From contig NZ_CP041405.1 of assembly GCF_007066085.1 (NCBI RefSeq), forward strand, positions 1 through 64,000: a stretch of DNA of 64,000 bases, read 5' to 3'. Below the pieces are notes generated by a model that was not told the DNA's origin, made no database searches, and worked only from the letters and a program-made list of their open reading frames with translations. This stretch comes from Paenibacillus thiaminolyticus (GTDB taxonomy: Bacteria; Bacillota; Bacilli; Paenibacillales; Paenibacillaceae). The position numbers and the translations under genes are program-made. Shown one piece after another: positions 1 through 64,000 of this stretch; the first letter of the stretch is position 1, and every line of letters begins with the position of its first letter.

Positions 1-21
1 GGAATGCAGGAAGGAGTCATC

Positions 22-3000
22 ATGCATACGGTATTCTATGAAAATGCCCCAGGCGGCTGGAACGAGGCGTTGCCGCTCGGCAACGGGCATTTCGGCGGAA
101 TGATGTTCTTCGAGGATAATAGGTTGACGCTGGCGATGAATCATTACGAGGTGTATTACCGGAAGCTTCACCGTTATAGCCAGGCGTATCGCTGCGGTGA
201 GAGGCGATCGTACCGGAAGATGTACGGCCGCACTTACGAGGAACTGAAGGAACGGGCGCGCGAGATGTACCGCGATCCGGGCAGGAGCCGTTCTTCCTCT
301 ATGGCGATGCGCTGTCGGGCATAATCTGCATCGCCGCTACGGCAAGCCGGCCGGCGGCGTGTCTCATTATCCGACGGGGAGATCGCCCTGTTCCCATCCG
401 CGGAGCTGGCAGACCCCGACCGCTATGTCCTGCAGCTTGATGTCGAGCAAGCATGTGTCCGGCTGCGGATCGAGCAAGGAGAGGACAAGCTGGAGGCCTG
501 CACGATTATCGCCCAAGACGGGGACTATGTCCTGCGAGATTCGGCAGACGTCTCCATCGCTGCTGGAGGCGGTCTCACTATCCCTTCCGGTCCGGAGATA
601 TGCGGAGTTGGCCGCGGATTATTGGCGGGTCGATGACACGACCTTTTGCTATCAGGGCTCCTTCTATCCGGACGGCGAAGACCGTGGGGTGTATGAGCCG
701 TTTTCTTTTCTCGTCATGACGAGGATCGCCGGAGCGCAGGGGATAGCGGACATAAGCGACGATGGAATGCGAATCCGCCTTGCGGCTGCCGAGCCGTCGG
801 TGACGCTGCTGACGACCGTGGTGACCGGGGCGCCGGATCTGGAGGCCGTCGCCCTAGAGCGGCTGAATCGGGAGGCTGCGGGTCGAGCGGCTGAAGGAGC
901 GCCATCGTGTACTGGACGCGCTTCTGGGAACGCTCCTCCGTCTCGCTCCCCGATCCGCTGCTGGAGGATCTGTGGCATATCAATCTGTATGCGATCGCCT
1001 GCAGCAGCGAAGGCGGGAGAATGGCCGAGCAGGCCTGCGGTCTGAACGGCCTGTGGGATATTAAGCAGCCGACCAAATGGGGCAGCATGTGGTATTGGGA
1101 CGTCAATATTCAGGCGGCGTTCTGGCCGCTCTATACGACGAATCATCTGGAGATTGCCGAGGTGTTCCACGACGGGCTGCTGTCGTATGCCGATGAAGCG
1201 GAGCGGATGGCGCGGAATTTTACGGGCTGGACGGCATCGCGGGCGATTATCCGCATGCGCTGTACTACAGTATCTGGCCCTGGTGCGCGCAATTTTTGTG
1301 GGACTATTACCGCTACAGCATGGACCGGGAATTCTTGAAGGAGAAGGCGTATCCGCTGTTCAAGCGCATTCTGCGGTTCTGCGAAGGGATTGTGGAGGCG
1401 GACGGCGAGAGCGGTACATATGCCGTCTTCCCCGATATCTCGCCGGAGCAGGGACCGCTGACGCGGAATTCGGTCAGCACGCTGTCGACGGTGAAGCATC
1501 TGCTTCGCATCGCTGTTGAAGCGAATAGGCTGCTGGGCGAGGCGGAGGAGGATCGCCGCCGCTGGAGCGAGCTGGCGGAGCGGCTTGCCCCTTATCCGAC
1601 GGGCGAGTCGAAGCGTTACGGCTCCGTGCTGCGCGATTCGGAATGGGCGCCCGCCGGCATGCCTCTGCGCCATCCCTCGCTGCTGATGCCGATCTATCCG
1701 ATCGGCGAGCTCAGCAAGCATAGCGCGCCGGAGCTGCGGCAGTTGGCGGAGAACACGCTCCGCTATGCGGAGCATCATACCGAATATGGCGTGTTCCAGT
1801 TCGGCTGGCTCTCCTGCGCGGCCTCGCGGCTGGGCAAGGGGAACGCCGCGCTCCGGCTGCTCTATGAGCAGGGGATCGATCTGTCGCTGCGGGGCAATGG
1901 CTTGTTCGCGGAGGAGACGGAGCGGTGGATGAATTACTGCAACATTACGAATGAACCGCTCTATCATCCGCATATGATGGAGGCTTCCGGGAGGTGGTCG
2001 CCGCTATCAATGAAATGCTGCTGCAAAGCTGGTCCGGCGCCATCGAGGTGTTCCCCGCCATCCCGTCAGGAGCCGGAGCCGGATCGGATGGCCGGTCTGT
2101 ATGCGCATGAGGTCGGCCACAAGGTTCGTCCTTACGCCAGGTGGGAGGAGTGCAGCTTCCGCAATCTGCTGGCGGCAGGGCGTTCGAGGTCAGCGCCGCC
2201 CGGAGGAGGGGCGCACGGCCTGGGTCCGGCTGAAGAGCAAGGCGGGACAGCGCGCCGTATTGGTCCATCCGTTCGGCCCGGAGGCGGAAGCGGCCGTGGC
2301 GCGGCTGGACGAGTCCGGTGGAGGAGGATTCCGCATCATTTGGAGCAGGGGCGGCTCGGCTTCGACACGGAGGCCGCCGGAGATTATGCCGTGTATCCGG
2401 CGGCGGTGGATGGTGGTCTCTCACTGGTTTTGTGCGGGAGGCGGGAGCCGAGGATGCGGCCGCCGGGTCGGCAGTTGGACAGTCGGATGAGCCAGGCCAG
2501 TCCGATAATCCTGGTGAGGCCTGCCAGTCTGGTGATGCGGGTCGGGGCGGTATGGCAGATCGATCTGCTGAGGCGGGTCAATCTGGTGTTGTGGAGCAGT
2601 ACGGTAAGATGGGGAAGTTCGGTGAGTCGGGTCAGTCTGGTAAGGTGGTGCAGTGCGGTGAGGCAGGGCAATCTGGTGAGATGGAGCAGTACGGTAAGAC
2701 GGGAAGTCCGGTGAGTCGGGTCAGTCTAGTGAGATGGAGCAGTACGGTAAGATGGGTCAGGCAGGTGAAGTGAGGCAATCAAGTGAGAAGGGCCGTTCAG
2801 TGAGGCAGGCCGTTCCGGCGAGACGGGCGAATCCGATGTGCCCGGTCAAGCTGCTGTGCCGGGTCCGGGCCGCAGCTCGCCGCGTGTGCGCGAGGCGCAT
2901 ACGGGCCGGCGGGTCTTTCTCGGGAAGGACCGGGATACGCGGCATTATCAGCTGCTGGATCATTTCACCTTCGATTATTATGCGGGCAATTACCGGGAAT

Positions 3001-3508
3001 CGCGTCTCGCCGCCTACCGGATCGATTGCGGCCCGGGGAAGCGGGCCAAGGATTACGGCCAGGCCTTGCCGCGGCAGGTCCATATAGACGGCATCGTAGG
3101 CCAGACGTTCCGCCCGTTAACGCCGCAGATGGCCTTTACGCCTTATACGGGCATCGGGTGGATGGACGGTGGGGAGCTGATCGCGGAAGACCGCGGGCGC
3201 CGGATGAGCTGCGCCGGGATTTCATCGGCGGGACGGAGGAGGCGCTCTTGATCGAGCTGCCGCGAGGCCGCTACGATCTGCTCTTCGTCTCCGGAGACAG
3301 CGCCAGCCCTTCGTATACGGCCATCGAGATCGAAGGGCAGTGCGTCTGGCAGCCGGAACGGCCGCTGCGCACAGGAGAATTCGCGACCGACATTGTGCCG
3401 ATCGCGCAGAGACGGGACGGCTGCGCGGCGATCCGCTTCAGTGCCGGGAAAGGTTTGCCGTGGCGGGTGAATGTACTCATTGTGAACAAGAATTATCCGT
3501 ATTTGTGA
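22..3508 (+). pseudogene. GH95-type glycoside hydrolase with C-terminal beta-sandwich domain, multiply frameshifted
   Basis: An AAGGAG site sits 7 nt before the ATG at 22. The opening residues (WNEALPLGNGHFGGM) match the N-terminal domain of glycoside hydrolase family 95, whose members are alpha-L-fucosidases and related galactosidases. The frame is lost near 280 and recovered several times: about 400-590, 600-900, 907-1230, then 1296-1985, which carries the (alpha/alpha)6 catalytic region (WDYYRYSMD, YAVFPDISPEQGP). A repetitive linker at 2484-2790 follows. From 2880 to 3508 comes a beta-sandwich module (RIDCGPGKRAKDYGQ, LIELPRGRYDLLFVSGD) resembling the one attached to rhamnogalacturonan-degrading enzymes. 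At least four frame changes are needed to read it through. No signal peptide is visible, so the intact enzyme would have been cytoplasmic. Whether this is decay or sequence error cannot be settled here. Confidence 0.75.
2484..2790 (+). repeat. Gly-Gln-Ser-Gly-rich repetitive linker inside the glycosidase gene
   Basis: Degenerate direct repeats built on GGTCAGTCTGGTGAGATGG and GAGCAGTACGGTAAGATGGG recur about five times. In the frame that joins the two domains they encode units such as GQSGEMEQYGKMG. Low complexity and repeat slippage could explain some length or frame differences here. Structurally it would be a flexible hydrophilic linker between the catalytic and beta-sandwich domains. Confidence 0.6.
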
Positions 3509-3559
3509 GATCTCGATGTTCAAAGAGTAGGCCGATGTTAGCGAATGTCGCAATTAGTG

Positions 3560-3827
3560 CGGTCGTGCCGAAGTAATCCGAGTAAATTCGTAGGTCAGCC
3601 ATGTCTGCAGCCGGATAGCGGGCATTGCGGCGGATTGTAACTCGCTGCTGCAGCGGGGTCGCGGAAGCTTAATGCGCGCGTGCTGGGTGTGACCAGTAGT
3701 ATGAGTCGTGCTGCGTCTGGAACAAGTAGTGTGGGGATGGTGCTTCCGCGGAAGTAGTATGGGTTGCATGACTCATCTGGGCCAGTAATATGCAGTGAGT
3801 GCTGCGTCTGCAACAGTAGTTTCTTTA
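3560..3827 (+). repeat. Imperfect ~45-nt direct repeats in an intergenic stretch
   Basis: Segments starting near 3690 and 3781 share CCAGTArTATG followed by GCTGCGTCTGnnACA and TAGT. A half-copy (GGAAGTAGTATGGG) lies between them. No convincing coding frame covers the stretch. Purpose unknown. Confidence 0.4.
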
Positions 3828-3856
3828 GACCAGGGGCGATGGCCCCTGGTTTTTTG
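3828..3856 (+). terminator. Rho-independent terminator
   Basis: A perfect 8-bp stem CCAGGGGC / GCCCCTGG with a 4-nt loop is followed by six T. It lies downstream of the glycosidase gene and would end that transcript. Confidence 0.85.
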
Positions 3857-3896
3857 GGATATTCCACTGATGAAAGGGGAGTGACGACCTGGAATC

Positions 3897-4085
3897 CTGC
3901 GAAACTACAGTATTTTTTCCACTTGGCGGGTAATATGGGGGAAATTCCTGCATGGGTACATCATTTTGCTCGATTCGTGTCCAAACCAAGCGATAACATA
4001 CAAAATTGGTGCATTTTTGCAGGATTCACTCGTTCGAATAGCGGGGTCTATGAAAATACTGTACTTTTGCAGCATTTTGGAGGGG
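3897..4085. repeat. Dispersed nested-palindrome intergenic repeat, copy A
   Basis: The ends are inverted: TGCGAAACTACAGTATTTT at the left and GAAAATACTGTACTTTTGC at the right. An inner inverted pair (AATTCCTGCA / TTTTGCAGGATT) is nested inside. A related copy sits at 13500-13705. The shared order of four motifs suggests a dispersed structured element and not chance. No ORF is credible here. Confidence 0.55.
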
Positions 4086-4317
4086 AGAGGAGCTAAGTCT
4101 ATATAATTGTGTAAAAAGCAAATGGCAAAAAAGAGCCATAGCGGGGAGTATAATTGGCCCGGACGAGTGCGAAGGCGAGTGTGAGCGCAGCTGGTCCTGG
4201 CACGCTCCGGACGCCCGGGAGGAGGATGCGAGCGCGGCTCTTCGCGGGCGTCGGCGGCGGCTTCTTGGGGTTGGAGGGCCTTGGCGCAGACAAAGGCAAG
4301 ACAGCGGTGAACAGACA

Positions 4318-4431
4318 AAGGCGAGGCAATGGTGCAGACAAAAGTGAGACAAAGGCGAGACAATGGTGCAGACAAAAGTGAGACAAAGGCGAGACAATGG
4401 TGCAGACAAAAGTGAGACAAAGGTGCGGATC
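4318..4431 (+). repeat. 34-bp tandem repeat, about three units
   Basis: The unit beginning GGTGCAGACAAAAGTGAGAC starts at 4331, 4365 and 4399, an exact 34-bp spacing, with a degenerate unit before and a truncated one after. The units are contiguous without spacers, so this is not a CRISPR. Reading either strand gives low-complexity peptide only. Confidence 0.75.
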
Positions 4432-4499
4432 AAACGGTGGACAGAAGGTTTTTGTTATGGCTAGCGGATTGCTTTGTTCTGGAAAAGGTGTTACACTCG

Positions 4500-4530
4500 T
4501 TTTAAACGATGATTTAAACATCGTTTAAAA
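4500..4530. promoter_or_regulatory. Perfect inverted repeat, likely TetR operator
   Basis: TTTTAAACGATG and CATCGTTTAAAA form a perfect 12-bp inverted repeat with a 7-nt AT spacer (itself containing TTTAAA). It lies about 180 bp upstream of the TetR-family start at 4708. Position and symmetry suggest an autoregulatory operator; this is inference. Confidence 0.5.
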
Positions 4531-4533
4531 GGA

Positions 4534-4638
4534 TTTCATTTTAAAAGAATGTTCTCTTTCATTTTCAAGAGGTTGTTCTCTTTCATTTTTAAGAGAATGT
4601 TTTCCTCCATTTTTAAGAGATATCTTCCTTCATTTCAG
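4534..4638 (+). repeat. ~24-bp degenerate tandem repeat upstream of the TetR gene
   Basis: TTTCATTTT recurs at 4534, 4557, 4581, about 4605 and about 4629, followed each time by AAGAG-like sequence. It is open in the TetR frame and would encode octapeptide units (SFIFKRLF), but no ribosome site precedes it. I place the regulator start downstream, at 4708. Confidence 0.5.
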
Positions 4639-4707
4639 CTCGACCAAGACCAACGCAAATTGGGCAAGTGTAATGCTCTTACATCAATTCAGAATAAGGA
4701 GGGTTCG

Positions 4708-5272
4708 ATGACACCGCCAGACCAGAGTACTGATACGAAAGAGAAGATTTTGCAGACGACATTGGACGTCATCAAGCGGGAAGGATTCGACAGCGTGACG
4801 GTTCGCAAGATCGCGTCCCATTCCGGCACGAACATCGCGCTTGTCAATTACTATTTTGGTTCCAAGGATAAGCTGATCAACGAGGCGATCAAGGGCTTGC
4901 TGATCGGCTTTCGCGATACATTCGATGTGCTGGATGACGTATCTGTCCCGCCGAAGGAGCGATTGAAATTCTTTTTGGCCCGCTATGTTCAGGTCATTCA
5001 GCAATATCCGGAGCTGGTGCTTCATACGATAGCCGCCGGCTCGGCGATGTTCGCGTCCCAGCATGAGTATGGGGAATTTTTGCGGGCCACGGCCGGAATC
5101 GTTAGTGATAATGATTACGCAAATTTTTGGCGCCATTTTTCTCCCCGCATTAATGAAGCCGCTGCTTGAATCCGGGGCCGGGGTCAAGCAAGCTCCTATC
5201 GACAGGCAAATCGATTTTTTGTTTGAACGCTATTTTCCTGAACAGGGAGAAGCAAAGGAGCGAGGGGAATGA
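4708..5272 (+). pseudogene. TetR/AcrR-family transcriptional regulator, one frameshift
   Basis: The start at 4708 follows AAGGAGG. Residues 10-60 form the TetR helix-turn-helix (ILQTTLDVIKREGFDSVTV then NIALVNYYFGSKDKL). The first frame stops at 5169, but the matching C-terminal ligand domain continues in another frame (FGAIFLPALMKPLLESG ... RQIDFLFERYFPEQ) to 5272. The shift is near 5098-5110, next to GATAATGATT. The reconstructed length of about 187 residues is normal for the family. The stop overlaps the next start by ATGA, so the two are co-transcribed and the regulator probably controls the HXXEE membrane protein. A palindrome at 4500-4530 is the candidate operator. Confidence 0.8.
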
Positions 5273-5928
5273 AATTTCTAAGAGATTATTGGCAGGATCT
5301 AGGTCTCGTTGTCGCCTTCTTCGTATGCATTGGCCTGCTGGCAAATGGAGATCGCACACCGGAAATCGAGATTATCTTATGGCTCAGCTTTGTGGCGATA
5401 TTGGTGCATCAATTCGAAGAATATCGGTGGCCGGGTTATTTCGGAGGGCTGTTTAACGCCGTCATTTTTCGAAGCGAGCACCCGGAGCGCTACCCGTTGA
5501 ATACGCAATCCGCCATGATCATCAACCTCGGCATCGCTTATCTGTTCTATCTTCTACCCGTCTTTGTACCGCATCTCATCTGGCTCGGGCTTGCCCCCGT
5601 TTTCATGGGCTTTTTCCAATTTATATGGCATGGCATCTTTGCTAACCTCAAGGCGAAAACAATATATAACCCCGGCTTGGGCGCCGTTCTGCTGCTTCAT
5701 TTTCCGATCGGCGGCTGGTATATCTATCATATCTTGACTCACAATCTGGCAAGCGCGTGGGATTGGATTTTGGGCACGGTTTATTTTGTGATCGCCGTCT
5801 ATCTTTTCATCATCAAGGGGAATATGTGGCTGAAGAACGAACACTCGCCCTATGCGTTTACTCCGAAGCAGCTTGGCCCGTACAACTTGTCCGCAGAACG
5901 AAAAACGCAGCACGGGGATCGGGACTAG
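5269..5928 (+). CDS. HXXEE-domain integral membrane protein
   Basis: A 219-residue protein with five or six hydrophobic segments. The motif VHQFEEY near residue 46 is the His-x-x-Glu-Glu signature that names the family, and a second conserved His sits in the FIWHGIFANLK segment. The family's function is unknown; HXXEE proteins are often next to TetR regulators, as here. The start overlaps the TetR stop by 4 bp (ATGA), so translation is coupled. The C-terminal tail is hydrophilic. No frameshift is evident, unlike its neighbours. Confidence 0.8.
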   Translation: MKFLRDYWQDLGLVVAFFVCIGLLANGDRTPEIEIILWLSFVAILVHQFEEYRWPGYFGGLFNAVIFRSEHPERYPLNTQSAMIINLGIAYLFYLLPVFVPHLIWLGLAPVFMGFFQFIWHGIFANLKAKTIYNPGLGAVLLLHFPIGGWYIYHILTHNLASAWDWILGTVYFVIAVYLFIIKGNMWLKNEHSPYAFTPKQLGPYNLSAERKTQHGDRD

Positions 5929-6017
5929 CCAACGTTCGCAGCGGATACTTGCATGACAAGGTCCGTCTTCTTCAGCCTTTTCCGTAATGAAGCGGCGTTG
6001 ATGCTTGTGAGACTTTT

Positions 6018-7203
6018 TTACTTAAATAAGTTAAGCGTCGTAATAATGATTGGCATAGCGAACACATCAATCAGAAAGGCGCCGACAATAGGAACGATCA
6101 GGTACGCTTTGCGGGAAGGGCCGAAGCGCTCCGTGACCGCGGCCATATTGGCCATCGCATTGGGCGTGGCGCCCAGTCCGTGGCCCGTGAAGCCTGCGAC
6201 CATTACGGCGGCGTCATAGTTTTTGCCGAGCAGCCGGAACAAAATGAAAATACCGAACAGGACGATAAATACGACCTGGACCAGCACGATGACGAGGATT
6301 GGAAGCGCCAGATCGGCTACCTCCCAGCTTGATGCTCATGAGCGCCATGGACAGGAAGATGCCAAGCGTAACGTCGCTAATCAGGTTGATGCTTTTCATA
6401 TCGATCGCTTGTGGCTTGAATTTATCCACGGTATTGCGGACGATGACGGCGACGAACATGGCCCCGACATAACCGGGCAGGACGAAGCCGGTGGCTGACG
6501 AGAACAGATCTCCCAAATATGTCCCTAACGCCATGCAGAAGGTAATGAGCAAGACTTGAATGAAGAAAGTATGAGTCGTAATCGGCTGTGCGTGTTCTTT
6601 TACGTCCACAGCATCCTCAATGGCTTCGGTTGGTTTCAGATTGTATTTGCCAAGCAGATACTTGACCGTCGGGCCGCCGACCAAGCCTCCGGCGATAAGA
6701 CCGAACGTGGCCGCCGCAATCCCGATGGACAGTGCGGACGGGATGCCCATCTCTTCGATGGTTTGTCCAAATGCGGTTGCGGCTCCATGTCCGCCTTCCA
6801 TAGACACCGCTCCGGCCATCATCCCGATCAGGGGGTGGATGCCGAACAGGGAAGCGAGGGAGACGCCGATGACATTTTGCGCCAGAGCGAGGAAGCCGCA
6901 GGCTAGCCAATAGATGACGAGCAGCTTGCCGCCCAGCTTGATGAGCTGGAAGCTGGCGCCCAAGCCTACCGTGGTGAAGAACGTGAGCATGAACAGGCTT
7001 TGGAGCGAGGTGTCTAATGTAATGGATAACAGGCCTGTCGTCTTCAGAATTGTAGCGATAATGGCGAACAAGAGACCTCCGACCACGGGGGCCGGAATAC
7101 AAAACCTTTGCAGCACGCCTGTCTTTTTGACAATGAATGTCCCGAGTACGAGCAGCGCGACGGCCAAAAATATCGTGTTCACTTGATTAAGTGCCAATGT
7201 CAT
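6018..7203 (-). pseudogene. gltS: Sodium/glutamate symporter GltS, one frameshift
   Basis: Two minus-strand frames join into one ESS-family carrier of about 395 residues, the usual length. The N-terminal part (7203 to about 6310) has the repeated hydrophobic helices and the conserved AVSMEGGHGAATAFGQ segment. The C-terminal part (6287-6018) has the matching second half, GFTGHGLGATPNAMANM. The shift is near 6315, where one base seems missing before GGGAGGTAG. GltS brings glutamate in with Na+. It overlaps the 3' end of hutG by 17 bp, so the two form an operon in which glutamate is both transported and released by histidine breakdown. Confidence 0.85.
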
Positions 7204-8181
7204 CGTTGTCCCTCCCTAAAATGGCCATGATGGCTTCATTCGTCAAGTAAGCACCTAACTTTACGGTTCTGCCCTGTTCGTCTACGGCCGGATTCACTTC
7301 GCAAATATCAAAAGAAAGCGCTTTCGAATGTGATGCTGCCGCTCGGATAAGGCTGCGGACAATCATCGGATTCAATCCGAAAGGGGACGGGGCGCTGACT
7401 CCCGGCGCAAATGCCGCATTGATCACGTCGGTGCACAGGGTAAGCATCACATAATCGTGCTGGTCGATAAATTCGTGCAAGGCGGATGTAATCTCATCCA
7501 TCAGTCCATCCTGCATCTCTTCTTCCAAAATATAGCCCGCGCCAAGCTCGTCCGCCTTGTCGAACAGCTCCTGGGTATTGCCGAAGCGCTGAATGCCGAG
7601 CACAAAATAATGGCTGTTGCGGTCCTGCTCCAATATTTGGCGGAACATCGTGCCCGAGGAAGGCTGCTGGTCATAGGCGCGCAAATCGAAATGAGCGTCA
7701 ATGTTGATGATGCCCAGCGAAGCGTCTGCGCCGATATAGCGGCGGACCCCTAGATAATGCCCATACAGCGTCTCATGGCCTCCGCCTAATATAATCGGAG
7801 TAGCCGCTGCGGACAGGATGCGGTAGACCGCCTGGCCCAATGCTTCCTGGGCTTCTTCCAGCTGTTCGCCGCGGCAGCTTATATTGCCGGCGTCGGCAAG
7901 CCGATGGCCTTCCTCGGCTCTCAAGGAATGCTTGCAAGCGCCCGCCGGATCGCATTCGGAGCTTGTGCCGCCCCGACTCGGCCCTGATTCCGCCGCACGC
8001 CTTCCTCGCATTCAAACCCGATAATGGCGCAAGTCTTGGCAGAGGCAGCAGAGGCAGTCTGCCATGTATCCAGATCGATCGGTTCCACGATTTGATGGTA
8101 GCGGAAGCTGCTTCTTCTCTCTGCATGATCCGTCCGTCCGGTCCACACATCAGATCCAACCTTGTTTTGCAATTTTCCCAT
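7187..8181 (-). pseudogene. hutG: Formimidoylglutamase HutG (arginase-like), one frameshift
   Basis: Ureohydrolase-family enzyme that splits N-formimidoyl-glutamate to glutamate and formamide, the last step of histidine use. Mn-binding motifs are present in order: ILGGGHETLYGH, INIDAHFDLR, and TLCTDVINAAFAPGVSAP with the PSPFGL tail typical of HutG. The N-terminal ~85 residues start at 8181 and run in one frame to near 7925; the rest is in another frame, so one indel lies at about 7920-7930. Length after repair is about 330 residues, as expected. It is the first gene of the hutG-gltS operon, divergent from a LysR gene at 8309. Confidence 0.85.
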
Positions 8182-8308
8182 CCTCTCTATGAGTTTCTGA
8201 CCTGTATTCGGTTGTTTGTATTATTATAAGATGACATTCTTATAATTTAAAATATATAATATTAATAAATTAATAGCTTGGAGTTATAAATTAGAAAGGA
8301 AGATAGCG
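8182..8308. promoter_or_regulatory. Divergent hutG / LysR control region
   Basis: The 127-bp AT-rich gap between hutG (minus) and the LysR gene (plus) must hold both promoters. It contains runs such as TATAATATTAATAAATTAATAG near 8260 (AT-rich, LysR T-N11-A boxes are possible) but I cannot assign one operator with confidence. Confidence 0.4.
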
Positions 8309-9205
8309 TTGGACATCAAGCAATTGTTTTATTTCGTGACGGTTGCCGATCAGTTGAGCTACTCCAAAGCGGCGCAAAACTGCATATTTCCCAGCCTTCG
8401 TTAAGCAACGCCATTAAAATCTGGAGCATGAGGTCGGTTCGCCCTTGCTGGAACGAAGCACCCGAAAAATAGAGATGACGGACGCCGGCAAAGTGCTGTA
8501 TAACAAATCGCTTCAGCTCCTGTCCCATATGAACATTTTGAAAAGGAGATGCAAGAGGTAAGGCTGACGGGAAGCGGGAGCTTATCATCGGCATGATCGA
8601 GTCGGTGAGGCATTGGGTTCCGAAAGTCATTCGCGAATACCAGGGCCGGTTCCTTCGATACGGATCAAGCTAATCGAGGTGTTGAGCCGGAAGGCGGTCA
8701 TCGATTCCTTGCGGAAATATCATACCCATCTCATCATTACCAATCAGTGTATTGAGGAGGAGGACATCGAATCGCTTCCTTTATATAAGGAGAAATTGGT
8801 GCTCGTGCTGCACCGGGATCACCCTCTGTCCGTGAAGGAATCCATTACCTTTACAGAGCTGGCCGAGGAGCCTTTTATTATTAGCATGGAGGGTTCCAGA
8901 CGAGGGAGGATATTTTGAAAGCCTTCGCGCTTGAAGAAGCATCCCCGAACATCCAATTTGAAATTGAACGCTTTGAGACCGCTTTGACACTCGTCCGAGA
9001 AAATCTGGGGGTTGCCATCATCCCTGAAAATTATCTAGTTGAACCGAAGGATGCCTCCATGGTCCGGAAAATGATGGATTCGCCTGCGCTCGAACGAACG
9101 GTGTATCTAACGTATATGAAAAACCGCTATTTGGCTCCCGCGGTCCAGAGCTTCCTGGAAGACATTCAACGGTGCTTCGCCTCAGACCACAAAGCCAACG
9201 TCTGA
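8309..9205 (+). pseudogene. LysR-family transcriptional regulator, several frameshifts
   Basis: The TTG start at 8309 follows AAAGGAAG. The beginning (DIKQLFYFVTVADQLSYSKAA) is a LysR winged helix; residues after it need five frame corrections to give a full regulator with a LysR substrate domain (VLSRKAVIDSLRKYHTHLII, LPLYKEKLVLVLHRDHPL, NLGVAIIPENYLVEP). Each correction restores one base to a homopolymer (for example CAAAACTG where CAAAAACTG is expected, and GGTTCC where GGTTTCC is expected). It lies divergent to hutG-gltS and would be its regulator, in the manner of LysR genes beside catabolic operons. Confidence 0.8.
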
Positions 9206-9244
9206 CGGACGTTGGCTGCGCCGCTCGCGATGGAGCAGATCTCT

Positions 9245-10267
9245 CTAGCGCTGGTAAATCTGCCGATAGCGGGCCGGCGTAATGCGCTCGAATTTTTTGA
9301 ACGTTTTGATGAAATAGCTTGGTTCGCTGAACCCGAGATCGTTGCTGATCTGCGAGACGGACAGCTCCGTCGTCTCCAGCAGCTGCTTGGCCCATTCCAT
9401 CTTCAGGCGGGGGATGAACACGGAGAAGTTCTCTCCGGTCTCCTTCGTAAAGATGCGGCTGAAATAGCTCGGACTGACATGACAGAGGACCGCCATATCG
9501 GCCAGCTTCACATTTTCGCTTTTATGACTATAAATATAATCGAATGCCGGCTGCAGAATCGGGTTGGACGCTTCCGTTCTCTGCTGGGTCATGCTGTTGA
9601 TGTGACTGTTGAGCAGCGTGTTTTCCAGTTCGCTTTTCATGGTCTGAATATTGCGGAACGCATGATCGGCCAACGAATCGATGATCGGGTTATTGCCGGT
9701 TAACGCTTGCCGGTACATGTCGATGGTCGCATTTTTATGAATCGCTTCCTCTACAATATAATTGCATAGATGATACAGCATCTCCGAGATCGTCACCACT
9801 TCGTCATACGACAGGACCGGCAGCGAATCGTAGTCCTGCTCCAGGGTGCGGAATTTGGCGTTGGCGACGGCATTGGAGGGACGCGTCACGATCTGCTCCA
9901 GGTCCATCGGGTTGTCGCGCAGCTTGACCTGACCGGCCATGATGGCGCCCATATATTGATTGTGAACGATAATCGGGATGGCAATATCGACAATATTGAA
10001 GTGGCAAAGGTAGATATAAGGCTTGTTCAGCCGCACCGCTTCCAGACCGCCCCGAGCGTCGCATTTTTGGCAGTAGGGCGACAAGGCTTCGTCCCGGCGT
10101 ATCGCCTGGCAGAAGCTCTGGCAGTGACTGTGCTTCGTGACGGGCACGCCTTTATAATCGGTCGTGATGACGGCCATTTTCGTAACGAGAGAGAGCGAGT
10201 CCTGCAGCGTCTGCCATTTTTCCATATCAATGATGCTGTCCAAATGAAACCGCGAGGTCATAATCAC
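9245..10267 (-). CDS. PocR-domain AraC-family regulator
   Basis: About 340 residues. The first ~170 form a PocR sensory domain, recognisable by its Cys-rich site (HCQSFCQAIR and YCQKCDARGG) and the ICHF-like YLCHFNIVDIAIPI segment; PocR domains sense small hydrocarbon derivatives such as diols. Residues ~235-340 are a double HTH AraC domain (VKLADMAVLCHVSPSYFSR and SISQISNDLGF-like QISNDLGFSEPSYFIKTFK). Start: either GTG at 10267 or ATG at 10261, both behind AAGGAG. It is divergent from gldA-dhaKL and is the likely activator of that operon. No frameshift. Confidence 0.85.
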   Translation of the reverse strand: MIMTSRFHLDSIIDMEKWQTLQDSLSLVTKMAVITTDYKGVPVTKHSHCQSFCQAIRRDEALSPYCQKCDARGGLEAVRLNKPYIYLCHFNIVDIAIPIIVHNQYMGAIMAGQVKLRDNPMDLEQIVTRPSNAVANAKFRTLEQDYDSLPVLSYDEVVTISEMLYHLCNYIVEEAIHKNATIDMYRQALTGNNPIIDSLADHAFRNIQTMKSELENTLLNSHINSMTQQRTEASNPILQPAFDYIYSHKSENVKLADMAVLCHVSPSYFSRIFTKETGENFSVFIPRLKMEWAKQLLETTELSVSQISNDLGFSEPSYFIKTFKKFERITPARYRQIYQR

Positions 10268-10366
10268 TCATTCTCCTTCCGTACGCTCTTCCCTATTATA
10301 GCACATAATAATCGGATGACAGGACAAGATAATACTATTTTTGAATAAGAGGATAAGAAAATACGA

Positions 10367-10383
10367 TGAGAAAGCGCTTTATT
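10367..10383 (+). promoter_or_regulatory. Putative cre (CcpA) site upstream of gldA
   Basis: TGAGAAAGCGCTTTATT contains the palindromic core GAAAGCGCTTT that matches strong catabolite-responsive elements of Firmicutes. It lies about 85 bp before gldA, where CcpA repression of glycerol/DHA use by glucose would be expected. Inference from sequence match only. Confidence 0.6.
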
Positions 10384-10468
10384 TTGCAGGGATAGTTCCA
10401 TGATCTTGTACCCGGCCGCAACTATAATGGAAGTGGAAGTTCACACAACACAGAGGAGGATTACGCAA

Positions 10469-11598
10469 ATGAGAAAAGCGTTTATCAGTCCAGCCAAATA
10501 TGTACAAGGTGAAAATGAACTCTTGAATCTCGGATATTTTATCAAAACCTTCGGAAAATCGGCTCTGCTGATTGCCCATGCCGATGATGTGCAGCGCGTC
10601 AAGCCGAAGCTTGAACATACGATGAAGACATATGGAGTGACGCTAGTTGAGAGCGGTTTCAACGGAGAGTGCTCCCGTCAGGAAGTGCAGCGGTTGAAGA
10701 AGCTTGCGGCGGAGCATAATTGTTCCTGCACGATCGGGCTGGGCGGAGGCAAGGCGATCGACACCTCAAATGCGTCGCGGAAGGCGAAGCGCTCATTATC
10801 GTTCCGACGATCGCGGCGACGGATGCGCCGACAAGCCATTCCGCCGTGCTGTATACGCCGGAAGGAGAGTTCGACGATTATGCTTATTTCAAGCAAAGTC
10901 CGACGGTCGTCATGATCGATACGACGGTGATCGCGAATGCGCCGACGCGCTTCCTGGTCGCCGGGATGGGGGATGCGCTGTCGACGTATTTCGAAGCGAG
11001 AGCGACGTCGAATTCGTATTCGCGAGTCAATGCAGGGCTGCCATGCGGCGAGCAAGAGGGGGTAGGTCCGGCAGTCGGCACCCGTGCCGCGCTGGCTCTG
11101 GCCAAGCTGTGCTATGAGACTTTGCTGGAGGATGGAGCCAAGGCCAAAGCGGCCTGCGACGCGAATCTGGTGACGCCTGCGTTTGAAAATATTGTGGAAA
11201 CGAATATCCTGCTGTCCGGCCTGGGCTTCGAAAGCGGCGGTCTCGCGGCGGCTCATGCGATCCACAATGGCTTGACGGCACTGGAGGGTACGCATCATTA
11301 TTATCATGGGGAGAAAGTGGCCTTTACGACGCTGGTGCAATTGGTTCTGGAAAATGCGAGCACCGCGGAAATGAATGAGGTGCTGCAATTCTGCGTCAGC
11401 GTGGGCCTGCCGGTCTGTCTGGCTGATATCGGCGTGACGAGCGTGACGGATGAAGAGCTGCGGAACGTGGCGGCCAAAGCCTGCATCGCGGAAGAGTCGA
11501 TTCATTCGATGCCATTCCCGGTTAATGAAGAGATGGTGGTGGCCGCGATTCGCGTCGCGGATCAGATTGGCCAGCAATTTAAGCAAAAGGGTGAATAA
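10469..11598 (+). pseudogene. gldA: Glycerol dehydrogenase, iron-containing ADH family, one frameshift
   Basis: The ATG at 10469 follows GAGGAGG. The protein oxidises glycerol to dihydroxyacetone with NAD+. The NAD-binding GLGGGKAIDTS is followed by a frame loss near 10770 (CTCAAATGC lacks one base for the expected S-K-C), then the rest is intact in another frame. Zn ligands of the family are present: Asp in GDALSTYFEA, His in ESGGLAAAHAIHNGL and His in THHYYHGEKVAF. Repaired length is about 376 residues, slightly over the usual ~365. The stop is 2 bp before the dhaKL start, so this is an operon converting glycerol to DHA and then DHA phosphate. Confidence 0.88.
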
Positions 11599-11600
11599 TC

Positions 11601-13361
11601 GTGAAGAAGATTATCAATAAGCCGGAGACACTTGTCCGGGAAATGTGCAGCGGCCTGGTGCTTGCTCATCCGGAGCTGGAATTCATCAGCAAGTACAAGA
11701 TCGTGAAGAAGAGAGAGCTGAACGGGGAAAAGGTCACCTTGATCAGCGGCGGAGGAAGCGGCCATGAGCCGGCGCATGCCGGCTTCGTCGGGCAAGGGAT
11801 GCTCGATGTGGCGGTGTGCGGCGATGTGTTCGCCTCCCCGTCCCAGATTCAGGTCTATCAAGCGATCAAGGCTTCCGCCAGCAAAAAGGGCACGCTGCTC
11901 ATCATCAAAAATTATAGCGGCGACATTATGAACTTCAAAAATGCGGCCCATCTCGCGGAAGAAGACGGCATCAAGGTCGATTATGTGAAAGTGGACGACG
12001 ACATCGCGGTGGAGGACAGTCTGTATACGGTCGGCCGCCGAGGCGTGGCCGGAACGGTGTTCGTGCATAAGATCGCCGGCGCTGCCGCCGAAGCGGGCCT
12101 GGAATTGGCGGATGTGAAGGCTGTCGCCCAACACGCGATCGACCGGACGAGAAGCATCGGCTTCGCCCTCACGTCCTGCACCGTCCCGGCCAAAGGGACG
12201 CCGACCTTCGAGCTGGGCGAGGATGAAATCGAGTACGGCGTCGGCATTCACGGCGAGCCCGGCATTCGCAGGGAGAAGATGCAGTCGGCGGATGAGCTGG
12301 CGAAGAAAATGGTGGCGGATCTGTTCCGCGATATGAAGCTGGATGATGGCTCCGCTGATGAGCTTGCGGTGCTGGTGAACGGGTTCGGCGGCTCGCCGCT
12401 GCAGGAGTTGTATCTGCTCGCTAACGCGGTCGTGCGGGAAATCCGCAGTCGTGGAGTCTCCATTTTTAAGGTCTTCGTCGGCAACTATATGACGAGCATC
12501 GATATGGCCGGGGCTTCCGTGTCTTTGATGCGGCTGGATGAGCAGTTGAAGCCGTTTTTGGAGGCGGACTGCGATACGCCGGCGCTGCAGGTCAGCGGGC
12601 CGTTCGCGCCGCTGGCTGTCCAGGAGGAGGCAGCGGAGACGGCGGAGAAGCAAGCGGTGTCTTATCGCTGCGAGACGGATCCTGCCTATGCGAAGATTGA
12701 GGGGAATGTGTTCTCGCTGAACAACTTGATCTATCTTACCGACAAGATGAGCGAGATTATTATCGAGAATGAAGTGCCCTTCTGCGAGCTCGATTCGCAT
12801 GCCGGGGACGGCGACTTCGGCATGAGCGTCGCGAAAGGCTTCAAGCAATTGAAGCGCGAATGGCATGAGATTCTGGCGCATCACGCCGGGAATATCGGCG
12901 AGTTCTTCCATGCTTGCTCCCTGGTCATTATGGAGCATTGCGGCGGCGCTTCCGGGCCGATCTGGGGCTCGGCGTTCCGGGCGGCCGGGAAATATGCCGG
13001 GGACCGCACCGAATTGACGGTCCCTGAATTCGCGGGGATGATGCAGGCGGTGGTCAAAGGGATTCAGGACACCGGCGAACGCTCCTTCGGCCGCGGTGCT
13101 GTCGTCGGCGACAAGACGCTGATCGACGCGCTGGCTCCGTTCGCGGACGCCTGGGAGCGGAGCGCCGTAGCGGGCGACGAGGTGAAGACGGCAGCGACCG
13201 CAGCGGCGGAAGCTGCCGTCCAAGGCGCGAAGCATACGGAGACGATCGTCGCCCGTATGGGCCGGGCAGGCACGGTTGGCGAGCGCAGCCTCGGCTACCC
13301 GGACGCCGGCGCCTATGCGCTCGGCGTGATTTTCACGGAGTTGGCGCGGGTGATGGAGTAG
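11601..13361 (+). CDS. dhaK: ATP-dependent dihydroxyacetone kinase, DhaK-DhaL fusion
   Basis: 586 residues, GTG start behind AAAGGGTGA in the gldA tail. Residues 1-335 are DhaK: ISGGGSGHEPAH at about 48-60 and the substrate-binding His217 in GVGIHGEPG, which forms a hemiaminal with DHA. Residues ~365-586 are DhaL, the ATP-binding half, with the Mg-binding Asp cluster in DSHAGDGDFGMS and the GGASGPIWGSAF loop. Fusing both halves in one chain is the Citrobacter-type ATP-dependent kinase and not the PTS-dependent three-subunit form. It makes DHA phosphate for glycolysis in the cytoplasm. No frameshift, in contrast to upstream genes. Confidence 0.93.
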   Translation: MKKIINKPETLVREMCSGLVLAHPELEFISKYKIVKKRELNGEKVTLISGGGSGHEPAHAGFVGQGMLDVAVCGDVFASPSQIQVYQAIKASASKKGTLLIIKNYSGDIMNFKNAAHLAEEDGIKVDYVKVDDDIAVEDSLYTVGRRGVAGTVFVHKIAGAAAEAGLELADVKAVAQHAIDRTRSIGFALTSCTVPAKGTPTFELGEDEIEYGVGIHGEPGIRREKMQSADELAKKMVADLFRDMKLDDGSADELAVLVNGFGGSPLQELYLLANAVVREIRSRGVSIFKVFVGNYMTSIDMAGASVSLMRLDEQLKPFLEADCDTPALQVSGPFAPLAVQEEAAETAEKQAVSYRCETDPAYAKIEGNVFSLNNLIYLTDKMSEIIIENEVPFCELDSHAGDGDFGMSVAKGFKQLKREWHEILAHHAGNIGEFFHACSLVIMEHCGGASGPIWGSAFRAAGKYAGDRTELTVPEFAGMMQAVVKGIQDTGERSFGRGAVVGDKTLIDALAPFADAWERSAVAGDEVKTAATAAAEAAVQGAKHTETIVARMGRAGTVGERSLGYPDAGAYALGVIFTELARVME

Positions 13362-13365
13362 CACT

Positions 13366-13389
13366 TGGCCCCTGCGGTTGCAGGGGCCA
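13366..13389 (+). terminator. Perfect hairpin after dhaKL
   Basis: TGGCCCCTGC and GCAGGGGCCA pair over 10 bp with a GGTT loop, 4 nt after the stop. There is no T tract, so it may stabilise the 3' end or be a weak terminator. Confidence 0.6.
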
Positions 13390-13499
13390 GGCTCAGGTGC
13401 AGGCGCTGCGGCAGATGCCAGTGGCAGGTGCACAGGTGGAGCGCTGCTGGACTTCTGAACTGCCGGGCTTCCGGGGGGAAGTGCCCCGTCCGGGGGACA

Positions 13500-13705
13500 A
13501 ATGCTGCAAAACTACAGTAATTTACTCCTTTGGCAGGCGGATAAGGTCAAAAAGCTGCGCTGGTGCAGCTTTTTGACCTTTTTTGCCCCGTCAGGAGCAA
13601 AAGTGGTGAAAATTCCTGTAGATTTGCAGGAATCATTTTCGGGTAGCTAGTTGTCTCGGAGAATACTGCAGTGGTGCAGCAATTTCTGAACTTTCGAGGG
13701 ATCAA
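13500..13705. repeat. Dispersed nested-palindrome intergenic repeat, copy B
   Basis: Left end TGCTGCAAAACTACAGTA and right end TACTGCAGTGGTGCAGCA are inverted (15 of 18). A close inner hairpin ATTCCTG / CAGGAAT lies at about 13610-13635. The same motif order is seen in copy A at 3897-4085. The terminator at 13543 is nested inside. Confidence 0.55.
13543..13584 (+). terminator. Strong hairpin with T tract
   Basis: AAGGTCAAAAAGCTGC and GCAGCTTTTTGACCTT pair perfectly over 16 bp with a 6-nt loop and end in a T run. It is symmetric enough to work on both strands. It sits inside repeat copy B. Confidence 0.8.
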
Positions 13706-13875
13706 AGTCGCATTAACAAGTGTCTTTTAAACAAATTTATGATTTATTTCTTTGATGTGCTGAAAACAAAACGGATGTTATAGATGACGGGATGAGTTAG
13801 TCTAAATGATTTCCAGCAAAACGCACGAAAATCTCCATTAAAGCTGGTGTTCGTATATTGTTAACTGAAAGCATC

Positions 13876-13922
13876 GGAGACACTTCGCTCTTCCTAAAGG
13901 TAGGGGAGGTGTCTCTTTTTCT
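13876..13922 (+). terminator. Hairpin upstream of a recombinase remnant
   Basis: GAGACAC and GTGTCTC pair with a 25-nt loop, followed by TTTTTCT. The same 3' arm and tail (GGTGTCTCTTTTTCTATGTA) recur at 20768-20787 before the larger recombinase fragment, so it belongs to a duplicated block. Confidence 0.6.
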
Positions 13923-13957
13923 ATGTACGATGATATTTCCAACATTACACTCTGTAG

Positions 13958-14075
13958 GTATACTTAGGGGAGGAGCAAGCGTTGTGAGAGGGAATTTGGA
14001 AAGGTAGAGTGAAGTGGAGTTGGCGTTATGATCCTGCTCGTCGGATTATACGTATACGCGCCTCTTTGTAGGCTA
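13958..14075 (+). pseudogene. 5' remnant of a tyrosine recombinase gene
   Basis: GGTATACTTAGGGG and the following AGCAAGCGTTGTG are nearly identical to 20816-20843, the leader and start of the recombinase fragment at 20841. The encoded start (IWKGRVKWSWRYD) aligns with IWKSSVKWGLRYA there and then ends. Only about 30 codons survive. The upstream terminator is also duplicated. Confidence 0.6.
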
Positions 14076-14219
14076 AATTTAGAATACAGTAACGAGAGTT
14101 ATGACAAATGATTTTTTGATTTATTCAGACACCAACTGGCAGAAAGTAGACATGAAATTAGTCAGGTTCTGAGCTTAAAAAAATGATATAATGAAAAAAA
14201 TAAAAAGACAGATGATATA

Positions 14220-14750
14220 GTGTTTTCCACTCTAAAAGAAATGTGTGATTATAATTTATTTGAGCCTAATATGAGTCCTAATGAATTTTTTAGACAAAGT
14301 TGGATCATTGATGTCCATGAGGCAGACGAGATGACGCAGCGATTCGTTGTATTTCTCATCATAGATGCAATTGATACATACCTCGCTCGTCTACGGGACT
14401 CAGCCTTGGATGATGAGTTTAACCGAGCGTTACGATTAATGATTGTTATTGATGAGGCTAGAAAAGTACTTGGGTTTGGGCAACCTTCTCTGATTAATAT
14501 AGTAAGGACAAGTAGATCAAAAGGCGGGGCGGTACTCTTTATAACGCAATCTCCAGATGACTTTGCTCAAGATGACGAGAATTATCTTGAAAATATTGGC
14601 TTACCAATTTGTTTTAGAACTAACGCCAGAAACTCCTCCTTAAAATCTGTTCTCGGCGGTTCGGTTGATCTTGCAGGACTTGGTAATGGTGTTTGTGTAA
14701 CCAGATTACCAGAAAATCCTACACTGGTTAGAGTTCAAGCTTGGCAGTAA
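14220..14750 (+). pseudogene. C-terminal fragment of an FtsK/HerA-type ATPase (DptH-like)
   Basis: 176 codons from GTG. The Walker B strand RLMIVIDEARKV and a sensor-like strand AVLFITQSPDDF are present, but no Walker A, so the N-terminal two thirds are missing. The layout (IDEA, then NIVRTSRSKGG, then QSPDDFAQD) resembles the ATPase DptH of phosphorothioation-linked restriction systems, but I cannot separate it from other HerA/VirB4-like ATPases. Upstream 14098-14200 holds short coding-like scraps only. AT-rich composition differs from the genes to the left. Confidence 0.5.
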
Positions 14751-14954
14751 TCCTCCTGATAGATCAATACTTTGTAATTAAGAGCGGTAGTACAGAATTC
14801 AATACTGAACTGCCGCTTTTTTGTGTTTATTTGGAAATGTTTCGATAGTATGTCCTCATCTTGTTTAAGGATTCAGTTTACTTAACTTTATATTTATTGT
14901 CCTGACAAGTGTTGTAGACGATCCAAGATAATAAAAAAGGACAAGGTAAACAAG

Positions 14955-15251
14955 CTAAAAAGAAAAGGGCCGCAAGGCCCTTAATTCATTGAATATGTAA
15001 TTCATTAAAAGATACAAGGCATCTTTAAATCCTTGTAAATATATTTTACTTTCCAAAACGATTTGTAATGAAATTTGGGCGTCTTCATAGAGAAATAGGG
15101 TGTGTTGAAGGTTATCTGGAAGCGAATCTCGAATTAGTTTTAGATACTTCTGACATTCAGAAGAAAGTTGTTCAAGGTCTGATTTTGAGTATAGCGTTTC
15201 TATACGATTGCGAATTAAAGGTTCAGCTAAGACTTCAAAGGATTCAGGCAA
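14955..15251 (-). CDS. Small helical protein, DUF6809-like
   Basis: 98 residues. AGGAGG lies 7 nt before a TTG start at 15251. The order Leu-rich helix, then a DNLQHTLFLYEDAQISLQIV helix and a YLQGFKDALYLLMNYIF tail follows small Firmicutes proteins of the DUF6809 type, often phage or plasmid linked. Function unknown. It is divergent from an HTH gene at 15409. Confidence 0.55.
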   Translation of the reverse strand: MPESFEVLAEPLIRNRIETLYSKSDLEQLSSECQKYLKLIRDSLPDNLQHTLFLYEDAQISLQIVLESKIYLQGFKDALYLLMNYIFNELRALRPFSF

Positions 15252-15408
15252 TGACTTACCTCCTCTCTTTAACTCTATAAGATTATTATATACCTTCGTA
15301 GGGTTAATTGTAAAGAGAATTATTAACTTTATAAGGTGAAATGATGACTTCTAATTGAAAAAAATGATTTTCAGAGAGATAATATATTGAGCATGGGAGG
15401 GAATCTGT

Positions 15409-15621
15409 TTGATAAAGTGTAATATCAGAGTTTTAATGGCTGAGCACCGAATAGATGATATAACAGAGTTAATGACCAGATCTGGACTGAGTAGAAATTC
15501 AATTAACAAACTGTATAAAGAAATAAATATTGAGACAACAAAATTAGAAACATTATTTAAACTGTGCGATACATTTGGATGCAAACTATCAGATTTAATT
15601 GAATACACGCCTGATAATTAA
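15409..15621 (+). CDS. Cro/C1-family HTH protein (YozG-like)
   Basis: 70 residues from a TTG start behind GGGAGGG. Residues 6-62 form an HTH_26-type fold (RVLMAEHRIDDITELM, TRSGLSRNSINKLYKE, ETLFKLCDTFGCKLSDLIE). Such small regulators bind DNA as dimers. The divergent DUF6809-like gene and the 157-bp AT-rich gap between them are its likely target. It is followed by a structured repeat (15650). Confidence 0.75.
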   Translation: MIKCNIRVLMAEHRIDDITELMTRSGLSRNSINKLYKEINIETTKLETLFKLCDTFGCKLSDLIEYTPDN

Positions 15622-15649
15622 AGAGTACTAAACGACGAGGGAATATTCG

Positions 15650-15790
15650 CAGAAGGACCCCACCGTACAATGCATCTACGCTGTGGTACATTCGCCCCTT
15701 GGTTGTCAGATGTATAAACAAAAAGAATATTCAGACAACACACGACCCAACCTAAGATAAGAGTTATCTAAGCCCGGGTCGCGTCTTTTT
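15650..15790 (+). repeat. Structured cassette-type repeat with GC-rich hairpin
   Basis: CACCGTA, ATCTACGCTGTGG and CGCCCCTTGGTTGTCAGATG occur in the order found in the repeats at 36679 and 53425. The second part, a hairpin CGACCC ... GGGTCG (15743-15781) around AGATAA / TTATCT, ends in TTTTT and is shared with 53491-53529. It follows the HTH gene directly. Confidence 0.6.
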
Positions 15791-16043
15791 ACATTGCTCT
15801 GGGGTTGATGGGGATTATGGAGTTAATGTTAATTACACTGATCAAAAACAATTAAACATGAATTGATTGAGAGATAGTTATCGTAAGAGAATAAGAAGAC
15901 TTAAGGTATGCTTTTATATAAATGTTAGTTAATTGGTAACTATCTTTCTTCAATTTTGGTATGTGATGAGTAATTGGGAAATGATTAATATATAGAATCT
16001 CTGAAAGACCTATTGATAGCTATTCAATAAAGGCCCAACTTCA
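15791..16043. other. Intergenic, nothing recognised
   Basis: AT-rich sequence with no credible frame, ribosome site or strong hairpin on either strand. Confidence 0.4.
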
Positions 16044-16195
16044 GCTAACATCATATCTACGTTGCGGACTGCACCCTTGGTTCGCAAGCCAGAGAAGTTG
16101 ATTCAGCGAACAACCCTGCGAGGCTAAGTGCTTCGCACCCAGTCGCTGGCGTATCTTTAAGCCTCTCGGGCTCGTGAATATAGAAATGTCCTGCG
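16044..16195 (+). repeat. Structured cassette-type repeat, GAGGCT stem variant
   Basis: Order of blocks: TATCTACGTTGCGG, CCCTTGGTTCGCAAG, GAAGTTGATTCAGCGAACAA, CCCTGCGAGGCT, then AGCCTC and CGGGCTCGTG. The stem GAGGCT / AGCCTC replaces CCGACT / AGTCGG of the copies at 36679 and 37335 with pairing kept. Confidence 0.65.
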
Positions 16196-16224
16196 AAATA
16201 ATTCCGAAACGAAAGGTGATTGTT

Positions 16225-16566
16225 TTGAACGAAGTTGAAGTAACACTACAAGATGTTTTTGCAGAAGAGCTTGATTCGATTCTCGGCTGATATTATATCT
16301 ATGATGAATTTATTAAGTACTGGCCAGGTGTCTATATTAACGATATAAAGTTTCAAAGTTACTCAGTATCAATTTCATCATTATATTCGATGATGCGTTT
16401 TCTGGTTTTATAACTGAAGAAGACTTCAACGATTTTCTTCATACCTTTCTGGGAACCGGAAACATGCTTCAATGAACTACGATTACCTGAAAGCGGTGTA
16501 ATGATCGCTAGCGTACAAATTAAAGAACCTATAATAAATATTAGATTTAACAATGAAATCTTATGA
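16225..16566 (+). pseudogene. Small hypothetical gene with a stop and frameshifts
   Basis: AAAGGTGAT precedes a TTG start. The product begins NEVEVTLQDVFAEELDSILG, meets TGA at 16288-16290, and resumes as YYIYDEFIKYWPGVYINDIKF. It then needs two more shifts (FDDAFSGFITEEDFNDFLH, then RLPESGVMIASVQIKEP) to reach a stop at 16566. Repaired length is about 112 residues. I do not recognise the family. It lies between a structured repeat and an IS remnant, as a cassette gene would. Confidence 0.45.
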
Positions 16567-16570
16567 ATCT

Positions 16571-17672
16571 TGGATTGTCAACAGTATATCAAACAGCTTT
16601 CTTAAGGGCTGATCTTCTGTAGTCAACAGGACTCATATAGCCTAAAGTTCCATGTATTCGGTGATTGTTATACCAATTTACGTAGTCGTACAGCTCTAAC
16701 TCAAGATGCTGAAGGCTCTGGAAGTTCATCTGGAACTCAGTAAGTGTCTATCGATCAACTTGTTCTTGAATTCACTACCACGATCCTTGTGGAATAACTG
16801 AATTTGACGTAGAGGCAAAGGCATACCGACCAGGGGGGCATCCTTTTTCAGGCCTGCGCTAAAGCCAATGATCTCTCGATTAAAGAGGTCAACCAGTACA
16901 CAAATGTACTGCCATCTGTTTTGACTTTGACATACGTCAGAACGCTTACAACGACGCGTTTCGCTTCAGTTTGCTGGAACTGACGGTTCAGTTCAATTGG
17001 CTGCTGCGACTGGTTACATGCCGCTTTGTGAGGTTTGTATTGAGTCACCGTGTACGTAGAAACAAGTCCCTGTTCCTTCATGGATGCGTCCAATTCGACG
17101 TCTAGATCGATAAGTCCGCGTTCATGAAGCTTGGCTTTGATCTTTCTTGTGCCATAGGCTTTCCGGTTCTTTTCGAAGATTTCAACGATAGGTTTTGTCA
17201 TCTCGTCTTCATAGTGACGTTCTTTTTCTTCATAATAGTACGTGCTTCTAGAAATTTGCAGGACGTCGCACATTGCTGATACCGAGTATTTGTCACGATT
17301 TCGTTTGATGACACTTACTTTCGTCCCATGATAAGCGCGGCTTGCTTTAAAATGTCGTTCTCCATTTTGAGTAGCTGATTTTCTTTTCGCGGAGCGATAA
17401 GTTCATTTTCTTCTGGCGAACGATTGTCCTTCTCTGAGAAGGGACCTGACAGATGAGCTTGTTTGATCCAGCGATCTAATGCAGATGCTGTTAGTTCTTA
17501 TTCACTTACAATATCTGCTCTTGATTTTCCTTCTCGTATAACTGAACCATCTGTTTTTGAATTCATCTGTAAATGTACGTCTTTTCCTTGGCATAGTAGA
17601 TCCGCTCCTTGGTCTGATGTGTTCATTCTACTAGCCCATATTTTTTCTGTCCAATTAAGTATAGCCGATCCA
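16571..17672 (-). mobile_element. Degenerate IS3-family insertion sequence
   Basis: The ends begin TGGAT on both strands (16571 rightward, 17672 leftward) with weak similarity inward. On the minus strand OrfA ends in LKMENDILKQAALIMGRK near 17330-17370. OrfB follows in pieces: 17273-16848 carries QISRSTYYYE and AYGTRKIKAKL, and the far end (16700-16600) encodes NWYNNHRIHGTLGYMSPVDY, the hallmark C-terminus of IS3/IS150 transposases. Its length of 1.1 kb, against about 1.4 kb for intact relatives, and several frame breaks show it is dead. No clear target duplication was seen. Confidence 0.75.
16848..17273 (-). pseudogene. IS3-family transposase OrfB fragment
   Basis: 141 codons of the HTH_21 and early DDE region. 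The frame drifts after about residue 105 and the central catalytic block is deleted or scrambled, while a separate 3' piece continues to about 16600. Non-functional remnant inside the IS at 16571-17672. Confidence 0.65.
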
Positions 17673-17707
17673 GACTAATAAAATTAAAGCAAAGGAAGAA
17701 TTCCACA

Positions 17708-18640
17708 GTGCTTTTAGAAAATTATTATACTGAAAATTATAAAAGCTTTGATGAATGGTTTGAACTGATTAGAAAAGGGGAATTTGTATATCCACAGCTA
17801 AGGATACCTTACGAAGAGTGGCTTGAAGAATATATTGACAACATAAAGACAAAAACAATACACGAAGTAAAAGAACTTTTAAGATGCTTATTAGTTCCAA
17901 TACATCGAAAAATTGATGTTGAGGATTATAAACTGTATCGTACCTTGAAGGATTCTGACCCCCTAAAAATTGAAATGAAAGAATTATTATTAAGTATGGA
18001 CTCAAATGAAATGTACAAAAGAATAGAAAATGGAAACGATGCTTGGGAAGGTTTGACTTGGGTGTTAGAACTATTACCCTTCTCACCTTATCAAGCGGTT
18101 GTTGCATTAGAAGGTTATGCCTATTCCCAGCCTAACCTCCCTGATGATAGGATCATAGGACTTAGCCAGTGTGTAAAAATTATCTATGCTAGATTTATTT
18201 ATCTAAATAAACCGAAAAGAAATCTATTGAAATTACAACCAATTGAATTTGAATGGCTAATTGAATACTTATATTCAAAAATGGGCTACAAAACTCAATG
18301 GACATCTGCAACGAGGGATGGAGGAAAAGATATTATCGCCTCAATTACACGAATAGACGGTGAAGAACGTGTCTATATTGAGTGTAAGTTATACAATACC
18401 ACAGAATTAACTAATAACCATGTTAAATCATTCGCATATACAGTTAATAATGACAAAATCAATAGAGGTGTTATATTCTGCACTGGCTATGCAAGTGCGA
18501 CTCTTAGTAATATTGATCAAAGAATCACCATTATTAATTATGAGAACATCATTTTACTCTTGAATTCTCACTTGGGTAGTGACTGGGATGAGAGACTCGA
18601 AACTATTATAAAACTTCAAAAAAATAAGTTGATTAAATAA
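17708..18640 (+). CDS. Mrr-type restriction endonuclease-like protein
   Basis: 310 residues, GTG start with GGAAG 9 nt upstream. The C-terminal 120 residues are an Mrr_cat PD-(D/E)xK domain: EFEWLIEYLYSKMGYKT, then TRDGGKDIIASI (catalytic Asp), then RVYIECKLYN (the ExK pair), and GVIFCTGYASATL. Mrr nucleases cut modified DNA. The N-terminal ~190 residues are a helical region I do not recognise. It is complete, AT-rich, lies between an IS remnant and a cassette-type repeat, and is probably an acquired defence gene. Confidence 0.75.
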   Translation: MLLENYYTENYKSFDEWFELIRKGEFVYPQLRIPYEEWLEEYIDNIKTKTIHEVKELLRCLLVPIHRKIDVEDYKLYRTLKDSDPLKIEMKELLLSMDSNEMYKRIENGNDAWEGLTWVLELLPFSPYQAVVALEGYAYSQPNLPDDRIIGLSQCVKIIYARFIYLNKPKRNLLKLQPIEFEWLIEYLYSKMGYKTQWTSATRDGGKDIIASITRIDGEERVYIECKLYNTTELTNNHVKSFAYTVNNDKINRGVIFCTGYASATLSNIDQRITIINYENIILLLNSHLGSDWDERLETIIKLQKNKLIK

Positions 18641-18664
18641 TTGGCTATAAAGCAGGTACTTAAT

Positions 18665-18782
18665 CTAACACTGTTTTTACACTTCGGGCGTGGCGGCCCT
18701 CGGTTCGCGAGAAGTAGTTGGCAGGGGAGGGTTTCAGTGGCCGCATCGGCTAACTGGTCGCGGCGGGCTCCTCACGGAGTCG
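18665..18782 (+). repeat. Divergent cassette-type repeat
   Basis: CTTCGGGCGTGGCGGCCC, CTCGGTTCGCGAGAAGTAG and downstream GC-rich arms resemble the block order of the structured repeats but with many changes. It starts about 25 bp after the Mrr-type gene. GC content jumps sharply relative to that gene. Confidence 0.4.
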
Positions 18783-19022
18783 ATGTTCACGGGCAGCCTC
18801 CATGTCGTGTGCGGCATCCATCTTGATGAAGAGCGGGATGAGTTGTGGGTATACGAGACGCCCGCTGTCCAGATTAGGAAGTTCAGAACGGCAGAGTTGA
18901 TTCAACGATATAATCCTTATCAATGGTCCAATTCGCGGTACATGATCTCCAACGCCGTGTCCATCAGCGCCCATGCCGGAGTGGCCGCCATCAGCCATGA
19001 GGGGAGGATTCGGCTTGGTTGA
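18783..19022 (+). CDS. Hypothetical protein fragment
   Basis: An ATG at 18783 opens 79 codons (MFTGSLHVVCGIHLDEERDE ...), with regular sequence up to SRYMISNAVSISAH. No ribosome site is visible and the frame is open upstream into the repeat, so the 5' end may have been replaced. Family not recognised. It precedes the 437-residue unknown gene in the same direction. Confidence 0.35.
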   Translation: MFTGSLHVVCGIHLDEERDELWVYETPAVQIRKFRTAELIQRYNPYQWSNSRYMISNAVSISAHAGVAAISHEGRIRLG

Positions 19023-19105
19023 AGTGAAGCTCCGAATGGAAGATATGTCGAATGGCGGTTCGCCTTAGTTGAGGTTGAAATCGCGTTTATGGGAAGGGGG
19101 AGGCT

Positions 19106-20419
19106 ATGTTTTCCTATGATGCGCTGCCCGAATCGATACGGACTCGTATTGCGGACAAAGTGGCGGAGCTTATGGATGACAGGATTTTTCGAACCTATGG
19201 TTTGCATGAGGATCCTTATCATGTTTTAAATTGGTGTGTTACTTCTTATCTGGCACCCGACAGAATTTCAAAAGTATATTTGGGGCCCATCTATATCGGC
19301 GTGATCCAGGACAAAAATAGGGAAGAATCCTTGCGGCATGTATTAACGAGGCTCTATTATATTACGGATATCGTGACGAAGGCGGATGAACTGCGCCGGT
19401 TGGTAATGCTGGCAAAAATCCATAGTGTCTCGGTCATCGTCGACGAAGCGGTGGAGACCCCGTTCATTGTGTCCATTCGCACGGGTCCGAGGTATGATTT
19501 CAATGATACCAAGATTGTCGTGAAGGTAAAGCGGCATGACGTGGCAAGCTTGCGCGATGTAGTGGCAGGGAACTACAGGAGAGAACTGGTGCACGGGGCA
19601 CTCTATGCGCTGCTGGGGTATCCGGGGAACGAGAAATATGGATTAACCCGCTGGCTTCGTTCGCTTGGTATCCGTACCGGCCCGGAGGCTGTGTATGCGA
19701 TCAAAGGCTGGCAGCGGTTCTTCATGACGGCTACAGTGAACGGCACAGAATATCTCTTCGGGATTCCGCATTCCAACGTGCCTGTTAACGACAAATTGTT
19801 CACCCGCAGGGCGTTGAACCTGAACGATGGCCAGCTTGTTCGGGAAGGCACGATGGAGGATATCTCCATCTTCACGCAAATGCTAAACCTGTATTTGGGT
19901 GAGGCTGCGGTGCCTTGGGCTCTATCCAACAGCAGAACGGCACAGGAAAACGTCTGTTCAGAAGAGGTTACAACAGCCGTGTTCGACGGGAAACGCTTCC
20001 GGATGGTACTGCCTGGGGATGTGCAGTCGGCATGGATTGTACGGCATGCGAATATGCCGCGGAGCCTAGAGTTACCGTATACTTTTCCGCAGCTAGGTAC
20101 GATTCTGTACCTGATGGTGTTGTATGGATGTGGGCTATTGGATACGTCCACCGGATTGGGGCAGCAGTGGGCTGAGATGAAGCTGAATATTCAGCCTAAG
20201 GAACTGCTAGGCGAATCCGGTGTGTTCGTCGACAATAAGGGTACCTGTCTCGTGCAGGCGAGCATCGATGGGACAACTTACTTAGGAATGGACCGATACA
20301 AATCCGCAGCTTGGTATATACTTGATATTCCGGCCCGGCGCTTCGTTCCAATTGAGGACAGGCAGCATGACCGAATTGTAAGCGCCCTTGAGGAATACGC
20401 GGCGTACCTGTTAGCTTAA
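19106..20419 (+). CDS. Hypothetical protein, 437 residues
   Basis: GGGAAGGGGGAGG precedes the ATG by 5 nt. The protein is soluble, without signal peptide or membrane segments, and codon use is typical of the GC-rich part of the window. Features seen: an N-terminal helical start (YDALPESIRTRIADKVAELM), a beta-rich middle (YIGVIQDKNREESLRHVLTR, TKIVVKVKRHD) and repeated W/Y-rich strands later. I recognise no catalytic motif or family. A fragment of its 3' end is duplicated at 28955-29030. Confidence 0.7.
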   Translation: MFSYDALPESIRTRIADKVAELMDDRIFRTYGLHEDPYHVLNWCVTSYLAPDRISKVYLGPIYIGVIQDKNREESLRHVLTRLYYITDIVTKADELRRLVMLAKIHSVSVIVDEAVETPFIVSIRTGPRYDFNDTKIVVKVKRHDVASLRDVVAGNYRRELVHGALYALLGYPGNEKYGLTRWLRSLGIRTGPEAVYAIKGWQRFFMTATVNGTEYLFGIPHSNVPVNDKLFTRRALNLNDGQLVREGTMEDISIFTQMLNLYLGEAAVPWALSNSRTAQENVCSEEVTTAVFDGKRFRMVLPGDVQSAWIVRHANMPRSLELPYTFPQLGTILYLMVLYGCGLLDTSTGLGQQWAEMKLNIQPKELLGESGVFVDNKGTCLVQASIDGTTYLGMDRYKSAAWYILDIPARRFVPIEDRQHDRIVSALEEYAAYLLA

Positions 20420-20504
20420 ACGCGGAATTGAACAAGTCATACGCATATTCAATTTGTTCGAGAAATTTATGAGAAACAGATAATTAATGCAGGAAGGGTG
20501 GGTT

Positions 20505-20663
20505 TACAAAGTAGAGCTAAAGGTATTAATTAATGACGAAGAAATTCAATTAAAGGTTACAAAGTACAACTTTCAAAAAGCTGCTCATTCAATTTTAGCA
20601 GGAGAGTGCCCATATAAAGAAGACTTTGCAGAACACATCCTAAATCCACCATATGAAGGACCA
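20505..20663 (+). pseudogene. 3' fragment duplicated from the metallophosphoesterase gene
   Basis: The encoded tail (INDEEIQLKVTKYNFQKAAH then GECPYKEDFAEHILNPPY) is nearly identical to the C-terminus of the phosphoesterase at 32297-32989, here on the plus strand. Homology continues past the stop (GGGGGCATTAGCTAAACAGGACTTC). The 5' side is joined to unrelated sequence after a short deletion. Confidence 0.8.
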
Positions 20664-20737
20664 TAATGTTCTTAGACATTCGGGGGCATTAGCTAAACAG
20701 GACTTCTAAAAGTAAATCATCGTTTGCCGAAAGAATC

Positions 20738-20787
20738 GGAGGCGCTTCATTCTGGTATAGGCGGCGGAGGTGTCTCTTTTTCTATGT
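20738..20787 (+). terminator. Hairpin duplicated from the 13876 block
   Basis: GGAGGCGC pairs, with wobbles, to GGTGTCTC, followed by TTTTTCTATGTA. Same position relative to the recombinase leader as at 13876-13922. Confidence 0.45.
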
Positions 20788-20840
20788 AAGATGATATTTC
20801 CAATACTAGACACTGTCGGTATACTTAGGGGGAGTAAGCG

Positions 20841-21488
20841 TTGTGGGTAAGAATTTGGAAAAGTTCAGTGAAGTGGGGCTTGCGTTACGCTTCGTATGAT
20901 GCTGAGTTGATAGAGCGGACGAAGAAATTGTCCCGTATATTTTGGAGTCCACGGCATCGCGCGTGGATCGTGCCAGATGAACAGTCCATTTATGAAATGA
21001 TGGAGATTTTAAAAGGTGAAGGGGTGAGCATCTTCACAGTTGTTAAGGAAAATGAGCTCCTTGGATTTTGGATGCAGAAGAATCTAGTAAAAGCGACTAC
21101 CAAACATAATATTAAGGGAGAAAGTAAGAAGCAGGCTCTTGTTGATGCAATGCGTGCTCACGGCTACAGTGCGAAAACGATTCGCGCCAATGTTGGTCAT
21201 GTCAATCGTTATAAGGCCTACCTGAATCAGGGCGGACAGGTGAGAAATGATCAATGTCTTCAAGAGTATGCTCTCCATTTATTGTCTCGTTTCTGTACAC
21301 ACTCTTATGTAAATCAGGCAATTAGCGCAATATCGCTTCTGCAAAAAGAAGTATGGAAAATGGATCTCGCGGAGAGGGGACGGAGAAAAGGGGGAGGTAA
21401 GAGACCAGTTCGTCCTCGAGGCAGGCAGGTTTCGTACATTCCCGCGAATTTGTATAGGTATCCGCGTAGTTATCACACTATGAGTTGA
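20841..21488 (+). pseudogene. N-terminal half of a tyrosine recombinase
   Basis: A TTG start lies 6 nt after GGGGGAG. Residues 10-60 (YDAELIERTKKLSRIFWSPR, HRAWIVPDE) match the extra N-terminal module of a Firmicutes integrase group; residues 95-165 are the SAM-like core-binding domain (YSAKTIRANVGHVNRYKAYL, THSYVNQAISAISLLQKEVW). The catalytic domain with the R-H-R-Y residues is absent: after residue ~180 the sequence becomes basic and unrelated and stops. A shorter copy of the start lies at 13958, and the leader motif recurs at 57432. It could be what is left of the enzyme that mobilised the cassette-like units, which is speculation. Confidence 0.65.
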
Positions 21489-21779
21489 TTTTTTGCGAAC
21501 TTGGAGGAATATCAAGGGAGGAATTAATTTGCCTTGACTTATGGTGTATTTTGCAATTTCAAAACCCCTATCGTCTGGTGATCTTAGTCCTGATCTTTTA
21601 TTAGTAAGCATCACTCTGGATGCTATTCATATGGTAGGTCAGATATCCAGGGAAGAAAAAGGTGTGACTCATCTCGTACATAACGATCACCCCACCACCA
21701 AACCGCGCCGCGGCCAGTCAATTCGTGGACGTAAGGTGGTGGGGCGTCGTATCGTTTTCCGTGAAATATCCTTCGGCTG
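21489..21779. other. Intergenic with a long-loop GC-rich hairpin
   Basis: CCCCACCACC (21690-21699) and GGTGGTGGGG (21735-21744) pair perfectly over 10 bp around a 35-nt loop. It lies downstream of the minus-strand ABC permease stop and may act as its 3' end structure. No gene seen. Confidence 0.45.
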
Positions 21780-22520
21780 CTATTCCCACTTGAAAAATCG
21801 AAGCGAAACGCTAGTGCAGATTATCACAAGTAGAATCATCACGATAACCGGAAGTAGAACACTCTGGATAGGCAAGCCAAGCGAAGCAGCTTTCATCAGC
21901 TTAATGCCCTGTGTCAGCGGGAGTATATCGGCTGCTTTTTGAAGTGCCTTGGGCATAACCTCATAAGGTAAGGTAGCACCCGAAAAGATGATCATTGGAA
22001 AATATAACACACTGGCTAAGATACCTGCTATTTTACTGTTTGGCGCTATTCCACCTACCAGCAGTCCTATGCTGAACATAGAGAGCATCACCAATAGGTA
22101 TGAACCTATAAAGTGGGACCACGACCCGTTCAATTGGTACCCAAAGAAAATCGTTGCCGTAGCATAAACAAGGAGGAGAGAAATGATGGAATAAAGCGCG
22201 TAGATGACAACCTGTACCGCTAAAATAAGGGAAGGACTGGTCGGCGTTACCTTGAACCGCTTCAAGATTTTCTTATGGCGGTAGTCGGATATGACTAAAG
22301 GAAGTCCCATTACTCCACCAGCACAGATGGCAATCGATGCCACTGCTCCAAAGGATTGCTCCAGAAAGGTATAGTTCGCACTATCGAAGGCTGGCTTATT
22401 GCCAAAAACAGCACCAAGAATGATCACGACTGCAACAGGCATGCAAATGGCAAAAATGAACATGTCCATCCCACGCAGGGATAACTTGAGCTCCGTTTTG
22501 AGCAGAGTGCTAAATGCTTT
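21780..22520 (-). CDS. ABC-2 type permease
   Basis: 246 residues from the ATG at 22520, which overlaps the ATPase stop by 11 bp; the upstream open frame is not used. Six hydrophobic segments follow a short cytoplasmic start (KAFSTLLKTELKLSLRG). The order fits DrrB/NatB-like ABC-2 exporters, with the GGIAPNSKIAGILASVLYFP segment late in the chain. Together with the ATPase it forms a drug or lipid exporter; the substrate cannot be told. Confidence 0.85.
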   Translation of the reverse strand, partial: KAFSTLLKTELKLSLRGMDMFIFAICMPVAVVIILGAVFGNKPAFDSANYTFLEQSFGAVASIAICAGGVMGLPLVISDYRHKKILKRFKVTPTSPSLILAVQVVIYALYSIISLLLVYATATIFFGYQLNGSWSHFIGSYLLVMLSMFSIGLLVGGIAPNSKIAGILASVLYFPMIIFSGATLPYEVMPKALQKAADILPLTQGIKLMKAASLGLPIQSVLLPVIVMILLVIICTSVSLRFFKWE

Positions 22521-23244
22521 CATTCTCTTCTTCCTCCCCGTCCGTATGCCAGAGATAGGCATCCTCCAATTTTTCATAAGGGCTGGCTGAAACGGCTTCC
22601 TGCACAGTTCCATAAAAGATGCTTTTCCCGTTTTTTAAAATCATGATTTTGTCACACAGAGCTTCTACCTCGTCCATAAAATGAGAGGTCAACAGGATGG
22701 TCAGTCCTTTCGCCTTTAAATCAGAAAGAGATCTCCAAACATCACGCCTCGCTCTTGTATCCAGTCCGGTGGTCAGTTCGTCCAAAAACACAACCTCGGG
22801 ATTTGGAATCAACGCAAGGACAATGAATAAGCGCTGCTTTTGCCCCCCCGAAAGTTCGCTTACCTGGCTTTTTAATTTTTCTGAAAGTCCGAACTGCTTT
22901 ATTAAATCCGTGTAATGTAAAGAAGTCTTGTAAAGGGACTGCGTAACCTCACAAAGCTCGGCTACCGTTATTTTGTCTTGATAATGAGCCTCTTGAAATT
23001 GAACACCGACTCTCTCAAACAGCTTTTTGCGGTCTTTTTGCGGATCCATCCCCAAAATAGATATCGTCCCGCGGTCATGTTTTTTTGTGCCCAGCATGCA
23101 CTCAATGGTGGTGCTTTTTCCCGCACCGTTAGCTCCGAGCAAACCGAATACTTCCCCCTGGCTAACGGAAAAATCGATATTTTCTACTGCATTGAGAGCG
23201 GCATAAGACTTACTCAATTGATTTACCTGGATTGTTGTTTTCAC
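22510..23244 (-). CDS. ABC transporter ATP-binding protein (CcmA/NatA-like)
   Basis: 244 residues. Walker A GANGAGKST (37-45), signature LSGGQKQR (131-138), Walker B VVFLDE (151-156) and the switch His in LLTSHFMDE are present, so it should hydrolyse ATP. The signature is followed by LFIVLALIPNP. It is translationally coupled to the permease and lies just downstream of a tandem-MerR regulator, a common arrangement for inducible multidrug exporters. Confidence 0.9.
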   Translation of the reverse strand: MKTTIQVNQLSKSYAALNAVENIDFSVSQGEVFGLLGANGAGKSTTIECMLGTKKHDRGTISILGMDPQKDRKKLFERVGVQFQEAHYQDKITVAELCEVTQSLYKTSLHYTDLIKQFGLSEKLKSQVSELSGGQKQRLFIVLALIPNPEVVFLDELTTGLDTRARRDVWRSLSDLKAKGLTILLTSHFMDEVEALCDKIMILKNGKSIFYGTVQEAVSASPYEKLEDAYLWHTDGEEEENESI

Positions 23245-23282
23245 GCTGCGAAACCCTCCTTTTTATACTATGAAAAAAGAAT

Positions 23283-23306
23283 AACACCAGGCTTAAGTCT
23301 GGTGTT
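23283..23306. promoter_or_regulatory. Palindrome between the MerR gene and the ABC operon
   Basis: AACACCAG and CTGGTGTT flank GCTTAAGT, making a near-perfect 24-bp palindrome that overlaps the MerR stop codon. A related sequence, AAGTCTGGTGTTATAG, occurs in the MerR upstream region at 24112-24127. The sharing suggests an operator for the regulator; it could also act as a terminator. Confidence 0.55.
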
Positions 23307-24066
23307 AAAGTGTAGGGTTTGTGTTGAATCGCTTTTTCATTTTTTTCAGACGGGTAAGCATATCGTATGCGTTCTTTTCAGCATATTGCAGGGAAGTAAG
23401 CAGCTTGTCGCACACGGAAATGATGTCCTCATCTTCTTTCGGGGTATCAATTATTTTACGGATATCTGCTTGGGGATTGCTGGATAGAGCGCAGAGCATC
23501 CGCAAAATCGCGGCAAGAGAATAATTCGCGCATCGCAGAGAACGTATGATTTTCAGCCGCTGAAGGTCTTCATCGGTATACACCCGATAGCCATTTTGCT
23601 TTCGTTTCACAGTCAGTAACCCATTAGATTCCCAATTTCTTAGCGTATCCATGGAAATTTGCAGGTGGTTGGCTGTTTCCTGTCTGGTGAGAACAACGCG
23701 GTCCATTTCTTGTTCATGGCCCGATAGTAACTGCTCGGCAATAGCGATAGCTTCTTCGGCATTTCTTTGTTCTTTTTTAATTTGCTGCAAATAACTTTTT
23801 GCAAGTTGGATGGCTTTGTCAAAATTTCCGGTAGCCGATGTCTTAATGGTCTCAATTGCCATTTTGCGCAGTCCGTTTTGCAGAACTTCTACCTGTAAAG
23901 CGGTTCTGACCAGCTTGATTTGCTCCATGTGAAAATCTGTGAAAATGCGGTAGCCGTTAGGTTTGCGCTCTGGTGTAGGGATTAGCGCAAGTTCTTCATA
24001 TAGACGCACCGTATTGGGGTGGATGCCGTTGCAACGCGCTATTTCTGCTGTCTTATAGGTAATCAT
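23305..24066 (-). CDS. MerR-family regulator with two MerR-type DNA-binding domains
   Basis: 253 residues from the ATG at 24066 (GGAGG 11 nt upstream); the longer open frame is not needed. Two winged-helix HTH domains occur: residues 1-70 (AEIARCNGIHPNTVRLYEEL, KPNGYRIFTD) and about 125-190 (RQETANHLQISMDTLRNWES, KQNGYRVYTDEDL). A helical linker joins them (NFDKAIQLAKSYLQQIKKEQ). Regulators with duplicated MerR domains are seen beside ABC exporters. It is upstream of and co-directional with the exporter genes, with operator-like repeats on both sides. Confidence 0.85.
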   Translation of the reverse strand: MITYKTAEIARCNGIHPNTVRLYEELALIPTPERKPNGYRIFTDFHMEQIKLVRTALQVEVLQNGLRKMAIETIKTSATGNFDKAIQLAKSYLQQIKKEQRNAEEAIAIAEQLLSGHEQEMDRVVLTRQETANHLQISMDTLRNWESNGLLTVKRKQNGYRVYTDEDLQRLKIIRSLRCANYSLAAILRMLCALSSNPQADIRKIIDTPKEDEDIISVCDKLLTSLQYAEKNAYDMLTRLKKMKKRFNTNPTL

Positions 24067-24254
24067 TTCATCAGCCACCTCCGATTGTGTAACAATTATA
24101 GCATCCGCTAAAAGTCTGGTGTTATAGTGGAGGCTTCCCCAACACGAATGGGAGCCTTCCCTCACGGAAACAATAAATTTGCTGCTGTCTTTTTTGGTGT
24201 CTAAAGGAAAACAAAGCGTGTTGTCGAATGGTTATGCATAAAGGAGGCTGGAAC

Positions 24255-24803
24255 ATGATCTATGTGGTTCGACACGGGCAAACCGATGTGAATAAAGAAG
24301 GTAGGATCCAAGGGAGAAACGGGCTGCCCTTAAATGAAAATGGGATCAAGCAAGCGGAGGATCTCAGAGAGTCACTTCAACATATTACGTTTGATTACGT
24401 ATTTTCTTCTCCACAAGCAAGAGCTGTGCAGACAGCCGAGATTGCAACGGGGATGCAAGCTGCTGTCGATCCCAGGCTGAATGTGTATGATCTGGGGGAA
24501 GCGGATGGGTTGCCGAAGAGCGAAGTGAAAATGTCGGGGGGCATTCCGGATCCTGCTGTCTATAAAGGGGTAGAAGATCCCCGCAGCTATGCGCAGAGAG
24601 TATTTGCATTTATGAACGAGATGATGGCGAAGGACAATTTACAGGAAGCGAATATCCTCATATCGGGTCATAAATGCATCACGGGATGCATTGGCGCCTA
24701 TTTCAATGGGATTCCTGACGATTGGAATATTTCGATATACTCTTCAGGCAATGGCGAGTATAAGGCATACCCATTCCAATTCAATCGTAATGTCCAATTA
24801 TAA
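24255..24803 (+). CDS. Histidine phosphatase family protein
   Basis: 182 residues. The ATG at 24255 follows AAGGAGG with a 7-nt gap. The phosphate-accepting RHG triad is in VVRHGQTDVN (residues 3-12), the second Arg in SSPQARAVQTAE and the second catalytic His in ILISGHKCITG. This is a phosphoglycerate-mutase-like phosphatase; the substrate is unknown. A copy with its middle deleted is present at 29034-29203. Confidence 0.85.
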   Translation: MIYVVRHGQTDVNKEGRIQGRNGLPLNENGIKQAEDLRESLQHITFDYVFSSPQARAVQTAEIATGMQAAVDPRLNVYDLGEADGLPKSEVKMSGGIPDPAVYKGVEDPRSYAQRVFAFMNEMMAKDNLQEANILISGHKCITGCIGAYFNGIPDDWNISIYSSGNGEYKAYPFQFNRNVQL

Positions 24804-24987
24804 ATAAAGGTGTAGAGTATGGACCAAGTGTTGCGGCACTTGGTTTTTTTTTATTGGCGGCAGATCGAACTCCTTCTGGAGACCGAGGCCAAGATACATC
24901 GGCTGCAGGATGCAGCTTTTTTCGTTTGGTATATTATGGAGGTTACCACTTACTGTATCGTATGACGATAGCGAGGAGATGTAATAA

Positions 24988-25692
24988 ATGAAAAAGTTAA
25001 TCGAATTCAAGGCAGTAACGAAAGAATACAAAATAGGAGAAGTGCCAATCAAGGCTCTTGATGGTGTTGATTTTTCCATATCAGAGGGAGAATTCGTCGT
25101 CATTTTAGGAGCAAGCGGTGCTGGTAAAAGTACGATTTTGAATATACTTGGCGGGATGGACACGGCTACCTCCGGTCAAGTGTTTGTCGGTGATCAAGAA
25201 ATAACAAGATTGAGCGAAAAAAAATTAACAGCATATCGCGGTGAGAAAGTTGGCTTTGTATTTCAATTCTATAACTTAATTCCGAATTTAAACGCGCTAG
25301 AGAATGTTGAATTTGCCACGGAAGTATGTAAAAACCACCTGGATGCGAAAGATATTCTACATAAAGTCGGCTTAAAGAATCGCATCAAAAACTTCCCTTC
25401 CCAGCTGTCTGGAGGAGAACAGCAACGAGTCGCTATCGCGAGAGCTGTGGCCAAAAATCCTTTACTCTTACTCTGTGATGAACCAACCGGAGCTTTGGAT
25501 TATGTTACAGGCAAGTCTGTCTTGAAGCTTCTTCAAGATTTGAACAGGGACACGAAAAAGTGCGTCGTTCTGGTCACCCATAATTCCGCAATCGCTCCTA
25601 TGGCCGATAAAATTATTAAGGTGAAAAGCGGAATGATCGAAAGCGTTACGATTAATGATGAAAAACAAAGTGTTGAAGGGATCGAGTGGTAA
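24988..25692 (+). CDS. ABC transporter ATP-binding protein (MacB/LolD type)
   Basis: 234 residues behind AGGAGATG. Walker [10 protein letters not shown] (41-49), the Q-loop [12 protein letters not shown], signature LSGGEQQR (140-147), Walker [14 protein letters not shown]. This type pairs with FtsX-like permeases and drives extrusion or membrane remodelling rather than classic transport. The stop overlaps the region just before the permease start, so they are co-translated. Confidence 0.9.
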
Positions 25693-25694
25693 TT

Positions 25695-28019
25695 ATGAAA
25701 TTATTTTTAAAATTATTAAGGGATGTTAAACAATCGATAGGGCAATTTATAGCCTTAGTTTTGGTTATCGCAGTAGGGGCTTTTTTCTATACGGGGTTAG
25801 TCACCTATAGTGGTAATCTTAGTGCTTATGTAAAGGATTACTATAAAGAACATCATTTAAGCGACTTAAATGTATATTACAGTCAAATTTCCAAAGACGA
25901 TGTAGCTACTTTAAGCAAAATTGAAGGGATTAATAAAATAGAGGGACGTTATACCTTTGATGCCACGCAAGCCTTTGAAGATTATAAAGCTACATTAAAA
26001 ATTCATTCGATCCCGGTACAAAATGAAATTAATACGCTTTCTATGATTGAAGGGCATATCCCGACAAAAAAGGATGAGATCTTCTTAGATTCCCATTATG
26101 CCAAAGAACATCAGTATCGTGTCGGTGATCAAATCAGTATAAGTGCTAATGAAAAAAATTTTACATTTACCATTAGCGGCTTGGGTGAGAATGTTGAACA
26201 TGCCAAAAAGAATGAAACACAAGACCATAAAACCTTCGGAGTAGCTTATATTGCTGAAGAGACAATACCAGAAATCGCAGACGGCTTTACCTATAATGAA
26301 ATCATGATTGATGCTAAAGAAGGTTACGATATTGACAAGTTAGGTAAATCAATTGAAGCACAAACTAAACAGCTTCCTTATTTGGATCAAGTTAGTAAAG
26401 AACGGACTTTCAGTTATTCTAAAATAAATCAAACAATCTATAATAATGGGATGATGAGTAAGGTTATCCCTTTCGTTCTCTTTTTGATTTCAGCTGTTAT
26501 CCTGTTTCTTACCATGTCGATGATGATAGATTCGCAAAGAAATCAAGTAGGTATTATGAAGGCTTTGGGTGTAAAAGACAGAAACATCATGCTTCATTAC
26601 ATGGGATATCCTGTTCTGGCAGGTATCGTAGGCTCAATCTTAGGTTGTGTCATTGCTGCTAGTGTGTTTATTCCATTTGTAACTGTGTCGAGTGCAAGGT
26701 CCTTCTCTCTGCCAGACATTACATACTCACTTTCTTTATTTTCGATCATTCCTCCCATTATTTTCTCAAGTGCTTTTGGAATGCTGGCATGTTACTTAAG
26801 CGGTAGAAACATACTAAAAGAACGCGCAGCTCAAGCTATGCGTCCAAAACCGCCAAAGACGATGAAGAAGCTATTAATCGAGAGAATTCCGGGTTTATGG
26901 AGTCATATTTCCTATAGTTATAAACTCATTTTGAGAAATATATTTTTAAATAAACAAAAAGCAATAGCAAGCTCAGTTGGTATTGTTGTAAGCACGACTT
27001 TATTGATAACTGCTTTGGGTACACAAGCAGCCTTGTTAAAAGTTGCTAGCCAAGTTGAAGATGTTTATTCCTATGATTTACGAATAGATTATACGAGGGG
27101 AACATCTTCTGATTCGATAAAACTACCCTCCGGTATTACAAATCGTTATGATTTAGCAACCTTTCCTGTTGAATTGATAAAAGATGGTGAAAAAGAGAAT
27201 GCCTCGTTAGTCGTTACGGAAAAAGAAAACAAACTCATTCATTTCTTTGACGAAAATGACAATAAGTTATTTTTAGAAAATAATGGCGTACTGGTACCCA
27301 AATCTTACGCCAACAAATATCACATTGTAGAAGGGGATACCATCCAAATCAAGTTCACAGCACCAGAGTTTCAGAATAAAACTGTAGATATGAAGGTTAT
27401 AAAAATATCTAATCAGTATTCAAATCCGTCGTTTTATGGTACACCAGCCTATGTAAAGAGCTTTGACATAGAATATAATCCATCCACGCTTTTAGTTGAA
27501 TCAAATAGCTCTTCAGATCTTATAAGCGTACGTAACTTCTTTGAACAAGACCCTCAAGTAGATACAATTATAGACAAAAATGATCTAAAGAAATCAGCTC
27601 AATATATTTTGAAGCAAAACAGTTTTGTATTTATCATGTTTATCATTTGTGCCGTCGTACTCTCCTTTGGCGCGATCTATACGATATCTTCCATAAATAT
27701 TTATGAAAGGAACCGTGAGCTTGCAACACTTAAGGTATTAGGCTATCAAAAAAATAAAATAAACCGGCTTATCTTTTTTGAAAACATCATATTAACCACA
27801 TTTGCAGTACTTGTAGCTTTACCGCTAAGTAGCTATATGTATTCAATGATTATAAAGGTGCTGTCTAGTACCCATCAACAAATCCCAGATAAATTAAACA
27901 TTTTTATCATGTTGGTTTCCATTATTCTTGCGTTCTTACTTACCATTCTCTCTAACTTACTGCTTAGGAGAAAAGTTAGCAAAATAAATATGACTGAATC
28001 ATTAAAAAGTATAGAATAA
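25695..28019 (+). CDS. FtsX-like ABC permease
   Basis: 774 residues from the ATG at 25695 (the frame opens at GTG 25686). A first TM (FIALVLVIAVGAFFYTGLVT) is followed by a ~200-residue extracellular domain, three TMs around residues 255-385, a second TM near 425, a second extracellular domain, and three final TMs. Two FtsX domains in one chain are typical of MacB-like permeases of Gram-positives. The C-terminal pattern NRELATLKVLGYQ is the conserved FtsX coupling element. A strong terminator follows at 28069. Confidence 0.9.
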   Translation: MKLFLKLLRDVKQSIGQFIALVLVIAVGAFFYTGLVTYSGNLSAYVKDYYKEHHLSDLNVYYSQISKDDVATLSKIEGINKIEGRYTFDATQAFEDYKATLKIHSIPVQNEINTLSMIEGHIPTKKDEIFLDSHYAKEHQYRVGDQISISANEKNFTFTISGLGENVEHAKKNETQDHKTFGVAYIAEETIPEIADGFTYNEIMIDAKEGYDIDKLGKSIEAQTKQLPYLDQVSKERTFSYSKINQTIYNNGMMSKVIPFVLFLISAVILFLTMSMMIDSQRNQVGIMKALGVKDRNIMLHYMGYPVLAGIVGSILGCVIAASVFIPFVTVSSARSFSLPDITYSLSLFSIIPPIIFSSAFGMLACYLSGRNILKERAAQAMRPKPPKTMKKLLIERIPGLWSHISYSYKLILRNIFLNKQKAIASSVGIVVSTTLLITALGTQAALLKVASQVEDVYSYDLRIDYTRGTSSDSIKLPSGITNRYDLATFPVELIKDGEKENASLVVTEKENKLIHFFDENDNKLFLENNGVLVPKSYANKYHIVEGDTIQIKFTAPEFQNKTVDMKVIKISNQYSNPSFYGTPAYVKSFDIEYNPSTLLVESNSSSDLISVRNFFEQDPQVDTIIDKNDLKKSAQYILKQNSFVFIMFIICAVVLSFGAIYTISSINIYERNRELATLKVLGYQKNKINRLIFFENIILTTFAVLVALPLSSYMYSMIIKVLSSTHQQIPDKLNIFIMLVSIILAFLLTILSNLLLRRKVSKINMTESLKSIE

Positions 28020-28068
28020 AATGGTGAACCCTCGACAAGCGATTACGGATTGGCGCAGGACTCACAAG

Positions 28069-28108
28069 AAGTATCAAAAACCCGCATGGGGGTTTTTGAT
28101 ACTTTTTT
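28069..28108 (+). terminator. Rho-independent terminator
   Basis: AAGTATCAAAAACCC pairs with GGGTTTTTGATACTT around a short loop and ends in T6. It closes the ABC operon and is placed between convergent genes, so it may serve both. Confidence 0.9.
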
Positions 28109-28128
28109 AGTTGGGGAGATGAAAGGCG

Positions 28129-28854
28129 TTATCCCTTAAATTCCTGGACCCATGTATTGTTATAGTAAGCAATACCGATATGGGTATAACTATTATTCAG
28201 TATATTTGCTTTGTGGCTCGGGCTATTCATCCAATCATTCATAACCTGGGTAGGGCTGGGTTGCCCTTTTGCGATGTTTTCTCCAGCGGAATTGTATGTG
28301 ATCCCGAATTTCTTCATCATATCGAAGGGGGATCCATGTGTTGGAGAATTATGATCAAAGTAATTGTTGTTGTACATGTCCTGTGCCTTGACCATAGCCA
28401 TATTTGACAATTCTTCACTCATACTCAAGGAACTTAGCCCTGTTTTGGATCTTTCTTGATTTACTAGATCCAGAACCTGTTGCTCGAATTGGGAGGAATC
28501 ATTATTCTTAGTATCATTTAGACCTTCCTGTGCTTGTCCTGTTGAACCTGTCGGCTCCTTTGTTTCAGGATTTCCTGTAGGTGCCTGGTTTGCTGGATTT
28601 CCAGCCGGTGTTTGAATCAGCTCCAACAAATCCAATGGAACTCCATTTTCTGCTTCTTTTGTTGTAATAGATGATCTCTCTGTCCCAGACGTAGCTGTTG
28701 ATGATGCTTGTGTGAGGACAGAGTTTGGCGCAGCAGTATGAGCATGAGGTGAAATTCGTGTTTGCTCAGGAGTCGCTTGCTTTTGCATCATATTGTTCTG
28801 GGCCGAACAGCCTGTGACCAATAATAATACTGCTAAGACGAAAAACCTTACCAT
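28129..28854 (-). CDS. CAP-domain (SCP/YkwD-like) lipoprotein
   Basis: 241 residues. AGGAGG lies 7 nt before the start. A lipoprotein signal ends LLLVTGC with Cys16 as the lipid anchor. Residues 25-115 are a low-complexity Thr/Pro/Asn-rich linker, and 118-241 form a CAP domain (VLDLVNQERSKTGLSSLSM, HNSPTHGSPFDMMKKFG, AGENIAKGQ, WMNSPSHKANILN). The proteins are surface-attached; their function in bacilli is unclear. Confidence 0.9.
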   Translation of the reverse strand: MVRFFVLAVLLLVTGCSAQNNMMQKQATPEQTRISPHAHTAAPNSVLTQASSTATSGTERSSITTKEAENGVPLDLLELIQTPAGNPANQAPTGNPETKEPTGSTGQAQEGLNDTKNNDSSQFEQQVLDLVNQERSKTGLSSLSMSEELSNMAMVKAQDMYNNNYFDHNSPTHGSPFDMMKKFGITYNSAGENIAKGQPSPTQVMNDWMNSPSHKANILNNSYTHIGIAYYNNTWVQEFKG

Positions 28855-28954
28855 TTTCCAACCTCCTAGGTCCGTTAATTCATGCAGTTACCGGATTTAG
28901 GATTTCCTGCATGTCCTTTACTTATTCCTCATTATGATTTTTCTCCTTAAACCG

Positions 28955-29030
28955 GCATGACCGGTTTGTAAGCGCCCTTGAGGAATATGCAGCGCACCCG
29001 TTAGCTTACACGCTTCCGCCGGAAACGCCT
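28955..29030 (+). pseudogene. Fragment of the 3' end of the 19106 gene
   Basis: GCATGACCGGTTTGTAAGCG and GCCCTTGAGGAATATGCAGC repeat 20365-20420 with few changes, including the TTAGCTTA end. It is joined without a gap to a scrap resembling 55912-55932 (GAAACGCCTTATG). Confidence 0.7.
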
Positions 29031-29033
29031 TAT

Positions 29034-29203
29034 GGTCTAAAGGAAAACAAAGCGTGTTGTCGAATGGTTATGCATAAAGGAGGCTGGATCATGATCTATG
29101 TGGTTCGACACGGGCAAACTGATGTGAATAAGAAGGTAAAATCCATGGCGAGTATAAGGCAGACCCATTCCAATTCAATCGTAATGTCCAATTATAAATA
29201 AAC
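29034..29203 (+). pseudogene. Histidine phosphatase copy with central deletion
   Basis: The first ~100 bp, including AAAGGAGGCTGGATCATG and the VVRHGQTDVN coding region, repeat 24200-24305. They are fused to the last ~50 bp of the same gene (GGCGAGTATAAGGCAGACCC ... CAATTATAAATAA). About 450 bp are missing between them. Confidence 0.85.
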
Positions 29204-29269
29204 GTGTATCAAATAAAGGTAAGCAATATTAGCATATGAATGGATGGACAGACATGAGGAGATCTAACT

Positions 29270-29731
29270 ATGAGAAAACTATCTATATGTCCCGTCACAC
29301 GGGATAATTGGGAGAAAGCCATTCAAATTAGGATTCATGAGGAGCAAGTGCTTTTTGTTCCTAGCATTTATGAAGCATTGACGTATGCGTATATCAAGCC
29401 ATGGGATGAGGCGCTGGATCCTTTCCTTATATATGAAGAAGAGGTCGCGATAGGATTCTTCTACATTAGTTATACACCGAATAGCGCGGATAATTACTGG
29501 CTTGGCGGGTTCCAAATCGATAAATCATACCAAGGAAAAGGATACGGCAAGCTGGCATTGAGAAGGATCATTGATTTCATTCGCGAGACTCATCCTCTAT
29601 GCAGGCTGATCTCCTTAACGGTTGAACAGGACAACAAGGCAGCTCAACGGCTGTATGAAAGTATTGGCTTTGTGAACCAACAGGAGAATAATCAAGACGG
29701 TGAAGTCATTTGTAAATTTTTTCAAAATTAA
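29270..29731 (+). CDS. GNAT acetyltransferase (BltD/spermidine-type)
   Basis: 153 residues. The acetyl-CoA loop QGKGYGKLALR (about 92-102) follows the strand YWLGGFQIDKSY, and the C-terminal half has VEQDNKAAQRLYESIGF, all standard for GNATs. The nearest recognisable group is the polyamine N-acetyltransferases, which is only a suggestion. It opens the run of small single-gene units at 29-41 kb. Confidence 0.85.
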   Translation: MRKLSICPVTRDNWEKAIQIRIHEEQVLFVPSIYEALTYAYIKPWDEALDPFLIYEEEVAIGFFYISYTPNSADNYWLGGFQIDKSYQGKGYGKLALRRIIDFIRETHPLCRLISLTVEQDNKAAQRLYESIGFVNQQENNQDGEVICKFFQN

Positions 29732-29744
29732 TTGAAGGTTGAAA

Positions 29745-30390
29745 TCATGGCAGCGCCAACATGAATTGATAACAAAGTTATACCATTAATTACATATACT
29801 GAAGAAGAAAGCGAAAGGTTCGGGTCTTCAGCAGCTTCTATTGTGATAATTCAGGACAACAAAATTTTAACAGAATGATATTCATGCCCTGAATACGAGT
29901 TGGGCAATACCATAATAAGAGATTCAGCAACAAAATCAGGTGCTAAATATTTTGGATCAAATCGTATTGAACGCGAGGAAGTTGCGTGTGACCTCATAAA
30001 AGAACTTACAGGATATAATATTGCTGAACTAATTACAGAACGAATATGTAAACCGATGAACTTAACTGACACGGAGTGGATTTCGGTACCTAAAGAAAAA
30101 TTAGTTTGTGATTTTCAAGCTACAGACGGCTATGCATCCGTTAGAATTGAGTCACATGAAGGCCATGAAAGAAATCTGTATGCAAGTGTGAGAGACCTGG
30201 CACAGTGGGGGAATTTACATCTAAATAAAGGTTTAATAAAATCATAATCAGTTAGTATCACCTGAAGTTTTTATGCTCATTGAAAAATTACGAATGGATA
30301 CCCAAGATAAGAACCGTATTTTTGGATGGTACTATCAGGATAAGTGCTATTATGCATCAGGTGCAGCAGGTTATCACTGTGTAATTGTGC
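29745..30390 (+). pseudogene. Serine beta-lactamase-like hydrolase remnant
   Basis: The scrap VIPLITYTEEESERFGSSAA is interrupted by TGA at 29877. It continues in pieces: EEVACDLIKELTGYNIAELI, CKPMNLTDTEWI, NLYASVRDLAQWGNLHLNKG and, after a stop, FMLIEKLRMD and IFGWYYQDKCYYASGAAGY. The order matches the second half of class-C beta-lactamase-like proteins. The SxxK region is lost. A structured repeat follows directly. Confidence 0.7.
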
Positions 30391-30398
30391 TAATGATA

Positions 30399-30540
30399 TT
30401 GTTAGTACGCGCTGCGGCATCTACCGGAGCCTTGGTCTGCAAGATGCGATTCGAAGTAGTGATTAGACAGCCCATGAGGATAAGTCCGTGGCGCTCCTCT
30501 TAGCCTTCCAGTCGTCAATACAAAACGTTATATGCAGTCA
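30399..30540 (+). repeat. Structured cassette-type repeat
   Basis: Blocks in order: GTTAGTACGCGCTGCGGCA, GCCTTGGTCTGCAAGATGCG, ATTCGAAGTAGTGATTAGAC, then arms CATGAGGATAAG and CTCCTCTTAGCC, and the end AAAACGTTATATGCAG. The right end agrees with those at 36840 and 37950. Confidence 0.6.
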
Positions 30541-30592
30541 GTGAATCTATCTATAGGAATTAATAGTGAAGAATCAGTTAGTGAGGTGGAAA

Positions 30593-32086
30593 GTGAGAAG
30601 GTTTACATGTAGATTATGGCTTGGTTTAAGCCTTTTTATTTTTTTGCTTGTATTTCATCCATCTGAGATTTTTGCTGACATTAATCATTTAGATGAGACA
30701 ATCAAACGGATCGAAATTGAAATAGAGACGAACATGAAGACACATCATATTCCGGGTATGGCGTTTGCACTCGTTGACAAAAAGGGTGTTTTATATTCCA
30801 GGGGATTTGGTTTGTTGGATATAAGGGATGATTCTGCGAAGGTGAATGAACAAACGAATTTTATGCTGGGCTCATTATCTAAAGTATTCGTTTCGTTAGC
30901 TGTCATGCAGCTTTATGAGAAGGGCATTCTGGATATTGACCTGCCGGTAGTCCATTATCTACCGTGGTTTTCGGCAAAAGAGGCTACGCTTTCCAACCAG
31001 ATCAAGGTACGCCATTTGCTAAATCATTCAAGCGGTTTGCCTGACAGACTGAATGTACATGACATTACTTCACTCGATAAACAAGACCGGATCAATAAGA
31101 TGATCCGCAAGATTAGCGAGGTGCAATTGACCGGACAGCCAGGCGAAATATTTGAGTATACGAATATGAATACGGATTTGCTGCAGATTCTGATCGAAGA
31201 AGTTACGGGGGAGCCATTTGCACAATACATGAAGCAGCATATTTTTGTTTCGCTTGATATGGAACGAACCGGGTATTTTGCTTTTGATGGGAGTCACCTG
31301 TCCAATTCAGCGACTGGACATCGCTATCACTGGGGACAGCTAGAACCCTTTAAGGAAGAATTGTCCTATGCCACCTCCGGTTCAGCAGGATTATCGTCCA
31401 ATGTTAGCGACTTGGCGAAATTTATCGTAAATTTATTGAATGATGGTGAAGGACATAGAAGTTCGCCCATCTCATCAGACAGCATTGATCAAATGTTCAT
31501 GCCTAATCAATATGGAGCAGGATTCAACTGGCATGTATTTCCTCATAATATTTATATGGAAGGCGGATTGCCGGGTTTTACGACAATCCTGATTCTTTCT
31601 GCTGACAAATCTTTTGGTCTTGTTCTTTTGTCCAATTCCAAACAAGACATTACTTTTCATTCCGGTTTTAATCTATTCCGAATCGTGGCAGGAGGAACTC
31701 CCAAGCCTTTACTTGCATCTGATTTTCCGCACGTAAGTTTAAGCGCCAGGCTCATTGTGATGCTCACGGCGCTGATAGGCCTAGGGTTGGTATGCGTAGC
31801 AGGAATGATCGGTTGGGGTTTATGGAAAGGAAGGAGAAGATTTGTTTTCGGTAAGCCCAATGGAAGAAAGCTGGCTATTCCACTGCTTATCCTGTCATTG
31901 TTCTTTGGTTTCATGTATTACATTTACATTTTGCTTCCCGTCAATATCGGGGTGCCTTCATTGCACGACTATAAAAAAGATCCAGATATCGTGCAGGGCC
32001 TAGAGATATTTACGAGCACATTTGCTGCATTTACGATCATACTGTGCTTGAAGCTGCTTTTCTTCGTAAGGGGGAACGGGCGATGA
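30593..32086 (+). CDS. Membrane-anchored beta-lactamase-family serine hydrolase
   Basis: 497 residues from the GTG at 30593, behind GAGGTGG; an earlier GTG at 30566 has no ribosome site. A signal/anchor helix at 10-25 is followed by a class-C-like domain with SLSK (S94-x-x-K97), YTN (189-191) and a GGLPG triad in place of KTG. Four C-terminal hydrophobic segments (residues ~375-490) anchor it in the membrane. Such proteins act on peptidoglycan or D-amino-acid peptides; this one could also be a lactamase-like esterase. Confidence 0.85.
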   Translation: MRRFTCRLWLGLSLFIFLLVFHPSEIFADINHLDETIKRIEIEIETNMKTHHIPGMAFALVDKKGVLYSRGFGLLDIRDDSAKVNEQTNFMLGSLSKVFVSLAVMQLYEKGILDIDLPVVHYLPWFSAKEATLSNQIKVRHLLNHSSGLPDRLNVHDITSLDKQDRINKMIRKISEVQLTGQPGEIFEYTNMNTDLLQILIEEVTGEPFAQYMKQHIFVSLDMERTGYFAFDGSHLSNSATGHRYHWGQLEPFKEELSYATSGSAGLSSNVSDLAKFIVNLLNDGEGHRSSPISSDSIDQMFMPNQYGAGFNWHVFPHNIYMEGGLPGFTTILILSADKSFGLVLLSNSKQDITFHSGFNLFRIVAGGTPKPLLASDFPHVSLSARLIVMLTALIGLGLVCVAGMIGWGLWKGRRRFVFGKPNGRKLAIPLLILSLFFGFMYYIYILLPVNIGVPSLHDYKKDPDIVQGLEIFTSTFAAFTIILCLKLLFFVRGNGR

Positions 32087-32296
32087 GCGAACCCATAGGG
32101 ATAAGCCGTTCAGAATGACTATCCGTATATGTTCGCTTGATACGCATGTCTGTGGTGTAATAAATGAAGAGGCTTTTCAATTAAAAGCCTGAAAAGCTTC
32201 TTCAGTGTTCATACCATGATTCATTCTTTCCGCGAGATGCAGTGTACTTTTCGAAGTCCTGTTTAACTAATGCCCTCCCCCCGTTTGTCTAGAAAA
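32087..32296. other. Convergent intergenic with a small hairpin
   Basis: AGGCTTTT (32170-32177) and AAAAGCCT (32183-32190) form a short stem between convergent genes and may act as a weak terminator. The stretch next to 32297 is also present behind the duplicated phosphoesterase tail near 20663. Confidence 0.45.
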
Positions 32297-32989
32297 TTAT
32301 GGCCCTTCGTATGGTGGATTTAAGATGTGTTCTGCAAAGTCTTCTTTATATGGGCACTCTCCTGCTAAAATGGAATGAGCAGCTTTTTGAAAGTCGTACT
32401 TAGTAACCTTTAATTGAATTTCTTCGTCATTAAGTAATAACCAGCAAGCACCTTTAGCTCTGCTTTGTAAACCTACACTTCCTGCATTAATTATCTGTTT
32501 ATCATAAATTTCACGAACAAATTGAATATGCGTATGACCACATATCATTTTATCTTGTTCAATTCCTTTTATCATTTCATAAACTTCACTTTCTGGAGTG
32601 TCAACTCGTATTGACTCTGTATCACTTCTTGGAGATCCATGAACAAATAATTTACCTTCAATTTCATAAAACTTACGAAAAGACACAATCCATTCTAATT
32701 GTTCCTTGGTAAGCTGTTCAACACACCAGCAATTCATCTCATCAACAAAATCTTCAGGGTGTTTTGGATTCAGGTAGTATTCATACATCTCTCTATCACT
32801 ATTACCCATGATAAAAATAAATTTTTCTTTTTGTGAGTAAAGGAAATCCATAACTTCTCGTGGTTGCGGTCCCCAAGATAAATCCCCACCAATTATAACT
32901 TTCTCTACATCCTCTTCTTCAAGTTCGTGAAATACAGATTTTAAAGCATGATAATTACCATGAATATCATAAACCGCAGCGATTTTCAT
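32297..32989 (-). CDS. Metallophosphoesterase (calcineurin-like, YfcE-type)
   Basis: 230 residues. Two-metal site motifs in order: DIHGN (8-12), GGD (34-36), GNSDRE (62-67), the His in LFVHGSP (about 117) and GHTH (151-154). All ligands are present. Small phosphoesterases of this group cleave phosphodiesters or phosphomonoesters; the real substrate is unknown. Its last ~55 codons are duplicated on the plus strand at 20505. Confidence 0.9.
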   Translation of the reverse strand: MKIAAVYDIHGNYHALKSVFHELEEEDVEKVIIGGDLSWGPQPREVMDFLYSQKEKFIFIMGNSDREMYEYYLNPKHPEDFVDEMNCWCVEQLTKEQLEWIVSFRKFYEIEGKLFVHGSPRSDTESIRVDTPESEVYEMIKGIEQDKMICGHTHIQFVREIYDKQIINAGSVGLQSRAKGACWLLLNDEEIQLKVTKYDFQKAAHSILAGECPYKEDFAEHILNPPYEGP

Positions 32990-33021
32990 TATCTCACCCC
33001 ACCTGCACTGTATGAGAGATA

Positions 33022-33534
33022 TTGGCTACTATATTTTCTTTACCATTCATCAGAGGACTTTACTTGCATTTTCTTCCTGAACTCGGAAAAATAAAGCCGA
33101 TGTCACCGCCGGCCAATTTTTCGTATGAAGTGGTTGGGAAGGATGAAGTTTCCAAGTTGTTGGGGCTCGAAGGATTTGATAATGCAATTATATCTGATAT
33201 GACTCATCCCTATCATACTGTATTGGTCATACTTGCCAAGAAAAATGGTAAAATTGTTGGCATGGCAGGGGCGTGTAATGTATGTACAAAGATGTGGCAA
33301 ATTGGTATAGAGGTACTTCCTGGATACCGTCATTTGGGATTGGCAACTTATCTTGTAAACTGCCTAACTTTTGAAGTATTAAATCGTGGTCGTGTACCAC
33401 TTTACGATGTTATCTCAAGTAATATCGCCTCACAGAGAGTGGCTTACCGGGTAGGATATTATCCGAAGGCTTCTGTACTTTTTTTAGATGGGACACGCTG
33501 CGTGGCTACCGCCCCTTGGTTGTCAGATGTATAA
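33022..33534 (+). pseudogene. GNAT acetyltransferase, probably 5'-truncated
   Basis: 170 codons from TTG with no ribosome site. The GNAT core is present (GKIVGMAGACNVCTKMWQIG, EVLPGYRHLGLATYLVN, SSNIASQRVAYRVGYYP). Relatives I recall are about 100 residues longer at the N-terminus, so the 5' part is probably missing. The last codons (APWLSDV) fall in CGCCCCTTGGTTGTCAGATG, a block of the structured repeats (compare 15695-15715 and 53443-53463), so the 3' end may be fused to a repeat remnant. Confidence 0.6.
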
Positions 33535-33574
33535 TCAAGGAAGAAATACGTTAAAGCGAAACGGAGATGAAGCA

Positions 33575-34438
33575 ATGAAAGAAACAAGAATATATAAACA
33601 AGTTAATAACTGTTCAATATATGCAGATATTTATTACCAGGGCGCGAATTCGCCGGTTATTGTGTACATTCATGGAGGAGCATTGATTTTCGGCGGCAGA
33701 GAAATGCTTTCCTCAGAACAAATCGAGTTTTTTACCCATTCAGGGTTCAGTTTGGTTAATATTGATTACCGGCTAGCACCAGAAACAGAATTTGAATGTA
33801 TTATAGAAGATATTAGAGATGCATTGGATTGGGTGAGAACAACAGCAACAGAATGGTATGATTTTGACATCGAGAATATTGCGGTAATGGGTAGTTCCGC
33901 AGGCGGTTACCTGAGTTTATTAACGGGAACAATGGATATAAAACCTAAAGCCATTGTCTCATTCTACGGATATGGAGATATTCTAGGTGAGTGGTATGCT
34001 CAGCCTAGTGAGTTTTACTGCAAGAAACCGATGATTACTAGAGGATCCGCAATAAAGCAAATAGGTGATGAAGAACTAACCGCTGGTAAGTGGAATAGAT
34101 TTGAGTTTTATCTTTATTGCCGCCAACAAGGGGTTTGGATTCAAGAAGTAACAGGAATGGATCGTATGAATGATTTAGATAAACTAACCCAATTTAATCC
34201 AATAAATAATGTTTCGGCAGACTATCCACCCACATTATTTCTTCATGGGGATCAAGATACGGATGTTCCCTATGAACAATCTGTAATTATGCATGAGAAG
34301 CTCAAGGGAAAGGGAGTTTACTCTAAACTCATTACAATGGAAGGTGCGGATCACGTTTTCGATCGTAATTTTAAAGAGCCATCTGTGCAAAGAGCATTTC
34401 ATGACGTCTTGGATTTCCTTAAAGCCTATTTGGTGTAA
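33575..34438 (+). CDS. Alpha/beta hydrolase (fold-3, HSL-like)
   Basis: 287 residues. The ATG at 33575 follows GGAG by 8 nt; the longer frame is ignored. Oxyanion motif HGGALIFGG (about 28-36), nucleophile elbow GSSAGG, catalytic Asp in HGDQDTDVPY and His in GADHVFDR. This is an esterase/lipase of the hormone-sensitive-lipase type. A structured repeat begins 3 bp after the stop. Confidence 0.88.
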   Translation: MKETRIYKQVNNCSIYADIYYQGANSPVIVYIHGGALIFGGREMLSSEQIEFFTHSGFSLVNIDYRLAPETEFECIIEDIRDALDWVRTTATEWYDFDIENIAVMGSSAGGYLSLLTGTMDIKPKAIVSFYGYGDILGEWYAQPSEFYCKKPMITRGSAIKQIGDEELTAGKWNRFEFYLYCRQQGVWIQEVTGMDRMNDLDKLTQFNPINNVSADYPPTLFLHGDQDTDVPYEQSVIMHEKLKGKGVYSKLITMEGADHVFDRNFKEPSVQRAFHDVLDFLKAYLV

Positions 34439-34440
34439 GT

Positions 34441-34572
34441 GATTCGAAGAAGTACCGCACGTCAGCGAGCACAATGTTCACGCACCGGGGCATAGGGCCC
34501 TCGGTCCGCCCGAGGCATTTACGGGGGAGCGGCGGACACCCCTGCGAACCTAACCGCGTCGCGGCCGGCAGC
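34441..34572 (+). repeat. Structured cassette-type repeat, GC-rich variant
   Basis: GATTCGAAGAAGTACCGCAC and GTCAGCGAGCAC match the middle block of the family, followed by GGGCATAGGGCCCTCGGTCC, CACCCCTGCGAACC and GGCCGGCAGC. Block order differs from the standard copies. Its right edge replaces the 5' end of the next gene. Confidence 0.5.
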
Positions 34573-35011
34573 TAAAGCTCCTGTTGAATTAGGGGAGACA
34601 GACCCTCTGTTTAGTTGGCATGTGAATATTTTGCAACTCAGGAGAAAGCACATCATATTTGTTAATGATTCTAGTCGCTTATGTTTAATCGTTAATGGCA
34701 TCAGGAGTTCCCAAGTAGTCAAATTGCAAGAGAAGTTTATATCCGAACTGAAAGAATATTTACTGTTAGAAGGAGTGAAAAGAAGTCTAATCAATCAATA
34801 TTTATTTGAAGCAGGGGAAGTAAGCATAGGCAAAACAAATGCTAAGAGTGTTCTTGGAACCATGAATGAAATGTCATTTTATTGTAAAAGCGCGGAGTTT
34901 GACCATACGTTTGATCTGTGTGCTTGGTTAAACTCGCTGATGTATAAACCAATTAATTATGAAGAACCTATTAAAGTATTCAAGCAAACCCTGGAAACCA
35001 AATATTCATAA
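34571..35011 (+). pseudogene. DUF6933-type protein, 5' end replaced by a repeat
   Basis: The frame is open from 34571 (PVELGETDPLFSWHVN) through RRKHIIFVNDSSRLCLI and NAKSVLGTMNEMSFY to the stop at 35011. The WHxN and VND motifs and the SVLGxMN segment are those of DUF6933. Family members begin about 15-20 residues earlier with their own start; here that part is repeat sequence. A GTG at 34622 would give a shortened protein. Function unknown. Confidence 0.6.
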
Positions 35012-35079
35012 AACTTTCTGAATGTATCGAGGGAGGCACTGGCATTACATATCGACTATAAATGCAAGGAGGATCATAA

Positions 35080-35490
35080 ATGTCATTCCCAAAGCATCAA
35101 GTAACAGCAGGAGCCGTCATATATAATGATCAAAATCAAATCGTGCTAATAAGAAATCCAAAGAGAGGATGGGAATTGCCAGGAGGACACATTGAAGAAA
35201 AAGAAAATATTAAAAATGCACTAATTAGAGAAATTAAAGAAGAAACAGGTCTTGATATAGAAATAAGTAAGTTTTGTGGGATTAGTCAAGAAGTCAGCAA
35301 GTCAATCATTAACACTTGGTGGACGGGAACCGTAATTGGAGGGGAGCTTTGTACTAGCATTGAGAGTATTGAAGTTGACTACTTCGAGAAGGAAGAGGCA
35401 ATAAATCAAATCGAGAAAGAAGAATTTAAGATAGAAATCGAACATGTGATGAACACAGAATTACACCCATTTGTAATAATCTTTAATTAA
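35080..35490 (+). CDS. Nudix hydrolase
   Basis: 136 residues, AAGGAGG 6 nt before the ATG. The complete Nudix box runs from Gly36 to Leu58 (Gx5Ex7REUxEExGU), with the Mg ligands Glu51, Glu54 and Glu55. It hydrolyses a nucleoside diphosphate linked to another group; the substrate is not predictable. A structured repeat follows. Confidence 0.92.
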   Translation: MSFPKHQVTAGAVIYNDQNQIVLIRNPKRGWELPGGHIEEKENIKNALIREIKEETGLDIEISKFCGISQEVSKSIINTWWTGTVIGGELCTSIESIEVDYFEKEEAINQIEKEEFKIEIEHVMNTELHPFVIIFN

Positions 35491-35494
35491 ACAG

Positions 35495-35660
35495 AGAAAT
35501 GTTTCGAAGAAGTCATAAGACTTCAGATAGTAACCGTGTCGCTAAGTGGATTTTCGATGATGCGAATTCAGACGACACCTGCACTGGTTCTGGCTAAGCC
35601 CCGGGTGACGTACATAAGTGTTCCGGAACACATACCAACATTATAGGAAATCAGCGAAAA
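35495..35660 (+). repeat. Divergent cassette-type repeat
   Basis: TTTCGAAGAAGTCATAAGAC, GTAACCGTGTCGCTAAGTGG, GACGACACCTGCACTGG and TAAGCCCCGGGTGACGTAC are arranged like the family but only partly match. It lies between the Nudix and metallo-beta-lactamase genes. A GAAAAGGAGGTGAT site at 35657 is followed only by a very short frame. Confidence 0.4.
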
Positions 35661-35779
35661 GGAGGTGATTCCATTGGTAAAAAAATAAAATGAGAAAATC
35701 TATATGTTAACCGAAAAGTAGCATGCAGATTTTCTCTGTACGATTGAAAAGCTATTATTAACTATAGAGGAGATTTGAC

Positions 35780-36634
35780 ATGCTAAATAAAATAGGGAAA
35801 TCTATCTATTATTTATCTAACCAAAATGATAAAGAAAGACCGACATTAGGATTAGTGTGCGGGGATAAATATAGCCTTGTAATTGACGGCGGAAATTCAG
35901 TTCAACATGCTAAAGATTTTTTACATGAAATAGAAACTTTAAATGTTCCGCCCGTTAAATATTTGGTCATCACTCATGCGCATTGGGATCATTTCTTAGG
36001 GATGAATGAATTCAATGCTGCGATCATTGTTAATCGTCTAACTCATCAACGGATGAATGAGTGGCGAAGCTATTCTTATGATGATCGTTCTCTCAAAGAA
36101 TATGTAGATTCCAATAAGATGACTTTACAGTGTATGGAGATTATACAGAATGAAATACCGGAGAGGGACTCTTTTAAATTAAACACTCCAGATATAGTTT
36201 TCGAAGGGTCTCTCCATATTGATTTGGGGAATAAGGTTTGTATTCTTGAAAGAATTAGAAGTACTCATACTGATGATTCCACAATCGTTTATATACCGGA
36301 TGAAAAAGTCATTTTTTTAGGAGACAGTGCTTATGGAACAACGACTAATTCATTATTTCATTACAAACAATCTCGGTTGCTGCCGATGATCGAGGATATT
36401 CAAAAGTATGATGCGAATCATTTCTTACTTGGTCATGAATCAATTTGTGATATTAATGAGATGAATGTATTTTGGCAAGAGCTCATCTCCAGCAGCAGAG
36501 CCGCAAAATCCATATCTTTAGACAGAGCTATAGAGTGTTTTGAGCAAGATAATAATAGGTATCCTAATGAGAATGAACTTTTCTTTTTAAAAGCTTTTGT
36601 TAACGATCATATATTAAATCAGAATAGAAATTAA
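35780..36634 (+). CDS. Metallo-beta-lactamase-fold hydrolase
   Basis: 284 residues, GAGGAG 7 nt upstream. The zinc motif HAHWDH is at 66-71, the third His in RSTHTDDS, the bridging Asp in FLGDSAY and the last His in LLGHES, so both metal sites are complete. The C-terminal ~60 residues form a helical cap. Substrate unknown; it does not look like a classical beta-lactamase. A standard structured repeat follows 45 bp downstream. Confidence 0.88.
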   Translation: MLNKIGKSIYYLSNQNDKERPTLGLVCGDKYSLVIDGGNSVQHAKDFLHEIETLNVPPVKYLVITHAHWDHFLGMNEFNAAIIVNRLTHQRMNEWRSYSYDDRSLKEYVDSNKMTLQCMEIIQNEIPERDSFKLNTPDIVFEGSLHIDLGNKVCILERIRSTHTDDSTIVYIPDEKVIFLGDSAYGTTTNSLFHYKQSRLLPMIEDIQKYDANHFLLGHESICDINEMNVFWQELISSSRAAKSISLDRAIECFEQDNNRYPNENELFFLKAFVNDHILNQNRN

Positions 36635-36678
36635 CAGAATAAAAGTGGATCGATGAGGTTGCTGACATCCTATAACAC

Positions 36679-36840
36679 GTAACACCGTATCTATGCTGCG
36701 GACCGTTCGGTCCTTGGTCTGCAAGAGGCAATTCAAAGAAGTACATTCAGCAGAGAACCCTGCACCGACTAAGCGCATGATTCCCAGCCTGACGGTCTTA
36801 AGTCGGTGAGGGTTCGTAGATACACGAACGTTATCTGCAA
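36679..36840 (+). repeat. Structured cassette-type repeat, best-preserved copy
   Basis: Outer arms GTATCTATG (36687-36695) and CGTAGATAC (36815-36823) pair. The inner arms AACCCTGCACCGACT (36756-36770) and AGTCGGTGAGGGTT (36801-36814) pair over 14 bp with one bulged G. A further GGACCGTTCGGTCC hairpin is at about 36700-36713. The element ends CGAACGTTATCTGCAA. Confidence 0.75.
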
Positions 36841-36871
36841 TTACCTAACACATTAGAAAGAAGGCGATCTC

Positions 36872-37324
36872 GTGGAAGTAGTATTAAAGGACATAGACGA
36901 AACGAACTGGCAAGAATGTATTTTTCTAACGACTGATCCTGATAAAAATCATTACCTTGTAGAGAAATTTGTAGCTTCAAATGCAGTATCGATTGCCCAA
37001 TCAAAGATAGAAAAAGGATGGATAATAAAAGCAATTTATAGTGAAGATACTATGGTGGGATTTACAATGTATGGGTATTCAGAGGAGGATAAATGTTTTG
37101 AATTATGCCGTATTATGATTGATTATAAATTTCAACGTCAAGGATTCGGTAGAAAGGCACTAAGTCTCATCATTAAAGAGATGAGTAAGAACAAGGAATG
37201 CTCAGAAATATATTTATCGTTTGACCCAGAAAACCATTCCGCAAAAAAACTATATGAAGAATTTGCATTTGAAAATACAGGTAAAATCGTAGACGACGAA
37301 GTTCTTTATTGCTTGAAATTATAA
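36872..37324 (+). CDS. GNAT acetyltransferase (BltD-like)
   Basis: 150 residues, GTG start behind AAAGAAGG. Acetyl-CoA loop QRQGFGRKAL, preceded by the strand CFELCRIMIDYKF and followed by SFDPENHSAKKLYEEFAFE. Polyamine acetyltransferases are the nearest group I recognise. The gene is flanked on both sides by structured repeats, making a clear cassette-like unit. Confidence 0.87.
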   Translation: MEVVLKDIDETNWQECIFLTTDPDKNHYLVEKFVASNAVSIAQSKIEKGWIIKAIYSEDTMVGFTMYGYSEEDKCFELCRIMIDYKFQRQGFGRKALSLIIKEMSKNKECSEIYLSFDPENHSAKKLYEEFAFENTGKIVDDEVLYCLKL

Positions 37325-37334
37325 GATAATTGCA

Positions 37335-37412
37335 GGTGAAATCTACGGACAACCCTGCGCCGACTAAGCGCAGGCTCCCAGTCTGACGGCCTGAAGTCGG
37401 TAGGGTTCGGAT
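37335..37412 (+). repeat. Structured cassette-type repeat, short copy
   Basis: Begins 10-20 bp after the GNAT stop. AACCCTGCGCCGACT (37351-37365) and AGTCGGTAGGGTT (37395-37407) pair with a small internal loop. The left CACCGTA block and the right GTTAT end are missing; ATCTACGG remains at 37341. Confidence 0.7.
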
Positions 37413-37452
37413 AAAACCATCTAAACCAATCAAACATGAAAGGGGGACATTA

Positions 37453-37731
37453 GTGAATAAATTACTTCTATCTGCTGGATCAATTTTTTTAATATCTGGA
37501 GTTATTTTATTCGGAATGGTACATATGGCAATAGCCAATTACGCGCCTAATATGCCTGGATGGAGTGACCCGCCTGGAAAGTTTTCATTGGCTATGGAAG
37601 CAACAATGCTAATAGCTCCTTATGTTACTGGTATTCTGTTTATGATTATTGGAATATTACTATTTCTAGCCTTATATCGAGATCTAAGTAAGAATAACAA
37701 AAACAAAGTGCAGTGTATTGATCAGAAATAA
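37453..37731 (+). CDS. Small two-helix membrane protein
   Basis: 92 residues, GTG start behind AGGGGG. Two hydrophobic segments: LLSAGSIFLISGVILFGMVH and YVTGILFMIIGILLFLALY, with a short outside loop between and a basic C-tail. Function unknown. It sits between two structured repeats like a cassette. Confidence 0.65.
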   Translation: MNKLLLSAGSIFLISGVILFGMVHMAIANYAPNMPGWSDPPGKFSLAMEATMLIAPYVTGILFMIIGILLFLALYRDLSKNNKNKVQCIDQK

Positions 37732-37784
37732 AATCCTGATAAAGATTATTCATTTCGTTTTTCAGAGAAGTCTCGGCCATCTGA

Positions 37785-37950
37785 TAATACCGTAACTAAG
37801 CTGCGGGCTACGCCCTTGGATCGTAAGATGCAATAGGCAGAAAAGTTGAATCAGCGAGCAACCCTGCGAGGTGAACTCCGTCGCACCTAAGTAGCTTACA
37901 TCCTTTAAGCCTCACGGGTTCGTAGATATACACGAACGTTATACGCAAGT
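37785..37950 (+). repeat. Structured cassette-type repeat, GAGG stem variant
   Basis: Blocks: ACCGTAACTAAGCTGCGG, CGCCCTTGGATCGTAAGATG, AAGTTGAATCAGCGAGCAA, CCCTGCGAGG pairing with CCTCACGGG, then TTCGTAGATATACACGAACG and TTATACGCAAG. Stem bases differ from the 36679 copy but still pair. Confidence 0.7.
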
Positions 37951-37961
37951 TCGTTAAGCTT

Positions 37962-38337
37962 TTATGAAACAACTAAATTCTCAAAATCTATTAAACCATA
38001 GGTATAAAGAAAATGGACACCTAATATAGCATCGAAACCATAGGGTTCTTTAGTAAGTCCTAGTTGAATTGTGAAGTCTTTAAGAAGGATGCTATCAATA
38101 GAGAGATTTGAGACAATCTGTTAGTAACATAATTCGCTTAAGCCACCAACTCCATACATCCGCACCGATTTTCCGTTAATAAAGTCTATATCTAAGCCAA
38201 TAGGTTCAACGAGATCAGTATCGAAGATTGTGGTGGAGCAACCGGTATCCAGTAAGACATTATGTAGAAGAGTTGATTTATTCTTATAAGATAAAGAGAG
38301 AGACAATAGGAAGACCATTTATAAGATGGATTTTCAT
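37962..38337 (-). pseudogene. Retropepsin-like aspartyl protease, stop and frameshift
   Basis: The ATG at 38337 overlaps the stop of the upstream gene by ATGA. MKIHLINGLPIVSL loses frame, then LLDTGCSTTIFDTDLVEPIG carries the active DTG. A TAA follows SELCY, after which the frame goes on (LSIDSILLKDFTIQLGLTKE, FDAILGVHFLYTYGLIDFE). Repaired length is about 122 residues, typical for small bacterial aspartyl proteases. Two lesions make it inactive as given. Confidence 0.75.
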
Positions 38338-38594
38338 TGAAGGCCTCTAATTCCGCTAAAGGGCTGTTCAATGACTTCAATACATTCATTTCCGGTGTAG
38401 AACACATAGAGTTCTCTAGCGGGCTCTGACCGATGAAGTTTTTTATAGGAAGCCCAGGCATATTTAGGGTTGTCATATTCACAAATTACAGACATTTCCT
38501 CAATCGTTCTCTTGTGATTATTTGAATGAGCAGCCAGAGCTTCAACTAGAACCCAACGCTCGGGATAAACATCACGGATATTTACCCATTTCAT
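38334..38594 (-). CDS. Hypothetical protein paired with the aspartyl protease
   Basis: 86 residues, GGAGGTG 8 nt upstream of the ATG. Sequence (KWVNIRDVYPERWVLVEALA ... KYAWASYKKLH ... YVFYTGNECIEVIEQP) looks like a compact alpha/beta domain. I know such small proteins only as neighbours of retropepsin-like genes; the overlap ATGA supports a two-gene unit. Function unknown. Confidence 0.7.
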   Translation of the reverse strand: MKWVNIRDVYPERWVLVEALAAHSNNHKRTIEEMSVICEYDNPKYAWASYKKLHRSEPARELYVFYTGNECIEVIEQPFSGIRGLQ

Positions 38595-38642
38595 ATATGA
38601 ACACCTCCGAAAAGACCTGATAAATCAATTGTACAACCCTAT

Positions 38643-39104
38643 ATGTCGATTGCTTTCGTATCCCAATTTTTTGATTATGGAACTCCTTCTGGGAAGCGAT
38701 TAGTCAATTTGATTCGTCGTGAAATTTTTGAGGAAGTTTCCAAAAGCGATCTGCCAGGCTTGATCTTTACCTATGTATGGGGGCTAGACCTCAAAAATGA
38801 CTGGGACTATATTGATCGAATCACAGAGATATTTGAATCAAGGGGCGGAACTGTCTATTTAGTTGAATTAGAAGCAGATTACGAAGAGAGACTTAAGCGG
38901 AATAAAACCGAAAACAGGCTCAAACATAAGCCTACAAAAAGAGATATTCAAAGATCGGAAAAAGATTTAATAGATACAAATGAGAGGCATCGATTAAATT
39001 CATATCCCGGAGAAATAGCAAAGAAGAATTATATAAGAATCAATAACACTCATATTGATCCAAACATTGTAGCTAAGATGATAAAGGAAGAACTTGATCT
39101 TTAG
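38643..39104 (+). pseudogene. P-loop kinase-like protein lacking its P-loop
   Basis: 153 codons. The recognisable part (GTPSGKRLVNLIRREIFEEV, SDLPGLIFTYVWGLDL, ELEADYEERLKRNKTENRLK) matches an AAA_33-type nucleotide kinase family whose first ~35 residues hold the Walker A. Here the frame starts at an ATG with no ribosome site and no Walker A, so the 5' end is lost. Likely inactive. Confidence 0.65.
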
Positions 39105-39127
39105 AAAAGCTTCCGAGGAGGAACACG

Positions 39128-39453
39128 ATGAACATTCGATTGGCAACAAATGAAGATGTTGATCAGCTTATTCGAATGAGATGGGATTTTACGAATGAAT
39201 ATAGGGAGAGCTCCGATTGAAGAAGATGAATATACCTAGACCTGGGAGGAAGACAAATCCATTTACATATATGACAAACGTATATACATTGCCGGAACAT
39301 CGGGGAAAGGGATTAGGAAGCCAGATGCTTAGACAGATTGAACGGTGGTCAAGGAAGAATGAATTTGAATTCATCATCTTTTGGCCAAGTGAATGGAGTA
39401 TAGAGTTTTATGAACGAAATGGATATAAGCATGTAAAGAACCCATGGAATTAA
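39128..39453 (+). pseudogene. GNAT acetyltransferase with internal deletion
   Basis: GAGGAGG precedes the ATG. The first 30 codons (NIRLATNEDVDQLIRMRWDF) stop at TGA near 39220; the second half is open in another frame with the acetyl-CoA site (NVYTLPEHRGKGLGSQMLRQ) and WSIEFYERNGYKHV. About 60 codons between are missing. Confidence 0.75.
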
Positions 39454-39640
39454 TGTTGGAATAGATTATCGGGCGTACTCCTTGTCAATCAGGTAAGGCC
39501 GAATTTGATAGCGAAAGCAATAGTTTGAATATAGATGCATATCTGCCTAGGGGACTTACGGCCGTAAAAATGAATGATGATGGTAAGGTAGATGAAATCA
39601 TATTTGTACCAAGACTATCTATTGATGTAACTGGATGAAA
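39454..39640 (+). pseudogene. Unidentified coding scrap
   Basis: A frame from about 39502 (EFDSESNSLNIDAYLPRGLT then NDDGKVDEIIFVPRLSIDVT) ends at TGA 39636-39638. It lacks a start. Family not recognised. Confidence 0.35.
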
Positions 39641-39651
39641 AGATTTTCTGC

Positions 39652-39697
39652 AGAGCTGCGACGCAGGTCAAACGCTGCATTGGCAGCTCTTTTTCAT
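39652..39697 (+). terminator. Hairpin with T tract
   Basis: AGAGCTGC and GCAGCTCT pair around a 22-nt loop, followed by TTTTTC. It lies at the end of the convergent pair and would stop plus-strand transcripts. Confidence 0.65.
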
Positions 39698-40740
39698 TCC
39701 TTACTCAGGGGAGCGGCAGCAGAATAGCCCATGCTCACTGGCTCGATTCTCCGAAATAAAAACGATGATTGTTGTAAAAACTTTCGTAAATACGCTAATG
39801 CGAAAGGTTGTTCGGATATGAGATTGTTCGTCTCTTCCGGGTTGGAAGCATGATGACAGCCGTTCTCGATCATGAACATGACGAAAAAGCATTCTACATC
39901 GCGAACGTAGTCCAGAGGCAGCTTTCTCGCGCTCTCATATCCTTCAATAAAATATTCTCGCTGCTTCGGGCTAAGCTCTAATAAAGCCCCTGCCATATCA
40001 TAGAGGTAATAGCCATATCCACATCGTCCAAAATCAATCGGACAAGGCTCTTCTCCGTTAAATATGATGTTCCCGGAATGTAAATCCCCATGGATCAGAC
40101 CATAGTTATCCTCATTTTTCTCCATAACGGAGACATGCGACATGATTTTTTCTGCGGCAGCTTGGTATATGCTCCATGCTTGTTCGGATAAGAAACGAGA
40201 ATAATAACGCTCCAGCTTCTTCATCTCGCCTGCAAAGCTGTCCACTCCCCATTCCGGACGAGTAAAGCCGGGAGGCAGCGTAATCCTGGCTGCTGACTCA
40301 TGAAGACGTCCCATCATCGCCCCCATTCGATAAATTTGGTTGTCCGTCATTTCACTAGCGTGTTGTCCTTCCACCCAGCGCATTAACGTAACATAGGGCC
40401 GGCGATATCCCATTTCTGTATCAATTTCCATGACATAGGAGCCATCCTTGCCCGCTACTCCTTCCGGCACGTTCAGTCCTTCGGATTGAGTCAGAGCCTG
40501 TAGCAGCGCAAGCTCTGAGCATATCTCTTCTTTACTGCACCGTTCTGAATGAATACGAAGCAAATAGCGCTGCTGCATGCTCGTCTCGATCTGATACGTA
40601 ATCGTATCCGATAGCTGAATGAATTGTATTCTTTCCCATTCGATCTCATACCGCTGCAGTGCGGTGAGAGCTACAATTCTCGCTCGCGCTAACAGTAATC
40701 TTCTCTCTTTATCCGTGTCCAATTGAAAGAAATCTAACAT
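39694..40740 (-). CDS. Aminoglycoside phosphotransferase-family kinase
   Basis: 348 residues from the ATG at 40740 (GGAG close upstream); the open frame reaches 40794 without a ribosome site. The kinase fold is clear: Brenner motif HGDLHSGN (catalytic Asp) and IDFGRCGYG (Mg-binding Asp). The N-lobe has LLRIHSERCSKEEICSEL. The family includes antibiotic kinases but also choline, homoserine and fructosamine kinases, so drug resistance cannot be claimed. Confidence 0.85.
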   Translation of the reverse strand: MLDFFQLDTDKERRLLLARARIVALTALQRYEIEWERIQFIQLSDTITYQIETSMQQRYLLRIHSERCSKEEICSELALLQALTQSEGLNVPEGVAGKDGSYVMEIDTEMGYRRPYVTLMRWVEGQHASEMTDNQIYRMGAMMGRLHESAARITLPPGFTRPEWGVDSFAGEMKKLERYYSRFLSEQAWSIYQAAAEKIMSHVSVMEKNEDNYGLIHGDLHSGNIIFNGEEPCPIDFGRCGYGYYLYDMAGALLELSPKQREYFIEGYESARKLPLDYVRDVECFFVMFMIENGCHHASNPEETNNLISEQPFALAYLRKFLQQSSFLFRRIEPVSMGYSAAAPLSKE

Positions 40741-40926
40741 TTGTCTCCAACCCCTATTTTGAGGATTTTTTAACCTCTCGTCATCAGGATTCATACCAAA
40801 TCATGCAGCTCGCCTGTTGGTATTATTGTATATAGAGGCATACAATCCGGATAGGGAAAAGATAATTAAAAACAAACATTACAAAAAAGCTGCACCAGAT
40901 GATGCTCTGATGCAGCCTAACAACCT

Positions 40927-41193
40927 CTATGATTTTGCATATACGATCTTTTTGATGCTTTCCTCCGACAGGCAGTACTGTTCCGCAAGATCATCAATCG
41001 TTAAACCTTCTTCGAATTGATGGCGGATATCCGCGTTTCTCCGGTTCAACAGCTGTCTGCTGCCTGTATTCTCGCCCCACTTCTTATGCAGCGACTTGGG
41101 TGTGGGGATATACACCAATCCGCCTTGGATATATTTCTGTATTTCCCGGATTAATGCCTCTGGGAAAACATGATCTGCGTTCACATATTTCAT
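40927..41193 (-). CDS. CD3324-family HTH protein
   Basis: 88 residues from the ATG at 41193 (KYVNADHVFPEALIREIQKY). The family is a small Mor-like DNA-binding group with a conserved GGLVYIP and RNADIRHQFEEG before the helix-turn-helix (IDDLAEQYCLSEESIKKIVY). Function unknown, presumably a regulator. Confidence 0.8.
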   Translation of the reverse strand: MKYVNADHVFPEALIREIQKYIQGGLVYIPTPKSLHKKWGENTGSRQLLNRRNADIRHQFEEGLTIDDLAEQYCLSEESIKKIVYAKS

Positions 41194-41297
41194 CCTCGCT
41201 CTGCTCCTTATATAAATACTGATGAAGGAAGCAAAGTCCAAGCTATCAGTAGCTGCAGCATAAGATGCGATGTATGGGCGGTAGCGAATTCTCCAGC

Positions 41298-41466
41298 TCT
41301 ATGCAAACAACCGCCATTGTTCATAGTTCAGACTCTGCATAGAGCATCCGGTAAACCTTCCTCGATAATTCATGAGTTCCTCCTTCTGATAGGTCACATG
41401 ATTACTTCGATTTATACTTCTTCGTCGCCTCTCATATTCCTTCTTTCTCTAATTAAGACGCCTCCC
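41298..41466. repeat. Direct repeat flanking the lanthipeptide locus, left copy
   Basis: About 170 bp, roughly 85-90 per cent identical by eye to 53233-53410 and in the same orientation. On the minus strand it holds AGAAGGAGGAACTC before an ATG and a 24-codon frame (NYRGRFTGCSMQSLNYEQWR). An inner inverted pair GCTCTATGCA / TGCATAGAGC is kept in both copies. Confidence 0.8.
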
Positions 41467-41728
41467 ATCTTCCAAACACCGCATCATCACTTCTAAAAGC
41501 ATCTAAACTGGTGTTCATCTCTCAGCCGCTGGTAGATCCGTATGCCGGTATGCCGCTGTTTCCGGGGAAAGCAGGCGAACTTCTTCCAGCCATGTGTCCA
41601 CGATCTCCAGATAGGGCCCCATAACTGGTCTTTTACGCTTTCTTTAAGTATGGATTCTCATAATATGCCTATTTTAGTAAGAATTTATCATAAGCGATTA
41701 TGAAATCAAGAGGTATTATTTCAGAAAT
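41467..41728 (-). pseudogene. IS21-family IstA transposase fragment
   Basis: On the minus strand, about 41640-41512, PVMGPYLEIVDTWLEEV is followed after a shift by PRKQRHTGIRIYQRLRDE. The RKQRHTxxRIYxRL motif is characteristic of IstA. The rest of the stretch to 41728 shows no gene. This dead mobile element borders the lanthipeptide locus. Confidence 0.6.
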
Positions 41729-41890
41729 ACGATATGCTTAATTTCAATTATTTCGTAATCAAACATTTATTTACCAATTAATAAGCTTCCATTACAAATA
41801 ATGGTGTGATAGAATATAATCAGCAGGTAGAAAATGAAAATAGTTATATCTAGTTGTTAATTATACATATATCAGGAAAATAGGGGGGCG
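41729..41890 (+). promoter_or_regulatory. Promoter region copy 1 of the lanthipeptide locus
   Basis: TTACAA (41792-41797) and TATAAT (41815-41820) are 17 bp apart. The whole stretch, from ATACGATATGCTTAATT on, is duplicated at 42618-42760, where it precedes the M16 genes. Here it precedes the decayed copy of the locus. Confidence 0.7.
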
Positions 41891-41969
41891 CTTAACCTTC
41901 ATGGCTCATATTATGCTCGATTCTATTAAAATGTGATTTTAAATTGAAAATAATGGTCATTTTTATATC

Positions 41970-42047
41970 CAGCACAATTTTCTTTTAGATTAGCCATTGG
42001 TGTTTATACAGGGAGTTCAGAAATAATTTTAGCATGAATGGGGGTAG
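41970..42047 (+). pseudogene. 3' scrap of lanKC
   Basis: ATTTTCTTTTAGATTAGCC, GTTTATACAGGGAGTTCAG and AATAATTTTAGCATGAATGG repeat 48436-48509 of lanKC with few changes, including a new TGA. It joins directly to precursor-array spacer sequence (GGTCGACACCAAGT). The stretch 41891-41969 holds nothing recognised. Confidence 0.85.
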
Positions 42048-42108
42048 GTCGACACCAAGTATTCGGTACGGTTAATGAAAGCCAAATTATTTAAAGGAGG
42101 TGAAAAAA

Positions 42109-42234
42109 ATGAATGCCGTATTGGAACTGCAAAAATTAGCGCATGACACTGATGGTAAAGGCCAGGCAGCGGATGCAGGAATCACAACAATCATAACAAT
42201 ATGCTCGGTATTAAGTGTTTATAAGTGCTGCTAA
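42109..42234 (+). CDS. Class III lanthipeptide precursor 1 (upstream orphan copy)
   Basis: 41 residues. AAAGGAGGTG lies 7 nt before the ATG. The leader MNAVLELQKLAHDTDGKGQ carries the LELQ motif that class III synthetases bind. The core region ends CSVLSVYKCC and includes Ser33-x2-Ser36-x3-Cys40, a labionin motif; an extra Cys32 and Cys41 are unique to this copy. Too short for usual gene callers. It lies in the decayed duplicate of the locus, behind its own promoter-like region, so it may still be expressed and modified in trans by LanKC. Confidence 0.88.
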   Translation: MNAVLELQKLAHDTDGKGQAADAGITTIITICSVLSVYKCC

Positions 42235-42282
42235 ATGAAAGCCGAATTTATTCTTGATCAAACCAAGTAACAGTTACTAAAT

Positions 42283-42329
42283 AATTCTGGGTGCTTAGTT
42301 GAGTGGAGTTCAGCAAAGCACCCAGAATT
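42283..42329 (+). promoter_or_regulatory. Hairpin between precursor and methyltransferase remnant
   Basis: AATTCTGGGTGCTT and AAGCACCCAGAATT pair perfectly over 14 bp with a 19-nt loop. No T tract follows. The same hairpin is at 50089-50136. Likely an RNA-processing or attenuation structure. Confidence 0.65.
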
Positions 42330-42368
42330 AACTCATTAAACTCATAAATCATCAAAAATCAAGAGAGG

Positions 42369-42480
42369 CTGATAAATATCGAAAAAGTAGCCAAAAACCC
42401 CGAGCCATTTGAGGAGGGCACACAAGAAATTTGGCTTGATCCAGAATTTAGTAATATCCTTGCGCCAGTAGAGACATATA
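42369..42480 (+). pseudogene. Methyltransferase 5' remnant with internal deletion
   Basis: The start region of the 50177 gene is repeated (KNPEPFEEGTQEIWLDP), then jumps by deletion to the segment around LAPVE and ends. The GTG start is CTG here. A following scrap, 42481-42600, reads LFALLDGELPFKEIDRLKIG in one frame and is not identified. Confidence 0.85.
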
Positions 42481-42617
42481 GGCTCTTCGCTCTACTGGAC
42501 GGGGAACTGCCTTTCAAGGAGATTGATAGATTGAAAATCGGACAAGGGAATTGGTACAGATGCGAGCGATGCGTGGCTCCATGCTGTCACCAGTTCTTTT
42601 TTGTATTTGGGGACCAG

Positions 42618-42760
42618 AATACGATATGCTTAATTTGAATTATTTCGTATTAATAAGCTTCCAGTACAAATAATGGTATGATAAAATATAATAATACAGG
42701 TAGAAAATGAAAGTAATTATACCTAGTTGTGAAGTATACACATATCAGAAAAAGAGGGAT
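42618..42760 (+). promoter_or_regulatory. Promoter region copy 2, upstream of the M16 genes
   Basis: GTACAA (42664-42669) and TATAAT (42687-42692) are 17 bp apart, about 130 bp before the first M16 start. The sequence is a near copy of 41729-41890. This is the likely main promoter of the intact locus. Confidence 0.7.
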
Positions 42761-42820
42761 TTACTTCAACTTTTTTATCAAAAAGAATAACAATAATTGC
42801 CAATGAGGGGGATATAGGAG

Positions 42821-44095
42821 ATGGATGAAATAGCTATTCGTTCGAGTGAACAAAACGGGTTGCACCTTCATCTTTGCAACACAGATAAATTTAAGACAAT
42901 TAGTATAATGTTGACGATGAAGTCACCTCTTCAAAAAGATTTAATTACTGCAAGAGCATTAATTCCCCATATTCTGAATGGAGGTTCAAAAAATTACCCA
43001 CACCATAAGCTAATAAAACAAAAGCTTGATGAGATGTACGGTGCAACTCTTTCCCCAGATGTAAAAAAAGAGGGAGACAATCATATTATATCTTTTAGAA
43101 TGGAGATCCCTGCAGCTCAATATCTTAATGTGACTAATGCGTTACTAGAATCAGCTTTGGATTTATTACACGATATTGTTTACAGTCCCGTTCTTGAAAA
43201 TGGGGTATTTAATTCTTCAATCGTCGAACAAGAAAAGCGCTCCTTAAAGCAACGACTTGCCTCAATGTATAATGAGAAAATGTTATATACTAGTGTTCGT
43301 TTGATAGAAGAGATGTTTGAAGGTGAACCGTATCAGCTTCCTGCATATGGTAGCGAGAAAGATATTGATTCCCTTAGTGATTTATCCATTTATCAAATCT
43401 ATGAAGATCTGCTTCAAAACGATCGGTTTGATTTATACATCGTTGGTGCTTTTAATGAGGATGAGGTTAAACTTATGGTCCATGACGTTTTTTCTGAACA
43501 GCATAACAACAAACCTGTAAATACCATTTCTCCAGCTAGAAAAGATAGAAATGGTATTAAGATTATTCAGGATAAACAGGACGTAAATCAAGGAAAGCTT
43601 CTTTTGGGTTATAGAACTTATTCGACAATACAAGATGAGGATTTTGAAGCTACAAGGTTGGCAAACGCGATTTTTGGCAGATATCCATCTTCCAAATTAT
43701 TCATTAATGTGCGTGAAAAGAAAAGTCTTGCTTATTTTGTATTTTCCCAACTAGAGAGCAATAAAGGGTTGTTATTAACGATGGCCGGAATTGATTTCGA
43801 TAATTATGAACGTGCAGTTGAAATTATAAGAGAACAAGAGTACGCAATGAAAGAAGGTAACTTCACTGAGGATGAAGTTGAACAAGGTAAAGCAATGTTA
43901 ATTAACCTATTACTTGAAGCATATGATACTCCTTTAGGAATTATAGATATATCCATGGAAGCGGTTGATAGCGGGTTTTCAAGTAACATAGTTGATCAGA
44001 TAAACAGAATAAATAGGGTATCCAAAAGCGATGTCATTCGCGCTGCTAACAAATGGGAACTTGATACAATCTACTTTTTAAATAGAAAGGAGTAA
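42821..44095 (+). CDS. M16-family peptidase-like subunit without the zinc motif
   Basis: 424 residues, GAGGGGG before the ATG. Two M16 half-domains can be followed (ARALIPHILNGGSKNYPHHK ... KLDEMYGATL; later LANAIFGRYPSSKLFINVRE and SLAYFVFSQLESNKG). The HxxEH zinc site is missing, so alone it should be inactive. It resembles YmfF, which pairs with the active YmfH. The Arg/Tyr-type C-terminal contact strand is kept. It is 5 bp upstream of an M16 with HxxEH; the pair would form a heterodimeric leader protease for the lanthipeptides. Confidence 0.85.
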   Translation: MDEIAIRSSEQNGLHLHLCNTDKFKTISIMLTMKSPLQKDLITARALIPHILNGGSKNYPHHKLIKQKLDEMYGATLSPDVKKEGDNHIISFRMEIPAAQYLNVTNALLESALDLLHDIVYSPVLENGVFNSSIVEQEKRSLKQRLASMYNEKMLYTSVRLIEEMFEGEPYQLPAYGSEKDIDSLSDLSIYQIYEDLLQNDRFDLYIVGAFNEDEVKLMVHDVFSEQHNNKPVNTISPARKDRNGIKIIQDKQDVNQGKLLLGYRTYSTIQDEDFEATRLANAIFGRYPSSKLFINVREKKSLAYFVFSQLESNKGLLLTMAGIDFDNYERAVEIIREQEYAMKEGNFTEDEVEQGKAMLINLLLEAYDTPLGIIDISMEAVDSGFSSNIVDQINRINRVSKSDVIRAANKWELDTIYFLNRKE

Positions 44096-44100
44096 ATAAG

Positions 44101-45384
44101 ATGGAGTCAATGGTCTATAAAAGAGTACAAGAGACAATATATTATGAAAAGCTCACCAATGGTCTTGAAGTTTTCATACTTCCTAAGAAAGGATTTCATA
44201 AAACATTTGCCACATTCACAACAAAGTATGGTTCAGTAGATAATAAATTTTCAACTCCAGGAAATAATTGTGCCACTCAAGTTCCAGATGGAATAGCGCA
44301 TTTTTTAGAACATAAAATGTTTGAAAGTGAGAAGGTTGATGTTTTTCATACATTTGCAAAACAAGGAGCTTTTGTTAATGCATTTACCAGTTTTACTCGC
44401 ACGGCGTATACATTTTCAGCAACATCTAACATAAATAACAATTTGATAACCCTTCTAGACTTTGTTCAAGAACCATATTTTACGGATGAAAACGTAGAAA
44501 AGGAGAAAGGAATCATTGAACAGGAAATAAAAATGTATCAGGATAGTCCAGACTGGCGTGCTCGATTTGGAATCTTAGAAAATATGTATAAGAGTCATCC
44601 GGTGAAAATTGATATAGCTGGAACAATAACTTCTATCAATCAAATCACTAAAGAGGATTTATTCACTTGCTATAATACTTTCTATCATCCTAATAATATG
44701 TTACTTTTTGTTATTGGGCCTGTAGTTCCTGAAGAAGTAATAAGGCTTATCCGAAGCAACCAGAACCAAAAAACATTTCGAGAACCAACAGAAATTCATC
44801 GAATATACCCCGAAGAAGAAGCAAAAGTGAACAGAAGGTCAAGTATTATGAAGATGCCAGTTGAAACACCTAAAGTGTTAATAGGATTTAAAGAATCTAA
44901 CCCTAAAAGACAAGGTCAAGACATGCTTAAATATGAGTTATCTCTAAATGTTTTACTAGAATTAATGTTTGGTAATAGCTCTGAAGCGTACGAAAAGATG
45001 TATAACAATGGTTATTTAGATGAGACATTTACTTTTGATTATACAAATGAACAGGGCTTTGGTTTTTCGGTAATTGGCGGAAACAGCCAAGAGCCCGAAA
45101 AACTCATAAACATTGTAGATGAAACGATTGTTGGTTTTAAGAAGAAATCAATAAAGAAAGAGGACGTACAACGTGTAATTAAGAAAGAGATGGGTAACTT
45201 CTTAAGAGCCATTAATTCACCTCAATTTATCGCCAATCAATTTACACGTTATCGCTTTAATAAGATGGACCTATTTGAAATTTTGCCAACACTTGAGAAT
45301 CTAATCGAAAAAGAGCTTGAGGAAGTACTCCATCAACACTTTTCTGATATATCCAGAACAACATTAATTGTAAACGGGGATTAA
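44101..45384 (+). CDS. M16-family zinc metallopeptidase (active subunit)
   Basis: 427 residues, AAAGGAG 8 nt upstream. The inverted zinc motif HFLEH is at 67-71 and the third ligand is in E133-x6-E140 (NVEKEKGIIE). Next to the motif lies KMFESEKVDVFHTFAKQGAF, typical of M16B. It resembles YmfH/AlbF. From memory, M16B pairs have been reported as leader proteases of class III lanthipeptides in Paenibacillus (paenithopeptin); the position directly before lanKC supports that role here. Confidence 0.9.
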   Translation: MESMVYKRVQETIYYEKLTNGLEVFILPKKGFHKTFATFTTKYGSVDNKFSTPGNNCATQVPDGIAHFLEHKMFESEKVDVFHTFAKQGAFVNAFTSFTRTAYTFSATSNINNNLITLLDFVQEPYFTDENVEKEKGIIEQEIKMYQDSPDWRARFGILENMYKSHPVKIDIAGTITSINQITKEDLFTCYNTFYHPNNMLLFVIGPVVPEEVIRLIRSNQNQKTFREPTEIHRIYPEEEAKVNRRSSIMKMPVETPKVLIGFKESNPKRQGQDMLKYELSLNVLLELMFGNSSEAYEKMYNNGYLDETFTFDYTNEQGFGFSVIGGNSQEPEKLINIVDETIVGFKKKSIKKEDVQRVIKKEMGNFLRAINSPQFIANQFTRYRFNKMDLFEILPTLENLIEKELEEVLHQHFSDISRTTLIVNGD

Positions 45385-45492
45385 ATTTAATTACTGCTAA
45401 ATTTTTTATATAATACAAAACTAGAGAGAACAGTACTCTATTACTAGAAAATAAAAATATAGTATTAAATAACTAAAAATAATCAGAAAGCG

Positions 45493-45735
45493 TTGACACA
45501 GTCATCTCCAAATGTTACTATAAACTCAATATTATTATTAATGGTAATAATTACTATATTTTCTTACACCATACTTCTAGGCTACTACATTCGTACAGAA
45601 AAGTGGCTAAGTGATTTTATCCCCTTTTGTATGCACATTACAAGCTTATATCTAATCAGCAAGCTTTTTTGTGACAGCCAGACATCTCCAATAGTCAATC
45701 ATAATACTCACATTCAATCCTGTCTCAATCACTAG
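45493..45735 (+). CDS. Possible small membrane protein
   Basis: 80 codons from TTG with only a weak AGAAAG site. Two hydrophobic segments (SILLLMVIITIFSYTILLGY and a second near 45-58). The frame lies between the M16 pair and lanKC and has no recognisable family. The stretch 45736-45925 contains only a coding-like scrap (GILPEEYVRKCCGK) before the lanKC region. Could be chance. Confidence 0.35.
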   Translation: MTQSSPNVTINSILLLMVIITIFSYTILLGYYIRTEKWLSDFIPFCMHITSLYLISKLFCDSQTSPIVNHNTHIQSCLNH

Positions 45736-46003
45736 ATTTACCTTCCATAATAAACCATGCTAGAGGGTTTATAATAACTGAGATAGGACACACCCATGTT
45801 GCTTCCCTTATTACAGACTAGGTAGTATTACATTATAAAAAATTTCCAAGAGCAAAAAAAGAGATTTCCGATATCACGATTTCAAATCCTTTTATTGGCA
45901 TCTTACCTGAAGAATATGTAAGGAAATGTTGCGGAAAATAGGCGATATTTCCCTATACATATGGAATATACATAGAGAAAGAATAAAAAATGGGGGGATA
46001 TGT

Positions 46004-48610
46004 ATGGAAGGAAATATGCTTTATCATCAGTACATGAAACCGGATTCAGAATATTACGAAAAAATGAGCGCGATAGAAAAGGCATATGAAGTGAATGAGA
46101 TTCCTGATACATATGATGTTATTTCAGACAGTGACTCCGTTTGGAAGCACTATCATTTCAAGGGATTAACACTACCAGAACAGGGATGGAAAATTCATGT
46201 AACTGCAACATTTGAAGATTCACAGAGTGTGCTAGAAAAGGTTGCTCGATTATGTATAGATAGAAAAATTGAGTTCAAGCACCTTAAGGATAGAAACAGT
46301 TTTATTGAGATGAATTCGAAAAATGCTAATCGTGCTTCTTCTGGGAAATTTATAACAATATACCCTATTAATAATGAAAGCTTTGTTGAATTGTTGGAAT
46401 TGATTTCTTCAACAATTCAGGATTTTCAAAAAGGACCTTATATTCTTAATGATAAGAGATGGAAGAATAGCAATGTATTCTATAGATATGGAGGATTTAA
46501 AACTATAATTAATGAACATGGCGAACATTGCATTAGAGATGAGCAAGGAAATTTAATTAAGGATCAAAGAACTCCTTTTTATCAGGTTCCTGACTTTGTA
46601 AAGGATTTCGATGATTATCTGAATACCATTAATAATGACTTGGAAACTAAAGCGGAAGGCAATTTAGAGAAATATGATATTGAAACTGCACTTACCTATA
46701 GTAATGCTGGTGGGGTATACCGTGCGACTCGAAAGAAAGATAATATGAAAGTGATTATCAAGGAGGCCAGACCAAATGCTGGTTTAGATGGGGCAGGTCA
46801 AGATGCCTTATCCAGGCAAAAAATTGAATATGATGCCTTAAAAAAACTTAAAGATGTACCCGGTGTTGTTAATTTGATTGAGTATTTCCAAGAATGGGAA
46901 CATTACTTTTTAGTAGAGGAATTCATAGAAGGGCAAGACTTAAGGCAATGGATTGCCCGAACTTTTCCATTCGTTAAAGACAGTGAACTTATAAGGGATC
47001 ACGCTAAAAACGTTAAAAAGATACTGTTACAACTTTTCCCGCTTATAGATCATATGCATCAAAATGGAGTAGCTATGGGTGATTTGCAACCATCAAATGT
47101 AATGGTAACCGAGGACTTAACCGTTAGGATAATAGATTTTGAAACTGCTATGCCTGTAAACTCTGAAGACAACCCTAGTATGGCTACGACTGGATTTGTT
47201 TCGCGAGAAATGAAAGTTAGTGGTGCAAGAGATTGGTTCGGATTAAAGAAAATTGTAATGTTTTTGGTGCTTCCAGTCCTTTCGTCAGAAGACTTAGAGG
47301 GGTATCTACAATCTAACCATCATAATTGGATAAAAGAAAACTATGGAGATTCATTTTATCGTTTCATTGTAGATTTACAAGAAAAATGCAATAAGAGAAT
47401 AAATGATTATCAACAGTATACGCCTAAAGAAATTAACCTTAGTGATCAGTCAAGTGACTTTAACATCTCGTCTATTATTTATAAGTTAATAAAAGGAATC
47501 GAAAATAATTTAACCAATGATGAAAGGTTCATTAACGGTGACATTCGTCAGTTCATGATGAGCGGGGGGAAATTTAACTTTTTGACTGGAGGAAGTGGCA
47601 CCGCTTTTACACTTACTAAACAACAATCTAAAACTGTAGAAGTAGATAACTGGATTCAAAGTTTTTTATTAGACAATTTAGCTCGAATTGAAGACAATGG
47701 ATTATTGACTGGAAAGACAGGAATATTGGCTTTGCTTTATGCAAAAGGTTATAAAGAAGTTGTCTTTAATGAAGTGAGGGTTTTAAAAGATAATATTAAT
47801 GAAACTAATATTTCTTTACGCTCTGGTCTTTCAGGGATAGGTTTATTCGTAATTAGTTTATACCTGGAAACAGAAAACAAGGAATATTTACAATTTGCAA
47901 TAGAAATAGAAGAATTAATTGACTTTAACAGAGTTAAAGGTGAACCGTTAAGAGTTAATGACTGGATGGCGGTTGATATAGGTGCAATTGATGGATTATC
48001 TGGGGTATCGCTGTTTTATTCAGCACTTTATTCAGCGACCAATAATAAGAAGTATCTAGAAAAGGCTGAGTTAGTACTAAAGGAAGATTTAGAATCAACA
48101 AAAAAAGATGATGTAAGTGGTGTATTACAAACATTGGATAAGAGAAATCGCCTATTGCCTTATCTTTCTGGAGGATCTATTGGAATTGCTATTTCAATTT
48201 GGTTTTTAAATCATGTCAGTGGACAAGACCTTTATAGAGAAGAGATGGATGCGGTTTCAAAATTATCAAAGATTTGTTGTACAATTAGTGGAAGCTTATT
48301 TGATGGCGCAGGTAGTTTTCTTTTAATCCCTTCTATGATGGAACATGGTGAAAATCGCGAGGAAATTGTTAGTGAGGTATTGAAGTTACTTAATCTCTTT
48401 TTAATTGAGAAGAATGGTTATTATGTATACCCAGGACAATTTTCTTTTAGATTAGCCGATGATGTTTATACAGGAAGTTCAGGAATAATTTTAGCATTAA
48501 TGGGGGTAGTTAAAGATAATCCACTCTATTGGTTACCATTGATTAATTCGGATGAATTTCTAGAAAAAACAAAGGCCAAGGCTCTAGTAGTCACTAGTGA
48601 ACAACGGTGA
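46004..48610 (+). CDS. lanKC: Class III lanthionine/labionin synthetase LanKC
   Basis: 868 residues from the ATG at 46004, which follows GGGGGG by 6 nt; the frame is open from 45926 but that start has no ribosome site. Order of domains: phospho-Ser/Thr lyase-like region (1-215), Ser/Thr kinase (about 225-480) with Lys253 in VIIKEA, catalytic loop GDLQPSN (359-365) and DFE (378-380) in place of DFG, then a LanC-like cyclase (530-868) with GLSGIGLF, DGLSGVSLF, GGSIGIAI, GAGSF and TGSSGI repeats. The zinc Cys-Cys-His set of true LanC is absent, which defines class III. It phosphorylates, eliminates and cyclises Ser/Cys in the precursors encoded downstream. Confidence 0.93.
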   Translation: MEGNMLYHQYMKPDSEYYEKMSAIEKAYEVNEIPDTYDVISDSDSVWKHYHFKGLTLPEQGWKIHVTATFEDSQSVLEKVARLCIDRKIEFKHLKDRNSFIEMNSKNANRASSGKFITIYPINNESFVELLELISSTIQDFQKGPYILNDKRWKNSNVFYRYGGFKTIINEHGEHCIRDEQGNLIKDQRTPFYQVPDFVKDFDDYLNTINNDLETKAEGNLEKYDIETALTYSNAGGVYRATRKKDNMKVIIKEARPNAGLDGAGQDALSRQKIEYDALKKLKDVPGVVNLIEYFQEWEHYFLVEEFIEGQDLRQWIARTFPFVKDSELIRDHAKNVKKILLQLFPLIDHMHQNGVAMGDLQPSNVMVTEDLTVRIIDFETAMPVNSEDNPSMATTGFVSREMKVSGARDWFGLKKIVMFLVLPVLSSEDLEGYLQSNHHNWIKENYGDSFYRFIVDLQEKCNKRINDYQQYTPKEINLSDQSSDFNISSIIYKLIKGIENNLTNDERFINGDIRQFMMSGGKFNFLTGGSGTAFTLTKQQSKTVEVDNWIQSFLLDNLARIEDNGLLTGKTGILALLYAKGYKEVVFNEVRVLKDNINETNISLRSGLSGIGLFVISLYLETENKEYLQFAIEIEELIDFNRVKGEPLRVNDWMAVDIGAIDGLSGVSLFYSALYSATNNKKYLEKAELVLKEDLESTKKDDVSGVLQTLDKRNRLLPYLSGGSIGIAISIWFLNHVSGQDLYREEMDAVSKLSKICCTISGSLFDGAGSFLLIPSMMEHGENREEIVSEVLKLLNLFLIEKNGYYVYPGQFSFRLADDVYTGSSGIILALMGVVKDNPLYWLPLINSDEFLEKTKAKALVVTSEQR

Positions 48611-48627
48611 TATGATTACATGTTTAG

Positions 48628-48768
48628 CTTGCAAAATAAGCGCATGACACTGATGGTAAAGGCCAAGCGGAGGATGCAACAGTCACAACAATAATAACGA
48701 CTCTAGCAACTATTTGGTCGACACCAAAGTTTTTCGGTAAGGCTAGAATGAAAGTCAAATTAATTTAA
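48628..48768 (+). pseudogene. Decayed precursor gene
   Basis: The leader code from Gln8 on (AHDTDGKGQ) is present, but the start and first seven codons are gone and CAAAATAAGCG lacks bases needed for the frame. The tail reads ATVTTIITTLATIWSTPK and has no Cys. It ends next to the ribosome site of the following gene. Confidence 0.8.
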
Positions 48769-48781
48769 TGGAGGTGAAAAA

Positions 48782-48928
48782 ATGAACGCCGTATTGGAAT
48801 TACAAAAATTAGCGCATAACACAGATGGTAAAGGCCAAGCAATAGATGTAACACCAACAACGACTGTATTTCCACCGCCTATTTATTCAACTGTTAGTGT
48901 TAGTGCTTGGGAGTGTTACAAAAATTAG
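48782..48928 (+). CDS. Class III lanthipeptide precursor 2 (Pro-rich divergent core)
   Basis: 48 residues, GGAGGTG upstream. The leader is standard (His12-Asn13). The core is unlike the others: PTTTVFPPPIYSTVSVSAWE then CYKN. Ser36, Ser39 and Ser41 precede Cys45; Ser41-x3-Cys45 fits a lanthionine but the first Ser of a labionin motif is Val38, so the ring type is unclear. Its stop (TAG) lies within the leader of a truncated precursor (48916), so the end of the protein was created by a deletion. Confidence 0.75.
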   Translation: MNAVLELQKLAHNTDGKGQAIDVTPTTTVFPPPIYSTVSVSAWECYKN

Positions 48929-49044
48929 CGCATGACACAGATGGTAAAGGCCAACCAGCGGATGTAACACCAGTAATAACAATTACAAGAACAATATCAG
49001 ATACTTGTTGGTCGACACCAAGTAATCAAAGCCAAATTATTTAA
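48916..49044 (+). pseudogene. Precursor gene lacking its start
   Basis: The frame from LQKLAHDTDGKGQ on is open to 49044 with core PVITITRTISDTCWS and a read-through into spacer. The first seven codons and ribosome site are missing, because the preceding gene is fused to it out of frame. Not translatable as it stands. Confidence 0.8.
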
Positions 49045-49057
49045 AGGAGGTGAAAAA

Positions 49058-49198
49058 ATGAACGCCGTATTGGAATTACAAAAATTAGCGCATGATACAG
49101 TTGGTAAAGGTCAAGCAGCGGATGTAATACCCACAATAACAACGATTACAAATACTACTAGGTGGTCGCTAACAAGTAATTTTTTGTGCCGCCAATGA
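49058..49198 (+). CDS. Class III lanthipeptide precursor 3
   Basis: 46 residues, AAAGGAGGTG upstream. The leader has Val15 where others have Asp. The core ends RWSLTSNFLCRQ: Ser37-x2-Ser40-x3-Cys44, a full labionin motif, with Trp36 beside it. The N-terminal part of the core is Thr/Ile-rich (IPTITTITNTT). Confidence 0.87.
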   Translation: MNAVLELQKLAHDTVGKGQAADVIPTITTITNTTRWSLTSNFLCRQ

Positions 49199-49234
49199 AA
49201 GCCAAATTAAGATTATTTAAAGGAGGTGAAAAAA

Positions 49235-49369
49235 ATGAACGCCGTATTGGAATTACAAAAATTAGCGCATGACACTGATGGTAAAGGCCAAGCTGATGTA
49301 ATACCCACAATAACAACGATTACAACTACTAGGTGGTCGCTAACAAGTAATTTTTTGTGCCGCCAATGA
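49235..49369 (+). CDS. Class III lanthipeptide precursor 4
   Basis: 44 residues. Same ring region as precursor 3 (SLTSNFLC), with a slightly shorter hinge (GQADVIPTI) and one Thr/Asn pair less. Leader MNAVLELQKLAHDTDGKGQ. A duplicate of precursor 3 that has since drifted. Confidence 0.87.
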   Translation: MNAVLELQKLAHDTDGKGQADVIPTITTITTTRWSLTSNFLCRQ

Positions 49370-49405
49370 AAGCCAAATTAAGATTATTTAAAGGAGGTGA
49401 AAAAA

Positions 49406-49531
49406 ATGAACGCCGTATTGGAATTGCAAAAATTAGCGCATGACACTGATGGTAAAGGCCAAGCAGCGGAAAGAACAATCACAATCATCACTATAGGAAA
49501 GTCGACATTAAGTGTTTATAAGTGCAATTAA
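49406..49531 (+). CDS. Class III lanthipeptide precursor 5
   Basis: 41 residues. Core TITIITIGKSTLSVYKCN with Ser33-x2-Ser36-x3-Cys40, the labionin motif. Hinge AERT; leader with HDTDGKGQ. Same ring sequence as precursors 1 (in part), 6 and 7. Confidence 0.88.
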   Translation: MNAVLELQKLAHDTDGKGQAAERTITIITIGKSTLSVYKCN

Positions 49532-49564
49532 TGAAAGCCAAATTATTTAAAGGAGGTGAAGAAA

Positions 49565-49690
49565 ATGAACGCAGTATTGGAATTGCAAAAATTAGCGCAA
49601 GCCACTGATGGTAAAGGCCAAGCAGCGGAAGCAACAATCACAATCATAACTGTAGGAAAGTCAACCTTAAGTGTTTATAAGTGCAATTAA
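49565..49690 (+). CDS. Class III lanthipeptide precursor 6
   Basis: 41 residues. Leader variant LAQATDGKGQ and core TITIITVGKSTLSVYKCN. The gene and spacer are one unit of a 159-bp tandem repeat. Labionin motif at Ser33, Ser36, Cys40. Confidence 0.88.
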   Translation: MNAVLELQKLAQATDGKGQAAEATITIITVGKSTLSVYKCN

Positions 49691-49723
49691 TGAAAGCCAA
49701 ATTATTTAAAGGAGGTGAAGAAA

Positions 49724-49849
49724 ATGAACGCAGTATTGGAATTGCAAAAATTAGCGCAAGCCACTGATGGTAAAGGCCAAGCAGCGGAAGCAACAATCAC
49801 AATCATAACTGTAGGAAAGTCAACCTTAAGTGTTTATAAGTGCAATTAA
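49724..49849 (+). CDS. Class III lanthipeptide precursor 7
   Basis: Identical protein to precursor 6, exactly 159 bp downstream, with an identical spacer and ribosome site. A recent tandem duplicate that raises dosage of one product. Confidence 0.88.
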   Translation: MNAVLELQKLAQATDGKGQAAEATITIITVGKSTLSVYKCN

Positions 49850-49882
49850 TGAAAGCCAAATTATTTAAAGGAGGTGAAGAAA

Positions 49883-50011
49883 ATGAACGCAGTATTGGAA
49901 TTGCAAAAATTAGCGCAAGCCACTGATGGTAAAGGCCAAGCAGCGGAAGCAACAATCACAATCATAACTATTGGAAAGTCGACACTAAGTGTTTATCAGT
50001 GCAATTCATGA
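49883..50011 (+). CDS. Class III lanthipeptide precursor 8
   Basis: 42 residues, third 159-bp unit. The core differs at Ile31 and Gln39 (SVYQC) and ends CNS because the stop moved. Labionin motif kept. Confidence 0.88.
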   Translation: MNAVLELQKLAQATDGKGQAAEATITIITIGKSTLSVYQCNS

Positions 50012-50088
50012 ATCTTCAAAAATTAAATAGGATTTAACTGAATGCAAAAGTTCAATTTTTGATCAAAGCAAGTAACAATTACTAAAAT

Positions 50089-50136
50089 AATTCTGGGGTG
50101 CTTAGTTGAGTGGAGTTCAGCGAAGCACCCAGAATT
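50089..50136 (+). promoter_or_regulatory. Hairpin between the precursor array and the methyltransferase
   Basis: AATTCTGGGGTGCTT and AAGCACCCAGAATT pair over 14 bp with one bulged G. The hairpin and flanks are duplicated at 42283. Without a T tract it more likely protects or tempers the precursor message than ends it fully. Confidence 0.65.
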
Positions 50137-50176
50137 CACTCATTATACTCAAAAATCATGAAAAAATCAAGAGAGG

Positions 50177-51019
50177 GTGATAAATATCGAAAAGTTATTA
50201 GAAATAGCCAAAAACCCCGAGCCATTTGAGGAGGGCACACAAGAAATCTGGCTTGATCCAGATAGAGCTGATCTTGTTTTGAAGGGTCACTTTGACGAGA
50301 ATATACCTGGTGGTAGCAGGGATAGCAGTTTTATTGATGAAACTATTGATTTTATTAATAACCTTGCACCAGTAGAGAAATATAAAAAGGTTATTGACTT
50401 AGGTTGTGGTCCAGGGCTCTATTCACAAAGATTAGCAATGAGGGGTTACGATGTTGTAGGTGTAGATTTTAACCAAAATTCCATTGACTACGCAATTAGG
50501 GAAGCTCAAGAAAAGAATTTATCAATAGATTATAGGAATGAAGATATTACTAATATTGACCTAGAAAATGATTTTGATTTAGCCCTTTTAATTTATCAGA
50601 TTTATGGTGTGTTTAATCCAACTAAGAGAAAAAAAATACTTAGCAATATCCACCGTGGGTTAAAACCGGGAGGATTAGTATTATTAGACGTGTTATCAGA
50701 CACTAGTTATGAAAAGTTCGAACCAAAAATTGTGTGGGTATTATCTAATGAAGGTAGCATATTTTCAGATAAGAGCCATTTAACTTTATACGCGGCACTT
50801 AAGTATCCTAATAAAGTTACTGTGGAAAGAAGTATTCTAGTTTTTGATGATGGTGAGTTAGTAAATTATAATTATTGGAATCAAAATTTCACTATTGAAG
50901 ATTTAGAAAAAGAAGCGGATGAAGCAGGATTTACTCTTGAAAAGGTATATGCAGATGTTAATGGTGGAGAATACGTCAACAATAGCGAGTCCTTCGCCGC
51001 AGTTTTAAAAAAGAAATAA
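50177..51019 (+). CDS. SAM-dependent class I methyltransferase
   Basis: About 280 residues. SAM motif I VIDLGCGPG (72-80), acidic motif VGVDF after YDVV, then EDITNIDLENDFDLALLI and a LKPGGLVLLDVL post-motif. The family includes small-molecule and N-terminal methylases. It sits between precursors and exporter and may methylate the lanthipeptide, for example its N-terminus; this is inferred from position. The start is unusual: GTG at 50177 lies inside the GAGAGGGTGAT ribosome site. The ATC at 50186 is at a better distance. Confidence 0.85.
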   Translation: MINIEKLLEIAKNPEPFEEGTQEIWLDPDRADLVLKGHFDENIPGGSRDSSFIDETIDFINNLAPVEKYKKVIDLGCGPGLYSQRLAMRGYDVVGVDFNQNSIDYAIREAQEKNLSIDYRNEDITNIDLENDFDLALLIYQIYGVFNPTKRKKILSNIHRGLKPGGLVLLDVLSDTSYEKFEPKIVWVLSNEGSIFSDKSHLTLYAALKYPNKVTVERSILVFDDGELVNYNYWNQNFTIEDLEKEADEAGFTLEKVYADVNGGEYVNNSESFAAVLKKK

Positions 51020-51041
51020 TCAGATAAGAAAATCCCATTTA

Positions 51042-51101
51042 AGGATTCAGTGTTTGCAAGAATAGGAATAATTTAATCCCCTGGCTCTAACACTGAATCC
51101 T
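51042..51101 (+). promoter_or_regulatory. 13-bp perfect hairpin before the ABC gene
   Basis: AGGATTCAGTGTT and AACACTGAATCCT pair with a 34-nt loop, between the methyltransferase stop and the exporter gene. No T run. Possibly an attenuator or processing site. Confidence 0.6.
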
Positions 51102-51196
51102 AAAGGTAAAATGTCTAAGGATATGAAAGTTTCACATATTTAATATGTGTTTAAATAAGTCGTTCAAAAATAAAAATAAAAGGATAAACATAAAAT

Positions 51197-52957
51197 ATGA
51201 AAAGACTCACTTTAAAACAATTTATCGGTATTCTAGATAAGTACAGACCTTCTGGGTGGTTACTTTTCATAGCACTTGTATTATCGATAATTCAAACGGG
51301 TATATCTTTAATAATTCCATTAGTTTCCATGGAACTTGTCGATTTATTGGTTGTAGAAGAATTTAACATTTTCACTTTATTAGGCTTGTTACTTCTTTTT
51401 ATGTTCCAAGTTTCACTTTCTGGTATTTCTCTTTATATGATGATTTATATTGGTGAAGGAATAATTGTCCGCCTAAGAGAAGATTTATGGAGAAGAGTAG
51501 TAAGATTTCCTGTTAAATTTTTTGATGCAAATAATTCAGGAGAAATAATGAGTAGAATTACAAATGATACTATGGTAATGAAGAATTTCTTTGTAGAGCA
51601 TTTGATTCCTTTCTTTACAGGGCTAATTACTATTACAGGTTCTCTTTTCATTCTTTTTCTAATAGATTGGAAGATGGCGCTTATTTTTTTACTAGTTTTT
51701 CCTGCTGCATTTTTGGTTCTAAACCCACTTGGTAAAAAGATGTACAGGGTTTCCAAAGATGTGCAAACTGAAACAGCCTTATTTCAAGGAAATCTTAGCA
51801 GGGTATTAAGTGATGTTCGTTTAGTAAAGCTTTCAGTTGCTGAAAATGAAGAAGCTGTTCAAGGAGCTAAGCGCGCAAGAAGATTATATAAATATGGCTT
51901 AGAATCTGGGAAAGTAATAGCAGTAGTATCACCTCTTATTACAACAACGCTCCTTATTGTATTAGTTGGCATATTTGGTTATGGAGGCTATCAAGTTGCA
52001 ACAGGCTCTTTGTCAGCAGGAGCTTTAGTAGCTATAGTATTTTATATATTCCAAATTATGACTCCTGTAACATTAATGGCTCAATTTTTCACTCAAGCCC
52101 AAAAAGCAATGGGAGCAACAGAACGTGTCAATTCATTATTAGTAGAAGAGCTTGAAGAAGTTGTTGTATCCAACAAAGAAAATGTCAAAGAAGACATTGA
52201 AGCTGGAATTACCTTCTCAAATGTTGTATTTTCTTATAGTGAAAAGGGAGAAGTATTAAATAATATTAGCTTTACAGCTAAGGAAGGTAAAAAGACGGCA
52301 ATTGTGGGTGAAAGTGGAGTCGGTAAAACAACTTTATTCTCATTACTTGAACGATTCTATATTGTTGACAGTGGGGATATTTTTTATAATGGTAGATCGA
52401 TATATTCTCATGAATTAAGTGAATGGAGAGAGAAGATTGCATACGTTAGCCAGGATACCCCTATTATGGAAGGCAGTATTAAGGACAATTTAGTGTATGG
52501 CATAAAGAAAGATATAAGTGATTCCATTATTTTTGATGCACTAAAGAGTGCAGACTTAGACTCTTTTGTGTCATCACTGCCTCAAGGACTAGATACGGAG
52601 GTTGGTGAAAAAGGTATCCGCTTATCAGGTGGACAAAAACAAAGAATAGCAATTGCTAGAGCCATCATAAGAGATCCAAAAATACTACTATTAGATGAAG
52701 CTACAGCTCATTTAGATAGTCAATCTGAGGCACTCGTTCAAGAAGCTTTCAATAATTTAATGAGAGATAGAACAACGATAATTATTGCACACCGTCTTTC
52801 AACTATTAAGGATGCAGACTGTATTGTAGTTATACAGGAAGGTAAAGTATCAGGGTGTGGTTCACATTACGAATTATATGAAACAAATCAGTTATATAAG
52901 AACTTATTTAATCAGCAAACATTTTCTAAAGAATTGGTTCTTAGTGGGAATGTGTGA
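51197..52957 (+). CDS. ABC exporter with fused membrane and ATPase domains
   Basis: 586 residues. An N-terminal exporter domain of six hydrophobic helices (about 15-310) is followed by the ATPase: Walker A GESGVGKTT (about 371), signature LSGGQKQR (476), Walker B ILLLDEATAHLD (497), and IIAHRLSTIKDADC. No N-terminal C39 peptidase domain is present, consistent with leader removal by the M16 pair. It is the exporter of the lanthipeptide product, by position. It would act as a homodimer in the membrane. Confidence 0.9.
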   Translation: MKRLTLKQFIGILDKYRPSGWLLFIALVLSIIQTGISLIIPLVSMELVDLLVVEEFNIFTLLGLLLLFMFQVSLSGISLYMMIYIGEGIIVRLREDLWRRVVRFPVKFFDANNSGEIMSRITNDTMVMKNFFVEHLIPFFTGLITITGSLFILFLIDWKMALIFLLVFPAAFLVLNPLGKKMYRVSKDVQTETALFQGNLSRVLSDVRLVKLSVAENEEAVQGAKRARRLYKYGLESGKVIAVVSPLITTTLLIVLVGIFGYGGYQVATGSLSAGALVAIVFYIFQIMTPVTLMAQFFTQAQKAMGATERVNSLLVEELEEVVVSNKENVKEDIEAGITFSNVVFSYSEKGEVLNNISFTAKEGKKTAIVGESGVGKTTLFSLLERFYIVDSGDIFYNGRSIYSHELSEWREKIAYVSQDTPIMEGSIKDNLVYGIKKDISDSIIFDALKSADLDSFVSSLPQGLDTEVGEKGIRLSGGQKQRIAIARAIIRDPKILLLDEATAHLDSQSEALVQEAFNNLMRDRTTIIIAHRLSTIKDADCIVVIQEGKVSGCGSHYELYETNQLYKNLFNQQTFSKELVLSGNV

Positions 52958-52995
52958 AAAATTTCAATGAAGAAGGCCTTTTTGATGTATTTTTT

Positions 52996-53052
52996 ATCCC
53001 CTCAAAGGTAGACCTATTTACATAAAAATCTGGATACTCGAGGGGATTTTCT
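52996..53052 (+). terminator. Terminator-like hairpin after the exporter gene
   Basis: ATCCCCTC and GAGGGGAT pair around a long loop and are followed by TTTTCTATTTTC. Suits the end of the lanthipeptide operon. 53053-53232 holds no gene. Confidence 0.55.
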
Positions 53053-53232
53053 ATTTTCTCTAATTGGGATTCGAGATTTCTTTGTATCCCGATTTACCCC
53101 ATATGACTTGTCACAGTTGATCCTTAAAGTTCAATTCTCATTTACTATCTATGCATTAGTTCCACATTTACGAGCTTTCCTAATTTGGCGCGGCGCCGGC
53201 CATCGAGTTCTGCCGTTTGGTCCGCATATGGG

Positions 53233-53410
53233 CAAGGCTCTATGCAAACAACCGCGTTCATAGTTCAGACTTTGCATAGAGCATCCGGTAAACCTTCCTC
53301 GATAATTTATGAGTTCCTCCTTCTTCTAGGTCACATGATTACTTCGATGCTATACTTCTTCGTCTGCGCTCCTCATATTTCTTCTTTCTCTAATAAAGAC
53401 GCCTCAACTC
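53233..53410. repeat. Direct repeat flanking the lanthipeptide locus, right copy
   Basis: Matches 41298-41466 in the same orientation with small indels. The minus-strand start ATG of the left copy is ATA here (AACTCATAAATT), so the small frame would be dead in this copy. Confidence 0.8.
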
Positions 53411-53424
53411 TATTGAACTCTAAC

Positions 53425-53535
53425 ACCGTATTCAGCTTTTGCCCCTTGGTAATCAGATGTATAATTATGGAATAGGACTCAGACAACACACGACCCGGCC
53501 AAAGATAGGAGCTATCTAAGGCCGGGTCGCGTCGT
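53425..53535 (+). repeat. Cassette-type repeat with long GC-rich hairpin
   Basis: TCTAACACCGTATTCAGC and GCCCCTTGGTAATCAGATG match the repeat at 15650, followed by the hairpin CGACCCGGCC (53491-53500) / GGCCGGGTCG (53520-53529) around AGATA / TATCT. It starts right after the direct repeat. Confidence 0.65.
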
Positions 53536-53569
53536 CAATAAGGTAATTATTCAAAGGGAGGGAAAAATC

Positions 53570-54025
53570 ATGAGAATAATTAGATCTCGGGGAAAAAGCT
53601 TTGATTTAGATAACTTCTTAAAGAAACCGTTATTTGCTCATCTGTCAACCATGTCGGAAGAGGGTCCACGAGACTCTCCAGTTTGGTTTCATTGGGAAAG
53701 AGAACGGATATGGATTATTGGAATTACTTCTACAGATAGTTTTCCAAAGAGAATCGAGAAAAATTCAAAATGTGCAATTGGAATTGTTGATTTTGATCTT
53801 TATAGTGGACTTGTTTTACATGCAGGATTTAGAGGTGATGCAGAGGTTAAATCATTTGATCATGAGATAGCATATCGATTACTGTCACGATATTTAGGTC
53901 TGCATGAAGAACGATGGGATCCAAGATTTCGGAATTTAGATGACAGCAATGTATTGATATGTTTTAGACCGGAAACCGTCGTAATCCGAGATCAATCATA
54001 CGTTCCAGCAAAAGAAATGATATAG
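53570..54025 (+). CDS. Pyridoxamine 5'-phosphate oxidase-family flavoprotein
   Basis: 151 residues, AGGGAGGG before the ATG. The split beta-barrel pattern is seen: LFAHLSTMSEEGPRDSPVWF, then RIWIIGITSTDSFPKRI and CAIGIVDFDL. The family binds FMN or F420/heme and reduces or oxidises small molecules. It is a single small gene in the cassette-like setting. Confidence 0.85.
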   Translation: MRIIRSRGKSFDLDNFLKKPLFAHLSTMSEEGPRDSPVWFHWERERIWIIGITSTDSFPKRIEKNSKCAIGIVDFDLYSGLVLHAGFRGDAEVKSFDHEIAYRLLSRYLGLHEERWDPRFRNLDDSNVLICFRPETVVIRDQSYVPAKEMI

Positions 54026-54034
54026 ATCGGCGCA

Positions 54035-54534
54035 AAGCATAAATATCCATATATCAGACAAGCCAGTGCTGCAGAATTCAATACAACTTTATCGTACGAC
54101 TCAAGCGAATTTGATGGTCATGCTCTTTCTCAACACGGTTTATATCCATATAAATATTTGGATCATCAGTGGACAGATGAATACCGATATCCTTTTTGAT
54201 TAAGATCGACGATGAAATAGCAGGTTTCATCTTTGTACTAACAGGTGTACCCAAAGAATATGTTAAATTGAGTACAGCCAATGAGACAAATGTCATTAGT
54301 GATTTCTTTATTATTCGGAAGTTCGGAAGAAGGAATTATGGGAAGCAGGCGGCGTTCTACCTTTTTGACAGATTTCCTGGTGCATGGGAGATTAGACAAA
54401 CAGAAACAAATATACATGCCACTCAGTTTTGGAAGAGAGTAATTGATGAATATACGAAGGGGGAGTACATAGAAAAGCATGTTGAAGATGACCGATGGCG
54501 GGGACCCGTTCAATGTTTTCAATCCGCAAAATAA
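54035..54534 (+). pseudogene. GNAT acetyltransferase, frameshifted
   Basis: The first frame (IRQASAAEFNTTLSYDSSEF ... DHQWTDEYRYPF) stops near 54199. The rest continues in the next frame (LIKIDDEIAGFIFVLTG, FFIIRKFGRRNYGKQAAFYL, TQFWKRVIDEYTKG). No start codon is visible. RRNYGKQA stands where the acetyl-CoA loop is expected. Confidence 0.7.
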
Positions 54535-54551
54535 AAGAAAGGAAGATGTCC

Positions 54552-55058
54552 ATGGAACTGAAAGAAATCAAGCAAAAATTAAAAGAAACAAGAGATGAAT
54601 TACTTGAAATTGTTAATGCATTGAATGGAGATCAATTAAGCAAGCGTAAAGAACCAAACAGTTGGACTATAAGTCAGGTATGTCAACACTTAATTAAGAC
54701 AGAAGAATTATATGTCATGGCAATAAAGAAAGGATTAAAGAGTACAGAAGATTCGTTTAGCGAGAATATACCCCAATGGGAGCTTTTGGTTGATAGAAGT
54801 AATAAGATAGAAGCTCCTGACATTGCTAAACCGGACGCTGAAGCTTTAGAAGGTACAGAAATAATTGAAAAATTAACTCATTCAAGAGAGAAGTTAAACG
54901 AAGTATTAAACACGGTTAAAGACCCATCACTGCTAAGCAGAAGATATTTTGTACACCCGGTTTTTAAAGAGATGTCATTAATGGAATGGGTTAAATCACT
55001 GTACTTGCATGAACAAAGACATATTAAACAAATTATTCAAATTAAAGATGGAATTTAG
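54552..55058 (+). CDS. DinB/YfiT-family protein
   Basis: 168 residues from the ATG at 54552, with AAAGGAAG 8 nt upstream. Four-helix bundle with the metal His pattern: SWTISQVCQHLIKTEELYV, then SLYLHEQRHIKQI at the end. DinB-like proteins bind a divalent metal and act as thiol transferases in known cases; this role is open. A structured repeat begins about 35 bp after the stop. Confidence 0.85.
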   Translation: MELKEIKQKLKETRDELLEIVNALNGDQLSKRKEPNSWTISQVCQHLIKTEELYVMAIKKGLKSTEDSFSENIPQWELLVDRSNKIEAPDIAKPDAEALEGTEIIEKLTHSREKLNEVLNTVKDPSLLSRRYFVHPVFKEMSLMEWVKSLYLHEQRHIKQIIQIKDGI

Positions 55059-55089
55059 TAAGCAATTGCATGTTAGAAGAAGGCGGATA

Positions 55090-55150
55090 CATTCGATAAC
55101 ACCGTATCTACGCTGTGGGCTTCGCCCTCGGTTGCAAGATGGGGGAGGCG
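55090..55150 (+). repeat. Cassette-type repeat, left part
   Basis: GATAACACCGTATCTACGCTG, GGGCTTCGCCCTCGGTTGC and AAGATG match the first block of the 36679 copy. The GGGCTTCGCCC arm is itself a short hairpin. The right part is missing. Confidence 0.6.
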
Positions 55151-55599
55151 AGGAAGAAGATTCAGGTCTCAAGTTTTAAAAGCGGAGGCATCACCACGTG
55201 GATCGTGAAAATCGATGAGTATGGTATAGAGATAAATACACAAGAAATAATTCACCGATTGCAGGCTAGACCAGAGGTGAGCATAGGTAGTCATTGTGGG
55301 CAATTGATTATAAACAGATTACAGGGGTCTATAGTTACCTAGGTTTTTCTTCTTATGCCCATCATATGTGCGGGAATCAATGTATTTTATGAAAAAGCCC
55401 TCTAACAATTCAATTCGTTGGTCCTTAAAGGACAACTTATGGGATTTGACATTGTTCAACTGCGCTTCTAACCCACCTATTTTTCTCATTGCCTCCTGCA
55501 ACTGTCGTTCGCAATCTGGGAGCCTGGAGCGGAGGCAAGGCCGCCTTCCCCGCGGCTCTAGTATTTTGCTAAAAAGATCAACATCAGGAGGAACCGATG
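55151..55599. other. Gene-poor stretch
   Basis: A plus-strand frame to 55342 (IQVSSFKSGGITTWIVKIDE) and a minus-strand coil (55319-55501) are open, but neither has a ribosome site or a recognised family. They may be scraps of genes. Confidence 0.3.
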
Positions 55600-56160
55600 A
55601 GCGATTAACCGATCGATATTGCCACTTTTCATGAGACGATTTTTCAACTTCTAGGAATAGCCGCGATAGAAAGCGGCGTCGAGAACCTGGAGCCTATTCG
55701 ATGCGGAGATGCTGCCGCTCTCCGCATACGCTCATCTGCCTCATGCCGCGCTGTGGCGGACGGGAGGGGGGGCTGGAAAATGAAGTTCTTATCCAGTTCG
55801 AGTTCGCCATCGATCAGTCGGTAGAAGGCTTGCAGTCACTGGAATTCCTTGCTTGGTTCGTCCGGGATTACGCGCGGGGCGGCAAGAAAATTCAATTGCG
55901 CCCCTTCGCGCTTCCTCCAGAAACGCCTTATGCCAGACATTGGGGAAGACGCTGAAATTTCATATCGATCTATTTGTGGATGGAAACGAGGACACGTTAG
56001 AGCCCCTTGTGAGGATTGAGACGACGCAATACAGTCGCGGTTTTACGAACGATTCGGGTTTGCTGTGGAGCGGGCTGTCCCGGACGGCTTCGCACCGGGC
56101 TTCGATCTTGTGGAGATGGAGCTCGATCTCTCGAAGCAAGACAATGCAGAGCAATGGTCA
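55600..56160 (+). pseudogene. Hypothetical gene with frameshifts
   Basis: Coding scraps in order: TFHETIFQLLGIAAIESGVE, VLIQFEFAIDQSVEGLQSLE, FVRDYARGGKKIQLRPFALP, then in the next frame FHIDLFVDGNEDTLEPLV, then RFYERFGFAVERAVPDGFAP and DLVEMELDLSKQDNAEQW. At least three shifts are needed. GC-rich like the first part of the window. Family not recognised. A scrap of it (GAAACGCCTTATG) occurs at 29010-29025. Confidence 0.5.
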
Positions 56161-56226
56161 TGACAAAAGTACCGGCAATGTGATGTTCCGAGAAGCGTGA
56201 CGGCGCAAGGTGCGACCCTCATGGTG

Positions 56227-56637
56227 CTATCCTTTGTCGCACGTGTTGGAGCATTCCTCCGAGCCGGCTTCTCCCATTTCCAATTTCAGTTGGGAGATCC
56301 GCTTTTCGCCCCAATCGTACATCATCTGAATGATCGGCAGCAGGGTCATCCCCAGCTCGGTCATTGAGTACTCCACGCGCGGCGGCACCTCCGGGTACAC
56401 TTCCCGGTGCACGATGCCGTCCTCCATCAGTTCTTTCAGTTGGCTCGTCAGCATTTTGTGCGTAATTTTGGGGAACAGGCGCTGCAGCTCGCTGAAGCGA
56501 TGCGGTCCTTCCACCCCGAGATGCCACAGGATGACCACCTTCCACTTGCCGCTGAACATGGAGAGGGTCAGTTCCTTGGAACAGGTAAAATCACCGTTTT
56601 TGAGCTTTTCCTTGATTTCTTTTCGTATGTCCGTCAT
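56227..56637 (-). CDS. HxlR-family transcriptional regulator
   Basis: 136 residues from the ATG at 56637 (GAGGTG upstream). The winged helix is clear: [61 protein letters not shown] Cys in FTCSKEL near the N-terminus is typical of redox- or aldehyde-sensing members. Divergent from the DJ-1 gene and likely its regulator. Confidence 0.9.
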
Positions 56638-56790
56638 CGATAAACTACACCTCTTCGTTGTTCTTATCCAATAGTACCTTTTTCGTAACCACCGCACAAA
56701 AAAGTGCATTCTTCCCGCACCTCGCGATACGGGATATAATGGCGTTAATCGAACATCATTCTTCTTATATTGTAAAGGAGTGACACGACA

Positions 56791-57351
56791 ATGTCTAAAA
56801 AAGTGCTGATTCTGACCGGCGATGCGGTTGAAGCATTGGAAGCATACTATCCCTATTATCGTTGCTTGGAGGAAGGATTCGAAGCTACCATCGCTTCGCC
56901 GACGGATACGAAAGTACTGCATACCGTCGTCCACGATTTTGAAGACTGGCAGACGTTTACGGAAAAGCAGGGCTACCAGTTGGAAGCCCATGCTTCATTT
57001 GAGCAGATCGATCCCGAGCAGTATGATGCCCTGATTATCCCGGGCGGACGGGCACCCGAGCATATTCGCCTGCATAAAGATTTCCCGCGGATTGTCCGCC
57101 ATTTCTTCCAGAAGGATAAACCGGTCATGATCCTATGCCATGCCAGCGTTGCGCTGACCGTGATCGCCGAAGAGATCAAAGGGCGGGAAATGTCGGCCTA
57201 CTTCGCTTGCCGTCCGGAAGTGGAAGCGGCAGGGGCGAAGTATATGGAAACCCGGTTCCACGTGGATCGCAACCTGATTTCAGGCCATGCATGGAACGAC
57301 TTGCCGCAGCTGATGAGAGAATTCGTGAAGCAGGTCAATGCTTTAGCCTAA
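56791..57351 (+). CDS. DJ-1/PfpI-family protein
   Basis: 186 residues, AAAGGAG 9 nt before the ATG. The nucleophile elbow LCHAS has Cys116, the partner Glu is in the early helix region and the late His in [10 protein letters not shown]. Family members act as glyoxalases, chaperones or amidotransferase-like enzymes. HxlR plus DJ-1 is a common stress pair (for electrophiles). Confidence 0.88.
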
Positions 57352-57371
57352 ATGTAATCAAATAGGAAGAG

Positions 57372-57403
57372 CAAAGGACAGCATGAGGTTGCTGTCCTTT
57401 GTT
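57372..57403 (+). terminator. Rho-independent terminator
   Basis: CAAAGGACAGCA and TGCTGTCCTTTG pair over 12 bp around a short loop, then TTGTATTAT. Closes the DJ-1 gene. Confidence 0.75.
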
Positions 57404-57424
57404 GTATTATACGTTTCCACTATT

Positions 57425-57456
57425 ATGAAATGAAGTTATACTAAGGGGAGTAAGCG
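57425..57456 (+). repeat. Third copy of the recombinase leader motif
   Basis: GTTATACTAAGGGGAGTAAG matches GGTATACTTAGGGGGAGTAAG of 20816 and the similar 13958 copy. Recombinase coding does not follow here. Confidence 0.45.
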
Positions 57457-57508
57457 AACACAGCAAACACAGAGCTGACGCGTTTCGCAGCAAGGGAGTT
57501 GTTGAAGG

Positions 57509-57775
57509 GTGTTTCAAAGAAAAATTCCGATCTCGGTTCACATGAATCTGTTATTCGGACCTTTTGGTGCAAAATTAATAGTGCCCATATTTTGTTTTTA
57601 CATGCTCATGTATGTTTCTCTTTTCAATTCCTTAATAGCGAACCGAACTGCTATTTTTTTCGCTATACCTTTTCTCATCATGTACGGTGTTTATTATCTT
57701 TTCATCCAAAGAAAATATATGAGAACGATTAAACTGCTTAGGATTGGACTGGATGTCTTGCAGCCGTTTCTGTAA
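57509..57775 (+). CDS. Small membrane protein, possibly decayed
   Basis: 88 codons from GTG. Two hydrophobic segments (LIVPIFCFYMLMYVSLFNSL and FFAIPFLIMYGVYYLFIQ). A frame after the stop (57790-57951) encodes EVKFNVFYDDHSVQDLYCEL and may be its continuation or a second gene. Family not recognised. Confidence 0.4.
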   Translation: MFQRKIPISVHMNLLFGPFGAKLIVPIFCFYMLMYVSLFNSLIANRTAIFFAIPFLIMYGVYYLFIQRKYMRTIKLLRIGLDVLQPFL

Positions 57776-57996
57776 TAATCATATTTCTATTTGTATATAA
57801 AGCAGGAAGAGGTTAAGTTTAACGTCTTCTACGATGATCATAGTGTACAGGATCTATATTGCGAGTTGTATATCAATATATTAGTGCAAGACAATGTTCT
57901 TGAATTGAAAGAGACGGACACTGAATATCGGGAGAATATAGTAAGAGCCTAGGCAAGTAGCGGATGATTGAATTGCCCTTCCTCTATTAACCCCCA

Positions 57997-58024
57997 AAAC
58001 CCTTGCTTAACAAGGGTTTTTCCC
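57997..58024 (+). terminator. Rho-independent terminator
   Basis: AAACCCTTG and CAAGGGTTT pair with a 5-nt loop and lead into TTTT. Confidence 0.75.
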
Positions 58025-58123
58025 GCCCCTTCTTCGGCGCTATCTACCTGTTGCCCCCGCCATCCTTTGCATTTTCCCCCGCCTGGGTTGCGCTTCCACC
58101 GCATCCTTTTCATACGAGCTATA

Positions 58124-58152
58124 TTATCAAAACAGTATCCGTTTGTTATAAT
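58124..58152 (+). promoter_or_regulatory. Sigma-A-type promoter of the two-component operon
   Basis: TTATCA (58124-58129) and TATAAT (58147-58152) are separated by 17 bp, about 70 bp before the response regulator. Confidence 0.6.
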
Positions 58153-58223
58153 GTCTGAACGAAGTTGGAAGAATGGATGTTATATACTTGTCTCAAAGTA
58201 AATAGAGTTAGGATGAGCGTCAG

Positions 58224-58907
58224 ATGAAAATTTTGTTGGTGGAAGATGATAAAACGATCGCGTCCGGACTTGAATATTCACTGCAGCAGGATCATTTCTC
58301 TACGGTGCTTTGCCATGATGTTGCATCGGCCAAACAGGTGATTGCGGAAGATCTGGCTCAATTCGCATTATGTCTGTTTGATTTATCCCTACCCGATGGC
58401 AGCGGCTATGAATTGTGCAAGCTCGTCAAAGAGCGGAGAGATATTCCGGTCATCTTTTTAACGGTGATAGATGATGAGGTCAATGTTGTCATGGGGTTGG
58501 ATATGGGGGCGGATGATTATATTACGAAGCCTTTTCGCGTTCGCGAGCTTCTGTCGCGAATCAAATCCGTCTTACGGAGATACCATAAGCCGTCTCAGAC
58601 CAGGTCGATCATCGAGATAGATCAGGTTCGCATTAATATGCTCGAGGGAAAGGTGTATAAACACGGCGCGGAAATTCCGCTGACGGCTTTAGAGTATCGC
58701 TTGCTGCTCATTTTCGCCAATCATATTGGGCAGGTGCTTACGAGAAACCAGCTGCTGGAGCAGATCTGGGATGTCGCAGGGGACTTCGTGAATGATAATA
58801 CATTAACGGTGTATATCAAAAGGCTGCGGGAAAAGCTGGAGGATCAACCGCAGCGTCCGACGCTCATCAAAACCGTCCGCGGTCTGGGCTATAAGGTTGG
58901 TGATTAG
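58224..58907 (+). CDS. OmpR-family response regulator (Bce-type)
   Basis: 227 residues. Receiver domain with Asp8/Asp9, phospho-acceptor Asp53 (LFDLSLPDG) and Lys in ITKPF; C-terminal winged helix (ALEYRLLLIFANHIGQVLTR, DNTLTVYIKRLREKLE). The ATG has AGGATGAG upstream. It is adjacent to its kinase without a gap. In BceRS-like systems the regulator activates the neighbouring ABC genes in response to antimicrobial peptides. Confidence 0.93.
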   Translation: MKILLVEDDKTIASGLEYSLQQDHFSTVLCHDVASAKQVIAEDLAQFALCLFDLSLPDGSGYELCKLVKERRDIPVIFLTVIDDEVNVVMGLDMGADDYITKPFRVRELLSRIKSVLRRYHKPSQTRSIIEIDQVRINMLEGKVYKHGAEIPLTALEYRLLLIFANHIGQVLTRNQLLEQIWDVAGDFVNDNTLTVYIKRLREKLEDQPQRPTLIKTVRGLGYKVGD

Positions 58908-59909
58908 ATGCTGCGGAACCGGGAGATTCAAATTTTGCTGCTAACGATGGGCTTCATCAGCTTGACGGCGACCGTTGCTGCCGCTTGGATATCGCCAGTC
59001 GCTGCGGCGCTCGTGTTCGCTGCCTCCGCTTTGCTTATGGGGAGCAGCCTCGTATTCACGCGGTGGAGATATCGCGAACTCGAAAAGCTGTCTTCCTATT
59101 TGCGCCAAATTAGCAGCGGCAATGATTCGCTTGATGTTCGCGATAATCAAGAAGGCGAGCTTAGCATTTTGAAGAATGATATTTATAAAGTGACACTCAT
59201 GTTGTCTGAGCACCGCTCTCTTTTACAGCAAGATAAAATCCAACTGACCGATGCCATTTCTGATATCTCCCATCAGCTCAAAACGCCGCTGACTTCCATG
59301 ACGGTCATGGCCGATTTGTTGCGCGATCCCGAGCTGCCTCAAGCGAAAAGAACGGAGTTTACGCGCAATATTCGGATTCAGCTGGAACGAATCGATTGGC
59401 TGGTCACTTCCTTGCTGAAGCTCTCGAAAATTGAAGCAAAGACGGTTTCCTTTAAAAAAGATCGGGTACCGGTGAACATACTCGTGCAAAAGGCGTTAGA
59501 GCCTGTTCTCATTCCGATGGATATTAAAGATATATCGGTTTCGGTTCAGGGAGAAGATACCGTCGCATTTGATGGCGATCTCCAGTGGACGGCCGAAGCG
59601 CTCATCAATATTTTGAAGAACTGTGTCGAGCACACGGAGGAAGGCGGAGCGATCGCCATTTCTTTTTCGGAAAATGCGTTATTTACGGAACTCATTATCG
59701 AAGATAATGGCAAAGGAATCCCGAAGGAAGATTTGCCCTATATTTTTAAACGGTTTTATAAAGGGAAGAATGCGAGCGAGGGCAGCATCGGCATTGGTCT
59801 GTCGATGGCTCACAGCATGATTACAAGTCAGAACGGTGTGATTGACGTAGCGAGCGGCAAGGATAAGGGGACGCAGTTTCGGATTAAGTTTTACAAGCAG
59901 GTGATTTAA
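58908..59909 (+). CDS. Sensor histidine kinase (Bce-like, short sensor)
   Basis: 333 residues. Two N-terminal TMs with almost no outside loop, the mark of intramembrane-sensing kinases. H-box SDISHQLKTPLTS with His122, N-box NILKNCVEHT, G1 EDNGKGIP, F-box IFKRFYKG and G2 GIGLSMAHS are all present. It starts immediately after the regulator stop. It probably senses through the ABC transporter encoded next. Confidence 0.92.
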   Translation: MLRNREIQILLLTMGFISLTATVAAAWISPVAAALVFAASALLMGSSLVFTRWRYRELEKLSSYLRQISSGNDSLDVRDNQEGELSILKNDIYKVTLMLSEHRSLLQQDKIQLTDAISDISHQLKTPLTSMTVMADLLRDPELPQAKRTEFTRNIRIQLERIDWLVTSLLKLSKIEAKTVSFKKDRVPVNILVQKALEPVLIPMDIKDISVSVQGEDTVAFDGDLQWTAEALINILKNCVEHTEEGGAIAISFSENALFTELIIEDNGKGIPKEDLPYIFKRFYKGKNASEGSIGIGLSMAHSMITSQNGVIDVASGKDKGTQFRIKFYKQVI

Positions 59910-59926
59910 GCCCAGGTGACTAAACT

Positions 59927-59957
59927 GTCATTTTCGGAGTCACTGGAAAGTCATTTT
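59927..59957 (+). promoter_or_regulatory. Direct repeat, likely response-regulator site
   Basis: GTCATTTT at 59927-59934 and 59950-59957 are 23 bp apart start to start, about two helical turns, upstream of a TAAAAT -10-like box. Position before the ABC genes fits the OmpR-type regulator. Inferred. Confidence 0.5.
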
Positions 59958-60003
59958 AGACAGATAAAATGAGTTCCATCAGCACATCTATGGAGGTTGT
60001 ATC

Positions 60004-60687
60004 ATGACCATTTTACAAATCGAACATCTGTCTAAAATTTACGGGAAGGGCGAATCATCGATTAAAGCGCTTGATGATGTTTCTTTTTCGGTCCAAAAAG
60101 GGGAGTTCGTCGCCATTATCGGTCCATCCGGATCAGGGAAATCGACGCTGCTGCATCTGTTAGGCGGCGTGGACCGGCCGACCAGCGGCAAAATCCTCGT
60201 TGATAATACGGACATGTACAGCTTGAATGAAACGCAGTTAGCGATTTTTCGACGCAGGCAAATCGGCTTGATCTATCAGTTCTACAATCTGATTCCCGTC
60301 CTGACGGTGGAAGAAAATATTACGCTGCCGCTCTTGCTTGATAAGCAGAAGGTGGATCGGAAGCAGCTTGACGATCTCGTCAAGACATTGAGCCTGCAGC
60401 AGCGTCTGAACCACCTGCCGAATCAGTTATCCGGCGGACAGCAGCAAAGAGTCTCGATTGGCCGAGCGCTCATTGGCAATCCGGCGATTATGCTGGCGGA
60501 TGAGCCCACCGGCAACCTGGACAGCAAGAATAGCAGCGAGATCATCGACTTACTGAAAATGTGCAACAAAACCTATCAACAGACGCTGATCGTGATTACC
60601 CATGATGAACGGATTGCTCTGCAAGCCGACAGGATCATCTCGATTGAAGACGGACGGATCGCCAAGGATGAGGTGATTCGCCCATGA
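60004..60687 (+). CDS. ABC transporter ATP-binding protein (BceA-like)
   Basis: 227 residues, GGAGG 6-8 nt upstream. Walker A GPSGSGKST (40-48), signature LSGGQQQR (142-149), Walker B IMLADEPTGNLD. The stop overlaps the permease start by ATGA. Part of the two-component/ABC module. Confidence 0.92.
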   Translation: MTILQIEHLSKIYGKGESSIKALDDVSFSVQKGEFVAIIGPSGSGKSTLLHLLGGVDRPTSGKILVDNTDMYSLNETQLAIFRRRQIGLIYQFYNLIPVLTVEENITLPLLLDKQKVDRKQLDDLVKTLSLQQRLNHLPNQLSGGQQQRVSIGRALIGNPAIMLADEPTGNLDSKNSSEIIDLLKMCNKTYQQTLIVITHDERIALQADRIISIEDGRIAKDEVIRP

Positions 60688-63281
60688 ATATCGTCAATAG
60701 ACTCACCGTCAGACATATGAAGCACAACAAGAAACGAACGCTGGTGACTATCATCGGAGTCATGATTTCGGTGGCGATGGTGACGGCTGTGTCCACGCTT
60801 GCTTTTTCTTATTTGGATGTCATGAAAAGGCAAACCATCGCGGATGGAGGGGAATGGCATGTCCTATACAAGGATGTAAACAGGGAACAACTTGAAGCGA
60901 TTCAAAATGATGATGCAACAAAAACCGTTGTGCTCATAAGAGATCGCGGCTACGCTCCTTTGGCGGGAGGTCAAAATCCAAGCAAGCCATATTTGTTCAT
61001 CAAGGAGTATAATGCACAAGGTTTAGCGGAATTCCCGATTGAGTTGAGCAAAGGGCGTCTTCCGCGCACAGACAATGAAGTCGTGATTTCCGAGGCCATC
61101 GCAACGAACGCAAAGGTCAACTGTGAGATCGGCAATCAGCTCCAGCTCCAGGTTGGCGAACGGTTCACTGAAGGCACGGATAAGCCGCTGAATCAATGGA
61201 AAGCATTACGAGTGGAAAATGACAAGGTGACCGAGACCTTACAAAATGTCGCGACAAGGGAGTACACGATTGTCGGCATCATCAAGCGCCCTGCCTGGGA
61301 ACCGACGTGGGCGCCGGGATATACGGCGATTAGCTATGTGGATGAGAACCTGCTGGGGGCGAATGATCGAGTCAATGCGGCGGTTGTCTTGCAGAAAGTC
61401 AATCGTTCCTTGTTCGCTCATGCGGAAGATTTGGCAAAGAACAACAACATCGAATCCGTCCAATATAATCACGAGTTGCTTCACTATTATGGCGTGGCCA
61501 AGACCGAAGCTGCGCAAAACACGTTGTTTTCCTTATCAGCCATTATTATGGCCGTCATTATGATCGGTTCGGTTTCGTTGATCTATAACGCGTTCGCGAT
61601 TTCCGTCTCGGAGCGTTCCCGTCATTTAGGGATGCTTGCGAGCGTAGGGGCTACGAAGAGGCAGAAGAGAAATTCAGTGTTCTTTGAAGGTGTTATCATT
61701 GGGTTGATCAGTATTCCCACGGGAATGATATGCGGTCTTGCCGGGATTGGGATGACCTTGTGGTTCATCAATTCCATGCTTCAAGGGGCATTGGGGATTA
61801 CGGAAAAATTAACGGTCATCGTCACGCCCCTGTCGCTCTTGATTGCCTGTGTCGTTTCGATGCTGACGATTTTCATTTCAACGTATTTCCCAGCCATAAA
61901 AGCGTCTAAGATCTCCGCCATTGATGCGATTCGCCAAACCACCGATGTGAAGCTTGCGGTTAAAGCCGTGAGGACGCCGATGTTCATTCGCCGGCTCTTC
62001 GGAATCGAAGCAGAGATAGGATTGAAAAACTTAAAAAGAAACAAGCGAAGGTACAACGCGATTGTATTTTCACTCGCGATTAGTATCGTTCTGTTTCTTG
62101 TCGTCTCCTTTTTCACCGCCAGCTTGAAAGAATCGTTGGTACTCTCCCAGGATGGCGTCAATTATGATCTTCAAGTGTCGTACGGCAATGAAAAAAGAAT
62201 AGACGATCGGTTGCTTCAATCCATTGCATCCCTTGATGATGTAGAGGAATACAGCGTCATTCACGAGTTATACGGGGAGGCTTGGTTGGAAGAAGCAGTA
62301 ATCGCTGATCAATTGAAAGAGATGGCAAAGGAGGATCAAAGCAGGCTTAGGGATGGAAAATACCCTTACTTTATTCGGATAAATGCATTAAATGATCCTA
62401 ACCTGAAGGCTTATGCTAAAGCAGTTGGTGCAGATTACAACCAGCTAACGGACCCAACACATGTAGCGGCGATTGTAATCGATACGATTCACTATAAAGA
62501 TATGGAAACTGAAAAATACGTCGAAGCGAAGGCCATTTATAAGAAAGTTGGCCAAAGTATCGATGTAATCTCTACACGTATAGATGGGGACTCAGTAAAA
62601 GAAATACTTGTAAACAAAGTGAAAATAGCTGCACTGACCGATCAATATCCGATGGGGATGGTTACAGAAGGGTTAGGCAGATTAAATATTATCGTGTCAG
62701 CGCGAATCATGGATCAGTTTATGTACGATAAGGGGAAGGATGTGAGTCACACCTATCTCTACCTGCAAAGCTCGGATCCAATGAAAACGCAACAGAAAAT
62801 TGAAGATATGAAAGAGGCGAATTTGGTTGTTCACAATCTGTATCAATATCGAAAACAGAACGAACAGAAGATTCTGTTGATGTCCGTATTTTCTTACGGC
62901 TTTATCGCATTAATTTCATTGATTTCGATTGCGAATATTTTTAACACGATCTCCACGAGCATCTCTTTGCGCAAGCGGGAATTTGCGATGCTGAAATCGG
63001 TTGGAATTACTCCTAAGGGCTTTAACAAAATGATGAACTATGAAAGCATCTTTTATGGAATCAAGTCGCTGTGTTACGGGCTTCCTAGCAGCTTCGTCGT
63101 GATGTACTTGATCTACAGAGCGATGATGAACAAATTTAACTATGGATTTGTATTTCCATGGATGAGTGTTATGTATGTTATCGCTGTCGTATTTATCATT
63201 GTTAGTTCAGCGATGCTCTACTCCAGCGCCAAAGTAAAAAAGGAGAACATTATTGATGCAATAAAGCAGGAAAGTATATAG
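60684..63281 (+). CDS. FtsX-like ABC permease of the Bce-like module
   Basis: 865 residues. One TM near 20-40, a ~200-residue outside domain, three TMs at ~275-400, a second half with a TM near 460, another outside domain (~490-735) and three TMs to the end. This is a full two-FtsX-domain permease, longer than BceB (about 650 residues, ten TMs), so it is closer to MacB-like permeases controlled by BceRS-type kinases. Its likely job is defence against cell-envelope antibiotics. The FtsX coupling sequence KREFAMLKSVGIT is clear. Confidence 0.9.
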   Translation: MNIVNRLTVRHMKHNKKRTLVTIIGVMISVAMVTAVSTLAFSYLDVMKRQTIADGGEWHVLYKDVNREQLEAIQNDDATKTVVLIRDRGYAPLAGGQNPSKPYLFIKEYNAQGLAEFPIELSKGRLPRTDNEVVISEAIATNAKVNCEIGNQLQLQVGERFTEGTDKPLNQWKALRVENDKVTETLQNVATREYTIVGIIKRPAWEPTWAPGYTAISYVDENLLGANDRVNAAVVLQKVNRSLFAHAEDLAKNNNIESVQYNHELLHYYGVAKTEAAQNTLFSLSAIIMAVIMIGSVSLIYNAFAISVSERSRHLGMLASVGATKRQKRNSVFFEGVIIGLISIPTGMICGLAGIGMTLWFINSMLQGALGITEKLTVIVTPLSLLIACVVSMLTIFISTYFPAIKASKISAIDAIRQTTDVKLAVKAVRTPMFIRRLFGIEAEIGLKNLKRNKRRYNAIVFSLAISIVLFLVVSFFTASLKESLVLSQDGVNYDLQVSYGNEKRIDDRLLQSIASLDDVEEYSVIHELYGEAWLEEAVIADQLKEMAKEDQSRLRDGKYPYFIRINALNDPNLKAYAKAVGADYNQLTDPTHVAAIVIDTIHYKDMETEKYVEAKAIYKKVGQSIDVISTRIDGDSVKEILVNKVKIAALTDQYPMGMVTEGLGRLNIIVSARIMDQFMYDKGKDVSHTYLYLQSSDPMKTQQKIEDMKEANLVVHNLYQYRKQNEQKILLMSVFSYGFIALISLISIANIFNTISTSISLRKREFAMLKSVGITPKGFNKMMNYESIFYGIKSLCYGLPSSFVVMYLIYRAMMNKFNYGFVFPWMSVMYVIAVVFIIVSSAMLYSSAKVKKENIIDAIKQESI

Positions 63282-63294
63282 GTTGGAGTAAATA

Positions 63295-63326
63295 GACCCT
63301 GATGTTGAAGTCAGGGTCGTTTTTAT
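63295..63326 (+). terminator. Rho-independent terminator
   Basis: GACCCTGA and TCAGGGTC pair with an 8-nt loop and are followed by GTTTTTA. Ends the two-component/ABC operon. Confidence 0.85.
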
Positions 63327-63419
63327 TGCGGAAAAGATATTCTCGGCTTGACATAATCGAATAGAGAGGGATATGAATGGATAGTCGGAGTACATAAATA
63401 GGCGGTGGCATAAGAAGCG

Positions 63420-63857
63420 ATGAAAATATCAATCGAAGAAATCAATATCCTAGAGGACGAAGAAATCATCATACGATGTCATGAGGTCAATGAGGAAATT
63501 TTGAGCCTTGTGCGCCGGATGAAAGTGAAAAGCAAGGTGCTAATGGGCTTTCATGAAGATGCGATTCACCAAATCAAGCTTAGCGATGTGTACTATTTTG
63601 AAGCGGTGGATAACAAGGTGTTTATGTATTGCCGGGATAAGGTCTTTGAAGCGAAACAGAAGCTATACGAGCTCGAACAGTTATGTGAGGGACGGAAATT
63701 TTTCCGCGCATCGAAATCCAGCATCATCAATATCGCCAAAATTTCGTACATCAAACCGTCACTTAGCGGGAGGTTCGAGGCAAGAATGGATAATGGGGAA
63801 ACGGTTATGGTGTCGCGTCAATATGTACCGATTCTTAAAACGATGCTTGGACTATAG
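63420..63857 (+). CDS. LytTR-domain DNA-binding protein
   Basis: 145 residues. The LytTR domain covers about 45-145 (QIKLSDVYYFEAVDNKVFMY, FFRASKSSIINIAKISYIKP, MVSRQYVPILKTML). No receiver domain is present. Such stand-alone LytTR proteins are paired with DUF3021 membrane proteins and regulate their own operon; the next frame is DUF3021. Confidence 0.9.
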   Translation: MKISIEEINILEDEEIIIRCHEVNEEILSLVRRMKVKSKVLMGFHEDAIHQIKLSDVYYFEAVDNKVFMYCRDKVFEAKQKLYELEQLCEGRKFFRASKSSIINIAKISYIKPSLSGRFEARMDNGETVMVSRQYVPILKTMLGL

Positions 63858-63869
63858 GGAGGGGAGAAA

Positions 63870-64000
63870 ATGAATTTTTCAGAGATTCTAAAAAGACTGG
63901 CAAGAGATTACTTGCTTATTTTTGCAGGAATTGTTATTTGTGTCTCTCTGTTTAATCACATATATGCCGTGATGAACGCTCTGGATGCTTCGGAGTTCTC
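63870..64000 (+). CDS. DUF3021 membrane protein, partial at window end
   Basis: AGGGAGGGGAG precedes the ATG at 63870. 43 codons are seen: NFSEILKRLARDYLLIFAGI then VICVSLFNHIYAV, a first TM. Pairs with the LytTR gene 12 bp upstream. Confidence 0.75.
   Translation, partial: MNFSEILKRLARDYLLIFAGIVICVSLFNHIYAVMNALDASEF

Follow-up and report, generated by a model that had tools for sequence, protein, structure and literature searches.

Precursors, synthetase and accessory genes

The window, a 64,000-nucleotide stretch of Paenibacillus thiaminolyticus DNA (NZ_CP041405.1, positions 1 to 64,000), carries a class III lanthipeptide locus whose components had all been called in the original prediction and are present: one LanKC of 868 residues, seven intact tandem precursor genes after it and one orphan before the locus, an M16 pair ahead of LanKC with one subunit lacking HxxEH (P1) and one carrying HFLEH at residue 67 (P2), and, after the array, a methyltransferase and an ABC exporter without a peptidase domain, for which only ABC_membrane and ABC_tran pass the Pfam cut-off.

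42109..42234, + strand: orphan precursor A1, predicted PttA1 (paenithopeptin A precursor), 41 aa (translation, NF038154, core mass)
42821..44095, + strand: P1, M16B subunit without HxxEH (PttP1; YmfF-like), R298/Y305 (NF047422, 479.5 bits; PF05193)
44101..45384, + strand: P2, catalytic M16B subunit (PttP2; YmfH-like), HFLEH at 67-71 (NF047421, 619 bits; PF00675)
46004..48610, + strand: class III lanthipeptide synthetase LanKC (PttKC) of 868 aa (790.4 bits with NF038151, cut-off 575; PF25816, PF00069, PF05147)
48640..48723, + strand: broken precursor relic without leader start (NF038154, 24.6 bits, profile 11-36)
48782..48928, + strand: precursor A2, S-x2-S-x5-C core, leader end QAID (translation, NF038154, core relative P0019)
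48916..49026, + strand: broken precursor relic without MNAVLE, overlapping the end of A2 (NF038154, 38.4 bits, profile 7-39)
49058..49198, + strand: precursor A3 (translation, NF038154)
49235..49369, + strand: precursor A4, leader end QADV (translation, NF038154 genome scan)
49406..49531, + strand: precursor A5 (translation, NF038154 genome scan)
49565..49690, + strand: precursor A6, same protein as A7 (translation, NF038154)
49724..49849, + strand: precursor A7, same protein as A6 (translation, NF038154 genome scan)
49883..50011, + strand: precursor A8 (translation, NF038154 genome scan)
50177..51019, + strand: SAM methyltransferase (PttMT; PF13649)
51197..52957, + strand: ABC exporter without peptidase domain (PttT; PF00664 and PF00005 only above the Pfam cut-off)

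Leader recognition through LELQ is established for class III lanthipeptides, and the motif, predicted for every leader, stands in all eight, which read MNAVLELQKLA. An LxLQ leader is joined to an S-x2-S-x(2-5)-C core in each precursor; seven cores read S-x2-S-x3-C, and A2 (48782) has S-x2-S-x5-C, inside the published range of S-x2-S-x(2-5)-C (PMC8960859). A2 might have arisen by chance when a core fused with the relic behind it; this is not the sole reading, as a near-identical core occurs in P0019, from another P. thiaminolyticus record. Four of the eight precursors, one entered without its first Met, were given to NCBIfam, and all four score 50.9 to 56.3 bits with the class III lanthipeptide model NF038154 (cut-off 22). 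Across the whole genome this model gives 10 matches, namely the eight precursors and two relics, and nothing else. Within the sampled family, and judged by NF038154 alone, the data bear out the claim that so many precursors at one locus are unusual: apart from the three genomes with such a cluster (the present one, P. profundus, and a sister genome, G001), the maximum is 4 matches per genome (391 of 394 genomes searched), against 10 here, 8 of them intact. The identity of A6 and A7, the two broken precursors, and the placement of the orphan within a relic cluster copy had escaped the original prediction.

In the proposed pathway, LanKC would act on the LELQ-leader precursors, dehydrate core Ser/Thr, and close one labionin (S-x2-S-x3-C) per core; a P1/P2 heterodimer would then cut the modified precursor at the leader end, followed by aminopeptidase trimming, and the ABC protein would presumably export the product. 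The pair has the layout of the M16B lanthipeptide proteases (Prot_819/Prot_176), an HXXEH-less subunit adjacent to an HXXEH-bearing one within the cluster. As in YmfF/YmfH proteins found outside such clusters (spelled YfmF/YfmH in NCBIfam), P1 falls in NF047422 and P2 in NF047421, above the cut-offs; in contrast, the genome's other YmfH, recovered in a search for this subunit type at G000:C1:6306860-6308101, lies elsewhere and is 48-49% identical to P2. P2 proteins borne by clusters group as a separate branch, and a single origin of cluster-borne P2 was discarded as a new finding, having already been reported for Paenibacillus (PMC8960859). When the whole genome was searched with PF05147, LanKC was missed and two further LanC-like proteins were returned; scanned directly, LanKC does match (47.3 bits).

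A relic cluster copy around the orphan precursor

Judged from its sequence, the stretch at 41.7-42.4 kb is what remains of a second, collapsed cluster copy, made up of the leading region, the LanKC tail, A1, a hairpin, and the head of the methyltransferase. Orphan A1 thus appears to have survived from a second copy that otherwise decayed.

41296..41464: left of the two 169-bp direct repeats that flank the locus (90% to 53237-53405)
41726..41885, + strand: copy-1 remnant of the supposed promoter region that leads the cluster (161 columns aligned at 78% with 42618-42758, ahead of P1; E 7e-37)
41930..42047, + strand: relic of the LanKC 3' end, copy 1, frame broken (80% over 118 nt; 87.5% over 112 columns to the LanKC 3' end)
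42282..42330, + strand: hairpin after A1, copy of the post-array hairpin (fold -29.8 kcal/mol, z -7.1; repeat D6, 93%)
42354..42445, + strand: copy-1 remnant of the methyltransferase 5' end (repeats D11 and D7, 97% each, to 50162-50193 and 50202-50262)
50089..50136, + strand: hairpin that separates the array from the methyltransferase gene (fold -24.4 kcal/mol, z -4.3)
53237..53405: right 169-bp direct repeat (90% to 41296-41464)

Positions 42072-42445 match 49846-50262 in order, from the array end through the hairpin to the methyltransferase start (E 4e-109), and 41937-42047 match the LanKC tail (E 1e-34), with three stops at 41930-42055 in the frame corresponding to LanKC. The relic itself is observed; that a single duplication of the whole cluster produced it, in which order the events fell, and that its promoter is used, we infer. 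A1 sits behind the copied leading region and would rely on the other copy for LanKC, proteases, and export. A promoter scan returned 34 sites against 40.1 expected, and the promoter claim therefore draws on the repeat rather than on motifs. Against Rfam, with gathering thresholds applied, the window had no match; at that level, the hairpins correspond to no RNA in the catalogue.

Related genomes bear on how this relic arose. The segment at 41726..41885 is closer to the corresponding P. profundus segment (89.5% identical) than to the region that precedes P1 in the window (81%). G001 carries two head-to-tail cluster copies with complementary losses: P2, the methyltransferase, and the exporter are open in copy 1, and P1, LanKC, and three precursors in copy 2, so that the two protease subunits are split between copies. 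The window LanKC, the G001 copy-2 LanKC, and the 5' parts of the G001 copy-1 LanKC relic are mutually about 94% identical, as expected from one old duplication. Two observations fit less well: the G001 region before P1 does not align with that of the window (44%), which counts against the duplication reading, and the extra precursor behind the first G001 exporter is not foreseen by a two-copy model in its simplest form.

For the duplication part of our reading, the alternative is that the A1 piece is a mosaic of short segmental copies made around insertion sequences. The IS110- and DDE-type transposases at the G001 cluster speak for this, and so does the brevity of the relic in the window (about 0.7 kb, its parts joined by deletions), which also counts against duplication; however, the relic parts stand in cluster order on a single strand, a longer relic with these same parts occurs in P. 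profundus, the tandem G001 copies jointly cover all genes, and the LanKC identities fit one old event, which leaves a mosaic unlikely.

Compared with P. profundus, the cluster genes show 97-98% identity, against 73-75% for two other chromosomal regions, and the locus has therefore moved between species. A search for the 169-bp repeat in 19 genomes of the genus found one repeat at the clusterless site of a genome without the cluster (G018). Integration at a tRNA was considered and rejected, as the window holds no tRNA.

Correspondence with the paenithopeptin cluster

The ptt cluster of P. thiaminolyticus NRRL B-4156 makes the ring-shaped peptides paenithopeptins A-E, and its published account names A1, P1/P2, KC, A2-A7, MT, and T, with A1 apart from the A2-A7 array (PMC8960859). 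Modification, labionin formation, and PttP1/PttP2 processing, including leader removal from LanKC-modified precursor, are reported there, as is the in vitro processing of PttA2-A7. The biosynthetic system is thus known and characterised, not new.

Identity was judged from mass, residue numbers, and architecture rather than from alignment; on these grounds the present locus is either the published ptt cluster or its counterpart in a very close strain. The order A1-P1-P2-KC-array-MT-T matches, separate A1 included. The A1 core AGITTIITICSVLSVYKCC minus 5 H2O has a computed m/z of 949.49 (2+), and 949.5 (2+) is published for paenithopeptin A' (PMC8960859); with six cut places behind the leader and any dehydration number, A1 is the only one of the eight precursors within 0.15 of that value, and P0001, its nearest relative from another strain, would give 962.50. 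For the other cores, started behind the D/E, fully dehydrated and unmethylated, the computed [M+2H]2+ values are 1372.17 (A2), 1302.69 (A3), 1245.67 (A4), 1002.07 (A5), 952.53 (A6/A7), and 994.03 (A8). In a motif check, H67/E70/H71 of P2 and R298/Y305 of P1 coincide with the residues mutated in that study (HXXEH 67-71 of PttP2, R298/Y305 of PttP1). A second protease pair outside the ptt cluster is also reported (PMC8960859); here the YmfH homologue elsewhere in the genome is a candidate member of such a pair. The guess of a paenithopeptin-like family is thereby borne out, and more closely than supposed. Less remains of the novelty claimed for the array, since ptt already combines a lone A1 with A2-A7, and the seven tandem genes here encode six distinct sequences. 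More distant is the bcn cluster (bacinapeptins, Bacillus nakamurai; PMC8960859), which shares the Pre_24 precursor family, LanKC, MT, and T but has two precursors and no protease pair inside the cluster.

Differences from ptt concern the precursors. Seven tandem genes stand against six published (PMC8960859), which would be explained if distinct sequences were counted: with A1, eight genes here give seven distinct sequences, equal to the published PttA1-A7. The Q-A-(A/V)-(D/E) cleavage motif described as conserved in PttA2-A7 fits six of eight leader ends; A1 ends in QAAD, as published, and A2 (QAID) and A4 (QADV) fall off the motif, which slightly lowers our confidence in the ptt reading and slightly raises that in a distinct class III cluster belonging to a closely related strain, in which A1 yields paenithopeptin A and the A2-A8 array encodes different, undescribed peptides. 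This alternative, also favoured by the eight intact genes against seven published and by the variant precursors P0019 and P0002 in another P. thiaminolyticus record, is nonetheless very improbable, given the coincidences in A1 core mass, QAAD, gene order, and protease residues, the equal number of distinct sequences, and the in vitro processing of PttA2-A7. We therefore hold it highly probable that this is the P. thiaminolyticus ptt cluster, or its counterpart in a very close strain, and, jointly, that A1 is the survivor of an otherwise collapsed tandem copy.

Evolutionary meaning of the proposed second copy

What the relic adds is evolutionary: a cluster whose doubled copies would have decayed to different degrees, and which passed between distant Paenibacillus species. 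The main text of the ptt report does not contain the string "duplicat" (PMC8960859), whereas the present locus carries a relic copy. Literature searches found no class III lanthipeptide with gene cluster duplication and no lanthipeptide with reciprocal gene loss, which does not prove absence.

All in vivo products reported, paenithopeptins A-E, derive from A1 (PMC8960859). Since 41.7-42.4 kb reads as a collapsed second copy, the precursor of these products would have outlived its own synthetase, a case of a precursor gene surviving longer than its enzyme, and the relic offers a testable explanation for why they all stem from the orphan. We tentatively suggest, as a possible rather than a probable scenario, that the cluster was duplicated whole and its copies pared differently in sister species; that copy 1 was reduced here to a fusion of the leading region with A1; and that this fusion, not enzyme preference, accounts for the A1-only products, A2-A8 being near-silent behind LanKC. 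In the same scenario the pathway in G001, with its complementary loss between two cluster copies, would survive solely because the half-dead copies complement each other.

The lanthipeptide locus and the paenithopeptin cluster

All genes named in the original prediction, namely an M16B pair (P1, without HxxEH, and the catalytic P2), LanKC, an orphan precursor before P1 (A1), seven tandem precursors after LanKC (A2-A8), a methyltransferase (MT) and an ABC exporter (T), were borne out by translation and family searches, and a search with the NF038154 precursor model located two broken precursors.

42109-42234, A1, orphan precursor
46004 (start), LanKC, 868 aa
48640-48723, broken precursor
48782, 49058, 49235, 49406, 49565, 49724 and 49883 (starts), tandem precursors A2-A8
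48916-49026, broken precursor

A6 and A7 are identical at the protein level, leaving six distinct tandem sequences in addition to A1. Mean identity among the eight precursor genes is 92% in the leader (first 57 nt) and 64% in the remainder; thus, the leader is conserved and the core variable. Within the family, the NF038154 model matched 19 of 394 genomes, with 10 matches in the window genome (eight intact, two relics), at least six in P. profundus, whose array is interrupted by contig ends, five in genome G001, four in G313, three in G184, and one or two in each of the remaining 14, a census that covers this precursor family alone. In Bacillus sp. B1-b2, locus L007 (9674-10375) has four class III precursors that are nearly identical, along with an in-cluster M16 pair. 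The array had been predicted to be unusually large, and eight is indeed high among the 394 genomes, but seven precursors are already listed for the paenithopeptin (ptt) cluster of P. thiaminolyticus NRRL B-4156 in PMC8960859, which counts 115 precursors of this group across 48 clusters.

The window locus is very probably this already known cluster, or that of a very close strain. The paper describes PttKC, a separate PttA1, grouped PttA2-A7, PttMT and PttT, with PttP1/PttP2 downstream of PttA1, and the window has these parts arranged identically. NRRL B-4156 is also reported to have another such protease pair outside the cluster. These matches, and related precursors filed as P. thiaminolyticus, suggest that species for the window. 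The residue numbers mutated in that study recur in the window (H67, E70 and H71 of P2; R298 and Y305 of P1), and the quoted leader end QAAD is also that of A1. Counting against full identity, the Q-A-(A/V)-(D/E) motif described there as conserved fits only six of the eight window precursors, A2 having QAID and A4 QADV. With five of five Ser/Thr dehydrated, the predicted A1 core, AGITTIITICSVLSVYKCC, has a computed [M+2H]2+ of 949.49, compared with the published 949.5 for paenithopeptin A'. None of the other seven precursors, at six cut places each and with any dehydration number, came within 0.15 of 949.5, and P0001, the nearest A1 relative from another record (95% identical), would give 962.50.

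Labionin, a disulfide in paenithopeptins A-E, the action of P1/P2 as both endo- and aminopeptidase and the processing of PttA2-A7 in vitro have all been reported (PMC8960859), so the chemistry of the cluster is already known. In ptt, LanKC is reported to modify the precursors and P1/P2 to cut and trim them (PMC8960859), and the ABC protein would then export the product.

A relic cluster copy in the window and related copies in sister species

The stretch before P1 holds repeats of cluster parts, kept in cluster order.

41726-41885, match to the region before P1 (78%, E 7e-37)
41937-42047, match to the LanKC 3' end (87.5%, E 1e-34)
42072-42445, match spanning the end of the array, the hairpin and the start of the methyltransferase (80% over 420 columns, E 4e-109)

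Since these repeats retain the order of the cluster, the best reading of A1 is that it was the final precursor gene in a second copy that has since collapsed, and a single duplication of the whole cluster may have produced both copies. Between the methyltransferase relic and the region leading to P1, 42446-42617 has a 95% match in P. profundus and none elsewhere in the cluster. The word stem "duplicat" is absent from the main text of PMC8960859, and our literature searches found no published account of the cluster's duplication history.

Counterparts exist in sister species. In P. profundus (G013:C64, locus L034), the relic is longer than in the window, holding LanKC pieces, methyltransferase pieces and part of a precursor whose match begins only at leader residue 6-7. 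G001 (locus L032) carries two cluster copies head-to-tail, copy 1 with P2, a LanKC relic, a precursor relic, MT and T, and copy 2 with P1, LanKC, three precursors and an MT relic; its P2, MT, T, P1 and LanKC are each open to a single terminal stop. Two features count against the simplest duplication model: an extra G001 precursor after the first T, whose S-x2-S-x3-C end is lost, and the region before P1, which does not align between G001 and the window (44%). The LanKC 5' parts of G001 copy 2, the G001 copy-1 relic and the window are mutually ~94% identical, which suggests that the duplication dates to roughly the time when these clusters diverged, the short 3' relics giving no finer dating. 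The G001 precursor cores (L032 17746-18269), ending in WSTQSQHHC, are quite unlike those of the window, with a nearly identical leader.

A strong hairpin, one element shared by both cluster copies, follows A1 and the array.

42282-42330, hairpin after A1 (z -7.1)
50089-50136, hairpin after the array (z -4.3)

These hairpins may cap the precursor transcripts; neither has a T run downstream, and an Rfam search matched no family to them. A1 might also have captured a promoter, which would explain why products reported in vivo derive from it. A consensus promoter scan counts against such capture, having found no excess (34 promoter-like sites versus 40.1 in shuffles); alternatively, greater stability or easier detection of the A1 product could be a simple explanation.

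Flanking repeats and mobility

Direct repeats of 169 bp, 90% identical, bound the 12-kb locus.

41296-41464, left repeat
53237-53405, right repeat

In genome G018, a clusterless site joins the window's left flank (to 41463) directly to the right flank (from 53237), with a single copy of the repeat where the window has one per side; this could be an ancestral empty site or a loss via recombination between repeats. Any match to the repeat was found in 6 of 19 genus genomes searched, and two near-full copies in the window genome and P. profundus. The G001 cluster lies at a different place, adjoining IS110- and DDE-type transposases.

In the two other chromosomal regions compared, identity between the window genome and P. 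profundus is 74.6% (around YmfH) and 72.6% (around another M16 gene), but the five cluster genes are 97.1-98.3% identical, P. profundus relic pieces being left out except for LanKC (97.6%), which includes a few hundred relic columns; the locus has thus moved between species. Because the immediate flanks of the cluster are likewise >90% identical, the moved segment was larger than the cluster alone, with either direction possible. A LanKC search matched 60 of 60 genomes, nearly all via kinases; full-length matches >90% were confined to the window genome, P. profundus (98%) and G001 (91%), and four other genomes had full-length matches at 32-34%. G011, the closest to the window of four genomes compared in both regions (95.0 and 93.9%), had no NF038154 match and only two kinase-domain matches to LanKC.

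P2 relationships and other genes

P2 proteins encoded within clusters at ten Paenibacillaceae and Bacillaceae loci group together, separate from ten non-cluster YmfH proteins (support 99/100; 98% of 200 bootstrap trees), in a tree where 7 of 19 inner branches are weak. PMC8960859 reports a similar grouping for Paenibacillus. The other YmfH-type protein of the window genome lies at G000:C1:6306860-6308101 (49% identity).

Two more LanC-like proteins are encoded on the same contig of the window genome, at C1:796614-797810 (L001) and 3212935-3213897 (L002), with PF05147 scores of 210 and 171 bits and open reading frames of 457 and 1023 aa; they probably mark other lanthipeptide clusters. Within the window, further genes were observed.

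17708-18640, protein with an Mrr-type restriction endonuclease domain (PF04471)
30566-32086 (+), PF00144 serine hydrolase, near the cluster
39694-40794 (-), APH-family phosphotransferase (PF01636), near the cluster
58224-63281, consecutive genes for a response regulator, a histidine kinase, an ABC ATPase and an FtsX-type permease, presumably resembling a peptide-sensing and detoxification module
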